Part shown: positions 1-64,000 of the stretch, piece by piece
How positions within the stretch are numbered: the first letter of the stretch is position 1
How the letters are laid out: each line of letters begins with the position of its first letter
From: Massilia sp. W12
Lineage (GTDB): Bacteria; Pseudomonadota; Gammaproteobacteria; Burkholderiales; Burkholderiaceae_D
DNA: 64,000 bases
Direction of reading: 5' to 3'
NCBI RefSeq assembly: GCF_037300705.1
Contig: NZ_CP147776.1
Coordinates: forward strand, 124,001-188,000
Program-made: the position numbers and the translations under genes
The notes under the pieces: model-generated
What the model was told of the DNA's origin: nothing
Seen by the model: the letters and a program-made list of their open reading frames with translations, nothing else
The model's database searches: none

Positions 1-656
1 AGGACACCTGGCATTGGCGCTGGAATCCGCTGCTGGCGTTGGCCCAGGGCTATGCGGTGATTTTGCCGAATCCGCGCGGCTCGACCGGCTTCGGCCAGGA
101 ATTTGTCGATGGCATATGGAATAATCAATGGGGCGCGCAGTGCTATCGCGATCTGATTGCGGTCTTGAATGCTGTCAGCCAGCATGTCGAAATCGATCAC
201 CAGCGCATCGCCGCCATGGGCGGCTCGTTTGGCGGCTATATGACGAATTGGATCGGTACCCAAACCGGGCGCTTCTCCTGCCTGGTGACACACGCCAGCG
301 TGTACGATATGCGCACCTTCGCCACCACGGTGGATGATCCGGCCTATTGGTATCTGACGATGGGCGGCGCGCCGTTTGCGCGCGGCCCGGAATATGAACG
401 CTATTCGCCGGCGGCCCATGTGGCCAACTGGCGCAGCCCGACCTTGATTATTCACGGTGACAAAGACTACCGCGTGCCGGTGCAAGAAGCGCAAGCCCTG
501 TTTGAAGCCTTGCAATATCACGGCGTCGAATCGGAAATGGTGATTTTCCCGGATGAGGGACATTGGATCGCCAAGCCGAAAAACACGATTGCCTGGTATG
601 GCTTTATTTTTGAATTTTTACAGCGCCATTTAAAAGCGCAGGAGTTGTCGCAATGA
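1..656 (+). CDS. S9 family prolyl oligopeptidase-type peptidase, C-terminal part
   Basis: The reading frame is open from base 3, so the gene starts upstream of the window and only the C-terminal ~218 residues of the alpha/beta-hydrolase domain are visible. The nucleophile elbow GGSFGGYM holds the catalytic Ser. HGDKDYRVPV supplies the Asp and DEGHW the His, so the S9 catalytic triad is complete. The motif NPRGSTGFGQEF before the nucleophile is typical of the acylaminoacyl/dipeptidyl peptidase branch. The protein should hydrolyse short peptides; its location cannot be judged without the N-terminus. The stop overlaps the next start by 4 bases (ATGA), so the two peptidases are translationally coupled. 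Confidence 0.9.
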   Translation, partial: DTWHWRWNPLLALAQGYAVILPNPRGSTGFGQEFVDGIWNNQWGAQCYRDLIAVLNAVSQHVEIDHQRIAAMGGSFGGYMTNWIGTQTGRFSCLVTHASVYDMRTFATTVDDPAYWYLTMGGAPFARGPEYERYSPAAHVANWRSPTLIIHGDKDYRVPVQEAQALFEALQYHGVESEMVIFPDEGHWIAKPKNTIAWYGFIFEFLQRHLKAQELSQ

Positions 657-2590
657 GCGAAATCAAACCCTACGGCGAATGGCGTTCGCCGATTTCCGCC
701 GCCCGCGTGGCGCAAGGCGCGCGCAGCCTGTCTTCGGTGCGGGTAGTGGGGACGGATGTATATTGGCTGGAAGGCCGCGCCAGCGAAGGCGGGCGCAATA
801 CGCTGCTGCGCGCCGGCGCTGCACCGCAGGAGGAAATCACCCCGCTGCCATTCAATGTCCGCAGCCGGGTGCACGAATACGGCGGCGGGGCTTATCTGGC
901 GACCTCTGAATTTGTGGTGTTTTCCCATTTTGCCGATCATCAATTGCACCTGCAGCCATTTGCGGGACAGGTGCTCGCCTTAGGCAACGCCAGCACCCAG
1001 CGTTACGCCGATTTCATTCATGATGCGCAGCGCGCGCGCATTATCGGCGTGCGCGAAGACCATGCGCAATCCGATCTGCAACCGGCCAACACCTTGTGCA
1101 GCCTGGCGCTGGATGGCTCGGGCGCGCAAAGCGTGCTGGCGCAGGGACATGATTTCTATTCTTCCCCGCGCCTCTCGCCGGATGGCCGGCAGCTGGCTTT
1201 TTTAAGCTGGGATCATCCGCGCATGCCGTGGCAGGGCACGCAATTATGGCTGGCCGATTTTGCGGCGGATGGCGCTTTGCAGAATCTGCGCTGCGTCGCC
1301 GGCGGCGCTCAGGAATCGATTTGCCAGCCGGAATGGTCGCCGCAGGGCGAGTTGTTCTTTGTCTCCGATCGCAGCGGCTGGTGGAATTTATACCGCCTCG
1401 ACGCGCAGGGCGCGGCGCATGCGCTGTGCCCGCGCGAGGCCGAATTCGGCGCGCCGCATTGGACTTTTGGCGAGTGGATGTATGGCTTTGTGGATAGCGC
1501 GCGGATTGTCGCCAGCTATATCGAAAACGGCGATAGCCATCTGGCCCTGTTGCAGGCGGATGAGGCCGGTAACTGGAGTATGCAGGCTTTGCCGCTGGAC
1601 TATACCGACATCCATGAATTGGCGGTCTGCGGCGAGCAGGTGGCGCTGGTCGCCGCCAGTCCCACCATTCCGCTGCAAGTCGCCTGCCTGGATCTGGCCA
1701 GCCGCAATGTGCGGGTGCTGGCTTCCAGCATTGCCGAGCTGCCGCCGGCGAGCTATCTGTCACGTCCGCGCAGCATCAGCTATCCAAGTCATGGACGCAC
1801 CGCGCACGCCATGTTTTACGCGCCGAAAAATGATGATTATCAAGCCCCGGCGGGCGAGTTGCCGCCCTTGCTGGTGTTCATCCACGGCGGCCCGACCGGC
1901 ATGGCCAGCAGCAATTTACGTCTGCCTATCCAATTCTGGACCAGTCGCGGCTTTGCTGTGCTGGATGTGAATTACGGCGGCAGCAGCGGCTTTGGCCGTG
2001 CATATCGCGATTTGCTGCAAGGGCAATGGGGCGTGGTCGATGTGCAGGACTGCGTGGCCGGCGCGCAATATCTGGCGCAGCAAGGCTTGGTCGATGCGCA
2101 ACGCTTGGTGATTCGCGGCGGCAGCGCGGGCGGTTTCACCACCTTGTGCGCTTTGGCGTTTTACGATGTGTTTAAAGCCGGCGCCAGCATCTATGGCGTA
2201 TCGGATCTGGCGGCGCTGGATGCGGATTCGCATAAATTTGAATCGCATTACAACGCCTATCTGATCGGCCCGCGCGAACAGGCGCAGCAAATCTATCTGC
2301 AGCGCTCGCCAGTGCACCATGTCGATAAACTCAAGCGCCCCATGATTTTCCTGCAAGGTCTGGATGATAAAGTGGTGCCGCCTTCGCAATCAGAAACCAT
2401 GGTGCAGGCTTTGCGCCAGAAAGGCGTGCCGGTGGCGTATCTCAGCTTTGCCGGCGAGGGACATGGCTTCCGCCAGGCCGCGACGATTGAGCGCGCCTGG
2501 GAAGCCGAGCTGTACTTTTACGCCAAGGTGTTTGGTTTCACTCTGGCGGATGTGGTGACGCCGGTGCAGATTGAGAATCTGCCTGACTGA
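653..2590 (+). CDS. S9 family peptidase (prolyl oligopeptidase/acylaminoacyl-peptidase type)
   Basis: A 645-residue protein with an N-terminal beta-propeller-like region (about 1-380; WD40/TolB-like stretches such as SPDGRQLAFLSWD) and a C-terminal alpha/beta hydrolase (about 390-640). The catalytic Ser lies in GGSAGGFTT, the Asp in LDDKVVPP and the His in GEGHGF. HGGPTG is the oxyanion region. There is no signal peptide, so it is probably cytoplasmic and degrades short peptides. The start overlaps the previous gene's stop (ATGA), which makes a two-peptidase operon. A GC-rich hairpin at 2608-2634 separates it from the convergent sulfotransferase gene. Confidence 0.92.
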   Translation: MSEIKPYGEWRSPISAARVAQGARSLSSVRVVGTDVYWLEGRASEGGRNTLLRAGAAPQEEITPLPFNVRSRVHEYGGGAYLATSEFVVFSHFADHQLHLQPFAGQVLALGNASTQRYADFIHDAQRARIIGVREDHAQSDLQPANTLCSLALDGSGAQSVLAQGHDFYSSPRLSPDGRQLAFLSWDHPRMPWQGTQLWLADFAADGALQNLRCVAGGAQESICQPEWSPQGELFFVSDRSGWWNLYRLDAQGAAHALCPREAEFGAPHWTFGEWMYGFVDSARIVASYIENGDSHLALLQADEAGNWSMQALPLDYTDIHELAVCGEQVALVAASPTIPLQVACLDLASRNVRVLASSIAELPPASYLSRPRSISYPSHGRTAHAMFYAPKNDDYQAPAGELPPLLVFIHGGPTGMASSNLRLPIQFWTSRGFAVLDVNYGGSSGFGRAYRDLLQGQWGVVDVQDCVAGAQYLAQQGLVDAQRLVIRGGSAGGFTTLCALAFYDVFKAGASIYGVSDLAALDADSHKFESHYNAYLIGPREQAQQIYLQRSPVHHVDKLKRPMIFLQGLDDKVVPPSQSETMVQALRQKGVPVAYLSFAGEGHGFRQAATIERAWEAELYFYAKVFGFTLADVVTPVQIENLPD

Positions 2591-2607
2591 GCCTGTCTTT
2601 TCCTGCG

Positions 2608-2634
2608 GACAACGGCCAGAATGTGGTCGTTGTC
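2608..2634. terminator. Hairpin between convergent genes
   Basis: Ten-base arms (2608-2617 and 2625-2634, one G-T wobble) with a seven-base loop sit in the 71-base gap between two convergent genes. No T-tract follows on either strand, so intrinsic termination is only a possibility. Confidence 0.3.
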
Positions 2635-2661
2635 AGCGCAGCCAGCCTGCCGCCGATCTTG

Positions 2662-3528
2662 CTAAGTCCGGCAGCTTGCGCGCAGTGCGGCGTAATCGCG
2701 GTAGCCCAGGCCTGCCATTTCCTCTTGCCAGACTGCAGCTAATTCCTGCTGTACGGCGGCGGGCAGCTCAGGCCCGTTTTGTTGCGGCCTGACCTTCGCC
2801 GCCGCTCCGTGCGCGGGCAAGCCCATGGCCGGATTGCGCGTGCTTTGCACCAGATGGTCGTTGAATTTATCTGCGTGTTGCAGCATGAATTCGCGGCTCG
2901 ATTGATGCAGCACGGTGGCCAGCAGTTCCGCATTCAGACCTATTCCCATCAAGTGTGCAATCTTGCGCACCGCGCCGGCCAGATCTTCCAGCAAGTCTTC
3001 ATAAAACAGCAGCAAATTGCGGGACGGGTCTCTTTGCGCGAGCGCGGCTTGCGCGTGGCGATACCAATTTCTGCCGTGGCGGATGCGGTCGCGCGCGTAT
3101 TGCTCCAGGCTGATGCTGTCCGGCTCAAACATCCAGCCGGACAGAAAGCGCCAATGCGACACCAGGCTGGCGCCCGGATCGCGCAACACAATGATGTACT
3201 TGCCGCCCTGCGGCAAATGCGGCAGCGGGTAATGGGTTTTGAAGGCTTGCGGCTGGAACGCCTGCCCGAGCGGCAGGCGCATATCGTGCGCCATCTCCAG
3301 CCATGGCACAACGCGCGTGATTTCATCAAATGACATATCGCCGCCGCTGCGCAAACCATGCACGATCTGTTGCACCCAGGTCGTGCCGCATTTGGGCGGC
3401 GTGACGATGAACACATCGCTGGCGCGCGCGCGGTAGGAGAGGCCGGCAGCCAGCCCGGCCTCAGTGGCGAAAAATTTACCACGCGCGTGCACTTCCTCCA
3501 GCGTGCGCGGCCGCTGCGCTGGCATCAT
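2662..3528 (-). CDS. Sulfotransferase domain protein
   Basis: A 288-residue protein of the Sulfotransfer_1 family, which moves sulfate from PAPS to a hydroxyl or amine. PPKCGTTWVQQIVHGL near residue 43 is the 5'-phosphosulfate-binding loop. RDPGASLVSHW near residue 115 is the 3'-phosphate-binding motif. The length fits cytosolic-type sulfotransferases, and there is no signal peptide. The start has a good GGGGAG ribosome site and overlaps the stop of the upstream secreted peptidase by 4 bases, so the two are co-translated. The acceptor cannot be inferred. Confidence 0.88.
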   Translation of the reverse strand: MMPAQRPRTLEEVHARGKFFATEAGLAAGLSYRARASDVFIVTPPKCGTTWVQQIVHGLRSGGDMSFDEITRVVPWLEMAHDMRLPLGQAFQPQAFKTHYPLPHLPQGGKYIIVLRDPGASLVSHWRFLSGWMFEPDSISLEQYARDRIRHGRNWYRHAQAALAQRDPSRNLLLFYEDLLEDLAGAVRKIAHLMGIGLNAELLATVLHQSSREFMLQHADKFNDHLVQSTRNPAMGLPAHGAAAKVRPQQNGPELPAAVQQELAAVWQEEMAGLGYRDYAALRASCRT

Positions 3529-6014
3529 GGTTTGTTCTCCCCATTTTTGGCTTCCGGCTTGGGCGGGTTTTTGACCCAGGCATTGAGCCAGTTCTCGCTT
3601 TCATACAGCATATGCAAAACCGATTCACGCGCGCGGTAGCCATGGCTTTCATTTGGCAGCATCACCAGTCGCGCCCGCTTGCCCAGACCGCGCATGGCTT
3701 GGAACATGCGTTCGCTTTGCATCGGAAAGGTGCCGGCGTTATTGTCCTGCTCGCCATGCACCAGCAATAAGGCGTCTTCAATCTTGTGTGCGTATTCAAA
3801 CGGCGACATGGTGTGATATACCTCGCGCGCTTGCCAGAAATTGCGCTCTTCATACTGGAAGCCGAACGGGGTCAGACTGCGGTTATACGCGCCGCTGCGC
3901 GCCAAGCCCGCTTTGAACAGGCGTGTATGAGCCAACAGATTGGCGGTCATGAACGCGCCATAAGAGTGGCCGCCAACCGCCGCCTGGTCGCGCCGCGCCA
4001 CCCCCATGGCCACTGCGGCGTCAAGCGCCGCTTCCGCGTTTGCAATCAATTGCGGCAGGAAGGTGTCATTCGGCTCTTTTTCGCCTTCGCCGATGATCGG
4101 CATGGCGGGATGGTCAAGCACGGCAAAACCCATGCTCAAAAACGGCAGCGGGCCGCCCACGCTGATGTTATTGAAGCGGTAGGGCGAGCCTTGCACCTGG
4201 CTGGCGGCCTTGGCGGATTTGAATTCATGCGGATAGGCCCACAACAAGATCGGCAAGGGGCCGTCGCGCTTGGCGTCATAGCCTGCGGGCAGGTATAAAT
4301 CGCCGCTCAAATCCACCCCGTCCTTGCGCTTGTAATGGATTTTTTCTTTGCTCACGCCAGCCATGTGCGGATATGGATGCGGGAAGCTGGTCAGGGCCTG
4401 CAATTTGCCGTCCGCTTTGCGCAGGTGGTAATTCGGCTGCAGCTGCGGCGCTTCCCGGCTGATGATCAGTTGCTGTCCCTGTTTGTCGAGCAGGCCATGC
4501 ACTTTTTCATAAAACGGCGGCGTGCTTTGGAAGACGCGTTCTGTTTTCTTGCTGCGCAAGTCAAAGCGGTCAAGGAAGGGACGGTCGCCTTGCGGTGAGG
4601 CGCCGTTGCCGTGCAGCCAGATGCTGTTGGCGTCGGCCATCAAGAGGCGTTGCTGTCCGCGTTCATCCTGGCTCAGCACCGGCTCGCCCGGATCGGCGTA
4701 GCGGTCTTCGCTGTTCAAATCGAACAGCAATTCCGCCGCCTGTTTACTATTCGGAGCGATGCGCCATACTTTTTCGCGGCGGGTTTTGCGCCAGCTTTCG
4801 GCAACCAGCGCCAGATTGTCATCGCCCCACAGCACATGCTGGATGCGAAAAGCGAAACGGCCCAATTCCTGCGCTTTGCCGGTAAACGGCGCGGCCAGGC
4901 TGTACAGGACTTCGCGCTGTTCCACTTTGCGCTCCGGGTCACCCTCATCCAGCGTCGCCACCCAGCTCAGGGTGGCCGGCGCATCCGCGCGCCAGCGCAC
5001 ATTGCGCATGCCATTCCGTTCCGCATCCACCCCGGCGGGCACGGTTTCCTGCAATGGATTGCTGCCGAGCAGGTGCGTCAGCTTGCCTTGCATATCGCGC
5101 ACCTCGAAACGCTCGCTGAAATAATAGGCCGGAACCAGATATGACCAGGGTTTTTGCAAGCTGCTGGTGAGCAGAAATTTGCCATCCGGCGAGGGACGGA
5201 CAGAAGTGAATTGATCCGGCCCGCCCAGCAGCCGGCTGCCGCCCTGCAGATCGGCAATCGCCAGCTGCACCGTGGTGTAATGTTCAAACAGGGCGGCGTC
5301 GCCCTCGTCTTTCAGCAAATCAGGAATGGTGCGCATCTGACTGCGCTGCCGCCCCAGGCTTTCCTGCACATTCGGGCCGCTCGGGACGGTGCTCTTTGGC
5401 GGCGGATTGCCGGCGCGCGGCGGGCGCAGCAGCAGGGCCAGATGCTGGCTGTCCGGCAGCCAGGTGAAACCGTTGGATTGCACCGTGTTCAAGAAATACG
5501 GCGAGGCGCGGCGCGCCTGACGCCTGGCGACATCAATCAACCATAATTCCACCCCTTCCGCATGCACATGGGTGAAGGCGATATGGCGCTGGTCGGGCGA
5601 CCATTCCAGCTCCGCCACCGCCAGCCTGGCCGGCAAACCGCTGATCTTGATTTCGGCCCCGCTGGCGTTGTCCACCAGCCAGATATCTTTGCCAAACATA
5701 TAGCGGCTGGCGGAATAATTGCGCGGATGGATGCGCAAACCGGCCAACTTCAATTCCACTTGCGCCACCTGGGCAATCGAGGGCAGGGCAGGGCGCTGCA
5801 CCAGCGCGCTCAAATCGCGCTTGGGACTTAAATACATCAATGGCTGGCGCGGCGCGTCGGCAATCGCGCGCAAGGCTTCAGAGGGTTGCTGGTAGCCGCT
5901 GAGATTTTTGGCCGGCGCCGCGTTGGCGGCATGCGCGCTGTTCAGATAGGCGGGGACATGAAAGGCCAGGATCAGGGCCAGGCTGCTGCTGAGGATGGTG
6001 GTTTTCATAGGCAT
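3525..6014 (-). CDS. Secreted S9 peptidase, glutamyl endopeptidase (CGEP)-like
   Basis: An 829-residue protein with a signal peptide (basic MPMK, hydrophobic core, cleavage near SAHA-ANA). A propeller region (about 60-560) precedes an alpha/beta-hydrolase domain. The catalytic Ser is in GGHSYGAFMTANLLAHT, the Asp in HGEQDNN and the His in NESHGYRARES. The block around the Ser, with RSGAYNR and TPFGFQ after it, matches what I know of the S9D family typified by the plant chloroplast glutamyl endopeptidase. Its expected role is periplasmic or extracellular peptide degradation, perhaps after Glu; specificity is inferred. It is first in a two-gene unit with the sulfotransferase. There is no clear Shine-Dalgarno, so the start could be the ATG two codons later. 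Confidence 0.88.
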   Translation of the reverse strand: MPMKTTILSSSLALILAFHVPAYLNSAHAANAAPAKNLSGYQQPSEALRAIADAPRQPLMYLSPKRDLSALVQRPALPSIAQVAQVELKLAGLRIHPRNYSASRYMFGKDIWLVDNASGAEIKISGLPARLAVAELEWSPDQRHIAFTHVHAEGVELWLIDVARRQARRASPYFLNTVQSNGFTWLPDSQHLALLLRPPRAGNPPPKSTVPSGPNVQESLGRQRSQMRTIPDLLKDEGDAALFEHYTTVQLAIADLQGGSRLLGGPDQFTSVRPSPDGKFLLTSSLQKPWSYLVPAYYFSERFEVRDMQGKLTHLLGSNPLQETVPAGVDAERNGMRNVRWRADAPATLSWVATLDEGDPERKVEQREVLYSLAAPFTGKAQELGRFAFRIQHVLWGDDNLALVAESWRKTRREKVWRIAPNSKQAAELLFDLNSEDRYADPGEPVLSQDERGQQRLLMADANSIWLHGNGASPQGDRPFLDRFDLRSKKTERVFQSTPPFYEKVHGLLDKQGQQLIISREAPQLQPNYHLRKADGKLQALTSFPHPYPHMAGVSKEKIHYKRKDGVDLSGDLYLPAGYDAKRDGPLPILLWAYPHEFKSAKAASQVQGSPYRFNNISVGGPLPFLSMGFAVLDHPAMPIIGEGEKEPNDTFLPQLIANAEAALDAAVAMGVARRDQAAVGGHSYGAFMTANLLAHTRLFKAGLARSGAYNRSLTPFGFQYEERNFWQAREVYHTMSPFEYAHKIEDALLLVHGEQDNNAGTFPMQSERMFQAMRGLGKRARLVMLPNESHGYRARESVLHMLYESENWLNAWVKNPPKPEAKNGENKP

Positions 6015-6123
6015 GTGGAAGTGTCTGGAATCAGCGGAAGATTGTCGATTGTAAGCGAAGTTCCCCTACGCATGGCATATGCGTTTGTGTTGCAATTTGT
6101 TACATTCCCGTGTTTTTTTCCGC

Positions 6124-6152
6124 CATTGAAAATGCCGCAGCCTGCCACATAT
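6124..6152 (+). promoter_or_regulatory. Sigma32-like heat-shock promoter for the Hsp20 gene
   Basis: CATTGAAA (6124-6131), a 13-base spacer, then CCACATAT (6145-6152). The known sigma32 pattern is CTTGAAA, a spacer of about 11-16 bases, then CCCCATNT, so both boxes fit with few mismatches. It lies about 140 bases before a small heat-shock protein gene. Confidence 0.55.
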
Positions 6153-6289
6153 TCGATTCAGGCAGACGGCGCAGCATCAAAACAGCAGCGCAGAACTGTA
6201 AAGATTTCACAGGTTTTTTATGGAAGTGGCAAGCGCCAAGGGCGGCGTTTTGCCCGCAGAAACGATAATCACCGGCACAGGAGGCCAAA

Positions 6290-6781
6290 ATGACAGTTGC
6301 AACCCGTTATGATGCAGTGGATTTATTTGATCAGGTTTTGAATAATATGCTGCGTCCACGTAATTATGAAGCGAATTGCAAAACCCGCGCTGCGGTTGAG
6401 GAAGTGCGTTTAATCCGCATGGATGTGGCGGAAACTGATACGGAATATCTGTTGTGGGCGGAATTGCCGGGTGTGAAAAAAGAAGATATTCAAATCGAAA
6501 TTGAAGGCAAGCAATTGGTGTTGACAGCGCACGGCGCAAAACAGGCGGCGGGGCAAACAGCGCAGGAAAATGCGCAAAATGCAGAAGCGCAAGCACAGCA
6601 AAGTGCGCCGGCGCTGCGTCCGCTGCTGTCGGAGCGCTATAGCGGAAAATGGACGCGCCGCCTGCAGTTGCCTGAAGAAATCGATCAGGAACAGGCGCAA
6701 GCCAAATATCAGGATGGGGTGCTGGAATTGGTGTTGCCGAAACACAAGCCGAAACTGGCGCGCCGCTTGCAAGTGCTGTAA
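6290..6781 (+). CDS. Hsp20/alpha-crystallin small heat-shock protein
   Basis: A 163-residue ATP-independent holdase chaperone. The alpha-crystallin domain runs from about residue 40 (RMDVAETDTEYLLWAELPG) to 158 (YQDGVLELVLPK). The DGVLEL block is the family signature, and the tail RRLQVL resembles the C-terminal I/L-x-I/V anchoring motif. An Ala/Gln-rich insert (about 82-107) lengthens the middle of the domain. AGGAGG at 6279-6284, five bases before the ATG, fixes the start. It is a single-gene unit with a sigma32-like promoter upstream and a strong terminator about 110 bases downstream. Confidence 0.95.
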   Translation: MTVATRYDAVDLFDQVLNNMLRPRNYEANCKTRAAVEEVRLIRMDVAETDTEYLLWAELPGVKKEDIQIEIEGKQLVLTAHGAKQAAGQTAQENAQNAEAQAQQSAPALRPLLSERYSGKWTRRLQLPEEIDQEQAQAKYQDGVLELVLPKHKPKLARRLQVL

Positions 6782-6891
6782 TGATGGCCGGAAAGCGCCG
6801 CAGTCAAATGGCGCAATAATGCAGTAAAGCGCAGCTCAGATGAAAGGAGATTTATGCAAATAACACAGGGGCATGAATGAAATGGTATGTT

Positions 6892-6922
6892 GCGGCAGGC
6901 GCAAGCCTGCCGCTTTTTATTT
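6892..6922 (+). terminator. Intrinsic terminator downstream of the Hsp20 gene
   Basis: A perfect nine-base stem (GCGGCAGGC / GCCTGCCGC) with a GCAA tetraloop, followed by TTTTTATTT. The only gene upstream on this strand is the Hsp20 gene. An eight-codon ORF with its own AAGGAG site (6854-6880) sits just before it and is probably fortuitous. Confidence 0.85.
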
Positions 6923-6991
6923 CAATTCACGGTTCAATAGAAAACCGTTGAATTTGAATAAATGCTTTCTCTGATTGATAAAATAAGTGGC

Positions 6992-7090
6992 GACTATTCA
7001 GCCGAATTCAGGCCATCAGAGCAGACAGGGTTGAGCGTAGCGATAATCCTGCATCTGACAGCGCTGGCTCAAAAAAGGAATGAGTGCAAG
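6992..7090 (+). repeat. Dispersed intergenic repeat, copy A
   Basis: About 100 bases starting with CTATTCAGCCG and containing GAGCGTAGCGATAA, GACAGC and AAGGAAT in the same order and spacing as a second copy at 35034-35133. The leading CTATTCAGCCG also occurs at 7162. No gene is visible within it. Function is unknown; this looks like a genome-wide non-coding element. Confidence 0.55.
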
Positions 7091-7223
7091 GGATAAACAA
7101 GATGGCTTGCAGAGTTTTAAATACCTTGCAGCAAGTTCTCAGAATAGATGCTGCAACCGTATCTATTCAGCCGTTGCGCCGATAATCCGGCTTTGTATGC
7201 GAAGCGGGGCGCAGTTTCACAGT

Positions 7224-7326
7224 GCTTGTCGAACCACGGTTTTGGTTTAGAGCCGTTCGTGGTGAGCTTGTCGAACCACGGTTTTCCATGATCAACCATG
7301 TCCTTCGACAGGCCGAGTACGAACGG
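7224..7326. repeat. REP-like palindromic intergenic repeat
   Basis: GCTTGTCGAACCACGGTTTT occurs twice (7224-7243 and 7266-7285). The second copy lies inside a larger inverted repeat bounded by CCGTTCGT (7253-7260) and ACGAACGG (7319-7326), with CCTTCGACAGGCC in the right arm. This resembles the TTCGACA-type extragenic palindromes common in pseudomonads and Burkholderiales. The remaining bases of 6923-7483 hold no gene I can support; ATTTGCAT/ATGCAAAT form a small inverted repeat at 7426-7449. Confidence 0.6.
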
Positions 7327-7483
7327 TTGCAAGGTTCGGCGCCTCGGCGACTGAATGACCACCTGAAATAATTGTGTTCTGCACGCGGATAGTTATTCCG
7401 TTATCAGGTGCAGCCGCTTGGCGCCATTTGCATACACAGGCATGCAAATAGCGGTAACGACGTGTGCTTGCGCAGTCTTGCGG

Positions 7484-7747
7484 CTAATGCTTGCGCAACA
7501 CCGTAATCGCCGGCTGCCCCTCATTCATGCCATACAATTGCAGCAGTCCCATGGTGGACGCTGCTTGCGACAACATCTGCTGTTGCTGCTGCGACTGCAC
7601 TGCGTTTTGCATGCTCAAACCGATGGAATGGGCCAGCGATTGATAAATGTCGCCCATCGCCATGGCCGGCGCCTCGCCCAGCACTTTGACATTGGCTTGC
7701 GTAACGGCGTCGGTGATTTGATTATTGACTGCGGTGGGGAAAGCCAT
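7484..7747 (-). CDS. RebB family R-body-type protein
   Basis: An 87-residue protein. The N-terminal TAVNNQITDAVTQANVKVLG and the following APAMAMGDIYQSLAHSIGLSMQNAV match the RebB (killing-trait) family. These are small hydrophobic/amphipathic proteins that polymerise into R-bodies in Caedibacter and are widespread in proteobacteria without a proven role. A good GGAG site (CTGAAAGGAGTGCAGA before the ATG) fixes the start. It lies 85 bases downstream of the HlyD-type adaptor gene on the same strand, so the two are probably co-transcribed. R-body loci usually hold several reb genes; here there is one. It may be a substrate of the neighbouring exporter (inference). Confidence 0.85.
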   Translation of the reverse strand: MAFPTAVNNQITDAVTQANVKVLGEAPAMAMGDIYQSLAHSIGLSMQNAVQSQQQQQMLSQAASTMGLLQLYGMNEGQPAITVLRKH

Positions 7748-7832
7748 TCTGCACTCCTTTCAGGAAGAACTGAGCATGCCGGCTTGCGGCGTCCGGACTT
7801 CAGTATAGAAGCCCGGCAGCGCCGCGCAAGTA

Positions 7833-8669
7833 TCACTTTTTCGGCGCGTCCAGCGTGAACGGCAAATCGGCGCGACACTTCACGCCGGAAGGAATTTCAT
7901 GCTTGGGATTGGGCATTTCGGCATACACCGCAAAGCTGCCCGAAGCGGCGTCAATCACCTTATCCAGCAGTTTAACGGTGGCGCTGTATTGGCCGGTGAG
8001 CGGGGCTTCCGGGCTGACTTGCACCTTCATGCCGGCCTTCACCTTGCCAAAGGCGGCCAGCGGCAAAATCACATGAATGCGCAATGGATCAATCTGGGCG
8101 ATGCGCAAAATCGGCTTTTTTTGCGAGCCGGAAGACGGTTCCACAATTTCACCCGGATACAGCAATTGATCTGTCACCACGCCGGAAAACGGGCTGCGGA
8201 TGGTGCGCAAATTCAGCAGGCTGCTTTGCTGCTGCCATTCCAATTTGGCTTGTTCGCGGTTTTCTTTGGCCAATAAGACTTCCGCTTCCGCCTGCTTCAT
8301 CTCGCCTTCGGCGTCATCGCGTTCTTGCGCCGACAGGTAATTGCTGCTTTGCATATCGCGCTTGCGCGTGAATTTCTTTTTGGCGAATTCGAGTTTGCTC
8401 TCCGCACTCTTGCCCGGGCCTTGCATTTGCGATTTGTACAAAGCCAGCGCAGTGGCGGCGCTCTCGGCGCGCGCTTCCAGGCTGGCCAGCACTTGTCCCT
8501 GGCTGATGCGCTCGCCGCGCTTGACATGCACTTTTTCCAGCAAACCTGTGACTGGTGAGGCGATATCCACCGTTTGCGCCGGCTCAATCAGACAATCAAA
8601 CACTGCTGCAGCGGAAATCGGTGCGGCAACCATGCCTAAGCTTGCCAGCAAACACAATTTTGTTTTCAT
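7833..8669 (-). CDS. HlyD/RND-type periplasmic adaptor (membrane fusion protein)
   Basis: A 278-residue protein starting MKTKLCLLASLG with a signal peptide (cleavage near SAAA). The order is biotinyl-lipoyl half (VKRGERISQGQVLASLEARAE), a coiled-coil hairpin (about 75-150, rich in Lys, Glu and Ala), second lipoyl half (IRSPFSGVVTDQLLYPGEIV), then a beta-barrel. It should link an inner-membrane component to a TolC channel. The frame stays open upstream to 9083, but that extension has no protein character and the signal peptide begins at 8669. It diverges from the TolC gene and precedes rebB. It is shorter than typical adaptors (about 350-400 residues) because the coiled coil is short. Confidence 0.88.
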   Translation of the reverse strand: MKTKLCLLASLGMVAAPISAAAVFDCLIEPAQTVDIASPVTGLLEKVHVKRGERISQGQVLASLEARAESAATALALYKSQMQGPGKSAESKLEFAKKKFTRKRDMQSSNYLSAQERDDAEGEMKQAEAEVLLAKENREQAKLEWQQQSSLLNLRTIRSPFSGVVTDQLLYPGEIVEPSSGSQKKPILRIAQIDPLRIHVILPLAAFGKVKAGMKVQVSPEAPLTGQYSATVKLLDKVIDAASGSFAVYAEMPNPKHEIPSGVKCRADLPFTLDAPKK

Positions 8670-9138
8670 ACTTTGCTCATATCTTGTTATTTCTTGCGGG
8701 GGCGACTTCAGGCGCGCGCAAAGCCGCGCCATCGCGCCAAACGGATGCGCGCTTAAAGCCGTTTCACCACAGTATTTCCGGATTGGCGCGCTTGCCGCGT
8801 CGCCATTGCTTAAAAAAGGGCGCACAACAATCCCGGACAAAACGACAGCCTGCACTGGCAGTGAGAATTCATCATATGCGCAAGCAGCAGGCCAGAGCAA
8901 GGAAAATCCGGCAAAAACAAATGTGACCCCATGCACAAGATACGCTATTGTGGTGGAAGACAAATGACGTAAAATGCAAAAGATTTTCCCCGGCATACAT
9001 GGATATTTTTGAGGCCGGCAGGCGTGGCAGGCGCCCTGCGCCAGCGCGTCAGGCAGCGCAGCACCTCCCGTCGCACGAACCATAGGCTACGGCGCCCCTT
9101 TTCAAGCACGCCTATGCCCTGAAGAACAGGAGTCAAGC
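8670..9138. promoter_or_regulatory. Divergent intergenic region, adaptor/rebB versus TolC operon
   Basis: These 469 non-coding bases must carry the promoters of both arms of the export locus. I see no convincing -35/-10 pair or operator on either strand. Confidence 0.4.
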
Positions 9139-10533
9139 TTGTCGCAATTTACTCTGCCCACCACGCGTCTGGCGCGCTTACTTGCCTGCGCCTTGTTGAT
9201 CAGCTGCCAGGCGGGACATGCGCAGCAATTGCGCATCAGCGAGGCGCTGCAGATGGCGCGCGCCGGCGACCCTTCCTGGCAAGCTGCGCAAGCTGCGCAA
9301 AGCGCCATGGATGAGCGCTTGAAACAGGCCAAGGCGGCCTTGCTGCCGCAGGCCAATATCAGCGCCAATGCGAATGACAACCGGCGTAAATACATTACCC
9401 GCAATTCGCCGTTTCCAGCTGCATATGACAATTACGAAAGCAATAGCGTACAGCTGAATATCAATCAGCCGGTCTGGCGCACGGCCAACCGCGCGGCGGT
9501 GACGCAAGCCAAAGCCACATTCAACCAGGCGCAATATCAAACCCTGGCAGCGGAACAGGATTTATTGGTGCGTCTGGCGCAAGCCTGGTTTGACTGGATG
9601 CTGGCGCGCGATGGGCAATTAGCGGCGCAAGCGCAATTGCAGTTATCTGAATTCCAAATGGCGCAAGCCGAACGCGGTGAAAAAACCGGGCTGACCTCCA
9701 ATTTGCAGACCGAGGAAGCGCGCATGCATTTGCGCCAGGCCGAGGCGGATTGGAGCGCGGCGCAAGCCGACTATGAGGTGCGCCTGGCGGCTTTGGAGCA
9801 AGTCACCGGGCCGCTGCCGGCCAATCTGCAGCCGCCCATGCTGGCGGATGAATACAAGGCGCCGGAATTGAAGCAGGCGCAAATGCGCGAATGGCTGGAT
9901 ATCGCCAATCAGAGCAGCCCGCAGGCGCAGGCCGCGCGTCAGGGCGTGCTGGCGGCGCTGGAAGAAGTGCGCAAGCAGCGCGCCGGACATGAGCCGACGC
10001 TGGATTTTGTCGCCACCCTGTCACGCACCCAGCAGGAAGCGGGCGGTTTTCCGGGACAGAATGGCTCCGATGTGCGGCAGCGCAGTTTCGGCTTTCAATT
10101 GAATATCCCGCTGTTTGCCGCCGGCAGCGTGAATTCGCGCGTGCGCGAAGCGCTGGCGGCGCGCAGCAAAGCGGAAAGCGAACTCGAAGCGGCGCAGCGC
10201 CAGGCGCGCTTAAATACGCGCCAGGCCTGGAATCAGTGGAACGCCAGCAATGCGCGTGAAAACGCCGCCCAGCAAGGGGTGCGCTATTGGACTGAGATGT
10301 TAAAAGCCGCCAACACCGGCCAGGCCACCGGTTTGAAATCGGGACAGGATGTCTTGCAAGCGCAGCAACAGTTGTACAACAGTTTGCGCGAATTGCAAAA
10401 AGCACGCTACGACCAGGTGACCAGCTATTTGAAGTTGAAGGCGCTGGCCGGCTTATTGCAAGACAGTGATTTGCACGCTTTGGAGCGCTGGTTGATCCCT
10501 GGCCGCAATACGCTCGCCGCTGGCGTGCGCTAA
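9139..10533 (+). CDS. TolC family outer-membrane efflux protein
   Basis: A 464-residue protein with a signal peptide (LARLLACALLISC, cleavage near GHAQQ) and the internal twofold repeat of TolC-type channels. Each half carries long amphipathic coiled coils: QARLNTRQAWNQWNASNARE in the second, and AEQDLLVRLAQAWFDWMLA in the first. It should form a trimeric outer-membrane/periplasmic duct. The start is TTG at 9139: CAGGAG at 9127-9132 is correctly placed before it, and the signal sequence follows. The gene opens a run of four tightly spaced genes; the next starts 11 bases later after an AGGAGG site. Confidence 0.9.
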   Translation: MSQFTLPTTRLARLLACALLISCQAGHAQQLRISEALQMARAGDPSWQAAQAAQSAMDERLKQAKAALLPQANISANANDNRRKYITRNSPFPAAYDNYESNSVQLNINQPVWRTANRAAVTQAKATFNQAQYQTLAAEQDLLVRLAQAWFDWMLARDGQLAAQAQLQLSEFQMAQAERGEKTGLTSNLQTEEARMHLRQAEADWSAAQADYEVRLAALEQVTGPLPANLQPPMLADEYKAPELKQAQMREWLDIANQSSPQAQAARQGVLAALEEVRKQRAGHEPTLDFVATLSRTQQEAGGFPGQNGSDVRQRSFGFQLNIPLFAAGSVNSRVREALAARSKAESELEAAQRQARLNTRQAWNQWNASNARENAAQQGVRYWTEMLKAANTGQATGLKSGQDVLQAQQQLYNSLRELQKARYDQVTSYLKLKALAGLLQDSDLHALERWLIPGRNTLAAGVR

Positions 10534-10544
10534 CAGGAGGCAGC

Positions 10545-12404
10545 ATGAGTTTCAGCACTTGGGGACAAAACGGCGGCGGCAATTGGACGCTGGAGGAAGA
10601 CGCCGAAGTCTGGCGCACCTTCGCCCAGCCGGACAGCGACCAGGCGTTTTGCCAAGCCTGGCTGTCTTTGCTGTGCCGTCAGCTGCCCGGCGTGGCGGCT
10701 GGCGTGGTCTTGCTGCATAGCGATGATGAACACACCTTCACGCCGGCGGCGGTGTGGCCCGATTTCAGTCAGGATTTTTCATTTTTAAGCGAAGTCGCAG
10801 AGCGCGCATTGCGTGAAGCGCGCGGTGTGGTGCACTGGCCGGAAGCGGACGCCGGCAGCGAACAGCGCTTGCATGTGGCGTATCCGGTGCATATTGCGCA
10901 GCGCGTGGCCGGCGCGGTGGTGCTGGACGTGGCCCCGCGTCCGGAACAGGAAGTGCATGCGCTGCTGCGTCAGGTGCATTGGGGCGTGGCCTGGGTGCAT
11001 GATTTGCTGCACCGGCGCGAAGCGCGCGCGAATGCCGGCGCCGGCGAGCGCATCGGCAGCGCAATGGAAGTGCTGGCGACCGGTTTGCGCCAAAGCAAGC
11101 TGCAACAAACCCTGTTTGAGCTGGCCAACCATATCGCGCGCCAGCTTGGCTGCAGCCGGGTCGGGATCGGCATGGTGCGCGACGGCGCAGCGCGCCTGAT
11201 GGCGCTGTCGAACGCCGCCTGGTTTGAAAAAGACGCCCCGCTTTCCAAACACTACAAGGCGGCGATGCAAGATGTGGCCGAGCGCGCCGGCCCCATCAGC
11301 TGGCAACGCGGTGAAGACGAAGGCGCGCCGCTGCAAGCCAACCATATGCGCTTGGGCAATGAAAGCGGGACAGAGTATGTGCACAGCCAGCCGCTTTTGC
11401 TGGGCGCGGCGGTGTTGGCGGTGATCACGCTGGAGCGCGACAAGCCGCTGGTGGATGAAGAGCGCGAATGGCTGGAAACCCTGGCCGTGCTGCTGCCGAA
11501 TATCATCGAATTGAAACGGCGCGCCGAGCGCAATCACCGCGCCCATCTGGCCGACGATTTGCGCGCGTTTGGCCGCAAACTGTTCGGCCCGCGCCATTTG
11601 CTCTTAAAAACCATCGCCAGCGTGCTCGGTTTAACGGTCGCGTTGTCGGTTCTGATTGAAATCGATTACCGGGTCTCGGCCAAAACTGTGATCGAAGGCG
11701 AGGTGCAACGTTCGCTGGTGGCGCCATTTGAGGGCTTTGTGGTGGCGAGCCATGTGCGTCCCGGCGACAGTGTGCAGCGCGGGCAGGTGCTGTGCGAGCT
11801 GGAAGACCGGGAACTCAAGCTGGAACAGCAAAAGTGGCAGAGCGAGCATGATCAGTACGAACGTAAATTGCGCGAAGCGATGGCCAATCATGAGCTGTCT
11901 GAAGTGCGGATTCTGAGCGCTCAGTCACAGCAGGCGCAGGCGCAATTGAATTTGGTGAATGAACGCCTGGCGCGCATCAAGATCAGCGCGCCGTTTGACG
12001 GTTTGATTATTTCCGGCGATTTGTCGCAGTTGATCGGTTCACCAGTGGAAACCGGCAAGAAATTGCTGGATATCGCGCCCTTGCAAGCCTATCGCGTGAT
12101 TTTGCAGGTGGATGAGCGCGAAATGCGGCATATCCGTTTTGGCCAGGAGGGCAAATTGGTGATTTCCGGCCTGGTTGGCGATCCGCTCACTTTCCGCGTC
12201 AGCAAGGTCACGCCGGTGGCGAATGCGGCGGACGGCAAAAACTTTTTCCGGGTGGAAGCGCATCTGACGCAAGCCCCGCCCAAATTGCGCCCTGGCATGG
12301 AAGGGGTGGGCAAGATCAGCACCGGCAAACAGCGTCTGTGGTGGATTTTGACGCACAGCTTTACTGATTGGCTGCGCATCACGCTGTGGAACTGGCTGCC
12401 ATGA
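10545..12404 (+). CDS. GAF domain-HlyD adaptor fusion, inner-membrane
   Basis: A 619-residue protein. Residues 1-335 are soluble with two GAF-like segments (about 30-150 and 185-325, e.g. LGCSRVGIGMV and GAAVLAVITLERDKPL). A single membrane helix follows at about 350-370. The rest is an HlyD adaptor: lipoyl half VAPFEGFVVASHVRPGDSVQRGQVLCELED, short coiled coil, second lipoyl half ISAPFDGLIISGDLSQLIG and beta-barrel. By topology the GAF part is cytoplasmic and could sense a ligand to gate the exporter (inference). Adaptors normally have only a short cytoplasmic tail. It is second in the TolC operon; no ABC ATPase is encoded beside it. Confidence 0.87.
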   Translation: MSFSTWGQNGGGNWTLEEDAEVWRTFAQPDSDQAFCQAWLSLLCRQLPGVAAGVVLLHSDDEHTFTPAAVWPDFSQDFSFLSEVAERALREARGVVHWPEADAGSEQRLHVAYPVHIAQRVAGAVVLDVAPRPEQEVHALLRQVHWGVAWVHDLLHRREARANAGAGERIGSAMEVLATGLRQSKLQQTLFELANHIARQLGCSRVGIGMVRDGAARLMALSNAAWFEKDAPLSKHYKAAMQDVAERAGPISWQRGEDEGAPLQANHMRLGNESGTEYVHSQPLLLGAAVLAVITLERDKPLVDEEREWLETLAVLLPNIIELKRRAERNHRAHLADDLRAFGRKLFGPRHLLLKTIASVLGLTVALSVLIEIDYRVSAKTVIEGEVQRSLVAPFEGFVVASHVRPGDSVQRGQVLCELEDRELKLEQQKWQSEHDQYERKLREAMANHELSEVRILSAQSQQAQAQLNLVNERLARIKISAPFDGLIISGDLSQLIGSPVETGKKLLDIAPLQAYRVILQVDEREMRHIRFGQEGKLVISGLVGDPLTFRVSKVTPVANAADGKNFFRVEAHLTQAPPKLRPGMEGVGKISTGKQRLWWILTHSFTDWLRITLWNWLP

Positions 12405-12423
12405 GCGGCGCTAAAGGATAAAC

Positions 12424-14571
12424 ATGGGACAGTCTGTTTTCAGTCAGTCATGGCATCTGGTGGCGCCCTTGAAGCCGCGTCTGCTGTCGCATGCGCGCAT
12501 TTTTCCGCATCACTATCGCGCTCAGCGCTGGTATGTGCTGCAGGATGTGGCGGGTGGCCGCTTTCACCGCTTAAGCCCGGCGGCATGGGAGTTCATCAAC
12601 CGCATGGATGGCCGCCAGACTGTGCAACGCATCTGGGATGAAGCGTGCGCCGCCGGCGGGGAGCATGTCCCGGGGCAGGAGGAAATTGTGCAACTGTTGA
12701 TGCAGTTGTACACCAATGATTTATTGGAATGCGATGTCAACCCGGATGCGGCGGAAATGTTTGCGCGCTATAAAAAGAAGCGCCAGCAAAAATGGCTGCA
12801 ATGGCTGATGAATCCCTTGAGCGTGAAAATTCCGCTGCTCGATCCCGACCGTTTTTTGCATCATCTGGCCGCCGCCACGCCCTGGCTGTTCCGCCGCAGC
12901 GGCTTGATTTTATGGCTGGCGGTGGTCTTGCCGGCCCTGCTGCTGGCAGGCGAACATTGGGGCGAGCTGACCAATAATCTGTCTGACCAGGCGCTTTCCG
13001 CCAGCAATCTGCTCTTGCTCACCCTGCTTTATCCGCTGATTAAAGCCTGTCACGAAATCGGACACGGGCTGGCGCTGAAAACCTATGGCGGCGCGGTGCA
13101 TGAAATGGGCTTGATGTTTTTGGTGTTCGCGCCATCCCCCTATGTCGAGGCGTCCGGGGCTTCGGCGCTGCGTTCCAAATATCAGCGCGCGGTGGTCGGC
13201 GCCGCCGGCATGATGGTGGAATTATTTATCGCCGCTATCGCTTTGTATATCTGGCTGAATGTGGAAAGCGGCATGGTGCGCGCGCTTTGCTGGAACACCA
13301 TGTTTATCGCCGGCGTCTCGACCCTGGTGGTGAATGGCAATCCGCTGATGCGCTATGACGCGTATTACATTCTGTGCGATTTGCTGGAAATACCGAATAT
13401 GGCGCAGCGCGGTCAGCGCTTTTTAACGCTCTGGTTTGACCGCATCGTGTGCGGCGCGCGCGAGCTGGAGGAAAGCGATGAAAGTAAAAGCGAGCGGCGC
13501 TGGCTGGTCGGCTATACCATCACCTCCTGGCTGTACCGCTTTTGGATCACGGTCACGATTATCTTATTCATCGCGGGCGAATTTTTTATCTTTGGCGTGA
13601 TTCTGGCCCTCATGTCGGCCTTCGGTCTGGTGGTCAAGCCGGCCTGGCAGGGCATCAATCATGTCTTAAACAGTCCGGCTTTGCAGCGCCAGCGCAGCCG
13701 CGCCAAGAAAATCACATTTGGCGGCATCGCCCTGATTTTGCTGTTTGTCTGTTTTGTCCCGCTGCCTTTGCGCAGCCAAAGCGAGGGCGTGATCTGGCTG
13801 CCGGATGAGGCCATGGTGCGCGCCGGCGACAATGGCAATTTTGTGCGCTGGCTGAGCAAACCCGGCGCAATCGTGCAAGCGGGACAGCCTCTATTGCAGA
13901 TGGAAGATCCCTTGCTGGCGGCGGAATTGGCGGTGGCTGAAGCGAAAGTGGCGCAAGCGCAGGCGCGTTACGATGTCGAGCATTACCGCAATCCGGCCCA
14001 GGCCGGCATTTTGCTGCAGCAGCTGCAATTTGAGCAGCAAAGCCTGCAGCGCGCACGCGAACGGCATGCGCGTCTGCAAGTGCGCGCCGGCGCGCATGGC
14101 GTGCTGACTTCGCCGAATGATGTCGATATGCCGGGACAGTATTTCAAGAAAGGCCAGGTGCTGGCGTATATCCTCAAGCCGGAGCGGCTGATTGTGCGCA
14201 CCGCAGTGCTGCAAGACAATATCGACCTGGTGCGCACGCGCTTAAAAAGCGCCAGCATCCGCATCAGCGATAACCCCGGCGCTGTGTGGGACAGCAAAAT
14301 TCTGCGGCAAACCCCGCAGGCGCAGGAAGAATTGCCGACTGCTGCGCTGGGCTTGAATGGCGGCGGGCAATTGGCGGTGGACCCGCAAGACCCGAACGGC
14401 ATGAAATTGCTGGAACGGGTGTTTTTCCTTGATCTGGAAATCCCGCAGCAAGCCGGGGTGCGCACCTTCGGCGCGCGCGTGCATGTGCGTTTTGAGCATC
14501 AGGCCGAACCGCTCGCTCTGCAAGGCTGGCGCCGGCTCCGACAACTTTTCTTATCGCGCCTCCATGTCTAA
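12424..14571 (+). CDS. PqqD-like domain / M50 site-2 protease / HlyD domain fusion
   Basis: A 715-residue polytopic membrane protein. The N-terminus (about 20-110, YVLQDVAGGRFHRLSPAAWE then GRQTVQRIWDEA) looks PqqD-like, a fold that binds leader peptides in RiPP pathways. HEIGH at residue ~210 inside a membrane helix and NPLMRYDAYY near 306 are the zinc ligands of M50 site-2 proteases, so the site looks intact. Further helices lie at 360-400 and 425-445. A lipoyl/HlyD-like periplasmic part ends the protein (about 455-700). The family is known as putative peptide zinc metalloprotease, usually found with adaptors. It follows the GAF-HlyD gene by 19 bases and overlaps the SecA-like gene by 8. 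Confidence 0.88.
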   Translation: MGQSVFSQSWHLVAPLKPRLLSHARIFPHHYRAQRWYVLQDVAGGRFHRLSPAAWEFINRMDGRQTVQRIWDEACAAGGEHVPGQEEIVQLLMQLYTNDLLECDVNPDAAEMFARYKKKRQQKWLQWLMNPLSVKIPLLDPDRFLHHLAAATPWLFRRSGLILWLAVVLPALLLAGEHWGELTNNLSDQALSASNLLLLTLLYPLIKACHEIGHGLALKTYGGAVHEMGLMFLVFAPSPYVEASGASALRSKYQRAVVGAAGMMVELFIAAIALYIWLNVESGMVRALCWNTMFIAGVSTLVVNGNPLMRYDAYYILCDLLEIPNMAQRGQRFLTLWFDRIVCGARELEESDESKSERRWLVGYTITSWLYRFWITVTIILFIAGEFFIFGVILALMSAFGLVVKPAWQGINHVLNSPALQRQRSRAKKITFGGIALILLFVCFVPLPLRSQSEGVIWLPDEAMVRAGDNGNFVRWLSKPGAIVQAGQPLLQMEDPLLAAELAVAEAKVAQAQARYDVEHYRNPAQAGILLQQLQFEQQSLQRARERHARLQVRAGAHGVLTSPNDVDMPGQYFKKGQVLAYILKPERLIVRTAVLQDNIDLVRTRLKSASIRISDNPGAVWDSKILRQTPQAQEELPTAALGLNGGGQLAVDPQDPNGMKLLERVFFLDLEIPQQAGVRTFGARVHVRFEHQAEPLALQGWRRLRQLFLSRLHV

Positions 14572-16555
14572 TGTCGCCGCCCTGATCAAATTCCGCCAGC
14601 CCGAGCTATCCGACGGGCTGTATCTAGAGCGCGCCGATGAACGCGTCTCGCGCCCGGAAAAATTTTTGCGCAAAGCCTATGCGCGCATGCCGCGCAAACG
14701 TGCGCCGGGCGCACGCGCCTGGGCCTTGGTGCGCGCCGTGAATGCGCTGGAAGCGCAGATGCAAGCCGCCACTGATGAGGACTTGCGCGCCGCCTTGCAG
14801 CAAGCCGGCAGCGCGATGCGTCAGGCCGGTTTCAGCGACGCCCTGTTGGCGCAAGCCTTCGCCGCTGTGCGCGAAGCTTCGCGCCGCATCAATGGCATGC
14901 GCCATCACGATGTGCAATTGATCGGCGGCTGGGCCTTGCTGCAGGGACGGATTGCAGAAATGGAGACCGGCGAAGGCAAGACCCTGGTGGCGACGCTGGC
15001 GGCCTGTGTCGCCGCCGCCGCTGGCAGCGCGGTGCATGTGATCACAGTGAATGATTATTTAGCGGCGCGCGATGCGGAATTAAACGGCGCGCTGTTCGCT
15101 TTTTTCGGTTTTTCCGTCGGCGTCATCAAGGAAGGCATGGAAGCGCAAGAGCGGCGCGCGATTTATCTGCAGGATCTGGTGTATGTGTCGAATAAGGAAA
15201 TCGTATTCGATTATTTAAAAGACCGCATCGCCGCCGATGACGCCCTGGCCAGTCAGCAGAAAATCCGCAGCCTGTACCGTGGCCGGCAAACAGGCCGCCT
15301 GCTGTTGCGCGGTCTGCACCTGGCGATTGTGGATGAGGCTGACAGCATTTTGATTGATGAGGCGCGCACGCCGTTGATCATTTCCGAAACCGTGCCGGAT
15401 GAGAATGGGCCGGACTTATATAAACAGGCGCTGGCGCTGGCGGAAAAACTGCAGCGCGAAATCCATTTTGATATCAGCATCCACCGCGAAGTCTGGCTCA
15501 CGCGCGCCGGCGAAGCGTATTTGCGTGAATTGTGTCAGCCGCTCTCAGGAGTGTTTTCCTCGCCATTGTGGCGCCGCGAATTGATCGAAAAAGCGCTTTC
15601 CGCGCTATGGTGTTTTGAGCGCGATCAGCATTACATTGTGTTTGATGACAAGGTGCATATCGTGGATGAGTTTTCCGGCCGCGTCATGTCTGACCGCAGT
15701 TGGGAACGCGGCTTGCATCAAATGATAGAAGCCAAGGAAAACGTCAGCATCACCGGCGCGCGCCGCACCCTGGCGCGCTTAACGTATCAGCGTTTTATGC
15801 GGCGCTATCTGTTTTTATGCGGCATGACCGGCACCGCCGCCGAAGTCGCGCCCGAATTGCGCCATGTGTATGAGCTGGATATTTTAAAAATCCCGACCAA
15901 TTTGCCTTCCAAACGGCTGCGCGAGCCGGACTTATGCCTGCTCACGCCGCAAGCGCGCTGGGAACGCGTGGTGCAGCGCGCGCGCGCCGTGGCGGACAGT
16001 GGACGCGCGGTCTTGATCGGCACGCGCAGCGTGGAAGCGTCCGAACATTTAAGCGCGCTGTTTGCCGCTGCCGGGGTCAGTCACAAGGTGTTGAATGCGC
16101 GCCAGGATAAGGAAGAAGCGGACACCGTGGCCCAAGCCGGCCAGCCCGGCCAGATCACCATCGCCACTAATATGGCCGGACGCGGCACCGATATCAAGCT
16201 GGCCCCGGAAGTGGCGGAAAAAGGCGGCCTGTTTGTGATTTTGACCGAATTCCACGAATCCGCCCGGGTCGATCGCCAGCTGTTCGGGCGTTGCGCGCGC
16301 CAGGGCAATCCGGGCAGCGTGCAAGCCATCGTCTGCCTGCAAGACGATTTATTCAGCCGTTTTGCGCCTTTGCTGCGCGAACTGGCGATCAAGAGCGCCA
16401 ACAGCGCCGGCGAAGTGCCGCCCTGGATGCTGCGCCGGATTGTCGCCTATGCGCAGAACAACGCTGAGCGCTATAACCTCAAGATCCGCAGCCAGACCAT
16501 GGCGCATGATGAAAAGCTGCAAGATATGCTGGGTTTCGCCGGGCGTCCGACTTAA
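14564..16555 (+). CDS. SecA-like ATPase lacking the C-terminal domains
   Basis: A 663-residue motor. Walker A is in METGEGKTLVATLA (residue ~135) and the DEAD box is DEADSILIDEARTPL (~256). The preprotein cross-linking domain runs about 280-425 (HYIVFDDKVHIVDEFSGRVM). The second nucleotide-binding fold ends in NMAGRGTDIKL (~537). The protein stops just after the segment equal to the LLEYDDV start of the scaffold helix, so the helical wing, C-terminal linker and SecB/zinc tail are missing; canonical SecA is about 900 residues. It is thus an accessory, SecA2-like motor, not housekeeping SecA. The ATG at 14564 overlaps the M50 gene by 8 bases. Its place at the end of a TolC/HlyD operon suggests it drives substrate entry into that system (inference). 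Confidence 0.87.
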   Translation: MSNVAALIKFRQPELSDGLYLERADERVSRPEKFLRKAYARMPRKRAPGARAWALVRAVNALEAQMQAATDEDLRAALQQAGSAMRQAGFSDALLAQAFAAVREASRRINGMRHHDVQLIGGWALLQGRIAEMETGEGKTLVATLAACVAAAAGSAVHVITVNDYLAARDAELNGALFAFFGFSVGVIKEGMEAQERRAIYLQDLVYVSNKEIVFDYLKDRIAADDALASQQKIRSLYRGRQTGRLLLRGLHLAIVDEADSILIDEARTPLIISETVPDENGPDLYKQALALAEKLQREIHFDISIHREVWLTRAGEAYLRELCQPLSGVFSSPLWRRELIEKALSALWCFERDQHYIVFDDKVHIVDEFSGRVMSDRSWERGLHQMIEAKENVSITGARRTLARLTYQRFMRRYLFLCGMTGTAAEVAPELRHVYELDILKIPTNLPSKRLREPDLCLLTPQARWERVVQRARAVADSGRAVLIGTRSVEASEHLSALFAAAGVSHKVLNARQDKEEADTVAQAGQPGQITIATNMAGRGTDIKLAPEVAEKGGLFVILTEFHESARVDRQLFGRCARQGNPGSVQAIVCLQDDLFSRFAPLLRELAIKSANSAGEVPPWMLRRIVAYAQNNAERYNLKIRSQTMAHDEKLQDMLGFAGRPT

Positions 16556-16883
16556 TGCATCAAACTGGAGGATGTTGGCTTGCATCAGCACGGTGTGGAA
16601 ATTTCTGATGCCGGGATTGTTTTTCTGCAGCTGTTTCACGGTCGATCTTGCTTATCGCTTGCTCTGGCGCATGGGTGGTTCAAATGCTGCCGGACGCCGG
16701 GCTATCGCTGCACTCAACTCAGGCTACATTTTCCGCATCGAATATTACTTAATAGTAATAAATTATTTTAAATTGACAATATGATTTCCGTGGAATTACT
16801 CTGTGCCCGCCGCAGCAATACAAGCTGTTATTCAAAACTGTGCTGCGGAGGTTTTTCAACCAATCATATTTCGCGAGTACACA
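16556..16883 (+). promoter_or_regulatory. AT-rich upstream region of the PEP-CTERM gene
   Basis: These 328 bases hold no gene. The stretch 16740-16800 is strongly AT-rich and contains a perfect TTGACA (16773-16778), but the 16-18-base downstream positions give only weak -10 matches. I see no terminator for the SecA-like operon. Confidence 0.3.
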
Positions 16884-17489
16884 ATGAAAAAGATTCAGAC
16901 TATTGCAGCCCTTTCCGCTCTCGTTTTAGCGGGCGCAGCACAAGCAGCCAGCTTCAACAACACAGCAGGCCTGGCCGGCATCACTTCCTATACGCTGGAA
17001 ACATTTGATAACGCGGGCGTACCGGATGATACTCTGGCTGGCAATTTATTCGCAGGCTTGAGCTTTGGCCCGAATATTTACATCAGCAATAGCTATATCG
17101 GCTCTTTTGCCAACTTCAGCGGCAGTTCGCTGACCAATTTCTACCCTTGCTGTACCGCAATCACCTCGTTTTCTTTTAATTCACAGGTCAAAGCCGCAGC
17201 TTTTGCCTTTGTGACCAATCAAGGCACGTCGACTTTTTACGCCAAACTGAACGGCAATGTGGTGGAATCGTTCTCCGCCCCAACTAACACCCAAGGCAAT
17301 GTGAATTTCTACGGCTTCAGCGGGATTATCTTTGACTCGATTGAAATCCACTCCGGCGGAATCAATAACGCCTATGCACTGGACAATTTGCAAGTTGCCG
17401 CCGTGCCTGAAGCAGAAACCTGGGGCATGATGTTGGCCGGCTTGGGCGCACTCGGCTTTATGGCGCGCCGTCGTCAAAGCCAAAAATAA
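16884..17489 (+). CDS. PEP-CTERM sorting domain protein
   Basis: A 201-residue secreted protein. The signal peptide MKKIQTIAALSALVLAGAAQA is followed by a beta-rich, Gly/Ser/Asn-rich body. The C-terminal sorting tag is VPEAETWGMMLAGLGALGF plus ARRR: a PEP-like motif, a membrane helix and an Arg cluster. Such tags are processed by the exosortase/EpsH system, typically in exopolysaccharide-producing bacteria; exosortase is not in this window. The open frame reaches back to a GTG at 16803, but the signal peptide fixes ATG 16884. It is convergent with another PEP-CTERM gene; a bidirectional terminator lies between them. The passenger's function is unknown. Confidence 0.88.
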   Translation: MKKIQTIAALSALVLAGAAQAASFNNTAGLAGITSYTLETFDNAGVPDDTLAGNLFAGLSFGPNIYISNSYIGSFANFSGSSLTNFYPCCTAITSFSFNSQVKAAAFAFVTNQGTSTFYAKLNGNVVESFSAPTNTQGNVNFYGFSGIIFDSIEIHSGGINNAYALDNLQVAAVPEAETWGMMLAGLGALGFMARRRQSQK

Positions 17490-17529
17490 TGCATCGCCCG
17501 CAAGCATAAGCGCGCTTTTGCTGTCGTTC

Positions 17530-17555
17530 AAAAACAGGGGATTTCCCCTGTTTTT
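17530..17555. terminator. Bidirectional intrinsic terminator
   Basis: AAAAACAGGGG / CCCCTGTTTTT with an ATTT loop forms a perfect eleven-base stem with A and T tracts on each side. It follows the upstream PEP-CTERM gene. Confidence 0.85.
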
Positions 17556-17630
17556 GCGTTTACCGCCCCGGCAGCTTGCTGCATACAGCCGGCAGGCTGA
17601 AGCGCTGCGGCGTGGCGATGATGAAAGCAT

Positions 17631-17654
17631 AAAAAAGCAGGCCGCAGCCTGCTT
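17631..17654 (-). terminator. Intrinsic terminator of the minus-strand PEP-CTERM gene
   Basis: AAGCAGGC / GCCTGCTT with a four-base loop, followed on the minus strand by a run of T (17631-17636). It lies 15 bases after the stop codon. Confidence 0.8.
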
Positions 17655-17668
17655 AGTCACGACAAGAT

Positions 17669-18427
17669 TTACTTACGCTTGGCGCGTTTGCGGCGCAGCG
17701 CTGTCAGCGCAAGCAAACCGCCGCCCAGCATCGCCCAGGTTTCGGCTTCCGGCACCGGCGCGGGATGATTGACGCTGCCAAAGACTGAGCTGGTAGCGGA
17801 CACGGAGCCATATCCATATCTCGCAGTATTATTGCTGAACGTGAATTTGAAATAATGGCTGCTGGAGTCGCCATTATTTTCGCTCCAGGAATGGCTGGCG
17901 GAATCCGACATCCATTTGCCATCCACATAGCCGCTGAGGCTCATATACGTATGGGCCATGCTCTCGTCGCCCTTGGTGGCGCTGGCTGCGCCACTGAATG
18001 TGCCGAAAATCACCAGCACACTGTGCGGCGTCAGTGAATAGCTGCTGGAGAAGCTGTGCGAAGCAGAATAACCGCCATCGCTGTAGGCATAGCCTTTGCT
18101 GGCCAAGCCGGTTGCGGCGCTGCCCCAGGCATACGCGGCCTGATCACCCAGGCTGATGCCGGCGGAAGAAGAATCCTTGCCGCTATTAAAGTCATGTTTG
18201 CCAATCCACGGATCATGCGGGCGTACTTGTGCTGAGCTTAAGGAGTTTTGGATATAAAAGTCCACGCCAGCAGTCACGCCATCATCCGGCGCCAGGTCAA
18301 TTACCTGGTATTGATAAGAAATTGCGGAATTCGACGAGGTGCTTTGCCCATTGTCCGCCATACTGGCGCTGCTGGCGAAGGCCAGTGTGATGCCGGCGAT
18401 TGTCGAGGTGAAGTGGGAAGTAGTCAT
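17669..18427 (-). CDS. PEP-CTERM sorting domain protein
   Basis: A 252-residue secreted protein. The signal peptide is MTTSHFTSTIAGITLAFASS, with cleavage near SMA. The body is Ser/Gly-rich, with a beta-sandwich-like pattern (HSFSSSYSLTPHSVLVIFG). The C-terminal tag is VPEAETWAMLGGGLLALTAL then RRKRAKRK. I chose the ATG at 18427 because the signal peptide begins there and an AAGG precedes it; the frame remains open to 18502 without coding character. It has the same tag family as its convergent neighbour, but the passengers are unrelated. Function unknown. Confidence 0.85.
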   Translation of the reverse strand: MTTSHFTSTIAGITLAFASSASMADNGQSTSSNSAISYQYQVIDLAPDDGVTAGVDFYIQNSLSSAQVRPHDPWIGKHDFNSGKDSSSAGISLGDQAAYAWGSAATGLASKGYAYSDGGYSASHSFSSSYSLTPHSVLVIFGTFSGAASATKGDESMAHTYMSLSGYVDGKWMSDSASHSWSENNGDSSSHYFKFTFSNNTARYGYGSVSATSSVFGSVNHPAPVPEAETWAMLGGGLLALTALRRKRAKRK

Positions 18428-18944
18428 ATTTGCCTTGTTGTGTCGTTTGTGGAGGGAAATGCAGGTGAGATGTGAGGCGCTGGAAACAGCGGCAGCATCC
18501 AATCAAGCATATCATTAGTCAGTAAAAAACACATTCAGCTATAGCTTATAACAGAGTAGCAAACCTCCCAGCGATAAAATTTTGTAATTTTCTTATGATT
18601 TCTGGCGGATTCATGGATGCCATGAACACTTGCCATGCGGCGTCCGGCATCTTGCCGCCAGCAGCAAACCCCAATACTGATTATTCGCAGTTGAAAACAA
18701 GGATGGGCGAAGCCGATGCAGCTCGCCCTGAGCCTGTCGAAAGGCAGGGTTGATCATGGCTCGACAAGTTCAACCCAGCCTGCGTTTTTTGGCCTGAATT
18801 CGGATGAACTGTCACTTTTTTATTCATACATCGGGCGTATTCACATCTCAAGCCCTGTTCCGGCAGCCGGATTAGCACTGCGGACAGCCTGATCATGATC
18901 AAACAAGCTGCCGCATGCCGCATGCCGCTGCGCCAAGCCGCCGT
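18428..18944. repeat. Intergenic region with a REP-like inverted repeat
   Basis: These 517 bases hold no supported gene. GCCCTGAGCCTGTCGAAAGGCAGGG and GGCTCGACAAGTTCAACCC (about 18725-18776) form an imperfect palindrome of the same TTCGACA family as 7224-7326; TGATCATGG next to it is shared with that copy. The AT-rich part (18500-18600) should hold the promoter of the minus-strand PEP-CTERM gene. Confidence 0.5.
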
Positions 18945-20141
18945 TTACGGGATCACATTCCCGAAATAGCTGGCGATTTCCGGCCAGATGTTTTTGATCA
19001 AGACACCGGTATTGGTCGCATTCGGGCAATTGCCGATGTGGTGCAAAGCAATCACCTTATGCGATTGGGCGGCGATTACCGGCGAACCGGACGAGCCGCC
19101 GGCGGTATCGCATTTATAACCGGTATCCACCCCGCTTTGCGGCACATCGATTTCACACATGCCGCTGCTGTTGACATCGCTGTGCAGCGCCATTTCTTTG
19201 GGATTGCCCTGACCGTGCTGCGGAATATAGATGCGCTCGCTTTGTGCGGCGTCGCGCACATCCAGACTCAAATAGCCAAAGCTGCTCACGGCGCTGAAAT
19301 TGTTCAAGGTGTACAAACTGTAATCCAGCGCTTTGCTGGTTTTCAACATGCTCGAACCGCGCACTTTGATGACGCCGCTTTGTCCCTTCACCCCGCATTT
19401 GGTGTTTTGGTAATTGAACCAGATCTCGCTCTTGGAGGGGCCTGCAGCGCCGGAAATGCAGTGGTTATTGGTCAGCATCAGATTTTGCGGGCCGACCCGC
19501 CAGGTGGAACAAAAGGCGATGCCGTTAATCAGCATGCGCGCCACCGGCCTGCTCTTGCCATACTCGGTCGGATGGCTGCTGGCGTAGCACACCGCATCGC
19601 GCCGCTGATTCGCGCCGCATGTTGAGAAGGGAGAGATTTGCGCCTCCTGCGCACGCATATCGCCGGCCTGATAGTGGTCGATTTTCACGCTGTGCAGGCG
19701 CTCATTCCATTTACTGCCCGCCGCCAAATGCACGGTGATGATGGCGCTGTCGCCAAACACCGACATCGCAGAAAAGCGGCGCAATCCATCTTCGCCTTGT
19801 TCGCTATCCCAGGTGGCATGGGTATTTTGCCGGCCATCGTAGTGATAGATTTCCTTGCCGTCGCGTGAACTGACGCTGATTTTGGCGCCGGCTGGCAATT
19901 TGACATGGGCAAAATGGACTTTGATGAAGTCCGCGCCGGGGTGGCTGATTTCATGGCGGATGGCGTACCCCTTGCGCAAGAGGCCGCCTTGCTCGCGCAG
20001 CACATAGCTGTGCGGCGCCAGTGTGACGTCATGCGCATGGGTTTGCGCCACTTGCAGCGGGGCCGGCACAGCAGTGCCCGCGAAGGCTGGCGCAACAGCA
20101 AAAGAAAGCGCAAACGCCGCGCATAAGCTGGTGAATTTCAT
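18945..20141 (-). CDS. Secreted trypsin-like serine protease (copy 1)
   Basis: A 398-residue S1-fold protein. The signal peptide is MKFTSLCAAFALSFAVAPAFA. A prodomain-like region runs about 30-170. The protease domain has His in LMLTNNHCIS, Asp in ALDYSLYTL and Ser in GGSSGSPVIA; conserved cysteines (CGANQRRDAVCYA, NTKCGV, MCEIDV, YKCDT) would form disulfides. The plan resembles the lysyl endopeptidase/Achromobacter protease I group, but specificity is not established. It is a paralogue of the next gene (20533-21729), with the same length and end (residue 398, VIP). Confidence 0.88.
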   Translation of the reverse strand: MKFTSLCAAFALSFAVAPAFAGTAVPAPLQVAQTHAHDVTLAPHSYVLREQGGLLRKGYAIRHEISHPGADFIKVHFAHVKLPAGAKISVSSRDGKEIYHYDGRQNTHATWDSEQGEDGLRRFSAMSVFGDSAIITVHLAAGSKWNERLHSVKIDHYQAGDMRAQEAQISPFSTCGANQRRDAVCYASSHPTEYGKSRPVARMLINGIAFCSTWRVGPQNLMLTNNHCISGAAGPSKSEIWFNYQNTKCGVKGQSGVIKVRGSSMLKTSKALDYSLYTLNNFSAVSSFGYLSLDVRDAAQSERIYIPQHGQGNPKEMALHSDVNSSGMCEIDVPQSGVDTGYKCDTAGGSSGSPVIAAQSHKVIALHHIGNCPNATNTGVLIKNIWPEIASYFGNVIP

Positions 20142-20414
20142 TGTGTTTCCTCAGGTGTGTCACCACAGCCAGACAAATCGCTGGCGGCGGATGTTTTTTA
20201 TGGGATGTGGCGCAGGACAGGGCAAGCACGCTCGCCGCAACGCCCGGTTTGTGTCTCCTCAAGCCGGGGCCACGCAGATATATTAAGGATGCAAGAATAT
20301 ATTTGCAACAATAGTGAAAATATTGATGCAAATTATTTCATTTATTGTCGTAATTACTACACACCGTGCCTCATGCAGCGCTGCAAGCAGCATCCTTCTC
20401 TGTGCGCAGGCGGA
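20142..20414 (-). promoter_or_regulatory. Upstream region of protease copy 1
   Basis: Non-coding. It shares GGCAAGCACGCTCGCCG, TGTCTCCT, a run around GGGGCCAC, then an AT-rich tract with ATGCAAAT-like words, in the same order as 21780-21935 upstream of copy 2. The promoter region was therefore duplicated with the gene. No exact promoter is assigned. Confidence 0.45.
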
Positions 20415-20478
20415 ATAAGAAAACGGCGCAAGCCCGCCACAGTCCGTCTTGCAAGTCGAACCTGGCGGCTTGCGCCGT
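20415..20478 (-). terminator. Terminator of protease copy 2
   Basis: ACGGCGCAAGCCGCCA (right arm, read on the minus strand) pairs with TGGCGGGCTTGCGCCGT around a 23-base loop (arms 20463-20478 and 20423-20439), followed on the minus strand by TTTTCTTATT. It sits 55 bases after the stop. Confidence 0.7.
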
Positions 20479-20532
20479 CATGTTTTCAGCATCTGCGCAG
20501 CGCCCGCAAGGGTTGCTGCGCCGGCCGCTTGA

Positions 20533-21729
20533 TTAAGGAATCACGCCGCCGAAGAAGGTCGAGATTTCCGGCCAGATTTTCTTGACCAGCACACCCTTAT
20601 TGGTGCAGCCGCCCAGATGGTGCAGCGCAATCACTTTATTGTATTTAGCCGCCAGCACCGGCGAACCGGAGGAGCCGCCAATTGTGTCGCACATATAGCC
20701 GGTGTCCACACCGGTGACTGCGATATCAATCGCGCACAGGCCGCCGGTATTTCTGTCGCTGGTGATCGCCAATTCTTTCGGATTGCCCGCGCCATGTTGC
20801 GGAATATAGATGCGCTCGCCTTTGACAGCGTCGCGCACATCCAGGCTCAGATAGCCAAAGCCGGAAATCGCATTGAAATTATCCACCGTGAACAGGGTGT
20901 AATCGAGCGGGCCGCTGGTTTTCTTCATGCTCGAACCGCGCACCTTGGTGACAGTCCCCAGGCCTTTCACACCGCATTTGGTGTTTTGATAATTGAACCA
21001 GACTTCAGAGCCGGTCGTGGCGCTGGAGGTGGAGATGCAATGGTTATTGGTCAGCATCAGATTTTGCGGGCCAACGCGCCAGGTGGTGCACAAGCCGCCA
21101 CCGGAAATCAAGAGGCGCGCCACCGGTTTGGATTTGCCAAACTCAGTCGGATGGCTGCTGGCGTAACACACAGCATCGCGCCGCTCATTCACGCCGCAAG
21201 TGGAGGTCGTGCCCATCTGCTCTTCCGGATTCATATTGCCGGCCAGATAGCTGTCAATTTTGACGGCATGCGCTTGTTCATTCCACTTGCTGCCAGCCGG
21301 CAGGTGCAGCTTGATAATGGCGCGGTCGCCAAACACCGACATCGAAGAAAAGCTGGTGCGGCCATCTTCGCCTTTGGCGCTATCCCAGGTGGCGTGATCT
21401 TGCTTGCGGCCATCGAAGGTGTACACCTCTTTGCCATCCGGCGAGCTGACAGTCAGCTTGGCGCCAGCCGGCAATTTGAAATGCGAGAAGCGCACTTTGA
21501 TGAAGTCAGCGCCGGGTTGGCTGACTTCGCGCTGGATCACTTGCGCACGCCGCATCACGCCGGCATTTTCACGCAGTAAATGTACTTCAGGAGCCAGGGA
21601 CAGATCCGTGGCATGGGTCTTGGCTACTTGCACAGGCTTTGGCAACGCTGCCGCAGCAACTGACTCAACATCCGCAGCGGAGGCGGCAAAAGAGAGCGCC
21701 AGCAAGGCGCACAGGCTGGTGAATTTCAT
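20533..21729 (-). CDS. Secreted trypsin-like serine protease (copy 2)
   Basis: A 398-residue protein with a signal peptide (MKFTSLCALLALSFAASA) and the same architecture as copy 1: His in LMLTNNHCIS, Asp in PLDYTLFTV, Ser in GGSSGSPVLA. Long identical runs such as RRDAVCYASSHPTE, RVGPQNLMLTNNHCIS and FGYLSLDVRDA show a recent tandem duplication. The N-terminal prodomain and the loop after the catalytic His (STSSATTG versus GAAGPSK) differ most, suggesting divergence in activation or specificity. It has its own terminator and upstream region, so it is transcribed separately. Confidence 0.88.
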   Translation of the reverse strand: MKFTSLCALLALSFAASAADVESVAAAALPKPVQVAKTHATDLSLAPEVHLLRENAGVMRRAQVIQREVSQPGADFIKVRFSHFKLPAGAKLTVSSPDGKEVYTFDGRKQDHATWDSAKGEDGRTSFSSMSVFGDRAIIKLHLPAGSKWNEQAHAVKIDSYLAGNMNPEEQMGTTSTCGVNERRDAVCYASSHPTEFGKSKPVARLLISGGGLCTTWRVGPQNLMLTNNHCISTSSATTGSEVWFNYQNTKCGVKGLGTVTKVRGSSMKKTSGPLDYTLFTVDNFNAISGFGYLSLDVRDAVKGERIYIPQHGAGNPKELAITSDRNTGGLCAIDIAVTGVDTGYMCDTIGGSSGSPVLAAKYNKVIALHHLGGCTNKGVLVKKIWPEISTFFGGVIP

Positions 21730-22044
21730 TCTGATTCCTTAGATGTGCAACGTCCGCCACGGGGGTGGTTTGGCTGCGTTTGTTTTTGATGGAATGTGGC
21801 AAAGGATCCGGCAAGCACGCTCGCCGATTGTCCCCGCTGCTGTCTCCTTCAAAGCGGGGGGCCACACAAGAATACTAAGGAAGCTGAAATCGATTTGCAA
21901 GAAATATGTGTATTTTTATGCAAATAATTTTACATTAAGTTTCCAATAAGAAAATAAAATTACAATACGGAAAGCAAACCCGGAAAAATCTGTTTCTATT
22001 GCAATTTATGCAATACGCGCAGAGTATGCCGTCTTCCGTGCCGG
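21730..22044 (-). promoter_or_regulatory. Upstream region of protease copy 2
   Basis: These 315 bases hold no gene and match part of 20142-20330. The AT-rich tract 21885-21965 is the likely promoter area. I see no terminator for the chromate transporter gene that ends at 22045. Confidence 0.4.
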
Positions 22045-23382
22045 CTAAACGGTGCGCCAGCCTGCCGCGCTCAAGGCCATGCCCAGCAAGGCGGCGCCGG
22101 CCAAGACCCGCAAGGCGCTTTGCGCGCGCACTTGCAAAGCCCACCAGGCCAGCAGCGTCAGGCCGGCGGCCAGCCAATCGGTCTGCGCCAGTCCTTGCCA
22201 GCCCTGCGGCCACAGTAAGTGCGCGCCAAATTGCAGGCCGAGCAAGACAATCATGCCAACCACCGCCGCGCTGATCGCGCTGAGCGGGGCTTGCAGTTGC
22301 AAGTCGTTGCGGCTGCGTTCAACCAGCGGGCCGCCGGCCAGGATGAAGAGGAAGGAAGGCAAAAAGGTGTACCAGCTGACCAGGCAGGCGGCAAACACGC
22401 CGGCGGCCAGCGGGCTGTGGCCCGGCCACATGCGCCACTCCCAGGCGGCGACAAAGCCGACAAAGGCGACGATCATAATCAAGGGGCCGGGCGTGGATTC
22501 GCCCAGCGCCAGCCCGTCCATCATGCGGCCCGGCGTCAGCCAGCCCCATTCATGCACCACGCCTTGATACACATAAGGCAGCACGGCATACGCGCCGCCA
22601 AAGGTGAGCAGGGCCGCCTTGGTGAAAAACCAGGCCATGCCGGGAAAGGGATGGGACGGGCCGAAATTCAGCGCCAGCAGCAATAAGGGCACGGCCCACA
22701 ACAGCAGCGCGCACACGACAATCAGGCTCAAACGGCGCCAGCTGTGGCGCGCATGCAGCGGGGTCGGGCTGTGGTCATCAATCAAGGCCGCTTGTGTTGC
22801 CGCATCTTTGCTCTGGCTGTGCGCGGCGCCCGCCGGGATCCAGCGCCGGCCCCACCAGCCAAACAGCGCTGCCGCCAGCACAATCAGGGGAAACGGTAAG
22901 GCCAGCGCAGCGCTGGCTGTCAAGGAAAACAGCGCCAGCGCGCGCAATGCCGTCGATTTCAAACTGCGGCTGGCAAGACGCCATGCAGCTTGCGCGATCA
23001 AGGCCAGCACCGCCGCCTTCACCACATACAGCACGCCAGCCAGCAGCGGCGCCTGGGCATACGCCATATACAGCCAGGACAGCAAAATCAAGATCAAGAG
23101 TGAAGGCAGGATAAACAGCGCGCCGGCCAGAATGCCGCCGGGAATGCCATGCATCAGCCAGCCGATATAAGTCGCCAGTTGTTGCGCTTCCGGCCCCGGC
23201 AAGACCATGCAATAGTTCAGCGCATGCATGAAGCGGCGCTCGGAAATCCAACGCCGCCGCTCCACCAATTCCTGATGCATCAAGGCGATCTGCCCGGCCG
23301 GCCCGCCAAAACTGACCCAGCCGAGTTTGTGCCAAAAGCGCAGCGCTTGTGAAAATGCCGGGGCGGAGGAGGGCTGGGACAT
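22045..23382 (-). CDS. chrA: Chromate transporter, CHR-CHR long chain
   Basis: A 445-residue polytopic membrane protein of the chromate ion transporter family, made of two homologous halves. The first has FGGPAGQIALMHQELVERRRW and YCMVLPGPEAQQLATYIG; the second has FGGAYAVLPYVYQGVV and LGESTPGPLIMIVAFVGF. These FGGP/PGP motifs are family signatures. It expels chromate driven by the proton gradient; many homologues have unknown substrates. I chose ATG 23382, with an AGGTG site upstream, over the in-frame GTG at 23391. No chrB regulator is nearby. The gene stands alone between a protease and a DUF3147 gene. Confidence 0.9.
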   Translation of the reverse strand: MSQPSSAPAFSQALRFWHKLGWVSFGGPAGQIALMHQELVERRRWISERRFMHALNYCMVLPGPEAQQLATYIGWLMHGIPGGILAGALFILPSLLILILLSWLYMAYAQAPLLAGVLYVVKAAVLALIAQAAWRLASRSLKSTALRALALFSLTASAALALPFPLIVLAAALFGWWGRRWIPAGAAHSQSKDAATQAALIDDHSPTPLHARHSWRRLSLIVVCALLLWAVPLLLLALNFGPSHPFPGMAWFFTKAALLTFGGAYAVLPYVYQGVVHEWGWLTPGRMMDGLALGESTPGPLIMIVAFVGFVAAWEWRMWPGHSPLAAGVFAACLVSWYTFLPSFLFILAGGPLVERSRNDLQLQAPLSAISAAVVGMIVLLGLQFGAHLLWPQGWQGLAQTDWLAAGLTLLAWWALQVRAQSALRVLAGAALLGMALSAAGWRTV

Positions 23383-23480
23383 GGGGCGCACCTGAACAGG
23401 GTTGAGGACGGCGCTATTGTGTCAGTTTTGCAGCGCGGCAAAAAGTCCGTATGCTGTGTTTTTTTCAGCGGGGGAATCTG

Positions 23481-23834
23481 ATGATCTGGTTATTGACCAA
23501 ATATGCATGCAGCGCCGCGCTGGTGGTGGCGATTTCGGAATTGGCCAAACGCAGCGACCGCCTCGGCGGCTTGCTCGGCGCGCTGCCGCTGGTGACGCTG
23601 CTGAGTTTGTGCTGGTTGTATCTGGAAGGGCAGCCGCAGGAAAAGCTGGCGAATCACGCCTGGTACACATTCTGGTATGTGTTGCCGACCTTGCCGATGT
23701 TTTTGGCGTTTCCCTGGCTTTTGCGCCAATTCGGTTTCGCCGGCGCGCTGGCCGCCAGTTGTGTCATGAGTATTCTGTGTTTTATTTTATTAGACAGAAT
23801 TTTGCGCGCCTGGCTGCAAATCAGCTTGTGGTGA
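23481..23834 (+). CDS. DUF3147 family membrane protein
   Basis: A 117-residue protein with four predicted membrane helices, starting MIWLLTKYACSAALVV. The block SELAKRSDRLGGLLGALPL followed by WLYLEGQ is typical of DUF3147. GGGGGAA six bases before ATG 23481 fixes the start; an earlier in-frame start at 23451 has no ribosome site. It is divergent from chrA, about 100 bases away. Function unknown. Confidence 0.75.
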   Translation: MIWLLTKYACSAALVVAISELAKRSDRLGGLLGALPLVTLLSLCWLYLEGQPQEKLANHAWYTFWYVLPTLPMFLAFPWLLRQFGFAGALAASCVMSILCFILLDRILRAWLQISLW

Positions 23835-24198
23835 GGCTGCGCTTTTCGTTTGAGGATTGGCGCAACATTGCCGCAGGCTGCAATTGCAAGAGGCGCTGCA
23901 GTGTGGAGTATGGGGGCTGCCGGCGGTGTTTGCTGGTATTGCCGGTTTGCTGCGATCTGGCAAGTGATGAATAAATTTCCTTTTTAGTGCTTAATGTTTA
24001 TTTGTATTTAGTTGCGCCGGCTGTGCTCCCGGTATCAACTCCCGTACCCGCTGTCGTAAAAGCCGCGCCACAGTCACGCCACGGGCATGAATTCACACGC
24101 CCACAGCGCTGCGGCAGTCGTATAATGCTTGATCCATGTTTCCGGAAATATCAGTCTTTCCTGCTGGAAATATCCAGTCTATTTGAAGAGTCCTGCCC
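23835..24198 (+). promoter_or_regulatory. Upstream region of the T6SS operon with a consensus -10 box
   Basis: These 364 bases hold no gene. A perfect TATAAT at 24121-24126 lies 73 bases before tagH, but no good -35 sits 16-18 bases upstream (CGCCCA), so an activator may be needed. Confidence 0.35.
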
Positions 24199-26397
24199 AT
24201 GCCATTGATACTGCGCGTTACCTCATATCGCAAGCAAGCGCCTCTTGCACCGATCGAAAAGGCCTTTGATCCGCTCGGCGGTACGATCGGGCGTGGCGCG
24301 AACAATGATTTGATCTTGCCGGACGACTCCAAATTCATCTCCCGCACCCATTGCCGCATCGATTTCGTCAGCGGCGCCTTCCATCTTTCCGATCAGGGCA
24401 GCAATCCTGTGTTTGTGAACGGGCGTTCGGTGGGCAATGGCAAGCAAGTGCGCCTGGGACACGGCGACTTGATCGATATCGGCGAATACCAATTGCAAGC
24501 CGCGTTGAGCGATAACGCCAGCGTGACGCCGGGGCCGGTCGCGATGCCGGCGGCGCCGGCCAATTTACATCCCGGTCTGGCGTTTGAGTCAATCGCGCCG
24601 CCGGTCGCCGCGCCTGCTGCGGGCGGCGGATTTGCGCCGAATCTGGGCGGTCATCAGGGCGGTTTTTCCGGCAGTAATAATACCCAGGCTATTCATCTCG
24701 GCTCGACCGACAACACCGCCGGCGCGCTCGACACCCTGGCGGCTTCAAATATTTTAAATGTGGGCGGCAATCTGGGCGGCCCCAGCGCTGGACGCGATCC
24801 GCTGCAGCTGGGCGGCGCCATGGGCGGCGGCGCGCCTTTGGGCGACCCGCTGTTCGGCAGCGCGCCGGCGCCGCGCCCCGGTGCGTATCAGGGTTCTGAG
24901 CAAGACCATTTGCCGGCCCACCATATGCCGATGCCGCAAATCAAGCCCTTGTTGCCGGATGACTTTGATTTGCTGGGGCCATCGCCCAGCCCCTTGCCGG
25001 CGCCTGCTGCGCCAGCGTTTAAACCGGCTCCGGCCCCGTTTTTGCCGGATGATTTTGACTTGCTCGGCCCGCCGCCCTCGGCCACCAATCCGCTGCTGGC
25101 GCCCGCGCCGGCGCCCAGCATGTCGCCGGCCCCGGCGCTGTCGGCTGATTTTGATCCGCTCAAACCGGCTGCCGCGCCTGCCGCAGTGGCGGGCGGCGGC
25201 GCAGGCGGTTTGCCGGCCAATTTTGATCCGCTGGAAGGCTTGGGCGGGCCGGCGCCGGCGGCGTTGCCGGCCGATTTCAACCCATTGGCGCAAGCCCCGG
25301 CGCCGGCGCCTGCTGGCGCCGGGCTGGCGGCGGACTTCAACCCGCTGGCCCCTGCGCCGGCGGCGGCTGGCCTGGGTTTGCCGGCGGATTTCAATCCACT
25401 GGCGCAGGCAGGAGCGGGCCTGGGGGCAGATTTCAATCCTTTGGCGCCGGCCGCCGCGCCGTCGCCGGCGCACGCTGCAGGCATGCAAATTCCGCTGCCC
25501 GGCGGGGGCCGCAATGTGCAGCGCGCAACCGAGCTTGGCTTGAATACCGGCAGCTTCCAGGCGCAACAATTGGCGGCCCAGGTCGCGGCCCATGCGCCGG
25601 CCCCGGTTCCGGTTCCAGCGCCAATTCCTGTGTCAATTCCTGCCCCGGTTCCGGCGCCAATTCCAGCCCCGGTTCCAGCCCCGGTTCCGGCGCCAATTCC
25701 AGCGCCAATTCCGGCCCCGATTCCAGTCCCGGTACCCGTGCCGGTGCCTGTGCCTGTGCCGGTTCCCGTGCCAGTCCCGACGCCAGCCGCCGGCGGCAAT
25801 GATGCCGAAGTGATGGCGGCACTGCTGCGCGGTTTGCGTTTGCAGGATTTGCAAACCAAGCACACCTCGCCGGAAGTGGCGGAAATGGTCGGCGCCATGT
25901 TGCGCGAAGCGGTGGATGGCGCGATGGCTGTGCTGGCCGCGCGCACCATGACCAAGCGCGCCGCGAATATCGAATCGACCATGCTGGCCAGCAAGGGCAA
26001 TAATCCGATGAAATTCATTCCTGACCCGGATGATGCGCTGCGCCAGATGCTGACCAATGCCTATGCCGGCTTTTTACCCGGCGTGAAGGCGATGAATGAC
26101 GCTTTTGCCGATTTGCGCGCGCATGAATTGGCCACCATGGCCGGCATTCGCGCTGCGCTGGCCGGGGTGCTGGCGCGCTTTGATCCGGCGGCGATTGAAG
26201 CGCGCCTGGCTGAGCCGAGTGTGATGGACAAAGTGCTGGCCTCCAGCCGCAAAGCCAAGATGTGGGATCGCATGGTCGAGATGTATAAGCAGATGAGCAA
26301 TGAGGCGGAAGACGATTTCCAGCGCCTGTTCGGCGAAACCTTTGCGCGCGCGTATGAGGAGCAAACCGAACGCATGCGCCAGAGCAAGAAAAACTGA
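24199..26397 (+). CDS. tagH: T6SS-associated FHA domain protein TagH
   Basis: A 732-residue protein. An FHA phosphothreonine-binding domain (about 25-95: GGTIGRGANNDLILPDD, FISRTHCRID) opens it. Next comes a long low-complexity linker (about 110-530), then the conserved TagH C-terminal domain (about 535-728: LLRGLRLQDLQTKHTSPEVAEMVGAMLREAVDG). The linker holds two LPDDFDLLGP motifs, five or more DFNPLAP motifs and a Pro-x tract. TagH proteins act in threonine-phosphorylation control of T6SS with PpkA/PppA, neither encoded here. It is the first gene of the T6SS group, 98 bases before tssK. The linker is much longer than usual. Confidence 0.9.
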   Translation: MPLILRVTSYRKQAPLAPIEKAFDPLGGTIGRGANNDLILPDDSKFISRTHCRIDFVSGAFHLSDQGSNPVFVNGRSVGNGKQVRLGHGDLIDIGEYQLQAALSDNASVTPGPVAMPAAPANLHPGLAFESIAPPVAAPAAGGGFAPNLGGHQGGFSGSNNTQAIHLGSTDNTAGALDTLAASNILNVGGNLGGPSAGRDPLQLGGAMGGGAPLGDPLFGSAPAPRPGAYQGSEQDHLPAHHMPMPQIKPLLPDDFDLLGPSPSPLPAPAAPAFKPAPAPFLPDDFDLLGPPPSATNPLLAPAPAPSMSPAPALSADFDPLKPAAAPAAVAGGGAGGLPANFDPLEGLGGPAPAALPADFNPLAQAPAPAPAGAGLAADFNPLAPAPAAAGLGLPADFNPLAQAGAGLGADFNPLAPAAAPSPAHAAGMQIPLPGGGRNVQRATELGLNTGSFQAQQLAAQVAAHAPAPVPVPAPIPVSIPAPVPAPIPAPVPAPVPAPIPAPIPAPIPVPVPVPVPVPVPVPVPVPTPAAGGNDAEVMAALLRGLRLQDLQTKHTSPEVAEMVGAMLREAVDGAMAVLAARTMTKRAANIESTMLASKGNNPMKFIPDPDDALRQMLTNAYAGFLPGVKAMNDAFADLRAHELATMAGIRAALAGVLARFDPAAIEARLAEPSVMDKVLASSRKAKMWDRMVEMYKQMSNEAEDDFQRLFGETFARAYEEQTERMRQSKKN
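25593..25794 (+). repeat. In-frame proline-x repeat tract in tagH
   Basis: About 66 codons alternate Pro with Val, Ala or Ile (PVPAPIPAPVPAP pattern). The DNA is a degenerate six-base repeat (GCCGGTTCC, GCCAATTCC, GTGCCTGTG). The tract should form a stiff polyproline rod between the FHA and C-terminal domains and could change length by slippage. Confidence 0.85.
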
Positions 26398-26495
26398 GTC
26401 CGCGCCGGCGCAGCGCTGTTGCGCCGGCCCACCGCATAGCAAGCCTGGCGCGGCCACGTTGCGCCGCCGGGCATTAGAGAAAAGAGTGAGGAAGA

Positions 26496-27824
26496 ATGTC
26501 CAGGAACAGCAAAATCGTTTGGTCTGAGGGGATGTTTTTACAACCCCAGCATTTTCAGCAGCATGACCGCTATTTGCAAAACAGCCTTGAAATCCGCACC
26601 GGCCAGTTGCGTCCCTATGCCTGGGGCTTTACCGAGCTGACGATTGACGAATCGCAACTCGGCCTGGGCAAATTGGCCTTGAGCACGGCGCGCGGCGTGA
26701 TGCCGGACGGCACGCCATTCAATATGCCGGCGGATGATGATTTGCCGCCGCCGATTGATCTGCCGCCGGAAGCGCGCGGCGCGCTGGTGGTGTTAGCGCT
26801 GCCGATCAGACGGCCTGGCGTGCCGGAGACCTGGAATGAAGATTCGCTCGACAATTTCGCGCGTTATCGCACCCAGGAAGTGGAAGTGCGCGACTCCAAC
26901 GGGCAGGATAATCACACCCATTTGCAAGTCGGCAAGCTGCGCTTCCGGCTGGCGCTGGAAACCGAAGTCAAAAACGCCTATTCCAGTCTGGGCGTGGCGC
27001 GCGTGGTGGAGCGTCAGGCGGATAACCGCATTCAGCTGGAGCTGGAATATTACCCGCCTTGCCTGGATTACCGCATCGTCAAGCGCCTGGCCGCCTTAAC
27101 CGATGAAATGCTGGGCATGCTCAAGCAGCGCGCCGACACCATCGCCGCGCGCTTGAACCAGCCCGGCATCACCGGCGCGGCGGAAATCGCCGACTTTTTG
27201 ATGCTGCAATTGATCAACCGTTTTGAACCGCTGTTTTTCCATCTGTGCAAATCCAGCGGTCAGCACCCGGAAACCCTGTATCAGGCGGCGGTGCAATTGG
27301 CGGGCGAAATGGCGACTTTCGGCGCGCAAAACAAGCGCTGCCGCACTTATCCCGAATATCAGCATGACAAGCTGGCGGCAGTGTTTGCGCCGGTGTTTGA
27401 AGATCTGCGCCGCTATCTCTCGATTGTGATGGATGCGCATGCGGTGCAAATCAAACTCGAAGAGCGCAACCACGGCATCCGCGTGGCGCAAGTGCCGGAC
27501 ACCGAGTTGCTCAAATCCGCCGCCTTTGTGCTGGCGGTCAGTTCGCAGCAGCCGGCGGAAACCGTGCGCACCTATTTCCCGCAGCACGTCAAAATCGGCC
27601 CGATTGAAAAAATCCGCGATCTGGTCAATCTGCAGTTGCCGGGCATTGGCTTGCGCGCGCTGGCGGTGGCGCCGCGCCAACTGCCTTTCCACGCCGGCTT
27701 TACGTATTTTGAATTGGATCGCGGCAGCGAGTTTTGGAAGATGCTGACCGCTGCCGGTTTCGCCATGCACGTCGCCGGCGATTTTCCGGGTTTGCAAATG
27801 GAATTCTGGGCGATCCGGCGCTAG
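26496..27824 (+). CDS. tssK: T6SS baseplate protein TssK
   Basis: A 442-residue protein beginning with the family hallmark IVWSEGMFLQPQHFQQHDRY. TssK trimers join the phage-like baseplate to the TssJLM membrane complex. The length matches the family (about 440-450). GAGG a few bases before the ATG fixes the start. It lies between tagH and tssL in one direction; no tssJ is present. The end, MEFWAIR, is also typical. Confidence 0.95.
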   Translation: MSRNSKIVWSEGMFLQPQHFQQHDRYLQNSLEIRTGQLRPYAWGFTELTIDESQLGLGKLALSTARGVMPDGTPFNMPADDDLPPPIDLPPEARGALVVLALPIRRPGVPETWNEDSLDNFARYRTQEVEVRDSNGQDNHTHLQVGKLRFRLALETEVKNAYSSLGVARVVERQADNRIQLELEYYPPCLDYRIVKRLAALTDEMLGMLKQRADTIAARLNQPGITGAAEIADFLMLQLINRFEPLFFHLCKSSGQHPETLYQAAVQLAGEMATFGAQNKRCRTYPEYQHDKLAAVFAPVFEDLRRYLSIVMDAHAVQIKLEERNHGIRVAQVPDTELLKSAAFVLAVSSQQPAETVRTYFPQHVKIGPIEKIRDLVNLQLPGIGLRALAVAPRQLPFHAGFTYFELDRGSEFWKMLTAAGFAMHVAGDFPGLQMEFWAIRR

Positions 27825-27977
27825 ACGTCTGCCGGGCTTGGGAGACGCGCCGCGAAATTCAGCCGGGCGCAAATAGATTTTGCCGGCTTTGCAGCAGCTT
27901 GTTCCAAGTCTGACAGGTTTTTTGGTGGATCGCAGTGTTAACAGATAAAGCGCATGCAGCGCACAAGGTAGAACAAA

Positions 27978-29297
27978 GTGAGTAATCAACATCCTTTCCC
28001 GGGCGGCAACCATGACCCCGAAGGCACGGTGATGATTCCATCGCCGGGCGGACGGCGTTCCGGCGCGCCCGCCGCCGCCGCATCCAATGCGCGCGGCCCC
28101 GCGCCTGACGCCGGCAATATCCGCCTGCACGGCATGGGTTTGAATCCCCTGCTCAAAGCCGCCAATCCTTTATTGGCCCTGGTGCTGCCGCTGCGCCATA
28201 TGCACGCCTATTCCAATCTGGATGAATTGCGCGCGCAATTGATCCAGGCCATGCGCAATTTTGAAGCCGAGGCGCGCGATCAGCGGGTTGACCCCGATTC
28301 CATCGCCGCCGCGCGCTATGCGCTGTGCACGTTTTTGGATGAGACGATTTCCTCCACCCCCTGGGGCGGCAATAATGTCTGGTCCAGCCGCAGCTTGCTG
28401 GTGGTGTTCCACAACGAGGCCTTCGGCGGTGAGAAATTCTTCCTCATCATGCAACGCCTGGCGCAAGATCCGAAAACCCATGTGAATGTGCTGGAGCTGA
28501 TGTACGTCTGTCTCTCGCTTGGCATGGAGGGGCGTTACCGCGTGATCGAAAATGGCCGCATGCAGCTCGAATCGCTGCGCGAGCGCTTGCAGCAAATGAT
28601 TCAGCAGCAGCGCGCGCCGCTGGAAAGCGATCTGTCGCCACGCTGGCGCGGGGTGATCACGCAAAGCAAAACCGGCTTGCGCGTGGTGCCGCTGTGGGTG
28701 ATTGCGGCAGTGGTGTTTGCGCTGGTCTTGATTACGCAGATGATCATGATTTTCATGCTCAACCGCAATTCCGATCCGGTGTTTACCGGCTTGAATAAGC
28801 TCAAACTTGACACCGTGGTGGCGCAGCCCGCGCCGCCGCCGCCGCCGGCCAAGCCGATTGTGCGCTTAGCCGGTTTCCTCGAAGATGAAATCGCCAAAAA
28901 AACCGTGGATGTGGATGAAAACGCGCAACGCTCGATTGTCACGATTCGCGGCGATGGTCTGTTCAAATCCGGCAGCGCGGAATTGATGCCGGAGTTTAAC
29001 GGTTTGATGCAGCGCATCGGCGACGCCCTGCGCACCGTGCCGGGCAAGGTCGTGGTGGTGGGACATACCGATGACCAGAAGCCGGGCGCGTTTGCGCGTT
29101 ATCCCTCGAATTACGATTTGTCCAAAGCGCGTGCGCAAACCGTGCTGGATAAATTGAAAGAGCGCAGCGGCGCGCCGGAGCGCTACAGCGTGGAAGCCAA
29201 GGGTGACGCCGAGCCTTTGGTGAAAAACGATACGCCGGCCGGGCGTGCGCGCAACCGGCGCGTGGACATCATCGTGCAAACTCCGGCGGGCAAATAA
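27978..29297 (+). CDS. tssL: T6SS protein TssL with C-terminal OmpA-like domain
   Basis: A 439-residue protein. A DotU/IcmH cytoplasmic domain (about 45-225: NPLLALVLPLRHM, ARYALCTFLDETI) precedes one membrane helix (about 235-258). The periplasmic OmpA-like peptidoglycan-binding domain (about 300-435) carries GHTDDQKPGAFARYPSNYDL and NRRVDIIV. It is thus the extended TssL that anchors the membrane complex to the wall itself. The start is GTG 27978 with AAGG upstream; there is no better ATG before the conserved domain. It is 153 bases from tssK and 31 from tssM. Confidence 0.93.
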   Translation: MSNQHPFPGGNHDPEGTVMIPSPGGRRSGAPAAAASNARGPAPDAGNIRLHGMGLNPLLKAANPLLALVLPLRHMHAYSNLDELRAQLIQAMRNFEAEARDQRVDPDSIAAARYALCTFLDETISSTPWGGNNVWSSRSLLVVFHNEAFGGEKFFLIMQRLAQDPKTHVNVLELMYVCLSLGMEGRYRVIENGRMQLESLRERLQQMIQQQRAPLESDLSPRWRGVITQSKTGLRVVPLWVIAAVVFALVLITQMIMIFMLNRNSDPVFTGLNKLKLDTVVAQPAPPPPPAKPIVRLAGFLEDEIAKKTVDVDENAQRSIVTIRGDGLFKSGSAELMPEFNGLMQRIGDALRTVPGKVVVVGHTDDQKPGAFARYPSNYDLSKARAQTVLDKLKERSGAPERYSVEAKGDAEPLVKNDTPAGRARNRRVDIIVQTPAGK

Positions 29298-29328
29298 GCC
29301 GCCCTCGCAACTGAGAAGCTGACGATCT

Positions 29329-32300
29329 ATGAAAAACTTTTTTGCCTGGTTTGTGAAGCCGCCTGTGCTGTCCTTTATCGGCGTGCTCTTACTTTCGCTT
29401 TTGATCTGGTTCGGCGGGCCGCAGCTCGGCTTTGGCGAATCGCATCCGATGGAATCGGAAACCGTGCGCTGGGTGATGATAGGCATCGCCTTTGCGTTGT
29501 GGGCCGGCTATTTCTTGTGGAAATGGCTGCAAGCCAAATTGGCGAATGCGCAATTAATGAAGAGCATCGCCGGCGAAGGCGAAGCCGCGCCGGCTCCCGG
29601 CGCGCAGGAATCCGCCGCCGAAGTGGCCCAGCTCAGCAAGCTGATGCAGGAAGCCATGGGCACGCTGAAAAAATCCGGCAAGGGTAAATTCGGCAGCCAA
29701 TACATGTACCAGCTGCCCTGGTATATGTTTGTCGGCGCGCCCGGCACCGGTAAAACCACGGCGCTGACGCAATCCGGTTTGAATTTCCCGCTGGCCGAGA
29801 GCATGGGCAAGCGCGCCATCGGCGGCGTTGGCGGCACCCGTAATTGCGATTGGTGGTTCACCGAGGAAGCCGTGCTGCTGGACACCGCAGGCCGCTACAC
29901 CACCCAGGATTCGTATGCGGAAGTGGATAAGGCCGGCTGGTTCGGCTTTTTGGATCTGCTCAAAAAACACCGCCGCCGCCGTCCCATCAATGGCGTGATT
30001 GTGGCGGTCAGCGCGGCGGAATTGCTGACCATGACCGAGCAGGAGCGCAAAACCCAGGCGCTGGCGATCCGCGAACGGATCAAGGAATTGCATGACCGCC
30101 TGGAAATCCGCTTCCCGATTTATGTGCTGGTCACCAAGTGCGACTTGCTGGCCGGCTTTATCGAGTTTTTCGACAATCTGGGACGCGATGAGCGTTCCCA
30201 GGTATGGGGTACAACCTTCCCGGTGATTGATCCGCAAAAAGTGGATGATCTGCTGCAAGCCTTCCCGCAGGAATTCCGCGCGCTGGAGCAGCAATTGCAA
30301 GCGCGCGTCTTGAGCCGGGTGCAGGCCGAGCGCGATGTGCAGCGCCGTGCGCTGATTTACAGCTTCCCGCAGCAATTCGCCGCTGTTGGCGAAAACCTGA
30401 ATCTGTTTTTGCATGAAGTGTTTCAATCCACCCGCTATGAAGAGCGGGCTTTGCTGCGCGGCGTGTATTTCTCCAGCGGCACCCAGGAAGGCAGCCCGAT
30501 TGACCGCGTGATGGGCGCGCTGGCCGGCGCTTTCGGCCTCGACCGTCAAGCCCTGCCGCCGGGTGTGAATCAGGGCCGTTCTTATTTCCTGACGCGCTTG
30601 CTGACCGATGTGATTTTCAAAGAAGCCGATCTGGTTGGCGCGAATCTGCGTTTTGAAAAACAGCGCAAGCAGATTTTCTGGGGTTCCTGCATCGCCTTGG
30701 GCCTGTTCCTGGTGGTCGCCATGGTCTCGCTCGGCGTCAGCTATAAGCGCAATCAAGACTATATCGCCCAGGTGCAAAAACAGGTCGATGATTTGAACGC
30801 CAAGATCAAACAAGTGCCGCAAAGCGTCGGCCCTTTGACCCTGTTGCCGGTGCTGGATGACGCGCGCAAAATTTCCGGCGGCTATACCGATCAGAAAAAC
30901 AAAGTCGAGACGCCATTGTTCTCGCGCTTTGGTTTGTCGCAGCGTCCCAAGCTGGGCGATGGCGCGATGTCCACTTATCAGCGCGTCTTGAAACAGGGCA
31001 TGTTGCCGCTGGTGCAAGCGCGTCTGGAAGAAGAGTTGCGCAAAGGCAGTGCGGCCAACCCGGATGAATTGTATGAAACCCTGCGCGTGTATTTGATGCT
31101 GGGCGATGGCAAGCATTTTGAAGCGGAGTCTATCGGGGCCTGGATTGCCTTTGACTGGGATCGCAGCTTGAATGGCGCGAATGAAAACCAGAAAGCCGCT
31201 TTGGAAGGCCATATCGGCGCCTTGCTGGAAAGCGTCAAAGACGATACCCCGATTTCACTCAATAAAGACTTGATCGAAGGCACCCGCCTGGTGCTGGCGA
31301 ATATGCCGCTGGACCAAAAAGTGTATAACCGCGTCAAGCGTGATCTGGGGGCGGCGCGCCTGCCGGAATTCTCGGCGCAAAACGCCGGCGGTTTGCAAGC
31401 GCCGCAAGTGTTTGCGCGCGCTTCCGGCCAGCCGTTGACGCGCGGCGTGCCGGGCGTGTTCACTCTGGCCGGTTATCAGAAATTTGACAGCCTGGCGAAT
31501 ACCGCCGTGGCGGATGTGGCGAAAGACTCCTGGGTTTTGGATAAGCAGGAAGATGTCGGCAGTCCGCAGAAAATCGAGCAGCTGAAAAAAGCCGTGGAAA
31601 AGCTGTATTACGATGAATACATCAAGCAATGGAATACCTTCCTGGCGGATGTGCGCATCAAGCCGTATTCCTCGCTGGACGAGGGCGCGCGCATTATGAC
31701 GATTCTGGCCGGCGGCGAATCGCCCTTGAAGAAATTCATCCAGGCCGCGGCCAAGGAAACCACGGTGGCCAATGCCGACACCGGCAAGGCGGTGGCGGAC
31801 GCCGCCGCCGGCATGTTCAAAGGCAAGATCGACGCCGCCAAAGAAAAGCTGAAAAGCGCGATTGGCGCCGACCCCACCGCCGCGCCGACCCCGACTGTGC
31901 AGCAACATCCTATCGACAAAGAATTTGAGCGCCTGCGCCTGATGGCCGGCTTGAATCCCGCCGCTGCTGCGGCTGCCGCTGGGGCCGGCGGCGCCCCGCC
32001 GCCAGGCGGGGGCGCCGCGCCGATTGACGGCACGATTGCGATGATGAAGGAATTGGCGCTGTATATGAGCCAGGCCAATCAAGCCAAATTGAGCGGCCAG
32101 CCGGCCCCGGCGGGCGACATCCTGACCCGCATTAAGATGGAAGGCGAGGGCAAGCCGGAACCCCTGGCCGGCATGCTGAAAAATGTTGATAACGCCACCT
32201 CCGGTTTGACCAAGGGCAGCGAGCGCGAGCGCATTAATTCGCTGTGGAGCGCGGGCGTGGCGCAATTCTGCCGCCAGGCGATTGCCGGACGTTATCCGAT

Positions 32301-32928
32301 GGTGCGTTCAGCCAGCCAGGAAGTGACGGCGGATGACTTTGGCCGCTTCTTTGCGCCGGGTGGTTTGATGGATGATTTCTTCCAGAAAAACCTGGCAGCG
32401 TATGTGAATCAGGGCGGCGCCACCTGGAGCTGGCGCCCGGTTGGCAATTCCGATCTGGGCATTCCGCCGCATGTGCTGGCGCAATTCCAGCGCGCCGCCA
32501 AGATCCGCGACGCCTTCTTCGGTCAGGGCGGCAAGCAGGCGTCCTGGCGCTTTGATTTGAATGTGCTGTCGGCTGATCCGGCCCTGCTCAAGCTGACTCT
32601 GGATATCGACGGCCAGCAATTGCAATACGCCGCCGGTACGCCAAGCCGCTCTGTGAATATTCAATTGCCGAGCGGCAAGGGAAATGGCGATGTGCGCTTC
32701 TTTGATGTCATGCCGGCTTTAAGCCGCGACATGCGCACCAGCGGAACCTGGGCCTGGATGCGCATGATGGATCAGGGACGTTTGGAGGCGAACGGCGGCA
32801 AAGAGCGCTTCAAACTCAGCTTTACTCTGGACGGCAAGCCGGTGGTGCTGGATGTGCGGGCATCGAGCGTGATCAATCCTTTTGAACGCAGCGTGCTGGA
32901 GCAATTCAGCTGCATGGATAAACTGTGA
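29329..32928 (+). CDS. tssM: T6SS membrane protein TssM (IcmF)
   Basis: A 1199-residue protein. Two N-terminal membrane helices (about 10-30 and 45-65) are followed by a cytoplasmic NTPase-like domain with an intact Walker A (GAPGTGKTT, residue ~138) and a third helix near 445-470. The large periplasmic region (about 480-1195) reaches the outer membrane via TssJ. IcmF-family length and order are normal. A Pro/Ala/Gly-rich insert near 870-905 interrupts the periplasmic part. The stop overlaps the tagF start by one base (TGATG). Confidence 0.95.
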   Translation: MKNFFAWFVKPPVLSFIGVLLLSLLIWFGGPQLGFGESHPMESETVRWVMIGIAFALWAGYFLWKWLQAKLANAQLMKSIAGEGEAAPAPGAQESAAEVAQLSKLMQEAMGTLKKSGKGKFGSQYMYQLPWYMFVGAPGTGKTTALTQSGLNFPLAESMGKRAIGGVGGTRNCDWWFTEEAVLLDTAGRYTTQDSYAEVDKAGWFGFLDLLKKHRRRRPINGVIVAVSAAELLTMTEQERKTQALAIRERIKELHDRLEIRFPIYVLVTKCDLLAGFIEFFDNLGRDERSQVWGTTFPVIDPQKVDDLLQAFPQEFRALEQQLQARVLSRVQAERDVQRRALIYSFPQQFAAVGENLNLFLHEVFQSTRYEERALLRGVYFSSGTQEGSPIDRVMGALAGAFGLDRQALPPGVNQGRSYFLTRLLTDVIFKEADLVGANLRFEKQRKQIFWGSCIALGLFLVVAMVSLGVSYKRNQDYIAQVQKQVDDLNAKIKQVPQSVGPLTLLPVLDDARKISGGYTDQKNKVETPLFSRFGLSQRPKLGDGAMSTYQRVLKQGMLPLVQARLEEELRKGSAANPDELYETLRVYLMLGDGKHFEAESIGAWIAFDWDRSLNGANENQKAALEGHIGALLESVKDDTPISLNKDLIEGTRLVLANMPLDQKVYNRVKRDLGAARLPEFSAQNAGGLQAPQVFARASGQPLTRGVPGVFTLAGYQKFDSLANTAVADVAKDSWVLDKQEDVGSPQKIEQLKKAVEKLYYDEYIKQWNTFLADVRIKPYSSLDEGARIMTILAGGESPLKKFIQAAAKETTVANADTGKAVADAAAGMFKGKIDAAKEKLKSAIGADPTAAPTPTVQQHPIDKEFERLRLMAGLNPAAAAAAAGAGGAPPPGGGAAPIDGTIAMMKELALYMSQANQAKLSGQPAPAGDILTRIKMEGEGKPEPLAGMLKNVDNATSGLTKGSERERINSLWSAGVAQFCRQAIAGRYPMVRSASQEVTADDFGRFFAPGGLMDDFFQKNLAAYVNQGGATWSWRPVGNSDLGIPPHVLAQFQRAAKIRDAFFGQGGKQASWRFDLNVLSADPALLKLTLDIDGQQLQYAAGTPSRSVNIQLPSGKGNGDVRFFDVMPALSRDMRTSGTWAWMRMMDQGRLEANGGKERFKLSFTLDGKPVVLDVRASSVINPFERSVLEQFSCMDKL

Positions 32929-33653
32929 TGGATAACGGATACGATAGCGCGCCGGGCTTTTACGGCAAAGTCACAACCCATGGCGATTTTGTCACGCGCC
33001 GCTTGCCGCGCGCTTTTATTGACGGCTGGGACGAATGGTTGCAAGCGGGTTTGCACTATGCGCGCCAGCGTTTGGGCGCGACCTGGCTGAATGCTTATCT
33101 CACCTCGCCGCTGTGGCGCTTTGCGATCAACGCCGGGGTGCTTGACCGCGCCGCCTGGAGCGGGGTGGTGATGCCCAGCGTTGACCGGGTCGGGCGGCAT
33201 TTTCCGCTGACAATTGCCTGTCCCGCTTTCGGGCAGCCGCGTTTGCTGGATTGGGTGCGTGAAGGCAATCCCTGGTTTGAGAATCTGGAGGATTTCGCGC
33301 TTTCCTCGCTGGCGGAAGGTTTTCAGCTGGAGAAAATGGAAGCGTCTTTGCAAGCCACGCCCGGCTTGACGCAGATGCTGGCGGCGCGCTTAGGCCCGCC
33401 GCGTCCGCCGGTTGGCAGCGCGACTTGCATGGCGTTTGGCAGCATGCAGCAACTGCTGCAAGCGCAAAACAATCTGGTGCAAGACTTGGCCAGCCAGGCC
33501 CTGCAAGGGGCCACGGTATGGTGGACGGAAGGCTCAGACCGCATCAAACCCTGTATGCTGATCAGTCGCGGCATGCCGACGCCGCAACAATGCTGCGCCA
33601 TGATGGATGGCAATTGGAGCGGCGGCGGCTGGGTGTATCAGGAATTGGGTTGA
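32928..33653 (+). CDS. tagF: T6SS regulatory protein TagF
   Basis: A 241-residue protein. The N-terminal PGFYGKVTTHGDFVTRRLP and WSGVVMPSVDRVGRHFPLTI are signatures of the TagF/ImpM domain, which represses T6SS assembly post-translationally in Pseudomonas. ATG 32928 overlaps the tssM stop; an in-frame GTG one codon earlier is possible. It is the last T6SS gene of the group. With TagH it suggests post-translational control even though kinase and phosphatase genes are absent here. Confidence 0.9.
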   Translation: MDNGYDSAPGFYGKVTTHGDFVTRRLPRAFIDGWDEWLQAGLHYARQRLGATWLNAYLTSPLWRFAINAGVLDRAAWSGVVMPSVDRVGRHFPLTIACPAFGQPRLLDWVREGNPWFENLEDFALSSLAEGFQLEKMEASLQATPGLTQMLAARLGPPRPPVGSATCMAFGSMQQLLQAQNNLVQDLASQALQGATVWWTEGSDRIKPCMLISRGMPTPQQCCAMMDGNWSGGGWVYQELG

Positions 33654-33687
33654 GCCGGCGCTGGCGGTTGTTCAAAGAGGAGCTTGC

Positions 33688-34206
33688 ATGACGATCATCC
33701 GGCCATTTCAAGCTTCAGACAGCTGCGGTGTGCGCGCGCTGATTTTGCCGATTCAGCGTGCTGAATTCGGCTTGCCGGTGACCTTGGAAGATCAGCCGGA
33801 TTTGCTCGATATTCCCGGCTGGTATCAACAGGGTGCGGGTAATTTCTGGGTCGCGCTGGATGGCAGTGAGGTGGTGGGCAGCATCGCCTTGCGCGATATC
33901 GGCGCCGGCCAGGCGGCCTTGCGCAAAATGTTTGTCGCCGCGCCCTGGCGCGGCGCCCAAGCCGGTGGCGTCAGTCTGGCGCAGCAACTCTTGCATACCC
34001 TGCTGGAGTGGGCGCGCATGCAGGGGCTGCGTGAAATTTATCTGGGCACGACTGCCCAATTTGCCGCCGCGCAGCGTTTTTACCTCAAACACGGCTTTGA
34101 GGCGATTGCAGCGGCCGACTTGCCGCAACGCTTCCCGCGTATGAGGGTGGATACCCTGTTTTTCCGTTACCGCTTTCAAGCTTCAGCGCAGGCGCCGCTG
34201 GAATGA
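33688..34206 (+). CDS. GNAT family N-acetyltransferase
   Basis: A 172-residue protein with the GNAT order: N-terminal beta strands (ITIRPF-like start), the acetyl-CoA-binding region MFVAAPWRGAQAGGVSLAQQLL and the C-terminal AQRFYLKHGFEAI. The substrate is not predictable. AGAGGAG before ATG 33688 fixes the start. It begins 34 bases after tagF and may be read through from the T6SS operon; I see no functional link. Confidence 0.85.
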   Translation: MTIIRPFQASDSCGVRALILPIQRAEFGLPVTLEDQPDLLDIPGWYQQGAGNFWVALDGSEVVGSIALRDIGAGQAALRKMFVAAPWRGAQAGGVSLAQQLLHTLLEWARMQGLREIYLGTTAQFAAAQRFYLKHGFEAIAAADLPQRFPRMRVDTLFFRYRFQASAQAPLE

Positions 34207-34215
34207 GGCGCCTGC

Positions 34216-34234
34216 GGCGGCGATGCGCGCCGCC
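34216..34234. terminator. Hairpin between convergent genes
   Basis: GGCGGCG / CGCCGCC with a five-base loop lies in the 33-base gap between the acetyltransferase and the convergent FG-GAP gene. There is no T-tract, so this is a weak call. Confidence 0.3.
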
Positions 34235-34239
34235 CTTGC

Positions 34240-34872
34240 TTACCAGTTGGTGGTGATTTGCATCGCTGCATTCGGATCGCGTGCGATGGTGATGCTGCGC
34301 AGCTTGCTCAGGTCGCCATGGAAAGCGATGCTGCGCTTCTGGCTGCGGTTTTTCGCATGCCCGCCGATGAAGTGTAATTGCCCCTGCTCCAGCACCAGCA
34401 AATCTTCCTGTGTATCGCCATCAAAATCGCCGCGCAAATAATCCTGTCCCTCTGTGTGCGGATGCAAGCCGAAGTGGCGTAAATCCGGCGCGCTGGCGGC
34501 GCTGATTTCCGCGCTGCCCTCGTTGCTGCGCGGATTGCGCACCACCACCTGAATCACAGCTGTGGTCACGCCATATTGGCCATAACAACTGAGCGGCAGC
34601 ACCGTGGTTTGCCGCAGATACTGGGTTTTGCTGCCGGAAGGGCCATGCGGAGTGCCGGAGGCATTGCAATAGAAAGCATACACACTGTTCCAATACAAGG
34701 TGGTGTTGCCGGGGTTTTGCAAATAGGGTGGATTGGCAGAGTACATCGTGATCACCGGCGGAATCGGCGGCGGCGCAGCCAGGCTTGGCGCTGCGCTTTC
34801 CTGCGCCGGCGCTTGCGCCAGGGCGCTGCAGGCGAGCGTGGTAAGAGTCAATGCGAGCAGGGTTTTTTTCAT
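34240..34872 (-). CDS. Secreted protein with an FG-GAP/VCBS-like calcium motif
   Basis: A 210-residue protein. The signal peptide MKKTLLALTLTTLACSALA is followed by a Pro/Ala-rich stretch. The C-terminal half holds RGDFDGDTQEDLLVLEQGQ, an integrin-type FG-GAP repeat with a DxDGDxxxD calcium loop. Only one full repeat is visible, so it is not a whole propeller. The start is set by the signal peptide and an AAGG site; the frame is open to 35178 without coding character. Function unknown. Confidence 0.72.
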   Translation of the reverse strand: MKKTLLALTLTTLACSALAQAPAQESAAPSLAAPPPIPPVITMYSANPPYLQNPGNTTLYWNSVYAFYCNASGTPHGPSGSKTQYLRQTTVLPLSCYGQYGVTTAVIQVVVRNPRSNEGSAEISAASAPDLRHFGLHPHTEGQDYLRGDFDGDTQEDLLVLEQGQLHFIGGHAKNRSQKRSIAFHGDLSKLRSITIARDPNAAMQITTNW

Positions 34873-35033
34873 CGGAATGCCTTTGTGAAATATTTGTTTG
34901 GGAGCATTACTATGGCATAAAAGCATTGTTAATTTGCGCTCTATTTCAAGAAAATGATGGCAGAATGGAATTTTTCTTGTGGCTTTCATGCATGATCCTG
35001 CTGTGTTCAGCTTGATTTGTTTTGTGTTTTTGC

Positions 35034-35133
35034 AACTATTCAGCCGCATACAGACCGCAAGCGCAGGCTGGCGTGAGCGCAGCGATAAGTCAGCGCCCGA
35101 CAGCAGGGGATCAAGCAAGGAATAGACGCGAGA
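35034..35133 (+). repeat. Dispersed intergenic repeat, copy B
   Basis: It matches 6992-7090 over about 100 bases: ACTATTCAGCCG, GTGAGCGCAGCGATAA, GACAGC and AAGGAAT in register. It lies in the 395-base gap 34873-35267, which otherwise holds AT-rich DNA (35140-35195, with a CTGACA and a TAAAAT) likely to be promoter for the next gene. Confidence 0.55.
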
Positions 35134-35267
35134 CACAAAAAATCTGACAGGCTCTTTTTTTAGATAAAATAAGGTCAATAATATAAAAAAGCCTTCCTGA
35201 GTCGCGCAGATTCAGCGTTTGGCGCTCTCCAGATGTTTTCCCTTCCTTCACTTTCAGGCATACCCCC

Positions 35268-35924
35268 ATGAAACAAAACATGATGTTCGCCTTATTGGCA
35301 TCCTGCTGCGCGTTTGGCGTCAGCAGCGCGCAAGCAGATACGATCAGCTTCAACTACAACTTTGATTTGACGCAACCGAGCTATCAGGAAGCGGATTTGA
35401 TTTCCTTTGACGGCGCCCGCATTGAAAGCCAGCGCGTGCAAGTGGGCGATGTGGTGGAAATGACCTACACCTTCAAGCCCGGCCAAGCGATCAATCTGCG
35501 CGCCGGCAATAGTGAACAGATTTTATGGCTTGGCGCAGAGCAGGATGCTTCGCGCAGCAAGCCGAACACCAGCAATTTCACGATTGCGAATCTGTCATTT
35601 GATTTGCTGGGATTGCGCGGCAACTTCCAGAGTCCGCCCGCCGGCGCCATCCATGCCAGCGGCTCTTCGCATATCGGCTCGTATTTTTCCGGCAATTTCA
35701 TCACGCCGGGACAGAGTGTAAGCTTCACCGGGCTGCGCGCCCGTTTTTCCGTGCAGGAGCTGCAAGACAATGCGCATTACTATAATGCGCCCTTCTTTTT
35801 ACTGGCCAGCCTGGGCGGCTCGGTGAGTGTGCAAGCGGTGCCGGAAGCGCACACTTACGCCATGTTGCTGGGCGGTTTTGCCGTCTTGGCTTTGCTGCGC
35901 CGCCGCTACCCCAAGCCAGCCTGA
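35268..35924 (+). CDS. PEP-CTERM sorting domain protein
   Basis: A 218-residue secreted protein. The signal peptide starts MKQNMMFALLASCCAFG, with cleavage near AQA. The beta-rich body is about 165 residues. The C-terminal tag is VPEAHTYAMLLGGFAVLAL followed by LRRRYP. It is the third PEP-CTERM protein of the window and not similar in body to the other two. A GC-rich terminator follows. Function unknown. Confidence 0.85.
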   Translation: MKQNMMFALLASCCAFGVSSAQADTISFNYNFDLTQPSYQEADLISFDGARIESQRVQVGDVVEMTYTFKPGQAINLRAGNSEQILWLGAEQDASRSKPNTSNFTIANLSFDLLGLRGNFQSPPAGAIHASGSSHIGSYFSGNFITPGQSVSFTGLRARFSVQELQDNAHYYNAPFFLLASLGGSVSVQAVPEAHTYAMLLGGFAVLALLRRRYPKPA

Positions 35925-35956
35925 AGCAGCGCCGCCGCATCATCGGCACATTGTTT

Positions 35957-35984
35957 GCAACAGGCCCCGGGCGGGGCCTGTTGC
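35957..35984. terminator. Terminator between convergent PEP-CTERM and putA genes
   Basis: GCAACAGGCCCC / GGGGCCTGTTGC is a perfect twelve-base stem with a four-base loop, four bases before the putA stop. T-tracts are poor on both strands; its position between convergent genes supports a shared terminator. Confidence 0.65.
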
Positions 35985-35987
35985 ATC

Positions 35988-38900
35988 TTATGCCTGCAAC
36001 GTCATCAAACTCGCATTGCCGCCGGCTGCGGTGGTGTTGAAGCATACGGCGCGCTCGGCCACCAGGCGCCACAGCGGCAGGGCGACATCTTCCACGCTTT
36101 CAATCACGCCCACCACTGCGCCTTCGCGCGCCGCCAGGATGGTGCGCAGGCTGGATAAGAGGGAAGATTGCACCAGCGCGATTTGGAATTCCTCCGCCAC
36201 CGCATCCAGGCTGTCCGCCACGGTAATTTGCTGCAATACGGCTTGCGGCAAACCTTGCGGCAGCAGGTTTTGCTGACGCGCCAGGATGATGGCGCGGTTG
36301 CCGGTGGCGAACAGGGCCAGCATTTGATTCAATAACACCGGCAAATCGCTGGCGGCGCACAATACCGCGCCGCGCTCGGCGAAGCGCAGGGTGTTGCGTT
36401 CACCGGTCGGGCCGGGTAATTGCAACTCTGTCCCCAACAGCGATTGGTGCAAGTATTCATCGCCAAGCGCGGCGACCCGTGCATGGCCATGGGTTTTGGC
36501 CCAGTTCAGCAAGGCGTCCAAGGCCGGTGTGGCGGGGCGCTCGTGAATCTGGTGACCACCCAATTGCACATGCGGATTGCGTTGCAGACGTTTCAAATAC
36601 AGCGGGCCGCCGGCTTTCGGGCCGGTGCCGGATTTGCCTTCGCCGCCAAAGGGTTGCACGCCGACTACCGCGCCGACGATATTGCGGTTGATATAGATAT
36701 TGCCGACATGGGCGCGCTGGCAAATGAAGTTGATGGTTTCGTCAATCCGCGAATGGATGCCCAGCGTTAAGCCATAGCCGGTGCGGTTGATCGAGTCGAT
36801 CACTTGCGGCAAATCCTGGCGCGCATAGCGCAGCACATGCAAGACCGGGCCGAATACTTCACGCTGCAATTCGCTCAAATCGTTGATTTCAAACACCACC
36901 GGCGCAATGAAAGTGGAGGCGGCGGCGTCAGCGGCATTGCGCAGCGCCGGCGCGGGCAATTCGTAATGACTGCGCGCGCTGGTTTTCATGTTGTCGATAT
37001 GGGCTTGCAAACCGGCTTGCGCGTCAGCGTCAATCACCGGGCCGATATCTGTCGCTAAGCGGTCGGGATTGCCCAGGCGCAGCTGTTGCATGGCGCCTTT
37101 CAACATGGTCAGCACCTTATCCGCAATGTCTTGCTGCAAATACAGCACGCGCAAAGCGGAGCAGCGCTGACCGGCGCTGTCAAAGGCGGAGGAAATCACA
37201 TCTTGCACCACTTGCTCGGGCAGGGCGGAAGAATCGACGATCATGGCGTTTTGTCCGCCGGTCTCAGCGATCAGCGGGATATCGCAGTTTTCCGCCACCG
37301 CGCGTTTAGCCAGGGTGCGATTGATGATTTGCGCCACTTCAGTCGAGCCGGTGAAAATCACCGCCTTCACGCGATGGTCGCCGACCAGCGCGGCGCCGAC
37401 CACTTCGCCGCGTCCCGGCAGGAATTGCAGGGCATACGGCGGCACGCCGGCGGCATGCAGGATTTGCACCGCGCGGTGCGCAATCAGCGGGGTTTGTTCC
37501 GCCGGCTTGGCCAGCACCACATTGCCGGCGGCCAGCGCGGCGGCCAGCTGGCCGATGAAAATCGCCAGCGGGAAATTCCAGGGGCTGATGCAAACCACCG
37601 GGCCGAGCGCCAGCGGGTTGGGATGACTTGCCACTTGCGCGGCGTAATAGCGTAAAAAGTCCACCGCTTCGCGCACTTCCGCAATCGCATTCTGGAAGGT
37701 TTTGCCGGCTTCGCGCACCGCCAGGGCAATAAATTCCGGCATCGCTTCTTCCAGCGCATCGGCGGCGCGATGCAAAATGCGTGCGCGCTCTGCCGGCTCC
37801 ACGGTTTGCCAATCCAGCGCATATTGTTCGGCGCAGGCCAGCGCGGCTTGCACTTGGGCCGCATCGGCTTCCTCCACCTGGCCTACCACATCGCGTCTTT
37901 GCGCCGGGTTCAGCACCGGCTGGAATTCAGGCGTATGCGCGGCTTTGGCTTCCACGCCCAAGAGCGGCGCGGCGTGCCAGTGGCGTGCCCCATCCAGGCT
38001 GGCCCCCAGGCTGCGCAATACCTCTTCATTGCTTAAATCCAGACCGCGCGAATTGGCGCGTTCGTCGCCATACAAATCGCGTGGCAGCGGAATGGCGGGA
38101 TGCAGTTTGCCGCCGCTGTCCAGGCTGGCTTGCACCGGATCGCCCAGCAATTGATCCAGCGGAATGTCTTCGTCCACGATCTGGTTGACGAAGGAGGAAT
38201 TGGCGCCGTTTTCCAGCAGACGCCGCACCAGATAGGCCAGCAGCGTTTCATGCGAGCCGACCGGGGCGTACACGCGGCAGGCTTTATTCAGATTGGCGGC
38301 CCCGACCACCTGGTCGTACAGGGTTTCGCCCATGCCGTGCAGGCATTGAAATTCATAATGATCAATTTTGTCCTGCTGCGCCCAGGTGTAAATGGTGGCC
38401 AGGGTGAGCGCATTATGGGTGGCGAATTGCGGGTAAATCACATCTGTTGCGGCCAGCAGTTTTTGCGCGCACACCAGGTAGGACAGGTCGGTGTGATATT
38501 TGCGGGTGTACACCGGGTAGCCGGGCAGACCATCGACCTGGGCGCGCTTGATTTCCGAATCCCAGTACGCACCTTTGACCAGGCGCACCATGAATTTGCG
38601 CTGGCTGCGGCGCGCCAGATCGACCAGATAATCGATCACATACGGGCAGCGTTTTTGATAGGCTTGCACCACGAAGCCGATGCCGTCAAAACCGGCCAGG
38701 CTGGGATCCGCCGCCATCGCTTCCATCAAGTCGAGCGAGATTTCGAGGCGGTCGGCTTCTTCAGCGTCGATGTTCAAGCCGATATTGTATTGCTTGGCCA
38801 ATTGCACCAGCTTGGTCAGGCGCGGCAGTAATTCTTCCATCACCCGCGCATGCTGCGCGCGCGCATAGCGCGGATGCAGGGCGGACAGCTTGACCGAGAT

Positions 38901-39689
38901 CCCGGGGCCTTCCTGAATCCCGCGTCCGTTCGAGGCTTTGCCGATAGCGTGGATGGCTTCTTCGTAGGCGGCGTAATATTTGTCAGCGTCGTGCTCAGTC
39001 AGCGCCGCTTCACCCAGCATGTCATACGAATAGCGATAGCCGCGCGCCTCATTTTCGCGTGCATTTTTGAGCGCTTCGCCTATCGTCTGACCAGTCACGA
39101 ATTGATTGCCCAGCATGCGCATGGCCAGATCCACGCCCTTGCGGATCAGCGGTTCGCCGCCTTTGCTGATCAGGCGCGTGATGGCCGAACCGAGGCCGCC
39201 TTCACTGTTGGAAGAAACCAGTTTGCCGGTGATCAGCAAGCCCCAGGTGGCGGCATTCACAAACATGGAAGGCGATTCGCCCAGATGGCGTTTCCAATCG
39301 CCTTTGCTGATTTTGTCAGCGATTAAGCGGTCAGCAGTGGCTTTGTCGGGAATCCGCAGCAGCGCTTCGGCCAGACACATCAGTGCCACGCCTTCTTCAG
39401 AGGACAGGGAAAATTCATGCATCAGCGCATCCACGCCGGAAGCGCGGGTGCGTTTTTCGCGCACGGCGGCGACTAATTTGCGCGCCAGATTGCTTTGCTG
39501 TTCGCGCACATCAGCTTTGCCGGACAGCGCGGTTTGCAGTGAGGTGTGCAAAAACTGCACCGCTTCCACTTCATCGCGCCGGTAGGCGGCGGTAATCGCG
39601 CTGCGCAGCGGGGTAAAACTGCGCCGGATTTCTTCCTGGTATGCGGCAAAAGGGATAAAGTCTGCGCCGGGGCGGGTAGCTTGTTGCAT
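35988..39689 (-). CDS. putA: Bifunctional proline dehydrogenase / L-glutamate gamma-semialdehyde dehydrogenase
   Basis: A 1233-residue enzyme that oxidises proline to glutamate. The FAD-dependent proline dehydrogenase (about 75-480) carries SLSSEEGVALMCLAEALLRI, KASNGRGIQEGPGISVKLSA and YQKRCPYVIDYLVDLA. The aldehyde dehydrogenase (about 560-1050) carries CISPWNFPLAIF, ETGGQNAMIVDSSALP and SAGQRCSALRVLYL with the catalytic Cys. The C-terminal domain is the one seen in long PutAs. The N-terminus begins directly with MQQATRPGADF, so the ribbon-helix-helix DNA-binding domain of E. coli PutA is missing and it cannot autorepress. ATG 39689 has a GAGAG site. The divergent Lrp-type gene is the likely regulator. 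Confidence 0.95.
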   Translation of the reverse strand: MQQATRPGADFIPFAAYQEEIRRSFTPLRSAITAAYRRDEVEAVQFLHTSLQTALSGKADVREQQSNLARKLVAAVREKRTRASGVDALMHEFSLSSEEGVALMCLAEALLRIPDKATADRLIADKISKGDWKRHLGESPSMFVNAATWGLLITGKLVSSNSEGGLGSAITRLISKGGEPLIRKGVDLAMRMLGNQFVTGQTIGEALKNARENEARGYRYSYDMLGEAALTEHDADKYYAAYEEAIHAIGKASNGRGIQEGPGISVKLSALHPRYARAQHARVMEELLPRLTKLVQLAKQYNIGLNIDAEEADRLEISLDLMEAMAADPSLAGFDGIGFVVQAYQKRCPYVIDYLVDLARRSQRKFMVRLVKGAYWDSEIKRAQVDGLPGYPVYTRKYHTDLSYLVCAQKLLAATDVIYPQFATHNALTLATIYTWAQQDKIDHYEFQCLHGMGETLYDQVVGAANLNKACRVYAPVGSHETLLAYLVRRLLENGANSSFVNQIVDEDIPLDQLLGDPVQASLDSGGKLHPAIPLPRDLYGDERANSRGLDLSNEEVLRSLGASLDGARHWHAAPLLGVEAKAAHTPEFQPVLNPAQRRDVVGQVEEADAAQVQAALACAEQYALDWQTVEPAERARILHRAADALEEAMPEFIALAVREAGKTFQNAIAEVREAVDFLRYYAAQVASHPNPLALGPVVCISPWNFPLAIFIGQLAAALAAGNVVLAKPAEQTPLIAHRAVQILHAAGVPPYALQFLPGRGEVVGAALVGDHRVKAVIFTGSTEVAQIINRTLAKRAVAENCDIPLIAETGGQNAMIVDSSALPEQVVQDVISSAFDSAGQRCSALRVLYLQQDIADKVLTMLKGAMQQLRLGNPDRLATDIGPVIDADAQAGLQAHIDNMKTSARSHYELPAPALRNAADAAASTFIAPVVFEINDLSELQREVFGPVLHVLRYARQDLPQVIDSINRTGYGLTLGIHSRIDETINFICQRAHVGNIYINRNIVGAVVGVQPFGGEGKSGTGPKAGGPLYLKRLQRNPHVQLGGHQIHERPATPALDALLNWAKTHGHARVAALGDEYLHQSLLGTELQLPGPTGERNTLRFAERGAVLCAASDLPVLLNQMLALFATGNRAIILARQQNLLPQGLPQAVLQQITVADSLDAVAEEFQIALVQSSLLSSLRTILAAREGAVVGVIESVEDVALPLWRLVAERAVCFNTTAAGGNASLMTLQA

Positions 39690-40030
39690 GCAATCTCTCA
39701 TCAATACGGTCAGGGGTGGAAGCGTTGATTCGCGCAGATGCGTATCAGGCCTGACTTTGTGCCATACTGCGCAGCCATCGCCACAACCTCATTTTGCATC
39801 TGGTCAACATTCGGCAATTGTACGGGTGTTTGTTGTAGATTTATTCCGGTAATCAGGAATTTTGCCCATACAATGCATTTTAATGAGACAATTTAGCCAA
39901 ATAAAATTTCAGGAAAGAAATTCCACCCTGCCGCGCGCCAGAGTTTTATCTGCAATCGCTGTATCTCCATACAGTCCTGTCTTTGCCTGAAATTCAAAGG
40001 CGTGCGTTTTTGTTCACAACAGGAAGCAAT
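39690..40030. promoter_or_regulatory. putA-lrp divergent regulatory region
   Basis: These 341 non-coding bases lie between two divergent genes. AT-rich blocks (39825-39915) include TACAAT and TTTAAT boxes and tracts like AAATAAAATTTC of the kind Lrp-family proteins bind. No single promoter pair stands out. Confidence 0.45.
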
Positions 40031-40489
40031 ATGCTTGACAAGATTAGCAAAAAGATTTTGACCGAATTGCAAAGCGATGGCCGCATCAGCAATGTGGAGC
40101 TGGCCGCACGTGTCAACCTGTCGCCGGCGGCCTGCCTGGAACGGGTGCGCAAACTGCACGAAGCCGGCTACATCCTTGGCTACACCGCGCAACTCAATCC
40201 GCAATTACTTGATGTGTCTTTGCTGGTGTTTATCGAAGTGGTGTTGGATCGCACCACGCCGGAAGTGTTTGACGCATTCAAACGCAGCGTGCAAACAATT
40301 CCCGAAGTGCAGGAATGTCATATGGTGGCGGGCGGGTTTGATTATCTGGTCAAGGCGCGCGTCAAGGACATGGGCGCGTATCGCGAATTTCTCGGCAAAA
40401 CCCTGTTGCAGTTGAAAGGCGTGCGTGAAACGCATACCTACGCTGTGATGGAAGAAGTGAAAAACACCACCAAGCTGCCGATCCGCTAA
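40031..40489 (+). CDS. Lrp/AsnC family transcriptional regulator, probable proline-responsive putA activator
   Basis: A 152-residue protein. The N-terminal winged HTH (ISKKILTELQSDGRISNVELAARVNLSPAACLERV) is followed by a RAM/AsnC ligand-binding domain (VPEVQECHMVAGGFDYL-like block). The pairing with a divergent putA matches PutR/BkdR-type regulators that activate proline catabolism; the role is inferred from context. AGGAAGC before ATG 40031 sets the start. It ends at a strong bidirectional terminator. Confidence 0.9.
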   Translation: MLDKISKKILTELQSDGRISNVELAARVNLSPAACLERVRKLHEAGYILGYTAQLNPQLLDVSLLVFIEVVLDRTTPEVFDAFKRSVQTIPEVQECHMVAGGFDYLVKARVKDMGAYREFLGKTLLQLKGVRETHTYAVMEEVKNTTKLPIR

Positions 40490-40507
40490 GCGGCTTGTGC
40501 GCCGACG

Positions 40508-40548
40508 AAAAAAACAGGCTGTGGCGCTTTGCCACAGCCTGTTTTTTT
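40508..40548. terminator. Strong bidirectional terminator
   Basis: AAAAAAACAGGCTGTGGC / GCCACAGCCTGTTTTTTT with a five-base loop: an eighteen-base perfect inverted repeat including A/T tracts. It serves the Lrp gene and the small convergent gene at 40575. Confidence 0.92.
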
Positions 40549-40574
40549 ATGGCGCCGGCGCATGGCCGGCGGAT

Positions 40575-40739
40575 TCAGAATTCGGCGCGTGATTCCGCGC
40601 ATGCATAGACTGTTTCGCTCCAGTCGCGGGTGCGCAATTGAGGCATCCGTCTGGCGCGCTGCGCGAGACTGCGGCGCACCAGAAAAACCACGCTGACCAC
40701 CATAGCCAGCACCAGCAGCAACAAGATCAGTTTCAACAT
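40575..40739 (-). CDS. Small single-pass membrane protein (54 residues)
   Basis: An uncatalogued-looking small gene. ATG 40739 is preceded by AAAGGGG at good spacing and encodes an N-terminal membrane helix (MLKLILLLLVLAMVVSVVFL), then a basic segment (RRSLAQRARR) and a short soluble tail ending ESRAEF. The stop lies 27 bases from the strong bidirectional terminator. Start, ribosome site, helix and terminator together support a real gene. I recognise no family. Confidence 0.65.
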   Translation of the reverse strand: MLKLILLLLVLAMVVSVVFLVRRSLAQRARRMPQLRTRDWSETVYACAESRAEF

Positions 40740-40928
40740 GATTTTCCCCTTTGGCGATAAAGATTTCTTTTGGCGTTAACGGCATTATCAAGGTTTTTTT
40801 GATAAGAGCACAGAAGAAGATTGTAAAAAATTATGTGAGAACAGTTTTACTTGCGGATGACAGCATGCATGGCATGCAGGGTAACAGATACGCTGCACTG
40901 AAGGGTGCCCCGACATTCGGTATTTTGA

Positions 40929-40957
40929 TTGCATGCCGGCAATCCCTGTGTTATATT
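40929..40957 (+). promoter_or_regulatory. Candidate sigma70 promoter for the PNGase A-like gene
   Basis: TTGCAT (40929-40934), a 17-base spacer, then TATATT (40952-40957). The -10 is one base off consensus and the -35 is weak. It lies 104 bases before the start. The rest of 40740-41061 holds nothing clear. Confidence 0.4.
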
Positions 40958-41061
40958 CCACACACTTTCTGTCTGATTCCGGTTCGCAACCTTGTTTGCG
41001 CAATGCCCGCCGAATCCAGACCCGTTTCACTTCCCCCCTATTTCCCTCCCGAGGTTGTTTG

Positions 41062-42786
41062 ATGTTTTCTCCCCTGCTGCGCGCTGTCGCTTGCTCTTCT
41101 CTGTTGGCTCTGATGCTATGGGCTTGTGGCGGTGTGACGCCGCCGAATGAATTGCAATTGCTGCCGGCTGCCGGATTTGAAACGGGATCAATGAATGTGG
41201 CCAGCGCCGATGCGCCCTTGCCGCGACCGGCTGCGCAGCCGTGTGTGGTGGATTTGTATGCGGATAAGGAATTCCGCGATTTTTCTTCCAGCAGTTTTAA
41301 ATACAACCCGGTTTGCCCCGGCCCCTGGGCCAAAGTGATTTTGCAGGCCGATTTTGCGGTGAATGCAGGCCGCCAGTTTGACCGCACCGGCCATATCTCG
41401 CTCGGTGGCGTCAATCTGTACACCGGCACAACGCAAGAACCTTCGGCGGCGAATGCGGCCAGCTGGCGGATTGAGCGCGATGTCACCGATTACTCGCGCC
41501 TGTTTGCGCAAAGCCAGGAAGGCGCGGTTGACTTGGATAATCTGGTCAACGAAACCTATACCGGCGTATTGCGCGGCAGCGCGCGCCTGCTGTTTTATCC
41601 GCACGAAGGCGACAGCATAGCGCCGCGCAGCGCGGATATGGTGATTGCCCTGACCGACCGCAAAGATGGCCGCCCGCTGCAATTAAAACAGGGCGCACCC
41701 GAATATAAGCACACGCTGCAATTGCCGCGCAATAATTTGCGCGCCTATCTGGATGTGATTGCGCAGGGGCAGGCCGATGATGAATTCTGGTACGCCTGCG
41801 CCCCGGATGATCTCGCGGAAACTTTACAAACCTGTCCCGGTGGTGGCTTGCGTCAAGTGCAAGTGCTGTTGGATGACAAGCCGGTCGGGCTGGCCCCGAT
41901 CATGCCCTGGATGTTCACCGGCGGCATCAGCCCGCGTCTGTGGCGGCCGATTCCCGGCATTCATGCCCTGAACTTCCAGCCCTTCCGCCTTGACCTGTCT
42001 CCCTTGGTGGGGATTTTGAATGATGGCCGGCCACACACGCTGGCTTTACGGGTGCAGAATGTGCGCCATTATTTCAATTTGAGCGCCAATCTTTTGCTGT
42101 ATCGTGATGCGCAAAGCGAGAGTATTCCGGGCCGCCTGCTGGAAAACACCCTGAGCGCACCGCAACAGCAGCTGCGCAAGCAGGCGCAGGGCGACACCCT
42201 GAGCGAATTGCAGGTGAGCAGCGATAACAGCTATGTGTTGCGGGGTGAAATCCATACCGCGCGCGGTCGGGAGTTGTTGGAGGTGGAGCAGAAAATGCGT
42301 TTTTCGAATCTGCAAAAATATGCAGGCGCACTGCAAGTGTTTGACCAGGGCAGCACGCTGGAAACCAGCTCACGCGTCAGCACGGCATACGCCAGCAGCC
42401 GCTTGCAGCGCAGCTACAGCATGCCGCTGTGGCTCAGTCATCGCGATGAAAATGGTTTGCTGGATATCCGTATGAAGTTGGGCTTGCATGCAGTCAACCG
42501 CTTGAGCTGGCAGGATAATTTGAGTTGGGGCAGCCAGACCACGCATGAACTGGAAACCACCGTGGCGCGCACTGTCCCCGGCGCCAGTTTGAGCAGCAAG
42601 GCTTGGCATCGGCTTGAACAGCGGGATACGCGCGGCGCCTGTTTTGCGCGTCTGGTGAATGCGCAGGACGCCAAATTGCAAAGCGCACAGGATGAAAGCG
42701 CTTGTCGCCAGCCTGTGCAAGACAAGCCCTGGGGCATTCAGCCTTTGGAGTGGGGCGATTTGTGGCTGGCTTTGATCAATCAATAA
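41062..42786 (+). CDS. PNGase A-like lipoprotein (peptide N-glycosidase A family)
   Basis: A 574-residue protein. The lipoprotein signal (LLALMLWAC, lipobox LWAC, Cys near residue 20) implies membrane anchoring. The region ILQADFAVNAGRQFDRTGHI, then LGGVNLYTGTTQEP, DVTDYSRLF and NETYTGVLRGSARLLFYP follows the conserved pattern of the peptide-N4-(N-acetyl-beta-glucosaminyl)asparagine amidase A family. These enzymes cut N-glycans from Asn and are best known in plants, fungi and a few bacteria. Expected role: deglycosylation of eukaryotic glycoproteins (inference). GAGG seven bases before ATG 41062 fixes the start. The stop is two bases from the next start. Confidence 0.8.
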   Translation: MFSPLLRAVACSSLLALMLWACGGVTPPNELQLLPAAGFETGSMNVASADAPLPRPAAQPCVVDLYADKEFRDFSSSSFKYNPVCPGPWAKVILQADFAVNAGRQFDRTGHISLGGVNLYTGTTQEPSAANAASWRIERDVTDYSRLFAQSQEGAVDLDNLVNETYTGVLRGSARLLFYPHEGDSIAPRSADMVIALTDRKDGRPLQLKQGAPEYKHTLQLPRNNLRAYLDVIAQGQADDEFWYACAPDDLAETLQTCPGGGLRQVQVLLDDKPVGLAPIMPWMFTGGISPRLWRPIPGIHALNFQPFRLDLSPLVGILNDGRPHTLALRVQNVRHYFNLSANLLLYRDAQSESIPGRLLENTLSAPQQQLRKQAQGDTLSELQVSSDNSYVLRGEIHTARGRELLEVEQKMRFSNLQKYAGALQVFDQGSTLETSSRVSTAYASSRLQRSYSMPLWLSHRDENGLLDIRMKLGLHAVNRLSWQDNLSWGSQTTHELETTVARTVPGASLSSKAWHRLEQRDTRGACFARLVNAQDAKLQSAQDESACRQPVQDKPWGIQPLEWGDLWLALINQ

Positions 42787-42788
42787 AT

Positions 42789-43310
42789 ATGCACACACAG
42801 TTGGAACATCATCAGCATCAAGGCGGCGCCGCGCAATATGCGCTGTGCATTCTGGCGCATGATCTGGATGACCCGATGAATATCGGCAGCCTGTTTCGCA
42901 TGGCTGACGCATTGGGCGTGGCGAAAATCTATCTGAGCGGCAGCTCACCCACCCCGCCGCACGCCAAAATCAAGCGCACATCCCGTTCGGCGGAAAAATA
43001 TGTGGCCTGGGAATATGCGCCGCAAGCCTTGCCGCTGCTTGAGCAATTGCGGCGCGATGGCTGGCGCATTGTCTGCCTTGAAATCACCTCGGCCAGCATT
43101 CCCTTGCGTGAATTCGCTATCGCCCCCGGCGATAAAATCTGCCTGATTCCCGGTTCGGAAAACAGCGGCGTGTGTCAAACCTTGCTGGATGCAGCGGATG
43201 TTGCGCTGCATATTCCAATGCAAGGACAGAACTCTTCCATGAATGTGGCGACTGCCTGCGCGATTGCCGCGTATGACATTTGTGGCAAGCTGATCCCGGG
43301 CGCAGCTTGA
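42789..43310 (+). CDS. TrmH/SpoU family RNA 2'-O-methyltransferase
   Basis: A 173-residue SPOUT methyltransferase. Motif 1 is DDPMNIGSLFRMADALGV, motif 2 CLIPGSENSGV and motif 3 IPMQGQNSSMNVATACAIA: the knot that binds SAM. It consists of the catalytic domain alone, without an L30-like RNA-binding domain. The target nucleotide cannot be told. It starts two bases after the PNGase A-like stop without its own ribosome site, so it depends on translational coupling, although the two functions appear unrelated. Confidence 0.88.
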   Translation: MHTQLEHHQHQGGAAQYALCILAHDLDDPMNIGSLFRMADALGVAKIYLSGSSPTPPHAKIKRTSRSAEKYVAWEYAPQALPLLEQLRRDGWRIVCLEITSASIPLREFAIAPGDKICLIPGSENSGVCQTLLDAADVALHIPMQGQNSSMNVATACAIAAYDICGKLIPGAA

Positions 43311-43695
43311 TGCTATGCGCTTTGCGCCTGCGCTGAGACAGGTTTCCCCTTTTCTTGGCAAGGCTTGCTTGGCGCTTTCAGTATATTCGGATTGCGGCGG
43401 CAAGCCCTGGCCAGTCCCTCCGCCGCACCGTCCGGCAATCGGATTCTGACGCCGCCGGTTTTTCCAACGCCAATTTGCTGCATTTCAGCCGGCGCCACTT
43501 ATGGCGATAATACGACGGCCATTTCCGGCTTGTTTAATCCCAATATCGCCATGCGACAAAGTTGGTCGATCTGTCTGATAGTGAGCAATCACGCCGCAGC
43601 AGCAATGCCTGCGCTACCCTGAGCCGGGACTGATTCCGCTTTATTGCAAGCAATGCCGCACAGTGCCGAGCCTTTGGCGCGAGGCGATGCTGTTC
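43311..43695. other. Intergenic region without a recognised feature
   Basis: About 385 bases. A plus-strand frame (43365-43622) is open but has no ribosome site or recognisable protein character. Nothing further is visible. Confidence 0.4.
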
Positions 43696-43735
43696 TTGAC
43701 AGACACTTGCTTATTTTGCATTAAAATGATATGCT
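43696..43735 (+). promoter_or_regulatory. Candidate promoter of the first TPS exoprotein gene
   Basis: TTGCTT (43707-43712), 17 bases, TATGCT (43730-43735), 26 bases before the start. A TTGACA at 43696 lies further upstream. GTTCTTGaCAG and TATGCT are shared with the region before the second TPS gene (47953-47984). Confidence 0.4.
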
Positions 43736-43761
43736 AGCTTACCAAATGTTTGGAGGTATGT

Positions 43762-46700
43762 ATGCACATCCCCTGTTTCAATCAAGCGATCCATCCCCGT
43801 CCTCAGCAATTCCCGGGCCTGCGTTTGCGCCTTCTGACCTGCGCGCTTGGCGCCTGCTACGGCTTGGCCATGGCTAATCCACAACAGCCTCAAGTCGTTC
43901 ATGGGCAAGTCAATATCGATCAACAGGGCAAGATGATGCAAATCACCAATTCGCCTAACGCCATCATCGACTGGCAAAGTTTTTCGATTGCCGCCGGTGA
44001 AACTACCCGTTTTATTCAGCAAAGCGCTAACAGCACTGTGCTTAACCGCGTGCGCGGGGTGGATCCTTCGCAGATTTTCGGCGCTTTGCAATCGAATGGG
44101 CGGGTGTTTTTGCTGAATCCTAACGGGATTTTGTTCGGCCCCTCGGCCAAGGTCGATGTGCACAGCCTGGTCGCATCCAGTCTGCCGATGGCGAACGAAG
44201 ATTTCTTGCGCGGCAAATGGCAATTTGGCGATGGCAAGGCATATGACGGTAAAGTAATCAATGCCGGCCAGATCAACAGCGAAGCCGGCGGGCAGGTGAT
44301 GTTGATTGCTCCGCAGGTGGAAAACAGCGGTATCATCACTTCGCCACAGGGGGAGGTGATGTTGGCGGCGGGCCATTCCGTGCAGTTGGTGGATGCGAAC
44401 AACCCGGATATGCATGTGGTGGTCTCGGCGTCTGAGCAGCAAGCCCTGAACCTGGGTGAAATCGTGGCGAATGCCGGCAAGATCGGGATTTACGGCGCAC
44501 TGGTCAAGCAGCAGGGCAGGGTGTCAGCGGATTCGGCCCAGCTCGACGCCAGCGGCAAGGTCGTCTTCAAATCCAGCAGCAAAACAGTACTGGGTGAGAA
44601 CAGTGTGACCAGCGTGCGCGGCGTGGGCAATGGCGGCACGCTGATGGCCCTCGGGCCGCAAATCCATATGCAAGATGCGGCCCTGATTGACGCCAGCGGC
44701 GCCACGGGCGGCGGCACAGTCATGCTGGGAGGCGACTTTCAAGCTAATCAAGCGCCGACGCCAAACGCGCAGGAAGTTATTGTGCACCTTCAGGCGCAGA
44801 TTCTGGCCAAGGCAGAGCAAAGCGGCGTCGGCGGCAGCATCCTCGCCAGGAGCGAAGGCCTGACCGGGTTCTACGGTACGGCAGACGTTTCCGGCATTGC
44901 GCAAGGAGGGTTGTTGGAAACTTCCTCCGGGCAGCACTTAAATGTGCGTGCGGAATCTGTGCGCGCTTCTGGCGCCAAGGGAGGTTCATGGTTGCTTGGC
45001 ATGAATGACATTACCGTAGCGCGCGGCCATATTGGCGTCACCACGGATGGGGTGTTTACTATTGGTAGTGAAGACATTAATCAAGCATTAAACAATGGGT
45101 TTGACGTTCGTTTGCAAACCAACAATAAGCAAGGGGTAATCAAATTACATAGTGGTGATATTAACAATGAAAAAGGAGGCGCCCGGTTATTGACAATGGC
45201 CGGTAAAGTCGAAGGTCGTCAGGATTTTAAATTAAGTGCTGTAGCGCAATCTTCTTTGAGCATTGATCTGCTGAATGGAGGTGTGCTGAGTGGTGAATTT
45301 GACTTAAATGGCGGTGCATTAAAATCCATTCCTGGCGATAGTGTTAACTTTGAGTCTTTAACTTTAAGACAAGCTAACATGCAAGGAGATTTCATAGTAA
45401 AAGGGAAGGGATATTATTTAAATGTAGAAAATGGTGTGAAGTTGGATGATAATTCAAGCATCTCACTGTTTAATGACACGCAAATGTGGGTAAGTGATAC
45501 TCTGCGCGCAGGAAAAAATGGCGTGATCAAGATGTATGGAGATCCTTCTGGTTTGCTTTTTTCAGATCATGGTCCACGTTTGGTTCTTTATCCTTTATTT
45601 AATGGGAAATCGAGCGATATTGATATTTTTCCATCAATCCAGATTCAAGACGCTGGCTCCAGTATTGATACTGGAGGCTCATTGGCATATATTCGTTCGC
45701 CGATTATTGTTGAAAAAAATGGTTCCGTATGGCACAAAGGTTCCCTTCCTTTGACCAGTACTTCAGTTATTCACATCAAAGAGGACGCTCTGCTGCAGGC
45801 AGGGAAGGTGAATCTTTCTGGAAAATTTATTATTGAGAAGGACGCCAAAGCGTATTTGGATGAAGTTAATACGGCAAGTCTGAGCGAATTGACAAATCAT
45901 GGCCGCCTTATATCGAAATCAATTGATAATCGCGGTGCAATTTTGGATATTACCCCAGGAGGCCCTCTGGGTGATAATGAACGTGTCACTTTATATGAAA
46001 TTAATGGTGGCGTGATCAAGGCAAACAAGACAAGAATGATTGATTTTGATAATCACTTATCTCTTAAGAGTGTAAGTATGGATGGTGATTTTGAATTGTT
46101 TAATCCTACGACTGTCTATGGTGATTTGCATTTGAAAAATGGCACGCGGCTGACGATTGGTGATTTTTTCAGTGGCACTAATGAAGCGCCTAACAGGCTT
46201 TTATCATTTGATGATCAAAAGCATCAATCAATTTTAAGCGATGGTATGGCTGAAATCAACTTCCGGGCAGCCGCTCTTAATATTCATTCCAGTTATGAAA
46301 CGAACCTCAAAACACTAAAATTAAACCAGGGCATCTCCCTTACAGGAAACTACCAGATTGTTAAATCTGGAAATTTAGATGTGAAATTAATCAATCAAGC
46401 CATTATGCGTGCAGATGCTGAAAATAAAAACATCATTCGAGATGTTCATCTGCAACAAGATGGTGAGATTGTAATCAGCGCGGGCGCTTCGTTTGATCTT
46501 AGCGAAAGTATTTTGCACGCGGGCAACGGCCACACCATTAATTATGGAAATTTGCGCCTGTCTGAAGGGTTTTCCAAGCTGGGGCAGATCAAAAACCACA
46601 ATACGATTGATCTTAATTTATCCAGCCAAAATCAAAGCATTGATTTACGTAATCTGGGAGCATCTATCAATCTGTCAGGTAAGGTTCAGGGAGGGGAAAT

Positions 46701-47871
46701 TCTGGCGAACCAAGGCAGTGCGATTCATTTATCCAATCTGAGTCTGGATAATGTTGAATTGGGTGGCATGCTTCAATTGTCTGGCGCTGCCAATGTGCTG
46801 CAGGATTTCTTGCTCAAACCCGATGCGCAGTTGCACGCAAATGCGCTCTCATTGCAATTCCAAGGTGGACAAACGCATCGCATCAGCAGTCCGGGGCAGG
46901 CCCGCATACAAGTCAACACCCCCCTTTTGAACATTCTTCATACCGATCCCTTGCAGCTGCAAATCGATCATGGGGTGAGTGTTTCTGGCGCAATCAATGT
47001 CAGCGGCATGAGCAAAGGCGCATTGCTGAACTATGGCCAAGTCACGCTGGTGCAAAATTCTGACTTCAGTCAACTTGCCCTGGAAAATCATGGGAAGCTG
47101 GTGCTTGACGGCGCCAGCTTGAAAGTGAATAACAGTCTGCACAACATGGGCAGCATGGTATTGCGCAATCAGGCCGAACTGCACACACAGGGGAATACGC
47201 TGCATAACCAGGGCATGCTCAGTGGCAGTGGCGTTTTGAACTTGGTCGGCAGCATCTTGCACAATACCGGCACAATCGCCCCAGGCGATGAGTCGGGTTT
47301 TGGACGTATGCAGATCAATGGCAATCTCAATCTGCAGCAAGGCGGGATGCTGCAATTGACGCCAGCATTGAGCACGCCAGGCGTGCAGCTGGGCGTGAGC
47401 GGTGATTTACAAATTGATGGCTTGCTGCGCTTGCGTGCGCCTGCCGGGGATGTTTGTGGCCAATGCAAATTATTGGAAGCAGGGGGGCAAATTGATGGCC
47501 GCTTCAGCGCTGTGCAGATTTCCCCGGAATTGAGGGGGGATTTGCGCAACGTGAAAAATGCCTGGTATTGGTTGGCGCAGCAAAAACCAATTGGCGACAA
47601 ACCGGGCAGCGATGGCGCGAATGGCGGCAGTGTGGTTCCGCCCACGCCGAAGCCGGGGTATAGCCTCAGCTCTATTCCGCGCCCAGGCGGCAATGCGCCG
47701 CCGACGGTACTGCAACTGCCCATTGGCGCCAGCACGCCTCAGGCGCGTGGATTCCCAGCGCCAAACAGCAATCAACCCACAGGCGCTGTGCCGCAAGCCA
47801 AGATGCCGGTGGTGGACGCCAGTTTGCAAGCGGTCAGCGGCAGCAGTACTCCCCAAGCCAGGTATAAGTAG
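43762..47871 (+). CDS. Two-partner secretion (TpsA) exoprotein, filamentous haemagglutinin N-domain
   Basis: A 1369-residue secreted adhesin-like protein. A long signal region ends near GLAMA-NPQQ. The TPS/haemagglutinin activity domain (about 38-300) has QVNIDQQGKMMQITNSPNAI, IDWQSFSI and NPNGILFG, the features by which a TpsB (FhaC-type) pore recognises its cargo. The rest is beta-helix-like, rich in Gly, Asn, Ser and Leu (SLDNVELGGMLQLSG). The C-terminus is Pro-rich. DNA from about 45060 to 46660 is clearly more AT-rich than either side, so the passenger centre may be of foreign origin. GGAGG five bases before ATG 43762 fixes the start. No TpsB gene is in the window. Confidence 0.88.
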   Translation: MHIPCFNQAIHPRPQQFPGLRLRLLTCALGACYGLAMANPQQPQVVHGQVNIDQQGKMMQITNSPNAIIDWQSFSIAAGETTRFIQQSANSTVLNRVRGVDPSQIFGALQSNGRVFLLNPNGILFGPSAKVDVHSLVASSLPMANEDFLRGKWQFGDGKAYDGKVINAGQINSEAGGQVMLIAPQVENSGIITSPQGEVMLAAGHSVQLVDANNPDMHVVVSASEQQALNLGEIVANAGKIGIYGALVKQQGRVSADSAQLDASGKVVFKSSSKTVLGENSVTSVRGVGNGGTLMALGPQIHMQDAALIDASGATGGGTVMLGGDFQANQAPTPNAQEVIVHLQAQILAKAEQSGVGGSILARSEGLTGFYGTADVSGIAQGGLLETSSGQHLNVRAESVRASGAKGGSWLLGMNDITVARGHIGVTTDGVFTIGSEDINQALNNGFDVRLQTNNKQGVIKLHSGDINNEKGGARLLTMAGKVEGRQDFKLSAVAQSSLSIDLLNGGVLSGEFDLNGGALKSIPGDSVNFESLTLRQANMQGDFIVKGKGYYLNVENGVKLDDNSSISLFNDTQMWVSDTLRAGKNGVIKMYGDPSGLLFSDHGPRLVLYPLFNGKSSDIDIFPSIQIQDAGSSIDTGGSLAYIRSPIIVEKNGSVWHKGSLPLTSTSVIHIKEDALLQAGKVNLSGKFIIEKDAKAYLDEVNTASLSELTNHGRLISKSIDNRGAILDITPGGPLGDNERVTLYEINGGVIKANKTRMIDFDNHLSLKSVSMDGDFELFNPTTVYGDLHLKNGTRLTIGDFFSGTNEAPNRLLSFDDQKHQSILSDGMAEINFRAAALNIHSSYETNLKTLKLNQGISLTGNYQIVKSGNLDVKLINQAIMRADAENKNIIRDVHLQQDGEIVISAGASFDLSESILHAGNGHTINYGNLRLSEGFSKLGQIKNHNTIDLNLSSQNQSIDLRNLGASINLSGKVQGGEILANQGSAIHLSNLSLDNVELGGMLQLSGAANVLQDFLLKPDAQLHANALSLQFQGGQTHRISSPGQARIQVNTPLLNILHTDPLQLQIDHGVSVSGAINVSGMSKGALLNYGQVTLVQNSDFSQLALENHGKLVLDGASLKVNNSLHNMGSMVLRNQAELHTQGNTLHNQGMLSGSGVLNLVGSILHNTGTIAPGDESGFGRMQINGNLNLQQGGMLQLTPALSTPGVQLGVSGDLQIDGLLRLRAPAGDVCGQCKLLEAGGQIDGRFSAVQISPELRGDLRNVKNAWYWLAQQKPIGDKPGSDGANGGSVVPPTPKPGYSLSSIPRPGGNAPPTVLQLPIGASTPQARGFPAPNSNQPTGAVPQAKMPVVDASLQAVSGSSTPQARYK
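43931..44840 (+). repeat. Long direct repeat, copy 1 (TPS domain DNA)
   Basis: This matches 48201-49110 at a constant offset of 4270 bases, with no insertion or deletion that I can find and long identical stretches. It encodes the TPS secretion domain in both exoproteins and shows recent duplication or gene conversion. Confidence 0.85.
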
Positions 47872-47955
47872 GCTGACAAGCACAGATTTGCAAAAATGCG
47901 ACACGAATAATGACAGATTGCTGTCTTGCTCTCTGGCAAGGGCTGTTTTTCGTTC

Positions 47956-47984
47956 TTGTCAGCGGATTGCAAAGCTTATATGCT
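47956..47984 (+). promoter_or_regulatory. Candidate sigma70 promoter of the giant TPS exoprotein gene
   Basis: TTGTCA (47956-47961), exactly 17 bases, TATGCT (47979-47984), 26 bases before the start at 48011. The -35 differs from consensus at one base. Confidence 0.5.
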
Positions 47985-48010
47985 GACTTATCAGCCCATT
48001 GGAGGTCAGC

Positions 48011-51000
48011 ATGCCTGCTTCAGTCACACATCGTGCCGCGCCGCAATTTTTGATCGCCAACCTGCACCGCATCACGCCCGATCATTTATATAAGCGCACG
48101 CTTCTGGCCAGCCTGCTGGCCGCCTCCTTGAGTGCGGCCTACGCCAACCCGCAATTACCGCAGGTGGTGTACGGGCAAGTCAATATCAATCAGCAAGGCA
48201 AGGTGATGCAAATCACCAATTCGCCTAACGCCATCATCGACTGGCAAAGTTTTTCGATTGCCGCCGGCGAAACCACCCGTTTTATTCAGCAAAGCGCGAA
48301 CAGCGCGGTGCTCAACCGTGTGCGCGGGGTGGATCCTTCGCAGATTTTCGGCGCCTTGCAATCGAATGGGCGGGTGTTTTTGCTGAATCCGAACGGGATT
48401 TTATTCGGCCCCTCGGCCAAGGTCGATGTGCACAGCCTGGTCGCATCCAGCCTGCCGATGGCGAATGAAGATTTCCTGCGCGGCAAATGGCAATTTGGCG
48501 ACGGCAAGACGCATGGCGGCAAGGTGATCAACGCCGGCCAGATCAATAGCGGGGCCGGCGGGCAGGTGATGTTGATTGCGCCGCAGGTGGAAAACAGCGG
48601 CATCATCACCTCACAACGCGGCGAAGTGATGTTGGCGGCAGGCCACTCGGTGCAATTGGTGGATGCGAACAACCCGGATATGCATGTGGTGGTCTCGGCC
48701 CCCGCGCACCAGGCCCTGAACCTGGGTGAAATCGTGGCGAATGCCGGCAAGATCGGGATTTACGGCGCACTGGTCAAGCAGCAGGGCAGAGTGCTGGCCG
48801 ATTCGGCCCAGCTCGACGCCAGCGGCAAGGTGGTGTTCAAGTCCAGCCGCAGCACGGAACTGGGGGCCAACAGCGTGACCAGCGTGCGCAGCGTGGGCAA
48901 CGGCGGCACGCTGATGGCGCTCGGGCCGCAAGTCGATATGCAAGGCGCGGCCATGATTGACGCCAGCGGCGCGACGGGCGGCGGCACAGTTCTGTTGGGC
49001 GGCGATTTTCAGGGTAAAAATCCGCAGATTCCAAACGCGCAGCAGACCACGGTGGCCAAAGATGCGCAGATTCTGGCCAAGGCAGAGCAAAGCGGCGTCG
49101 GCGGCCGCATCATCGCCTGGAGCGATGGCAGCACCAACTTCCAGGGGATGGCGGACGCTTCCGGGGTGGCCCAGGGCGGCCTGGTGGAAACATCCGGCAA
49201 ACAGCATTTATTCATTGGCGCCGGCAAGGTGCGCGCCACTGGCGCCAAGGCTGGCGTATGGCTGCTCGATCCCTCGGATATCACAGTGCGCCATGGCAGC
49301 ACAAATTCTTTGTCCGGCGGGGTGTTCGATCCATCCGCTCCCAGCACCATTGGCGATACCGAAATCAATGCGGTGCTTGATGGCGGCACCGATGTGGTGT
49401 TGCAAACATCCAGCGGTACGGGCGGGACAGGCATTATCAAAATTGAAGGCTCGGCCAGTGAAAATGGTGCGGTAAGCATCAAAAACAGCAGCAGCGGCAA
49501 ACGTTCGCTGAGTTTGATCACCAGCGGCGATATCTCGCTTGATTATGGCGCCAGCATTCTGGGGACGGACGCCAATGCGCTGGATGTGAATTTCAACACC
49601 AGCGGCAAAATCACCCTGGCCGGTCAGATGAATTTGGCCAATGGCAAGCTCACTCTGAGCAATGACGCCAGCCTCAGCGGCTTGATAAAAAACAGCACGC
49701 TCTCAAGCAGCAAGCTGATCACCGGCAGCAATGGCACATTGCAGGATGTGACCTTGGATGGCAGTGCCGAATTGGGCGGTTCCCTGTTTGTCGCCGGCAA
49801 TTTGAATTTTGCCGATCAGGCCGCGATCAAGCAAAGCGGCTATTTGTATTTCACCGATGGCGCGACGCAAACTTTAGACAGCAGCGGCAACGCCAGTTTG
49901 ACCCTGAGTGGCGGTACGCTGGTCGGCGGCTATCAAGTCAGCGGTCAAACCATCAAGCTCGGCAGCGGTTTGCTGTTGCAGGGACATGGCTCGGTATCTG
50001 AATCAAATGGCGCGGCGCTTGAAAATCATGGCAGCATCATTGCCAATGACAGCGGACAGGCGCTGTTTATCAATCTGAGCAAGATAGATAATCAGGGCGG
50101 CTTGATGAAGGCCAATACCGGCGGCCTGATGACCTTGACCACCGCCAATTGGAGTAACAGCGGCACGCTGTTGGTGAATTCCGCATCAACCATGAATCTG
50201 AATTTGCAGACCAGCACCAGCACGCTGGGCGGCATTACAAATAATGGCGGCACGCTGAATTGGAGCGGCGTGTTGGATAACAGCGCAAACACCTTGGAAT
50301 TGGGCACGGGCGGGGTATTTGGCGCAGGCGGCTTGAGCAATCTGGAAGGCACAATCAAAGGCGGCGAAATCAAATCCGGCGATGGCAGCAAGCTGCACAG
50401 CGGCAGCGGCGGCTATCTGGATGATGTGACCATCGTCGGCACGCTGCCGATCTCCGGCAGCATCAATGTGAAAAACGGGCTGACTCTGGCGGACGGCGCT
50501 TTGCTTAACGTCGGCGCGGCAACGCTGAGTATGTATGGCAGCGGCAGTTTTTCCATCAGCACACCCGGGCAGGGGGAAATCCGCTTGGGCGGCGGCAGTT
50601 TCGCGCTGGGCGCATCCGCCACCGGCCAGAGCGTGACGCTGGAAAACGGAATCAGCCTGACCGGCTATGGCACAAGCTATGACAATGCGCCTTCCACCCT
50701 GTTGAATAAAGGCTTGATCAGCGCCAATCACAGCGGCCAGAATCTGACCCTCTTTAATAAGAATCTGCACAATTATGGCGGTACGCTGCAAGCCGCTGGC
50801 GGGGCTTTGACCTTGCAGACCGGGACATACGCCAGCACTGGCGGCAAATTTGATGTCAGCAGCGGGCAAATGATTCTGCACACGCCGCTGACCACCTCGG
50901 ATTTGAATGGCGCGTTCAGCCGCAGCGGCGGCAAAGTGGTGCTGGCCGGCACATTGGACAACAGCAGCGATACCTTGGATATCAGCAGCAGCGGGCCGTT

Positions 51001-54000
51001 TGGAACGGGCGGGCTGGATGAATTGAGCGGCACAATTCAGGGCGGTACGGTGAGCAGCGGCAGCGGCCATTCGCTGCAATCCAGCGGCGCTATGGATGGC
51101 GTCACCCTGGCCGGCGAATTGAGTATGAGCGGCACGCTGAGCATTAAAAACAGCTTGCAATTGGCGAATGGCGCGAAACTCAATCTGGGCGCCGGCAGTT
51201 TGTATTTTGTCAGCAGCGGGACGCAGCAATTGAGCAGCAGCGGCAACGCTGAAGTGGTGTTGGGCGGCGGCACGATTTTGGCGGGGTATGGCGTCACTGC
51301 CCAGCAATTGCAAATCGACCCTGGCGTCACCTTGTCCGGCCATGGCGTATTGGGGAATAGCGATAAGGCCGACATCCTGCATTCCGGCACAATCAACGCC
51401 AATGTCAGCGGCGAAACCTTGCTGATCAATCCGCACAGCTTCGCCAACAGCGGCACGTTGGAAGTAAATGACGGCACGCTGACCCTGCAAAGCACGAACT
51501 GGTCAAATTTCGGTACGCTGAAATTGGCATCCGGGCAATTGAATCTGAATTTGCACACCACTACCGCCGATCTGGGTTCGCTGACCCGCAGCGGCGGCAC
51601 GGTGGTGCTGGGCGGTAAGCTGGATAATAGTGGTGCGACGCTGGACACCAGCGCCAGCGGCCCCTTCGGCGCGGGTGGTTTGAATCACATCAACGGCGAT
51701 ATCAGCGGCGGTACGATCAGCGGCGATGGCAAGAATACGGTGCAAATCAGCGGCGCCACTTTTGATGGCGTGACCCTGGCCGGCACATTGAATGTGAGCG
51801 GCAGTTTTGGCGTGAAAAACGACTTGCAGATGGATGATGGCGCACGGCTTGAGCTGGGTTCCGCCACCATCGGCTTTCTCAGCGGCGGCGCGCAGTTATT
51901 AGGCGGCTCCGGCAATGGCGAAATCGTGCTGGGCGGCGGTTCCCTGATAGCCGGTTATGGCGTGAGCGGGCAAACCTTGCAGATTGGCCCCAACACCAAA
52001 ATCAGCGGCCATGGCTATATCACGCAAAGCAATGCTGCCACGGTGGAAAATTACGGTCACATCAGCGCGGACGTCAGCACGCATAATCTCGTGCTCAATC
52101 CGGACACCTTGATCAATAACGGCAAAATCAGTGCGGCAGGCGGCAATTTGCATTTGCAGGCTGGCAGCGTGAGCAATAGCGGCACGTTAGACGCCAGCGA
52201 CGGCAAATTGCAACTGAGTTATAACACCACCACCGCAGCTTTGGGGACGATTGCGCACAGTGGCGGCGTGATCCACTTTGACGGCGAGTTGAATAACAGC
52301 GGCGCAGAGCTGGATATTGGCGGCGGCGGCAATTTTGGCGCGCTCGGACTGGATTCTTTCAGCGGCCTGATCAGCGGCGGTACGCTCAAATCCGGCGATG
52401 GCAAAGCCATGCCGAGTCAGGGCGGGCAATTGGATGGCGTCAATATTGCCGGCAAGTTCACCCTGGGCGGCAATTTGCTGGTGAAAAATCTGAGCTTGGA
52501 AAGCGGCAGCGTGCTGGAGCTTGGCAGCCATGCCTTACTCTTTAATGGCAGCGGCTTGCAAACCCTGGGCAGCAATGGCAGCGCAGAAGTCACGCTGGAT
52601 GGCGGCTATTTGCAAGCCGGTCATGGCGTCAACGGGCAAACTTTGGCTATCAGCAGCGGGGTGCGCGTGTATGGTCATGGCGACGTCACGGAGAATTTCT
52701 CCGCCACCTTGCAAAATCAGGGGGTGATCGAAGCCAATGCGAGTGGCAAGCAACTCAGTATCAGCGTCACTAAGCTGGAAAACAGCGGTACACTCAAAGC
52801 CGATGGCGGCGCCTTGCTGATTAATCAAACCCAATGGACAAACAGCGGCACTCTGGAACTCAACAGCGGCGCCATGCATCTCGATATTGACACCACGACC
52901 GCCGGACTTGGTGCGATTACGCATACGGACGGCAAGTTGGTATATGTCGGCACACTGGATAATTCCGGCGCCACGCTGGATATCGGCGCGCATGGGCACT
53001 TTGGCGCCAAAGGCTTGACTCAGCTTGATGGCAAGATCAAAAACGGCAATGTGCAGAGCAGCGGCGGCATCGCGCTGAGCGGCTCGAATGGCCGTTTGGA
53101 TGGGGTGCAGCTGACGGGCGATGTGAAATTGGACGGATATTTGCTCATCGATAATGGTTTGTCCCTGGCCGATGGCGTGAATCTGGAATTAAATGGCGCA
53201 TCGCTGTATATCAATGGCGGCGGGACGCAAACCATCAGCAGCAGCGGCAATGCGCAAGTGCATTTGCAAGGCGGGATTGTCTATGCTGGCGGCGATCAAA
53301 GCGGCCAGACTTTGCAAATCGGCGCTGGCGTGACATTGCGCGGACAAGGATCGATTTTGCAAAGCCAGGCCGCCACCTTGCAAAACAAGGGCGAGATCCT
53401 GGCGGATGACAATATGCTGACGATCAGCGGGCTTGCGCTGGATAACCAGGGCACGCTGAAAGCCAATGGCGGCACATTGTTTTTGCAACCATCTGCATGG
53501 AGTAATGCGGGCCTGCTGCAAATCAGCAGCGGCGAAGCGCAATTGCATGTTGACGCCAAAACGGCTGACTTGGGCAATGTCAGCAATAGCGGCGGTGTGG
53601 TGAGTTTTTACGGCAAACTGGATAACAGCAGCGACACATTGAGCGTTGGCCTGAGCGGCAAAATCACGACGCTGTATGGCGAAGTCAAAGGCGGCGCCAT
53701 TGAGGCGGCTGACAGCAGCGTGTTTGACCTGCAAGGCGCAACCCTGGATGGCGTCACCATCACCGGCGAGTTGCACAGCAGCGGCTCAGCCATTATCAAA
53801 AATAACCTCACCCTGGCCGATCAGGCGCATTGGAAGCTGGGCGACAGTTTTTTAAATTTCCATGGCAGCGGGACACAGCACATCGCCAGCGCCGGCAACG
53901 CCACCCTGAGCGGCGGCAAAGATTTGCAAAACAGCGGCACGAATGCGCATGTGGTGGCGGGTTATGGCAGCGCCGGCCAGACCCTGGCGATTGGCAAGGG

Positions 54001-57000
54001 CATTACTTTGCGCGGCGGCTGGTATCTGGAACACAGCAACAACGCCAGCATTCTGAACGCCGGCGTGTTGCACAATGAAGGCGCAAGCTCTTACCTGCAG
54101 GCCAGCGATGTGCAAAACAGCGGCACGATCAAGGTCAGCAACGGCGTCTTGTATTTGAATGGCATGAGCGCAAACGCCGGCGCCGTGGAAATCGGCGATG
54201 GCGCCACGCTGCATGCAGCGGCCGCGAATATCAGCAATACCGGGTTGATACGGGGCAGCGGCGAGCTGTATCTGGGCAGCGGCACATTGAGCAATGCCGG
54301 CCAGATTCAACCAGGTGACGCAAGCAATGCCGGCACGCTCAAAATCGATGGGCATTTCACCCAGAATGCCGGCGGCGCCCTGAAAATCCGGGTCATATCG
54401 GACGCCAATCAATACGACAAACTGAGCGTGGCCGGCGATCTGACGCTGGATGGGACTCTGGAGCTGGAGACGCTCGGCGGATATGTCCCGGCCAAAGGCG
54501 ATGCATATCAATTCCTGAGCTATCAAAGCAAACTCAATGGCGATTTTGCCACGCTCGCGGCGCCCGATTTCAGCGGCGCCACACTGGATAAGGCCACAGC
54601 CGGCCAGATCTGGTTCAAGATGCCGCCCGCCAGCCTGATCAATATCTGGACTTTTGACGGCGACGGCAATTGGAGCGATAGCAGTAAATGGAGCTTGGGT
54701 CATGTCCCGGCCAGTGATGAAACCGTGCAATTGCCGGATTACAGCAGCCAGTACACCGTGACTCTGGATAATGGCGTGAATAACGTTAAGAGCCTGGTCC
54801 TGCTTGGCAATGACAAGCTGGCGATTAATGGCGGCAGCCTGACCCTGAATCAGAATTCATCAGCAAATCTGGGCGGCTGGCTGGGCCTGGGCGGCGGTTT
54901 ATTGAGCAGTCTGGGCGATCTGGATTTAAGCTTTTTGAATCTGAGCAATGGCGCACTGGATATCGCCAGCGGCAAACTGCTGACGGTGGCGCACTACAGC
55001 CAGAGCGGCGGCACGCTGTCCGGCCCTGGCATGGTCAAAGTGACAGACAGCTGGCTGCGCAGCAGCGGCGTGCTGAATAGTCTGGGCGGCCTTTCCATCA
55101 CGCAGCAAAGCGGCGCACTGACGCCGGGCAGCATCAGCGGCAATATGCCGCTGCACTTGCAAACCATGGCCGGCGATATTCAAATCAGCTCACCGATCAG
55201 TATTAATGGCGCGCGCGTCAAATTGCAAGCCGGCGGCGGTGCGATTACCGGCGCAGCGCAAATCAGCGCGCCGGAATTGGTGCTGCAAGCCGCTCATGGC
55301 ATTGGCGACCCGGATAATCTGATGAATCTGGCAGTCGATAAATTGCAAGCTGCCGGCGGCGAGAACGGCGGCATTTTCATCAAAAACGCCGGCAATTTGA
55401 AGATAGTTGATATGGAAAGCCGGGGCTTGGCGATCCAGGCCGATGGCGCCAGCGGCCCGAATTGGGATAGTAAGAGTCTGGTGCTGGATGTCAGCGGATT
55501 TGATGTGCAGATTGACGGCAAGGTGATGGGTAAAGATCAGATGCTGCTGAAAGCCGCCAATCTGGATTTTGCCAATCATGCCAATGCGGTATTGCATACC
55601 AGCAATGGCGACATCAAAATTGCCGCCGGCAAGCTGAATCTGCCTGCCGCCGCCACCATCAGCCAGGGCGCTGGCGTGAACATGCAATTGCAGTTGGATC
55701 ATCTCGATCTGCAAGGCACGATAGACAGCGGGACACAGTCTTGGCTGACCATCGCGCCGCTCTCGTCGAATCAAAGCATGCTGATTTCAAATACGCATGA
55801 CAATGGCAAGTTGAGTTTGCTGCCGGCGGATTTCAGCCACATTCAGAGCAAACGCCTCGATTTGGGCGACATTGACCACGCCCTGCATGTTGACGCCAGC
55901 GTGAGTCTGCCGAATAGCAGTTTGTTTTTGTACGGCAGCCATTTAAGTTTGGGGCCGTCCGGCGCCTTACCGTATGCAGATGTGCGGATGGAAGGCGGCA
56001 AGATTGATTTATCCCAAGCGACAGCTGCCAGCATCGGGCAGAGCGGCGGCAAGGTTCTCATGACCGCCGATCAAATTGAGGCGAATGGCTTCAAAGCGAT
56101 TGTCAGCGGCCAGAGCATTGTCGGCTTTAAGAGCTATAACAAAGCGACGCAAATCGTTTCCAGCATCAGCAATAACGGTGAATTGGAATTGCTGAACGCC
56201 GATTTGGCCGCCTTGCAAACCGATGTATTGGCGTTAGACGCCTATAACAAACCGTTGAATTTCAATGCGGCGCTGGATTTGCGCAGCAGTGCAGGCAAAT
56301 TGACCTTGTATGGAAGCTGTTTTGGCAAAACGCATTGCGGTGAAATCACCCAGATGAGCAATGCGCCGATCATGGTGGACGAACTGTATTTGCAGGGCAA
56401 TACCGGACTGAATTTGCCGGCGCCAAACCTGATTGGCAAAGTGTCCGGCACGGTCAGCCCGGGCGGCTCGAATTTCGATCCTGTTCCAGCCACGCATTTC
56501 ATCCGCAACGCGCAAAATCTTGAGCTGTTGAACCTGAACATGCAGCAGCCGTTCGGGCTTGAGTTGAGCAATGGCGGCAAACTCAATCTCAGCGGCACAT
56601 TGGCCATGAACCAGCAGCCGCTGTCGCTGGTGGCGGATGAGATGAGTTTCGCGGGACAAGTCACCAACGCCGCCATGATTCAACTGGCGCCCGACAGTGC
56701 GCGCCCGCTCACGCTGGGCAGCAGCGTCTGCGTGCAAGCGCCTTGTCTGGCCTTGGATCAGCTTGACCATCTGCACACTGAAAAACTGATGCTGGGTAAA
56801 ACCGGCCATTTGCCCAGCGCGCTGGCCTTGAGTTCCAATACCGATACCGTCTTGCTGCCTTCCGAGTTGCAATATTTATGGCTGCGCAGCAGCGGAGCGG
56901 TGACGCAAAGCGCCAAATTGAATGTCACCTATCTGGCGCTGCAGGCGGATGGCGCGGTGAATCTGCCGCTGGATAATGCGGTGTCCCATGTGGCGGCGGC

Positions 57001-59548
57001 AGGCGCCGGCGATTTGAGCCTGAAATCGATTAGCGGATTGGCTCTTGGCAGCGCGCCGGCGCATGCGGATATGAGCGCCTTGAGCGGCATTGTGCGCAAC
57101 GGCGATATTTATTTGCACAGCGGCGGCAGCCTGGATGTCAGCAGCCCATTGCAGGCGCTGGGCGGCCACCAGCTGCGCTTGCAAGCGGGCGGCGCGATCA
57201 GCAATGGTTCGGCCAATTTGCAAGCGGCGAGTCTGGATCTTGAGGCGAACGGTGGCATTCAATTATTAAGCAATGTCAATGCGGTCAAAGCTGTGAACAG
57301 CGGCAGCGGCGATATCGTCTTGAACAATACCGGCGTGCTGAGCGTGGGCGATGTCACGCAAAACAGCAGCGCTAACATTCAGATTGATAATATCGGCGCG
57401 CTGACGGTGAATGGCAAGGTGAGCAGCACGACCGGCAACATCAGCCTGGTGGCGCATTCGCCGCTGACGGTGAACGGCAGCGTGATTTCCAGCAACGGCG
57501 GTGCGCTGCTGCTGGAAGCCGGCAAGAGCAATAGCATCAGCGATGTGCTGCAAATCAACAGCGGGGCGTCGGTCAGTTCCAGCGGTGCGGTGAATTTGCT
57601 GGCGGGCGATGCGATTGTGGTGCAGTCTGGCGCCAGCCTCAGTCCGCAGGCGGTCTTGAATTCGTATCAAAACGGCGGCCCGCCCAGCGTCAACGATTGC
57701 ATGGCCACGCCGCAGCGTATCGGTTGCAGCGCAATTCTGCCGGATATCAACACTTGCACCGCCAATCCGGCCACCCTGGGTTGCAGCGTTGTGTTGCCAT
57801 CGCTTAACAGCTGTATTGTCAATCCGAATGCCGCCGGCTGCAGCGTGGTCTTGCCCAGCATGCAAACCTGCCAGACCAACCCCAGTGCGCCGGGCTGCAG
57901 CGTGGTGCTGCCGAATCTGGACACTTGCCAGGCCACGCCGAGCGCGCCGGGTTGCAATGTGGTGTTGCCAAATCTGGCCACTTGTATGGCCAATCCAGCC
58001 GCAGCGGGCTGCTCGGTGGTGTTGCCGAATCTGGCGACTTGCCAGGCGGCCCCCGCCACCCCTGGCTGCAGCGTGATTTTGCCTTCGCTGGCAAGCTGTA
58101 TCGCCAATCCGGCCACCGCCGGTTGCAGCGCCGTATTGCCGACGATGGCGGCCTGCCTGAGCGCGCCGGCAACGCCGGGTTGCAGCGTGGTGCTGCCGAA
58201 TATCGATACCTGTCAGGCCAATCCAAGCGCGCCCGGTTGCAATGTGGTGTTGCCGAATCTGGACAGCTGTATCGCCAATCCTGCCGCGCCTGGTTGTAAT
58301 GTGGTGCTGCCGAATCTGGCCAGTTGCATGGCGAACCCGGCAACCCCGGGATGCTCAGTGATTCTGCCCAACTTGACCAGCTGCATCGCCAACCCTGCCA
58401 CCGCCGGCTGCAGTGTGGTGCTGCCGAATCTGGCGGCCTGTATCGCCACGCCCAGCTTGCCGGGGTGCAGCGCGGTTCTGCCGGACATGCAAAATTGCAT
58501 GGCCAATCCGGCAGCGCCGGGTTGCAATGTGGTGTTGCCGTCTTTGGCGGCATGTATAGCAAGTCCGAGCGCGCCGGGCTGCAGCGCTGTGCTGCCGGGT
58601 CTGGAAGCCTGTCTGGCCAATCCGGCCACGCCGGGATGCAGCGTGCAGCTGCCCAGCCTGGCCAGCTGCATCAGCAATCCGGCGACAATGGGCTGTTCTG
58701 CCGTATTGCCGACCTTGTCGGCTTGCATCAGCAATCCTGCCACGCCGGGTTGCAATGTGATTCTGCCCAGCCTGGCCAGTTGCGCCGCCAATCCGGCCAC
58801 CCCTGGCTGCAGCGCAGTGTTGCCGGCGCTGACGGCGTGCATGAGCAATCCGGCGCTGCCGGGCTGCTCGGTGGTGCTGCCGAATTTGTCAGCATGCATC
58901 AGCAATCCGGCCACGCCGGGCTGCAGCAGCGTGTTGCCAAGCCTGGCGACGTGCATTGTTTCGCCCGGCGCCGCCGGTTGCAGCGCAGTCTTGCCGAGTT
59001 TGGCCGAATGCAGCGCCAATCCAAGCTTGCCTGGTTGCAGCGCAGTCGTGCCGCAAATTGATCAGTGTCTGAGCAATCCGGCTTCTTGTGTCAGCGGCGG
59101 CGGCACGGGTGGAACAAATAATTCCAGCAGCGCGGAAGAGTTGCGCGATGCCTTGAACAACACAGTGAATCTGACCAGCCAGCAAAGCAAGCCGGCCACC
59201 ACGGTATTGGCCAGCAATCTGAGCAAGCCTGAAATCAGCAATCCAAGCAGCAATAACGGCAGCGCCGCCGCCAATAACAGCGGCAGCAACAACAGCGGCG
59301 CAGCAGGCGGCCGCACGCCGCCGGCCAATGACAGCGCCAGCAAGCCAGGCGATGGCAAGGCTGCAGAGAATAAGAGCGGTGAGCAGCCGGCTGATAACAA
59401 GCCCGCCGACGCCAAGAGCGGCGACAGCAAGAGCAGCGACAGCAAAGATGAAGGCAGCAAGAAAGAAGAAAGCAGCAAAGAAAACAAGAAGGAAGAAAAC
59501 AAAGAAGTGAAAAAAGAAGAACCGGCGCGCAAGCTGTATTGCAATTGA
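48011..59548 (+). CDS. Giant two-partner secretion exoprotein with cysteine-repeat stalk
   Basis: A 3845-residue secreted protein. The signal region ends near SAAYA-NPQL. The TPS domain (about 40-300) is nearly identical to that of the previous gene. Then come about six repeats of ~222 residues (about 550-2100), each with motifs like LDNSGATLD, FGAGGL and SGTL, and a further beta-helix region (2100-3200). Twenty-four 19-residue repeats of the form C-x8-C-x9 (about 3230-3685) follow, then a Ser/Asn/Gly linker and a Lys/Glu-rich tail ending LYCN. It should be a long fibre exported by a TpsB pore and is probably an adhesin. GGAGG five bases before ATG 48011 fixes the start; it is 139 bases after the first TPS gene. 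Confidence 0.88.
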   Translation: MPASVTHRAAPQFLIANLHRITPDHLYKRTLLASLLAASLSAAYANPQLPQVVYGQVNINQQGKVMQITNSPNAIIDWQSFSIAAGETTRFIQQSANSAVLNRVRGVDPSQIFGALQSNGRVFLLNPNGILFGPSAKVDVHSLVASSLPMANEDFLRGKWQFGDGKTHGGKVINAGQINSGAGGQVMLIAPQVENSGIITSQRGEVMLAAGHSVQLVDANNPDMHVVVSAPAHQALNLGEIVANAGKIGIYGALVKQQGRVLADSAQLDASGKVVFKSSRSTELGANSVTSVRSVGNGGTLMALGPQVDMQGAAMIDASGATGGGTVLLGGDFQGKNPQIPNAQQTTVAKDAQILAKAEQSGVGGRIIAWSDGSTNFQGMADASGVAQGGLVETSGKQHLFIGAGKVRATGAKAGVWLLDPSDITVRHGSTNSLSGGVFDPSAPSTIGDTEINAVLDGGTDVVLQTSSGTGGTGIIKIEGSASENGAVSIKNSSSGKRSLSLITSGDISLDYGASILGTDANALDVNFNTSGKITLAGQMNLANGKLTLSNDASLSGLIKNSTLSSSKLITGSNGTLQDVTLDGSAELGGSLFVAGNLNFADQAAIKQSGYLYFTDGATQTLDSSGNASLTLSGGTLVGGYQVSGQTIKLGSGLLLQGHGSVSESNGAALENHGSIIANDSGQALFINLSKIDNQGGLMKANTGGLMTLTTANWSNSGTLLVNSASTMNLNLQTSTSTLGGITNNGGTLNWSGVLDNSANTLELGTGGVFGAGGLSNLEGTIKGGEIKSGDGSKLHSGSGGYLDDVTIVGTLPISGSINVKNGLTLADGALLNVGAATLSMYGSGSFSISTPGQGEIRLGGGSFALGASATGQSVTLENGISLTGYGTSYDNAPSTLLNKGLISANHSGQNLTLFNKNLHNYGGTLQAAGGALTLQTGTYASTGGKFDVSSGQMILHTPLTTSDLNGAFSRSGGKVVLAGTLDNSSDTLDISSSGPFGTGGLDELSGTIQGGTVSSGSGHSLQSSGAMDGVTLAGELSMSGTLSIKNSLQLANGAKLNLGAGSLYFVSSGTQQLSSSGNAEVVLGGGTILAGYGVTAQQLQIDPGVTLSGHGVLGNSDKADILHSGTINANVSGETLLINPHSFANSGTLEVNDGTLTLQSTNWSNFGTLKLASGQLNLNLHTTTADLGSLTRSGGTVVLGGKLDNSGATLDTSASGPFGAGGLNHINGDISGGTISGDGKNTVQISGATFDGVTLAGTLNVSGSFGVKNDLQMDDGARLELGSATIGFLSGGAQLLGGSGNGEIVLGGGSLIAGYGVSGQTLQIGPNTKISGHGYITQSNAATVENYGHISADVSTHNLVLNPDTLINNGKISAAGGNLHLQAGSVSNSGTLDASDGKLQLSYNTTTAALGTIAHSGGVIHFDGELNNSGAELDIGGGGNFGALGLDSFSGLISGGTLKSGDGKAMPSQGGQLDGVNIAGKFTLGGNLLVKNLSLESGSVLELGSHALLFNGSGLQTLGSNGSAEVTLDGGYLQAGHGVNGQTLAISSGVRVYGHGDVTENFSATLQNQGVIEANASGKQLSISVTKLENSGTLKADGGALLINQTQWTNSGTLELNSGAMHLDIDTTTAGLGAITHTDGKLVYVGTLDNSGATLDIGAHGHFGAKGLTQLDGKIKNGNVQSSGGIALSGSNGRLDGVQLTGDVKLDGYLLIDNGLSLADGVNLELNGASLYINGGGTQTISSSGNAQVHLQGGIVYAGGDQSGQTLQIGAGVTLRGQGSILQSQAATLQNKGEILADDNMLTISGLALDNQGTLKANGGTLFLQPSAWSNAGLLQISSGEAQLHVDAKTADLGNVSNSGGVVSFYGKLDNSSDTLSVGLSGKITTLYGEVKGGAIEAADSSVFDLQGATLDGVTITGELHSSGSAIIKNNLTLADQAHWKLGDSFLNFHGSGTQHIASAGNATLSGGKDLQNSGTNAHVVAGYGSAGQTLAIGKGITLRGGWYLEHSNNASILNAGVLHNEGASSYLQASDVQNSGTIKVSNGVLYLNGMSANAGAVEIGDGATLHAAAANISNTGLIRGSGELYLGSGTLSNAGQIQPGDASNAGTLKIDGHFTQNAGGALKIRVISDANQYDKLSVAGDLTLDGTLELETLGGYVPAKGDAYQFLSYQSKLNGDFATLAAPDFSGATLDKATAGQIWFKMPPASLINIWTFDGDGNWSDSSKWSLGHVPASDETVQLPDYSSQYTVTLDNGVNNVKSLVLLGNDKLAINGGSLTLNQNSSANLGGWLGLGGGLLSSLGDLDLSFLNLSNGALDIASGKLLTVAHYSQSGGTLSGPGMVKVTDSWLRSSGVLNSLGGLSITQQSGALTPGSISGNMPLHLQTMAGDIQISSPISINGARVKLQAGGGAITGAAQISAPELVLQAAHGIGDPDNLMNLAVDKLQAAGGENGGIFIKNAGNLKIVDMESRGLAIQADGASGPNWDSKSLVLDVSGFDVQIDGKVMGKDQMLLKAANLDFANHANAVLHTSNGDIKIAAGKLNLPAAATISQGAGVNMQLQLDHLDLQGTIDSGTQSWLTIAPLSSNQSMLISNTHDNGKLSLLPADFSHIQSKRLDLGDIDHALHVDASVSLPNSSLFLYGSHLSLGPSGALPYADVRMEGGKIDLSQATAASIGQSGGKVLMTADQIEANGFKAIVSGQSIVGFKSYNKATQIVSSISNNGELELLNADLAALQTDVLALDAYNKPLNFNAALDLRSSAGKLTLYGSCFGKTHCGEITQMSNAPIMVDELYLQGNTGLNLPAPNLIGKVSGTVSPGGSNFDPVPATHFIRNAQNLELLNLNMQQPFGLELSNGGKLNLSGTLAMNQQPLSLVADEMSFAGQVTNAAMIQLAPDSARPLTLGSSVCVQAPCLALDQLDHLHTEKLMLGKTGHLPSALALSSNTDTVLLPSELQYLWLRSSGAVTQSAKLNVTYLALQADGAVNLPLDNAVSHVAAAGAGDLSLKSISGLALGSAPAHADMSALSGIVRNGDIYLHSGGSLDVSSPLQALGGHQLRLQAGGAISNGSANLQAASLDLEANGGIQLLSNVNAVKAVNSGSGDIVLNNTGVLSVGDVTQNSSANIQIDNIGALTVNGKVSSTTGNISLVAHSPLTVNGSVISSNGGALLLEAGKSNSISDVLQINSGASVSSSGAVNLLAGDAIVVQSGASLSPQAVLNSYQNGGPPSVNDCMATPQRIGCSAILPDINTCTANPATLGCSVVLPSLNSCIVNPNAAGCSVVLPSMQTCQTNPSAPGCSVVLPNLDTCQATPSAPGCNVVLPNLATCMANPAAAGCSVVLPNLATCQAAPATPGCSVILPSLASCIANPATAGCSAVLPTMAACLSAPATPGCSVVLPNIDTCQANPSAPGCNVVLPNLDSCIANPAAPGCNVVLPNLASCMANPATPGCSVILPNLTSCIANPATAGCSVVLPNLAACIATPSLPGCSAVLPDMQNCMANPAAPGCNVVLPSLAACIASPSAPGCSAVLPGLEACLANPATPGCSVQLPSLASCISNPATMGCSAVLPTLSACISNPATPGCNVILPSLASCAANPATPGCSAVLPALTACMSNPALPGCSVVLPNLSACISNPATPGCSSVLPSLATCIVSPGAAGCSAVLPSLAECSANPSLPGCSAVVPQIDQCLSNPASCVSGGGTGGTNNSSSAEELRDALNNTVNLTSQQSKPATTVLASNLSKPEISNPSSNNGSAAANNSGSNNSGAAGGRTPPANDSASKPGDGKAAENKSGEQPADNKPADAKSGDSKSSDSKDEGSKKEESSKENKKEENKEVKKEEPARKLYCN
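48201..49110 (+). repeat. Long direct repeat, copy 2 (TPS domain DNA)
   Basis: Partner of 43931-44840 at an offset of 4270 bases. Similarity falls abruptly after the codons for LAKAEQSGVGG, where the passengers diverge. Confidence 0.85.
50230..53700 (+). repeat. Six in-frame ~670-base repeats in the exoprotein
   Basis: The LDNS-type motif (LDNSANTLEL, LDNSSDTLDI, LDNSGATLDT, LNNSGAELDI, LDNSGATLDI, LDNSSDTLSV) recurs near 50275, 50957, 51625, 52290, 52960 and 53620. The period is about 660-682 bases, i.e. ~222 residues. Each unit carries the same ordered blocks (FGAGGL, GGT.SG, DGV.LAG, LADGA, VSGQTLQIG). These are beta-helix building units. Confidence 0.8.
57698..59065 (+). repeat. Tandem array of 24 x 57-base cysteine-rich repeats
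   Basis: The unit encodes C-x-x-N-P-x-x-x-G-C-S/N-V-V-L-P-x-L-x-x (19 residues). Cysteine 1 of the first unit is codon 57698 and of the twenty-fifth, partial unit codon 59066. That is 1368 bases, exactly 24 x 57, so no unit has an insertion or deletion although the sequences vary. Forty-eight cysteines are spaced 9 and 10 apart, suggesting a disulfide ladder. Confidence 0.92.
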
Positions 59549-59907
59549 TGATGTTTTTTGCTTCAGGCCTGCCGGCAGCTCTGCGGCCGGCTTGAGTTGC
59601 GCGTGGGCAAAACAAAATGGCCAAGCGGCAAGCGCCATCGCGGGTGTTTCGCAGTCAGCTTGGCAACCTTGACGCGTGAGCGCCGGTTTCATTTTGTTCT
59701 TGGCCGGGGGGAGCGCCGTTTTGCAGTCCGCTGTCCGGCTTGATTGCCATTCAGCCTATCGCATACCCCATGCCGGGGATAGCATTGGACTGCCAGCGCA
59801 GTCTTCTCATGCGGGATGTGCAAACGTGCAAAGACGCCTTGCAAATCCTCCCATTCTTGCGAACAGCCGGGTGCGGCGCATCAAATTTCTCATATCCGCA
59901 TAGCTGT
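59549..59907. other. Intergenic region without a clear feature
   Basis: These 359 bases follow the giant gene. Short GCCGGC inverted repeats at 59571-59591 have no T-tract. I see no gene or convincing terminator. Confidence 0.4.
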
Positions 59908-60792
59908 TCACATATTGAAACGCTGCGCTATCCAGTCTAAAAAAACACGCGTTTTGGCGCTCATCAAACGCCGTCCGGGAAATACCGCCCACACATCCAC
60001 CTTCGGCATAGACCATTCCGGTAGAATGCGTTGCAAGGGTTGGCCGCGCAATTGCGCCGCCATGAAATCTGAACCAAAGGCAATGCCAAGTCCTGCAATG
60101 GCTAAGCGCATTAAGATTTCCGGTGAGTTCGCCAGCACCTTGGGCTTGATTGCACTTTCCCAGACTTCGGCGCCCTTTTGTAAGCGCAGCAGCGGCGTTT
60201 CATCGCTGCGTATCGGTATGCAAAGCATGTCATATTGCGGCAGTTGGGAAGGATGCAGAATCGGGCCGTGGCGCGCAATCCATTCGGGCGCGGCGTACAA
60301 GCCGGGTTCCAAGGTCGCCAGACGCCGCGCCGCCAGGCTGGCTTCATCGCGCAACTCGCCCATGCGCAAGGCCAAATCAAAATTTTCCGCAATTAAATCC
60401 ACCCGGCGCGGCGATAAATCCAGTTCCAATACGATGTGCGGATAGCGTTGCACAAAATCCGCCAACATCGGCGCCATCACCAGATTGGCGAAATCACCCG
60501 GCATCGAAATACGCAATTTGCCGGATGGCTCCGCCTGGCGGTGTTGCGCCAGCGCCGCCACCGCCTCGGTCTGCTCCAATACCACACGGGCATGCTCCAG
60601 CACCGCATGACCGGTTTCGGTCAAGGTCAGATGGCGCGTAGTGCGCTGCAGCAGCCGCTCACCGACCGCGCCTTCCAGCTGCGTAATGCGGCGCGACAAG
60701 GTGGATTTGGGCAGGCCGACCCGCTGCGCCGCCGCACTGAAGCTGCCGGCCTCCACCACACGGGCAAACAAGAGCAAATCATTGGCTTGCAT
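59908..60792 (-). CDS. LysR family transcriptional regulator
   Basis: A 294-residue protein. The N-terminal winged HTH (LLLFARVVEAGSFSAAAQRV then STLSRRITQLE) is followed by the substrate-binding domain (about 90-290). The CrgA/PP-type set (RTTRHLTLTETG) resembles regulators of quinone or electrophile responses. It is divergent from azoR-doxX, the usual LysR arrangement, so it probably controls that unit in response to a small effector. Confidence 0.9.
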   Translation of the reverse strand: MQANDLLLFARVVEAGSFSAAAQRVGLPKSTLSRRITQLEGAVGERLLQRTTRHLTLTETGHAVLEHARVVLEQTEAVAALAQHRQAEPSGKLRISMPGDFANLVMAPMLADFVQRYPHIVLELDLSPRRVDLIAENFDLALRMGELRDEASLAARRLATLEPGLYAAPEWIARHGPILHPSQLPQYDMLCIPIRSDETPLLRLQKGAEVWESAIKPKVLANSPEILMRLAIAGLGIAFGSDFMAAQLRGQPLQRILPEWSMPKVDVWAVFPGRRLMSAKTRVFLDWIAQRFNM

Positions 60793-60811
60793 TCTGGTCT
60801 CCAGATTGTTC

Positions 60812-60836
60812 CATTAATGAAACAATGATACTCATT
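60812..60836. promoter_or_regulatory. Inverted repeats in the LysR-azoR gap, candidate operator
   Basis: CATTAATG (60812-60819) and AATGATACTCATT (60824-60836), both palindromic, lie in the 115-base divergent gap, close to the LysR start. A TATAGT at 60868-60873 could be the azoR -10. Binding by the LysR product is an inference. Confidence 0.45.
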
Positions 60837-60907
60837 TTGATGGCTTCTGCGAGAAATTTGGAACGATTATAGTGATGCATCGACGCACATTTCAAGGGAA
60901 AGCGATC

Positions 60908-61507
60908 ATGAATATTCTGCAAATCAACTCCAGCGCGCGCAGCCAGGGTTCCGAATCCACCCGCTGGGCCAATGCGCTCAGCGCGCGCTTGCTGCAACAA
61001 TATCCGCACGCCACGCTGGAGTTGCGTGATTTGGCGCAAGACCCGCACCCGATTCTGGATGAGGCCGCGTTGCAAGCCATTTTCACCCCGCCAGCGCAAC
61101 GCAGCCCGGAGCAAGCCGCGCGCGTGGCCCTGGATGACGCCTTGATTGCGCAAGTGCAGCGCGCGGATGTGCTGGTGCTCGGCTCGCCCATGTACAACTT
61201 CGGCATTACGGTGCAATTGAAAAGCTGGTTCGATGCGATTGCGCGCGCCGGCGTCACCTTCCGCTATGGTGAAAACGGGCCGCAAGGCTTGTTGAGCGGG
61301 AAAAAAGTGTATGTGGCGCTGGCGCGCGGCGGCATGCACAAAGGCTTACCGCTGGATATCCAGACGTCGCATATCCAAACCTTTCTCGCCTTTTTGGGCA
61401 TGAGCGATGTGCAATTCATTTATGCCGAAGGCTTGAATATGGGGCCGGATGCGGCCCAGCGCGCCCAGCAGCAAGCCGCAGAGGAGGTGGCGGCGGCGCT
61501 GGTTTGA
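60908..61507 (+). CDS. azoR: FMN-dependent NADH:quinone reductase / azoreductase
   Basis: A 199-residue flavodoxin-like enzyme of the AzoR family (E. coli AzoR is 201 residues). [16 protein letters not shown] is the FMN phosphate loop and [20 protein letters not shown] the flavin/dimer segment; [16 protein letters not shown] also fits. It reduces quinones and azo compounds with two electrons, protecting against electrophiles. AGGGAAAG before ATG 60908 sets the start. It is 55 bases before the DoxX gene and divergent from the LysR regulator. Confidence 0.92.
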
Positions 61508-61562
61508 TTTTTTTGCACAGCCGGCCTTGCCGGCCCTTTGACATCATTTTATGGAGTTCTTT

Positions 61563-61928
61563 ATGCGTAATAAAAAATATGTGCTGCTGATTGCATCGAT
61601 TCTCTTGGCGCTCATCACCGGCGCCGGCGGTGTGATGAAATTAATGGGTGTCCCGGCAGCGCATGCCAGTTTTGGCGTGCTCGGCCTGCCGGCCTGGTTT
61701 GGCTATTTCATCGGTTTGTGTGAAACCTTGGGCGCAATCGCCTTGTTCATCCCCGCTTTATCTGCGCTGGCGGCGGGCGGCCTGAGCGTGATTATGTGCG
61801 GCGCGCTGTATTTCCACATCGTGCATACCCCTCTGGCGCAAGGCGTCCCGGCTTTGATCGCGCTGCTGCTGGCAGGCTATATCGCGCTCAGCACGCGCGG
61901 GCGGATATTGCAATTCAAGCAGGCCTGA
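61563..61928 (+). CDS. DoxX family membrane protein
   Basis: A 121-residue protein with four membrane helices. ITGAGGVMKLMGVPAAHASF is the usual DoxX N-terminal block, with a membrane core GYFIGLCETLGAIALFIPAL. DoxX-like proteins accompany quinone/thiol redox functions, and this one shares a unit with azoR. ATG 61563 follows GGAG at 61552-61555; the earlier ATG at 61551 overlaps that site. A strong hairpin terminator follows. Confidence 0.85.
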   Translation: MRNKKYVLLIASILLALITGAGGVMKLMGVPAAHASFGVLGLPAWFGYFIGLCETLGAIALFIPALSALAAGGLSVIMCGALYFHIVHTPLAQGVPALIALLLAGYIALSTRGRILQFKQA

Positions 61929-61945
61929 AATACCGGTTTTTCCTG

Positions 61946-61979
61946 CACGCCAAAGCGCTGCGCTTTGGCGTGTGTTTGC
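61946..61979 (+). terminator. Intrinsic terminator of the azoR-doxX unit
   Basis: CACGCCAAAGCG ... CGCTTTGGCGTG is a perfect twelve-base stem (arms 61946-61957 and 61961-61972, shifted by at most a base), a three-base loop, then TGTTTGCT. It lies 17 bases after the stop. Confidence 0.7.
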
Positions 61980-62063
61980 TGTAGTCTGCCCCAATTCTCC
62001 CTCTGGCCGACTGGCCGTCGCCCCCCGGATGTCAGTTGACGCTTGCCGTGATTCAAAAATGGG

Positions 62064-62210
62064 ACATGCCGATTTTGCCTGTGGCTTGATGGCGCAGCCT
62101 TGAAGGCTGCGCAGTTCTACGCCAGCATTTTCCCCGATTCGCAAGTGCATGCAATCCACCATGCGCCAGGCGATCCATCAGATCAGCTTGCACGCCAAGG
62201 ACAAAGCCCG
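62064..62210 (+). pseudogene. VOC/PhnB-like glyoxalase-fold remnant (N-terminal piece)
   Basis: From 62076 the frame reads CLWLDGAALKAAQFYASIFP then DSQVHAIHHAPGD. This matches the N-terminus of PhnB/3-demethylubiquinone-methyltransferase-like VOC proteins (PCLWFDG..EAA.FY.SIFP). There is no valid start or ribosome site and the similarity stops near 62165. It is a fragment left by deletion. Confidence 0.65.
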
Positions 62211-62553
62211 GTATGAGCAAATTGTGAGCCTGGCGCCGGATTTGTCAGCCACGTTGCGTATGAACGGCCAGATTTGCAGCAGAGAATGGCCTTTGCAAAA
62301 CATGGAAAATGGCGTGCAAGCCACCGTGCTGGCCCCTGAGCGGGATGCATTCGCACCTGCCTTGCATGGCGTGTATGTGCGCAAATGTTTGCAACAGGTA
62401 CAAGACGCCGGGATTGCAGTTAATTTTCATGCGGTGGGTGAAGACAGCTGCGGCGCGCCGCTGTGCGCCTGCGCAGATGCCAGCGCTTATTTGCTGCATA
62501 CCACGTTTGTTTCGCTGGAAGCGCCGCTGCGCTGCCCGCCAGTCTGGCCTTAG
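62149..62553 (+). pseudogene. Truncated DUF2310 Zn-ribbon family protein
   Basis: The frame from ATG 62149 or 62161 encodes about 130 residues. RMNGQICSREWPLQ, ATVLAPERDAFAP and ASAYLLHTTFVSLEAPLRC follow the N-terminal domain of DUF2310 proteins, but the expected C-x2-C zinc ribbon (RCGDCxxPVPLY) breaks off after the first Cys and a stop follows at 62551. The N-terminus overlaps the VOC remnant in another frame. Probably a decayed gene; a short expressed product is not excluded. Confidence 0.6.
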
Positions 62554-62576
62554 ACAGCGTCAAACCCTTGCTGCTG

Positions 62577-62720
62577 GACCGCCCCTGTTTGTTGTGGATA
62601 GGCACATGGGGCAGGGCAGTTATGGCCTCGGGCTGTCCATCGGCTATCACATCGTCAGCGGCGTATTGGGCGGCAGCATCACAGCGCACAGCGCGCCGGG
62701 CCAGAAGCTTGAGCGCTGGC
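62577..62720 (+). pseudogene. Histidine-kinase HATPase C-terminal remnant
   Basis: In the frame at 62579 the text reads LFVVDRHMGQGSYGLGLSIG then YHIVSGVLGGSITAHSAPGQ. This is the G2/G3 end of a histidine-kinase ATPase domain (usual form GQGGSGLGL.IVYNLV...LGG.I...S.PGQGT). No kinase N-terminus, start or catalytic His is nearby, and the frame continues into unrelated codons. Confidence 0.6.
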
Positions 62721-63041
62721 GCCGCAATTCATCCGCCATGGAAAACTCGCTGTTGCAAATGAGGAACAGCGCAATTTTTCCAGAGGCATGCATTGCTGCA
62801 GAGCAAGGCCGGTTTTCTTTGGTTATGTTCGGTGCTGTTTTATGCCTGGGGGAAACTAAAAGGAAGTAATGTTTGCGCCAAATCAGGCATCTGTAAAACG
62901 GCTCTGTAAAATCCCGGCATTCGTCTGGCTTATGTGCGCCGCAATCCTGCAGGAAGAAGTATCTCCGCTGTCGTGGGGAGGCGCTGCGCATGGTCATGGG
63001 CGAATTTCGGCGACTCACATGACAACAACACTGGAGCACTT
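62721..63041. other. Intergenic tail of the gene-remnant region
   Basis: About 320 bases. I see no recognisable protein or RNA. It probably holds the promoter for the secreted-protein gene at 63042, but no box is convincing. Confidence 0.35.
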
Positions 63042-63779
63042 ATGCATTTCCCTATCCCCCGTATCTTGCCGTTGGCGCTGGCCGCCATGTTTAATTTCCT
63101 GCCTCTCAGCGCGGCGCATGCGGCAATCAGCAATGATGATGCAATCATCGAAGTCTTGACCGCATGCCCAGGCACATTCCCGACCCAGGGCCAGGCCCAG
63201 CAATGCGCGACGCAAGCGCTGAATGGTTTGAAAGAGCAGGGCAAGATTGGGAATGCGCAAAAAGGCGAGTTGACGGCGATTTTTGCCCGTGGCACACAAT
63301 GCGCCAATCATCTCTGTTCCTTCCCCGGTCTGTATAAAGTGGTCAGCGCCGGTGTGGATGCCGGTGTGAGCGACGATAAAATCACATTCGGCTTTGGCCC
63401 GATGTCCCCGGATGGCTGGTATGAAGATGTGATGAGCGCATCGGTGGTGGGGCCGGTGGTGGCGATGTCCCTGATTTATCTGGATGGCAATCTGCAATGT
63501 ATGGCCGGGCAATTGGACACCGTGGTCGGTCAGGAAGCCTTTCCGGCTGGCATGAGCTGCTACTACGGCAATGGCGACAACACCTATGTGCTGGGCGTTT
63601 CCAAAGATGGCGGCGCCAGTCTGTTGAATAATGCGGATGGCGCTTTGCCGGCGCAAAGCTATGGCCGTTATAACTTCAAGCTGTATGGCAATTTGGGCGG
63701 CTCCGGCAGCTGGTACAAGCTGGCGGTGCAATTCGCCGATGGCACAGTGCTGTTCAGCGATCCTTTCCAAAAGCCTTAA
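63042..63779 (+). CDS. Secreted cysteine-containing protein of unknown function
   Basis: A 245-residue protein. The signal peptide starts MHFPIPRILPLALAAMFN, with cleavage near AAHA-AIS. The mature part has cysteine pairs (ACPGTFP...QQCAT; QCANHLCSF; LQCMAG; MSCYYG) likely to form disulfides. A Gly/Asp/Tyr-rich C-terminal half ends DPFQKP. GGAG six bases before ATG 63042 sets the start. I recognise no family. It stands alone downstream of the remnant region. Confidence 0.65.
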   Translation: MHFPIPRILPLALAAMFNFLPLSAAHAAISNDDAIIEVLTACPGTFPTQGQAQQCATQALNGLKEQGKIGNAQKGELTAIFARGTQCANHLCSFPGLYKVVSAGVDAGVSDDKITFGFGPMSPDGWYEDVMSASVVGPVVAMSLIYLDGNLQCMAGQLDTVVGQEAFPAGMSCYYGNGDNTYVLGVSKDGGASLLNNADGALPAQSYGRYNFKLYGNLGGSGSWYKLAVQFADGTVLFSDPFQKP

Positions 63780-63802
63780 GCATCTGCAGTTTCGCGCCCT
63801 CG

Positions 63803-63822
63803 CGCCCGCATTTCCGGGCGCA
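63803..63822. terminator. Weak hairpin after the secreted-protein gene
   Basis: GCGCCCG / CGGGCGC with a six-base loop, about 25 bases after the stop. There is no T-tract. Confidence 0.3.
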
Positions 63823-63889
63823 GATGGGGGCGAAGCCGTCCTGCAATTGTGGCAAAATGGGCGCCTGATTCACTCCCGGGGAGTAGCAC

Positions 63890-64000
63890 ATGGCTGCCTA
63901 CACACTCAATCCGCAAGACCGGCAAAGGCTGCAGGATTTGCAGACAGAAATCGCGCGCCGCACCGAAAATTTTCTTGGTTATCCGGTCTCCAAAGATTTC
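63890..64000 (+). CDS. Probable PLP-dependent histidine decarboxylase, N-terminal part
   Basis: Only 37 residues before the window edge: MAAYTLNPQDRQRLQDLQTE then RTENFLGYPVSKDF. An L-x-x-x-DQxxL start followed by F-L/I-GYP-x-x-x-DF is typical of PLP-dependent histidine decarboxylases, which make histamine. GGGGAG before the ATG supports the start. The catalytic Lys region is outside the window, so this call is tentative. Confidence 0.4.
   Translation, partial: MAAYTLNPQDRQRLQDLQTEIARRTENFLGYPVSKDF

Follow-up and report, generated by a model that had tools for sequence, protein, structure and literature searches.

A two-partner secretion exoprotein with a variable cysteine array may be held at the cell through disulfide bonding with a separate FecR-domain protein

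Biofilm formation depends on how large secreted adhesins are held and released. The two-partner secretion (TPS) exoproteins HMW1 and HMW2 of Haemophilus influenzae, and HxuA, are reported to stay on the cell by means of C-terminal cysteines, the exoprotein's own disulfide-closed domain being locked in the TpsB pore (PMC5422565, PMC13192263). The C-terminus of the TPS adhesin CdrA of Pseudomonas aeruginosa (CdrA/CdrB) is described as an anchor that sits in the pore or the periplasm (PMC11898600, PMC7616799). The retention domains of RTX adhesins fold inside the cell and cannot traverse the pore (PMC12077191), for which they are considered too large (PMC12077191, PMC13090378). In the BiofilmReg operon of Burkholderia a secreted FecR-domain protein adjoins a CHASE2 sensor; that operon combines LysM-FecR with a histidine kinase, and the accessible text names no TPS gene (PMC5192318). 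In PUMA3 of P. aeruginosa, a tpsA/tpsB pair has a genetic connection with VreR, a sigma-factor regulator compared to FecR; VreR, however, works on transcription, and the accessible text describes no link through terminal cysteines (PMC2729926). Although this last paper covers FecR, TpsA and two-partner secretion, its topic is the sigma-factor regulator. We found no paper in the open-access literature that joins 'FecR domain-containing protein' with 'two-partner secretion', and, in the text accessible there, no mention of a disulfide between a FecR-domain protein and a TPS exoprotein.

The window (the whole stretch of DNA analysed, 64 kb) encodes a TPS exoprotein (TpsA) of 3849 aa, P0001, at 47999..59548 on the + strand, with the first in-frame ATG at 48011. 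Its N-terminus is hydrophobic as judged by eye, and the TPS secretion domain near it (residues 60-272; 48176..48814, +) matches Pfam PF05860 (E 2.7e-29, 103 bits against a cut-off of 33.5); NCBIfam TIGR01901 matches the protein as well. In frame with this ORF, an array of 24 units of 19 residues, C-x8-C-x9, occupies 57698..59065 (+), exactly 24 x 57 bases. Directly after it stands a shortened 25th pair, C-x6-C (59066..59089, +), the last close pair of the protein (residues 3690/3697, about 150 residues from the C-terminal end). A tail of 149 residues, Ser/Asn/Gly-rich and then Lys/Glu/Asp-rich (59090..59536, +), leads to a C-terminal YCN (59537..59545, +). Fifty of the 55 cysteines fall inside the repeat block, and the terminal one, residue 3848, is the sole cysteine outside close pairs. 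An earlier note, made from the letters of this DNA, had reported 24 x 57 bases without indels at 57698-59065, which proved exact. It had also placed the cysteines 9 and 10 residues apart throughout; this holds with zero exceptions across the 24 units, but the half-size 25th pair stands in addition to them.

Relatives of P0001 within one bacterial family carry from 0 to 52 units, followed by a charged tail ending in YCN. Of the 62 analysed TpsA ORFs, 14 have no unit, and 11 of these 14 are intact. What stays constant is the end of the chain: [YF]CN closes 59 of the 62 (the three exceptions being fragmentary or probably frame-shifted ORFs), and the seven TPS ORFs out of 69 that were left out of the cysteine analysis, being missed by the start motif, all end in YCN. 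An odd number of mature cysteines is present in 57 of the 59 [YF]CN-ending proteins. In all 27 array-bearing TpsA examined every cysteine besides the terminal one falls in close pairs, and in 9 of the 11 intact unit-less proteins, 1100-2370 residues long, the terminal cysteine is the sole mature one. Even counts, which run against this parity, occur in L103, L116 and the operon paralogue L020 (48 cysteines, including one stray).

In the loci of these relatives, a TpsB and a FecR-domain protein adjoin the exoprotein gene. In 80 loci the FecR match has its own reading frame, separate from the adhesin chain, and all 80 proteins end in C-x-V-R. That cysteine is invariant in the 73 aligned and is the sole mature cysteine in 78 of the 80; in the remaining two the extra cysteine precedes the signal peptide core. 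The FecR domain PF04773 scored above cut-off in all four operon FecR proteins scanned. Judged from these sequence comparisons, the array is an optional part of the protein family, and a lone cysteine within the last three residues together with a FecR-domain partner is the constant part, a point absent from the earlier note.

We lean towards a model in which a separate FecR-domain retention plug holds the exoprotein through a disulfide, the array being a variable, disulfide-closed stalk. P0001 would be threaded outward through a TpsB pore, probably that of the TpsB about 2.8 Mb away beside a 23-unit paralogue, and its charged C-terminal tail would stay inside the pore. The YCN cysteine, the last-but-one residue, would join the lone C-terminal cysteine of the FecR partner in an interchain disulfide in the periplasm. 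The partner would fold there and supply the plug in trans, being, as we propose, too bulky to follow through the pore. Between main body and tail, the array, with each loop closed by a C1-C10 disulfide, might serve near the membrane as a stiff spacer or stalk of adjustable length. The sequence features, how they are conserved and the order of the genes are established here; the disulfides, the location and the retention are deduced from them. HMW1, HMW2 and HxuA are locked by a domain of their own chain in the accounts available, whereas here a lone terminal cysteine, a separately encoded lone-cysteine partner and 0-52 further loops would be involved. For CdrA the accessible text mentions neither a repeated array nor a FecR-type partner (PMC11898600, PMC7616799).

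If this is correct, it would be a new way for cells to retain a secreted adhesin. The TPS anchors described in the cited work, in the parts accessible, sit within the exoprotein chain; a separate plug attached through a single disulfide would add another solution, one that the periplasmic redox state could control, and would give one class of secreted FecR-domain proteins a function.

The array itself might instead be the anchor, as an amplified cysteine hook of the HMW1/CdrA type: dozens of disulfide-closed loops arising in the periplasm would obstruct the TpsB pore and hold the C-terminus in, YCN being secondary. HMW1-type exoproteins are reportedly kept by a C-terminal disulfide (PMC5422565, PMC13192263) and CdrA by a cysteine hook (PMC11898600, PMC7616799), a disulfide-closed helical hairpin is reported to have kept a type V passenger from being exported (PMC5802855), and single-unit relatives, with their unit 75-103 residues before the end, resemble one such hook. 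We regard this as rather doubtful. A cysteine pair near the C-terminus is not general here, since 11 intact terminal-cysteine TpsA lack any C-x8-C unit; the units are dispensable, while the terminal cysteines of both proteins are kept. Moreover, a single hook should suffice, which leaves arrays of up to 52 units unexplained.

Most of the aligned FecR ORFs begin with a brief hydrophobic segment that directly precedes the domain (some frames are longer), which would leave little room for a cytoplasmic sigma-binding part. For the FecR partner AlphaFold2 predicts two beta domains followed by the cysteine on a tail mostly below pLDDT 50. In this model the first domain has the fold of the RTX 'Cell surface anchoring domain' 5ix9 from Marinomonas (Z 9.4, rmsd 2.0, 75/76 residues), and a profile match to the anchoring domain gave E 0.007. 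In RTX adhesins such as LapA, however, the retention domain is N-terminal within the adhesin chain and type I secretion is used, whereas here it would be a separate protein and the secretion type Vb. Anti-sigma regulators match the FecR model better than the anchoring domain does (6ovk, Z 15.7), which speaks against a plug.

The two terminal cysteines might also act separately, each protein forming homodimers or a mixed disulfide with some other protein, so that TpsA and FecR would not be joined. A lone periplasmic cysteine is also compatible with a homodimer, and the hetero-pairing is something we infer; nevertheless, we consider separate action unlikely, as the two cysteines co-occur in adjacent genes. 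TpsB is an improbable partner for YCN: in the repeat family it carries its own invariant C-x9-C (16/16), but the TpsB ORFs of L201 and L205 contain no cysteine at all, and their TpsA keep the terminal one. Among 40 FecR loci picked by hand from a ranked list and so not a random sample (one ORF of the 40 is open), the terminal cysteine is missing in 7 of 15 relatives without a TPS match, against 0 of 24 with one, distant TPS genes possibly being missed because the 80 named loci, mostly Oxalobacteraceae, supplied the TPS, TpsB and FecR profiles. The seven that lack it have no TPS match in the region examined. In L214 and L215 the FecR terminal cysteine is present, but a TPS match and a large Cys-ending neighbour are both absent, an observation against the proposed pairing. 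In the FecR loci of the order's other families, 15 of 17 closed TPS ORFs have a cysteine within three residues of the end and the remaining two look frame-broken; only the cysteines are kept, the tails having diverged (KKC, LPVCR, RSCN against ECTID, ECVVQ).

Starting from the TPS side, 86 matches were reduced to 74 by leaving out 4 from the same genome and 8 short or broken frames, and 15 more were excluded (frame open, misread or too short). The terminal cysteine was present in 10/10 FecR-adjacent proteins but in 8/49 non-adjacent ones, 41 of the 49 lacking it. On a TPS-domain tree (4 of 27 rows left out, having no domain under the profile), a single supported clade of 14, whose members all have the terminal cysteine, contains each of the 10 linked rows, and an independent-pairs test had no power. 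The association is largely that of one TPS clade, not of many independent events, and to that extent counts against the proposed role.

P0001 is an orphan whose probable partners lie some 2.8 Mb distant and with which it would pair in trans. Neither TpsB nor FecR was found within the window; two PF03865 matches are present in the genome, one adjoining the 23-unit paralogous exoprotein. Another array gene, L064, also has neither TpsB nor FecR beside it. These absences weigh against the plug, as does the neighbouring orphan TpsA P0002 (43750..47871, +), which has no array and ends in QARYK without a terminal cysteine, although its TPS domain shares 88% identity with the one in P0001. The 209-aa ORF at 59816-60445 gave no Pfam match.

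The AlphaFold2 model of the array is an ordered repeat (pLDDT 92.8) in which each unit has a pair of short helices, of 4 and 6 residues. The earlier note had argued that selection maintains a regular structure, plausibly disulfide-linked, near the C-terminus, and had named predicted disorder as the outcome against it; that part of its view is supported, the prediction being ordered. Its disulfide ladder, read as joining the units of an extracellular stalk that is let go or retained in some other manner, fares worse and seems to us quite improbable. The predicted repeat is regular and the register strict in the window; however, of the 9/10 register only the in-unit spacing of 9 holds beyond it, the between-unit spacing reaching 11 to 13 in some relatives, and complete arrays consist of whole cysteine pairs, with single units existing. 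We thus favour, from spacing and pairing, a C1-C10 bond inside each unit, giving small closed loops. One unit of L049 has lost a cysteine.

Neither Foldseek nor VIA returned a PDB match for the array model, which does not prove a new fold. Twin CX9C (CHCH) proteins are helical hairpins with cysteines about ten residues apart. Kinship with them was rejected: the profile match (to mrp10, E 0.019) is weak, the array alternates 9 and 10 throughout (C-x8-C-x9), with helices only 4 and 6 residues long, and two C-x9-C motifs in a helical hairpin were not found in it.

Tandem Repeats Finder confirmed the 57-base period and gave higher-order periods of 114, 171 and 285. The 'sequence drift' noted earlier is real in that units differ (at 33% of first, 28% of second and 52% of third codon positions), but dN/dS, pooled over unit pairs of the window array, is about 0.28, and the array is therefore under purifying selection, not drift alone. 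Over 469 units of named relatives, P15 is conserved at 100%, L14 at 99%, G9 at 94% and P5 at 93%; C1 and C10 are also at 100%, as imposed by the search pattern. A neutral tandem repeat that expands and contracts without a specific structural role is highly improbable: copy number does vary from 0 to 52 with higher-order duplications, and the best TpsB tree (57 rows) requires five array/no-array changes, two forced by well-supported branches, but the low dN/dS, 24 units without indel and the four conserved residues stand against it. The small modules lie outside the Pfam and NCBIfam models searched, none of which covers the repeat, and a scan of genome contigs with the array as query found no relative.

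A CHASE2 cyclase is encoded upstream, comparable to the CHASE2 sensor of BiofilmReg, and a cNMP-binding Crp-type regulator lies in the same cluster in at least one other family. Tentatively, in the TPS subfamily of the window's order, the FecR plug could also be a transmitter that touches the CHASE2 sensor domain, so that pull on the exoprotein or its release would change cAMP, with the array setting the length or stiffness of the stalk. Two genes of 778-788 aa that were scanned downstream of fecR in other families proved to be FtsK and were taken as unrelated.

The exoprotein P0001, a 3849-residue reading frame with a two-partner secretion (TPS) domain (47999-59548, + strand), carries most of its cysteines in a regular block. 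As the earlier note had claimed, 24 units of 19 residues (C-x8-C-x9) follow one another without indels at residues 3234-3689 (57698-59065). A shortened pair, C-x6-C, comes right after the array (59066-59089), and a tail of 149 residues, becoming rich in Lys, Glu and Asp, leads from this pair to the terminal YCN. The protein has 55 cysteines: 50 belong to the array block, one is that of YCN, and the other four form two close pairs before the block, at residues 2774/2780 and 2911/2916. Named relatives contributed 469 units, whose consensus is C-x-A-x-P-x-x-x-G-C-S-x-V-L-P-x-L-x-x. Among the window's units, divergence is highest at third codon positions, with a pooled dN/dS of ∼0.28 (a simple pairwise estimate, not tree-based).

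The search for such arrays in other TPS proteins that had been proposed in the earlier note was successful. Nineteen array genes, among them the window's, were the first to be covered to their end; their unit counts range from 12 to 52, and each of the 19 terminates in YCN. A second array of 23 units is present in the same genome, in a 2177-aa frame ∼2.8 Mb from the window. With the own genome counted, arrays were observed in 39/294 sampled genomes of the window's family, in 3/399 of the order (all three belonging to this family) and in 1/398 of the phylum (the own genome), in a single-query survey at E up to 1e-8 that may miss degenerate arrays.

We compared 32 array stretches, some of which end at a contig or locus boundary. 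Spacing of the cysteines within the unit is 9 throughout, except for one unit of L049 that lacks a Cys and the window's short last pair, while the spacing between units is 10 and sometimes 11 to 13. Every complete array is made up of whole Cys pairs, and in 27 array-bearing exoproteins (TpsA) all cysteines except the last are in close pairs. TpsA with one unit (n = 21) have three (4 cases), five (16) or six (1) cysteines. The constant spacing, the whole pairs and these counts favour, but do not prove, a disulfide between the two cysteines (C1 and C10) of each unit. AlphaFold2 predicted an ordered repeat for eight units (66 aligned rows; pLDDT 92.8, pTM 0.71), with helices at repeat positions 10-13 and 17-22, the second extending into the following unit; the model did not match any PDB structure. 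The disulfide-laddered structure guessed at earlier was partly right: an ordered repeat is predicted, but the bonds are more probably closed within the units.

A more valuable result than the array is a conserved pair of terminal cysteines encoded by adjoining genes. In the paralogue locus of the same genome, L020, the genes for a cyclase (CHASE2 + Guanylate_cyc), the pore protein (tpsB), the exoprotein (tpsA) and a FecR-domain protein (fecR) follow in this order on one strand. A FecR-domain gene adjoins the exoprotein in 17 of the 18 array loci compared (L020 included, window excluded), that of L068 being shortened by masked letters, and is absent at L064. Its position varies: it is usually behind tpsA, between tpsB and tpsA in L072 (tpsB-fecR-tpsA), and behind tpsB in, for example, L084. 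A named-genome search with the FecR alignment gave 440 relatives, the best 80 of which were kept; they are mostly from Oxalobacteraceae (Duganella, Massilia, Pseudoduganella, Rugamonas, Noviherbaspirillum, Undibacterium, Janthinobacterium and Telluria). All of these 80 FecR frames end with Cys-x-Val-Arg, and this Cys is the sole mature one in 78, the other two having an extra Cys before the signal-peptide core. On the exoprotein side, 59/62 analysed TpsA frames next to FecR end with YCN or FCN. L098 and L140 are fragments without the motif, where YCN closes another frame of the locus, and no YCN was seen in the probably frame-shifted TpsA of L143. The mature Cys count is odd in 57 of the 59 (exceptions, L103 and L116); the L020 paralogue, outside this set, has 48 cysteines, one of them stray.

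These 62 TpsA differ widely in their units: 27 have 4 to 50, 21 have one, and 14 (three of them fragments or probably frame-shifted) have none. In 9 of the 11 intact unit-less TpsA the terminal Cys is the only mature Cys. The array state switches five times on the best TpsB tree (57 rows), two switches being forced by well-supported branches. Judged from the sequences, the array is optional in TpsA, whereas the terminal cysteines of TpsA and the FecR protein are not.

The linkage was tested in both directions. Starting from FecR, we chose 40 loci from the ranked list, from other families of the order plus one own-family locus; 39 were closed, and 32 of these have a Cys in the last six residues. 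A TPS or TpsB match lies in the covered region of 24 of the 32, and a large same-strand Cys-ending neighbour in six more; L214 and L215 have neither. None of the seven FecR without a terminal Cys has a TPS/TpsB match in the covered region. Starting from TPS, 86 domain matches in 90 genomes gave 59 usable ones, and a Cys was found within the last three residues in 10/10 FecR-adjacent TpsA vs 8/49 non-adjacent ones. The p-values of the two tests (4e-4 from FecR, by Fisher's test; 7e-7 from TPS) overstate independence, since the 10 linked exoproteins all fall within one TPS clade of 14, where the terminal Cys is present in 14/14. Four of the eight non-adjacent Cys-ending TpsA share this clade; three of their genomes encode a terminal-Cys FecR elsewhere (L206, L217 and L224), like the window's own genome, and the fourth, G028, contains a FecR relative. 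Across families the Cys alone is kept while the tail sequences diverge, which speaks for a functional terminal Cys.

The AlphaFold2 model of the L020 FecR protein (73 rows; mean pLDDT 79.5) contains two confidently predicted beta domains along with a loose linker, and the Cys sits on a C-terminal tail mostly of pLDDT <50. The model resembles anti-sigma regulator domains most closely (PupR 6ovk, Z 15.7; 4m0n, 15.1; 4m0h, 15.0). Residues 3-100 match 5ix9 (Z 9.4, rmsd 2.0, 75/76 residues), which bears the title 'Cell surface anchoring domain' and is also matched by the FecR sequence profile (E 0.007); structures ranked after it have Z <5. Judging by this title and the molecule name ('Antifreeze protein'), 5ix9 is probably the RTX anchoring domain of Marinomonas primoryensis. 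The anchoring domain of the RTX-retention type was, according to PMC13090378, first described in this organism, and PMC12077191 describes a retention domain that folds internally and is then too large for the channel.

TPS exoproteins cross the outer membrane via TpsB, and the HMW1-type stays attached through C-terminal cysteines (PMC5422565 and PMC13192263): one review describes the end as locked in the TpsB pore by means of a disulfide loop, another a disulfide tethering to TpsB. We rate the Cys-pair system as a variation on this described anchoring. The tail end of TpsA would be located in the periplasm, its lone Cys would be oxidised with the lone Cys of the FecR partner, and the latter would act as a stopper. 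In closed relatives among the compared stretches, at least 62 residues separate the last array Cys from the terminal one, long enough for pore crossing, so the array could be a stalk immediately outside the pore. An array in the periplasm is a viable alternative, since a disulfide-closed helical hairpin was reported to block a different type V passenger (PMC5802855). TpsB proteins of array operons (16 aligned; e.g. L020:12230-13969) have an invariant C-x9-C near the C-terminus, probably within a loop.

The own genome has four TPS matches. Both array genes end with YCN, and the frame reaching the end of a 6779-aa TPS gene closes with SAPQR. The neighbouring orphan TpsA, P0002 (43750-47871), ends with QARYK despite a TPS domain 88 % identical to that of P0001 (47999-59548); the C-terminal ends of the two are very different, as if the N-terminal part had been copied. 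The only other FecR match in this genome, a 465-aa frame, has no terminal Cys.

A cyclase gene of the CHASE2 + Guanylate_cyc kind is present in 49 of the 80 FecR loci (best 80 of 440) and immediately precedes tpsB in 26 of the 50 with at least 2.6 kb of upstream sequence covered. L209 has a Crp-type cNMP-binding regulator between tpsB and fecR, and genes similar in size precede fecR in L206, L211, L213, L214 and L217. The BiofilmReg operon is a known case of FecR beside CHASE2 (PMC5192318). These cyclase genes, the regulator and the known neighbourhood make a cAMP link of the TpsA-FecR system possible. In L020, a GAF + HD (HD_5) protein (16369-18219, - strand) adjoins the CHASE2 cyclase upstream of tpsB-tpsA-fecR and is possibly a further second-messenger enzyme.

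Elsewhere in the window, a PNGase A (peptide N-glycanase) domain protein (40933-42786, +; E 1.3e-58) is encoded just upstream of the orphan TpsA pair. Four consecutive genes at 9139-16555 (+) encode an outer membrane efflux protein (PF02321), two HlyD-type proteins and a SecA-like protein. Of the HlyD-type proteins, one contains GAF domains and the other matches PqqD weakly; the SecA-like protein (708 aa) combines a SecA_DEAD domain with a preprotein cross-linking domain. A SecA-type motor beside a type I-like export apparatus is an unusual pairing. Type VI secretion genes (FHA protein, VasE, DotU-OmpA, IcmF and TagF) occupy 24199-33653 (+), and two adjacent trypsin-like proteins of 398 aa each (18945-20141 and 20533-21729, -) probably represent a tandem duplication.
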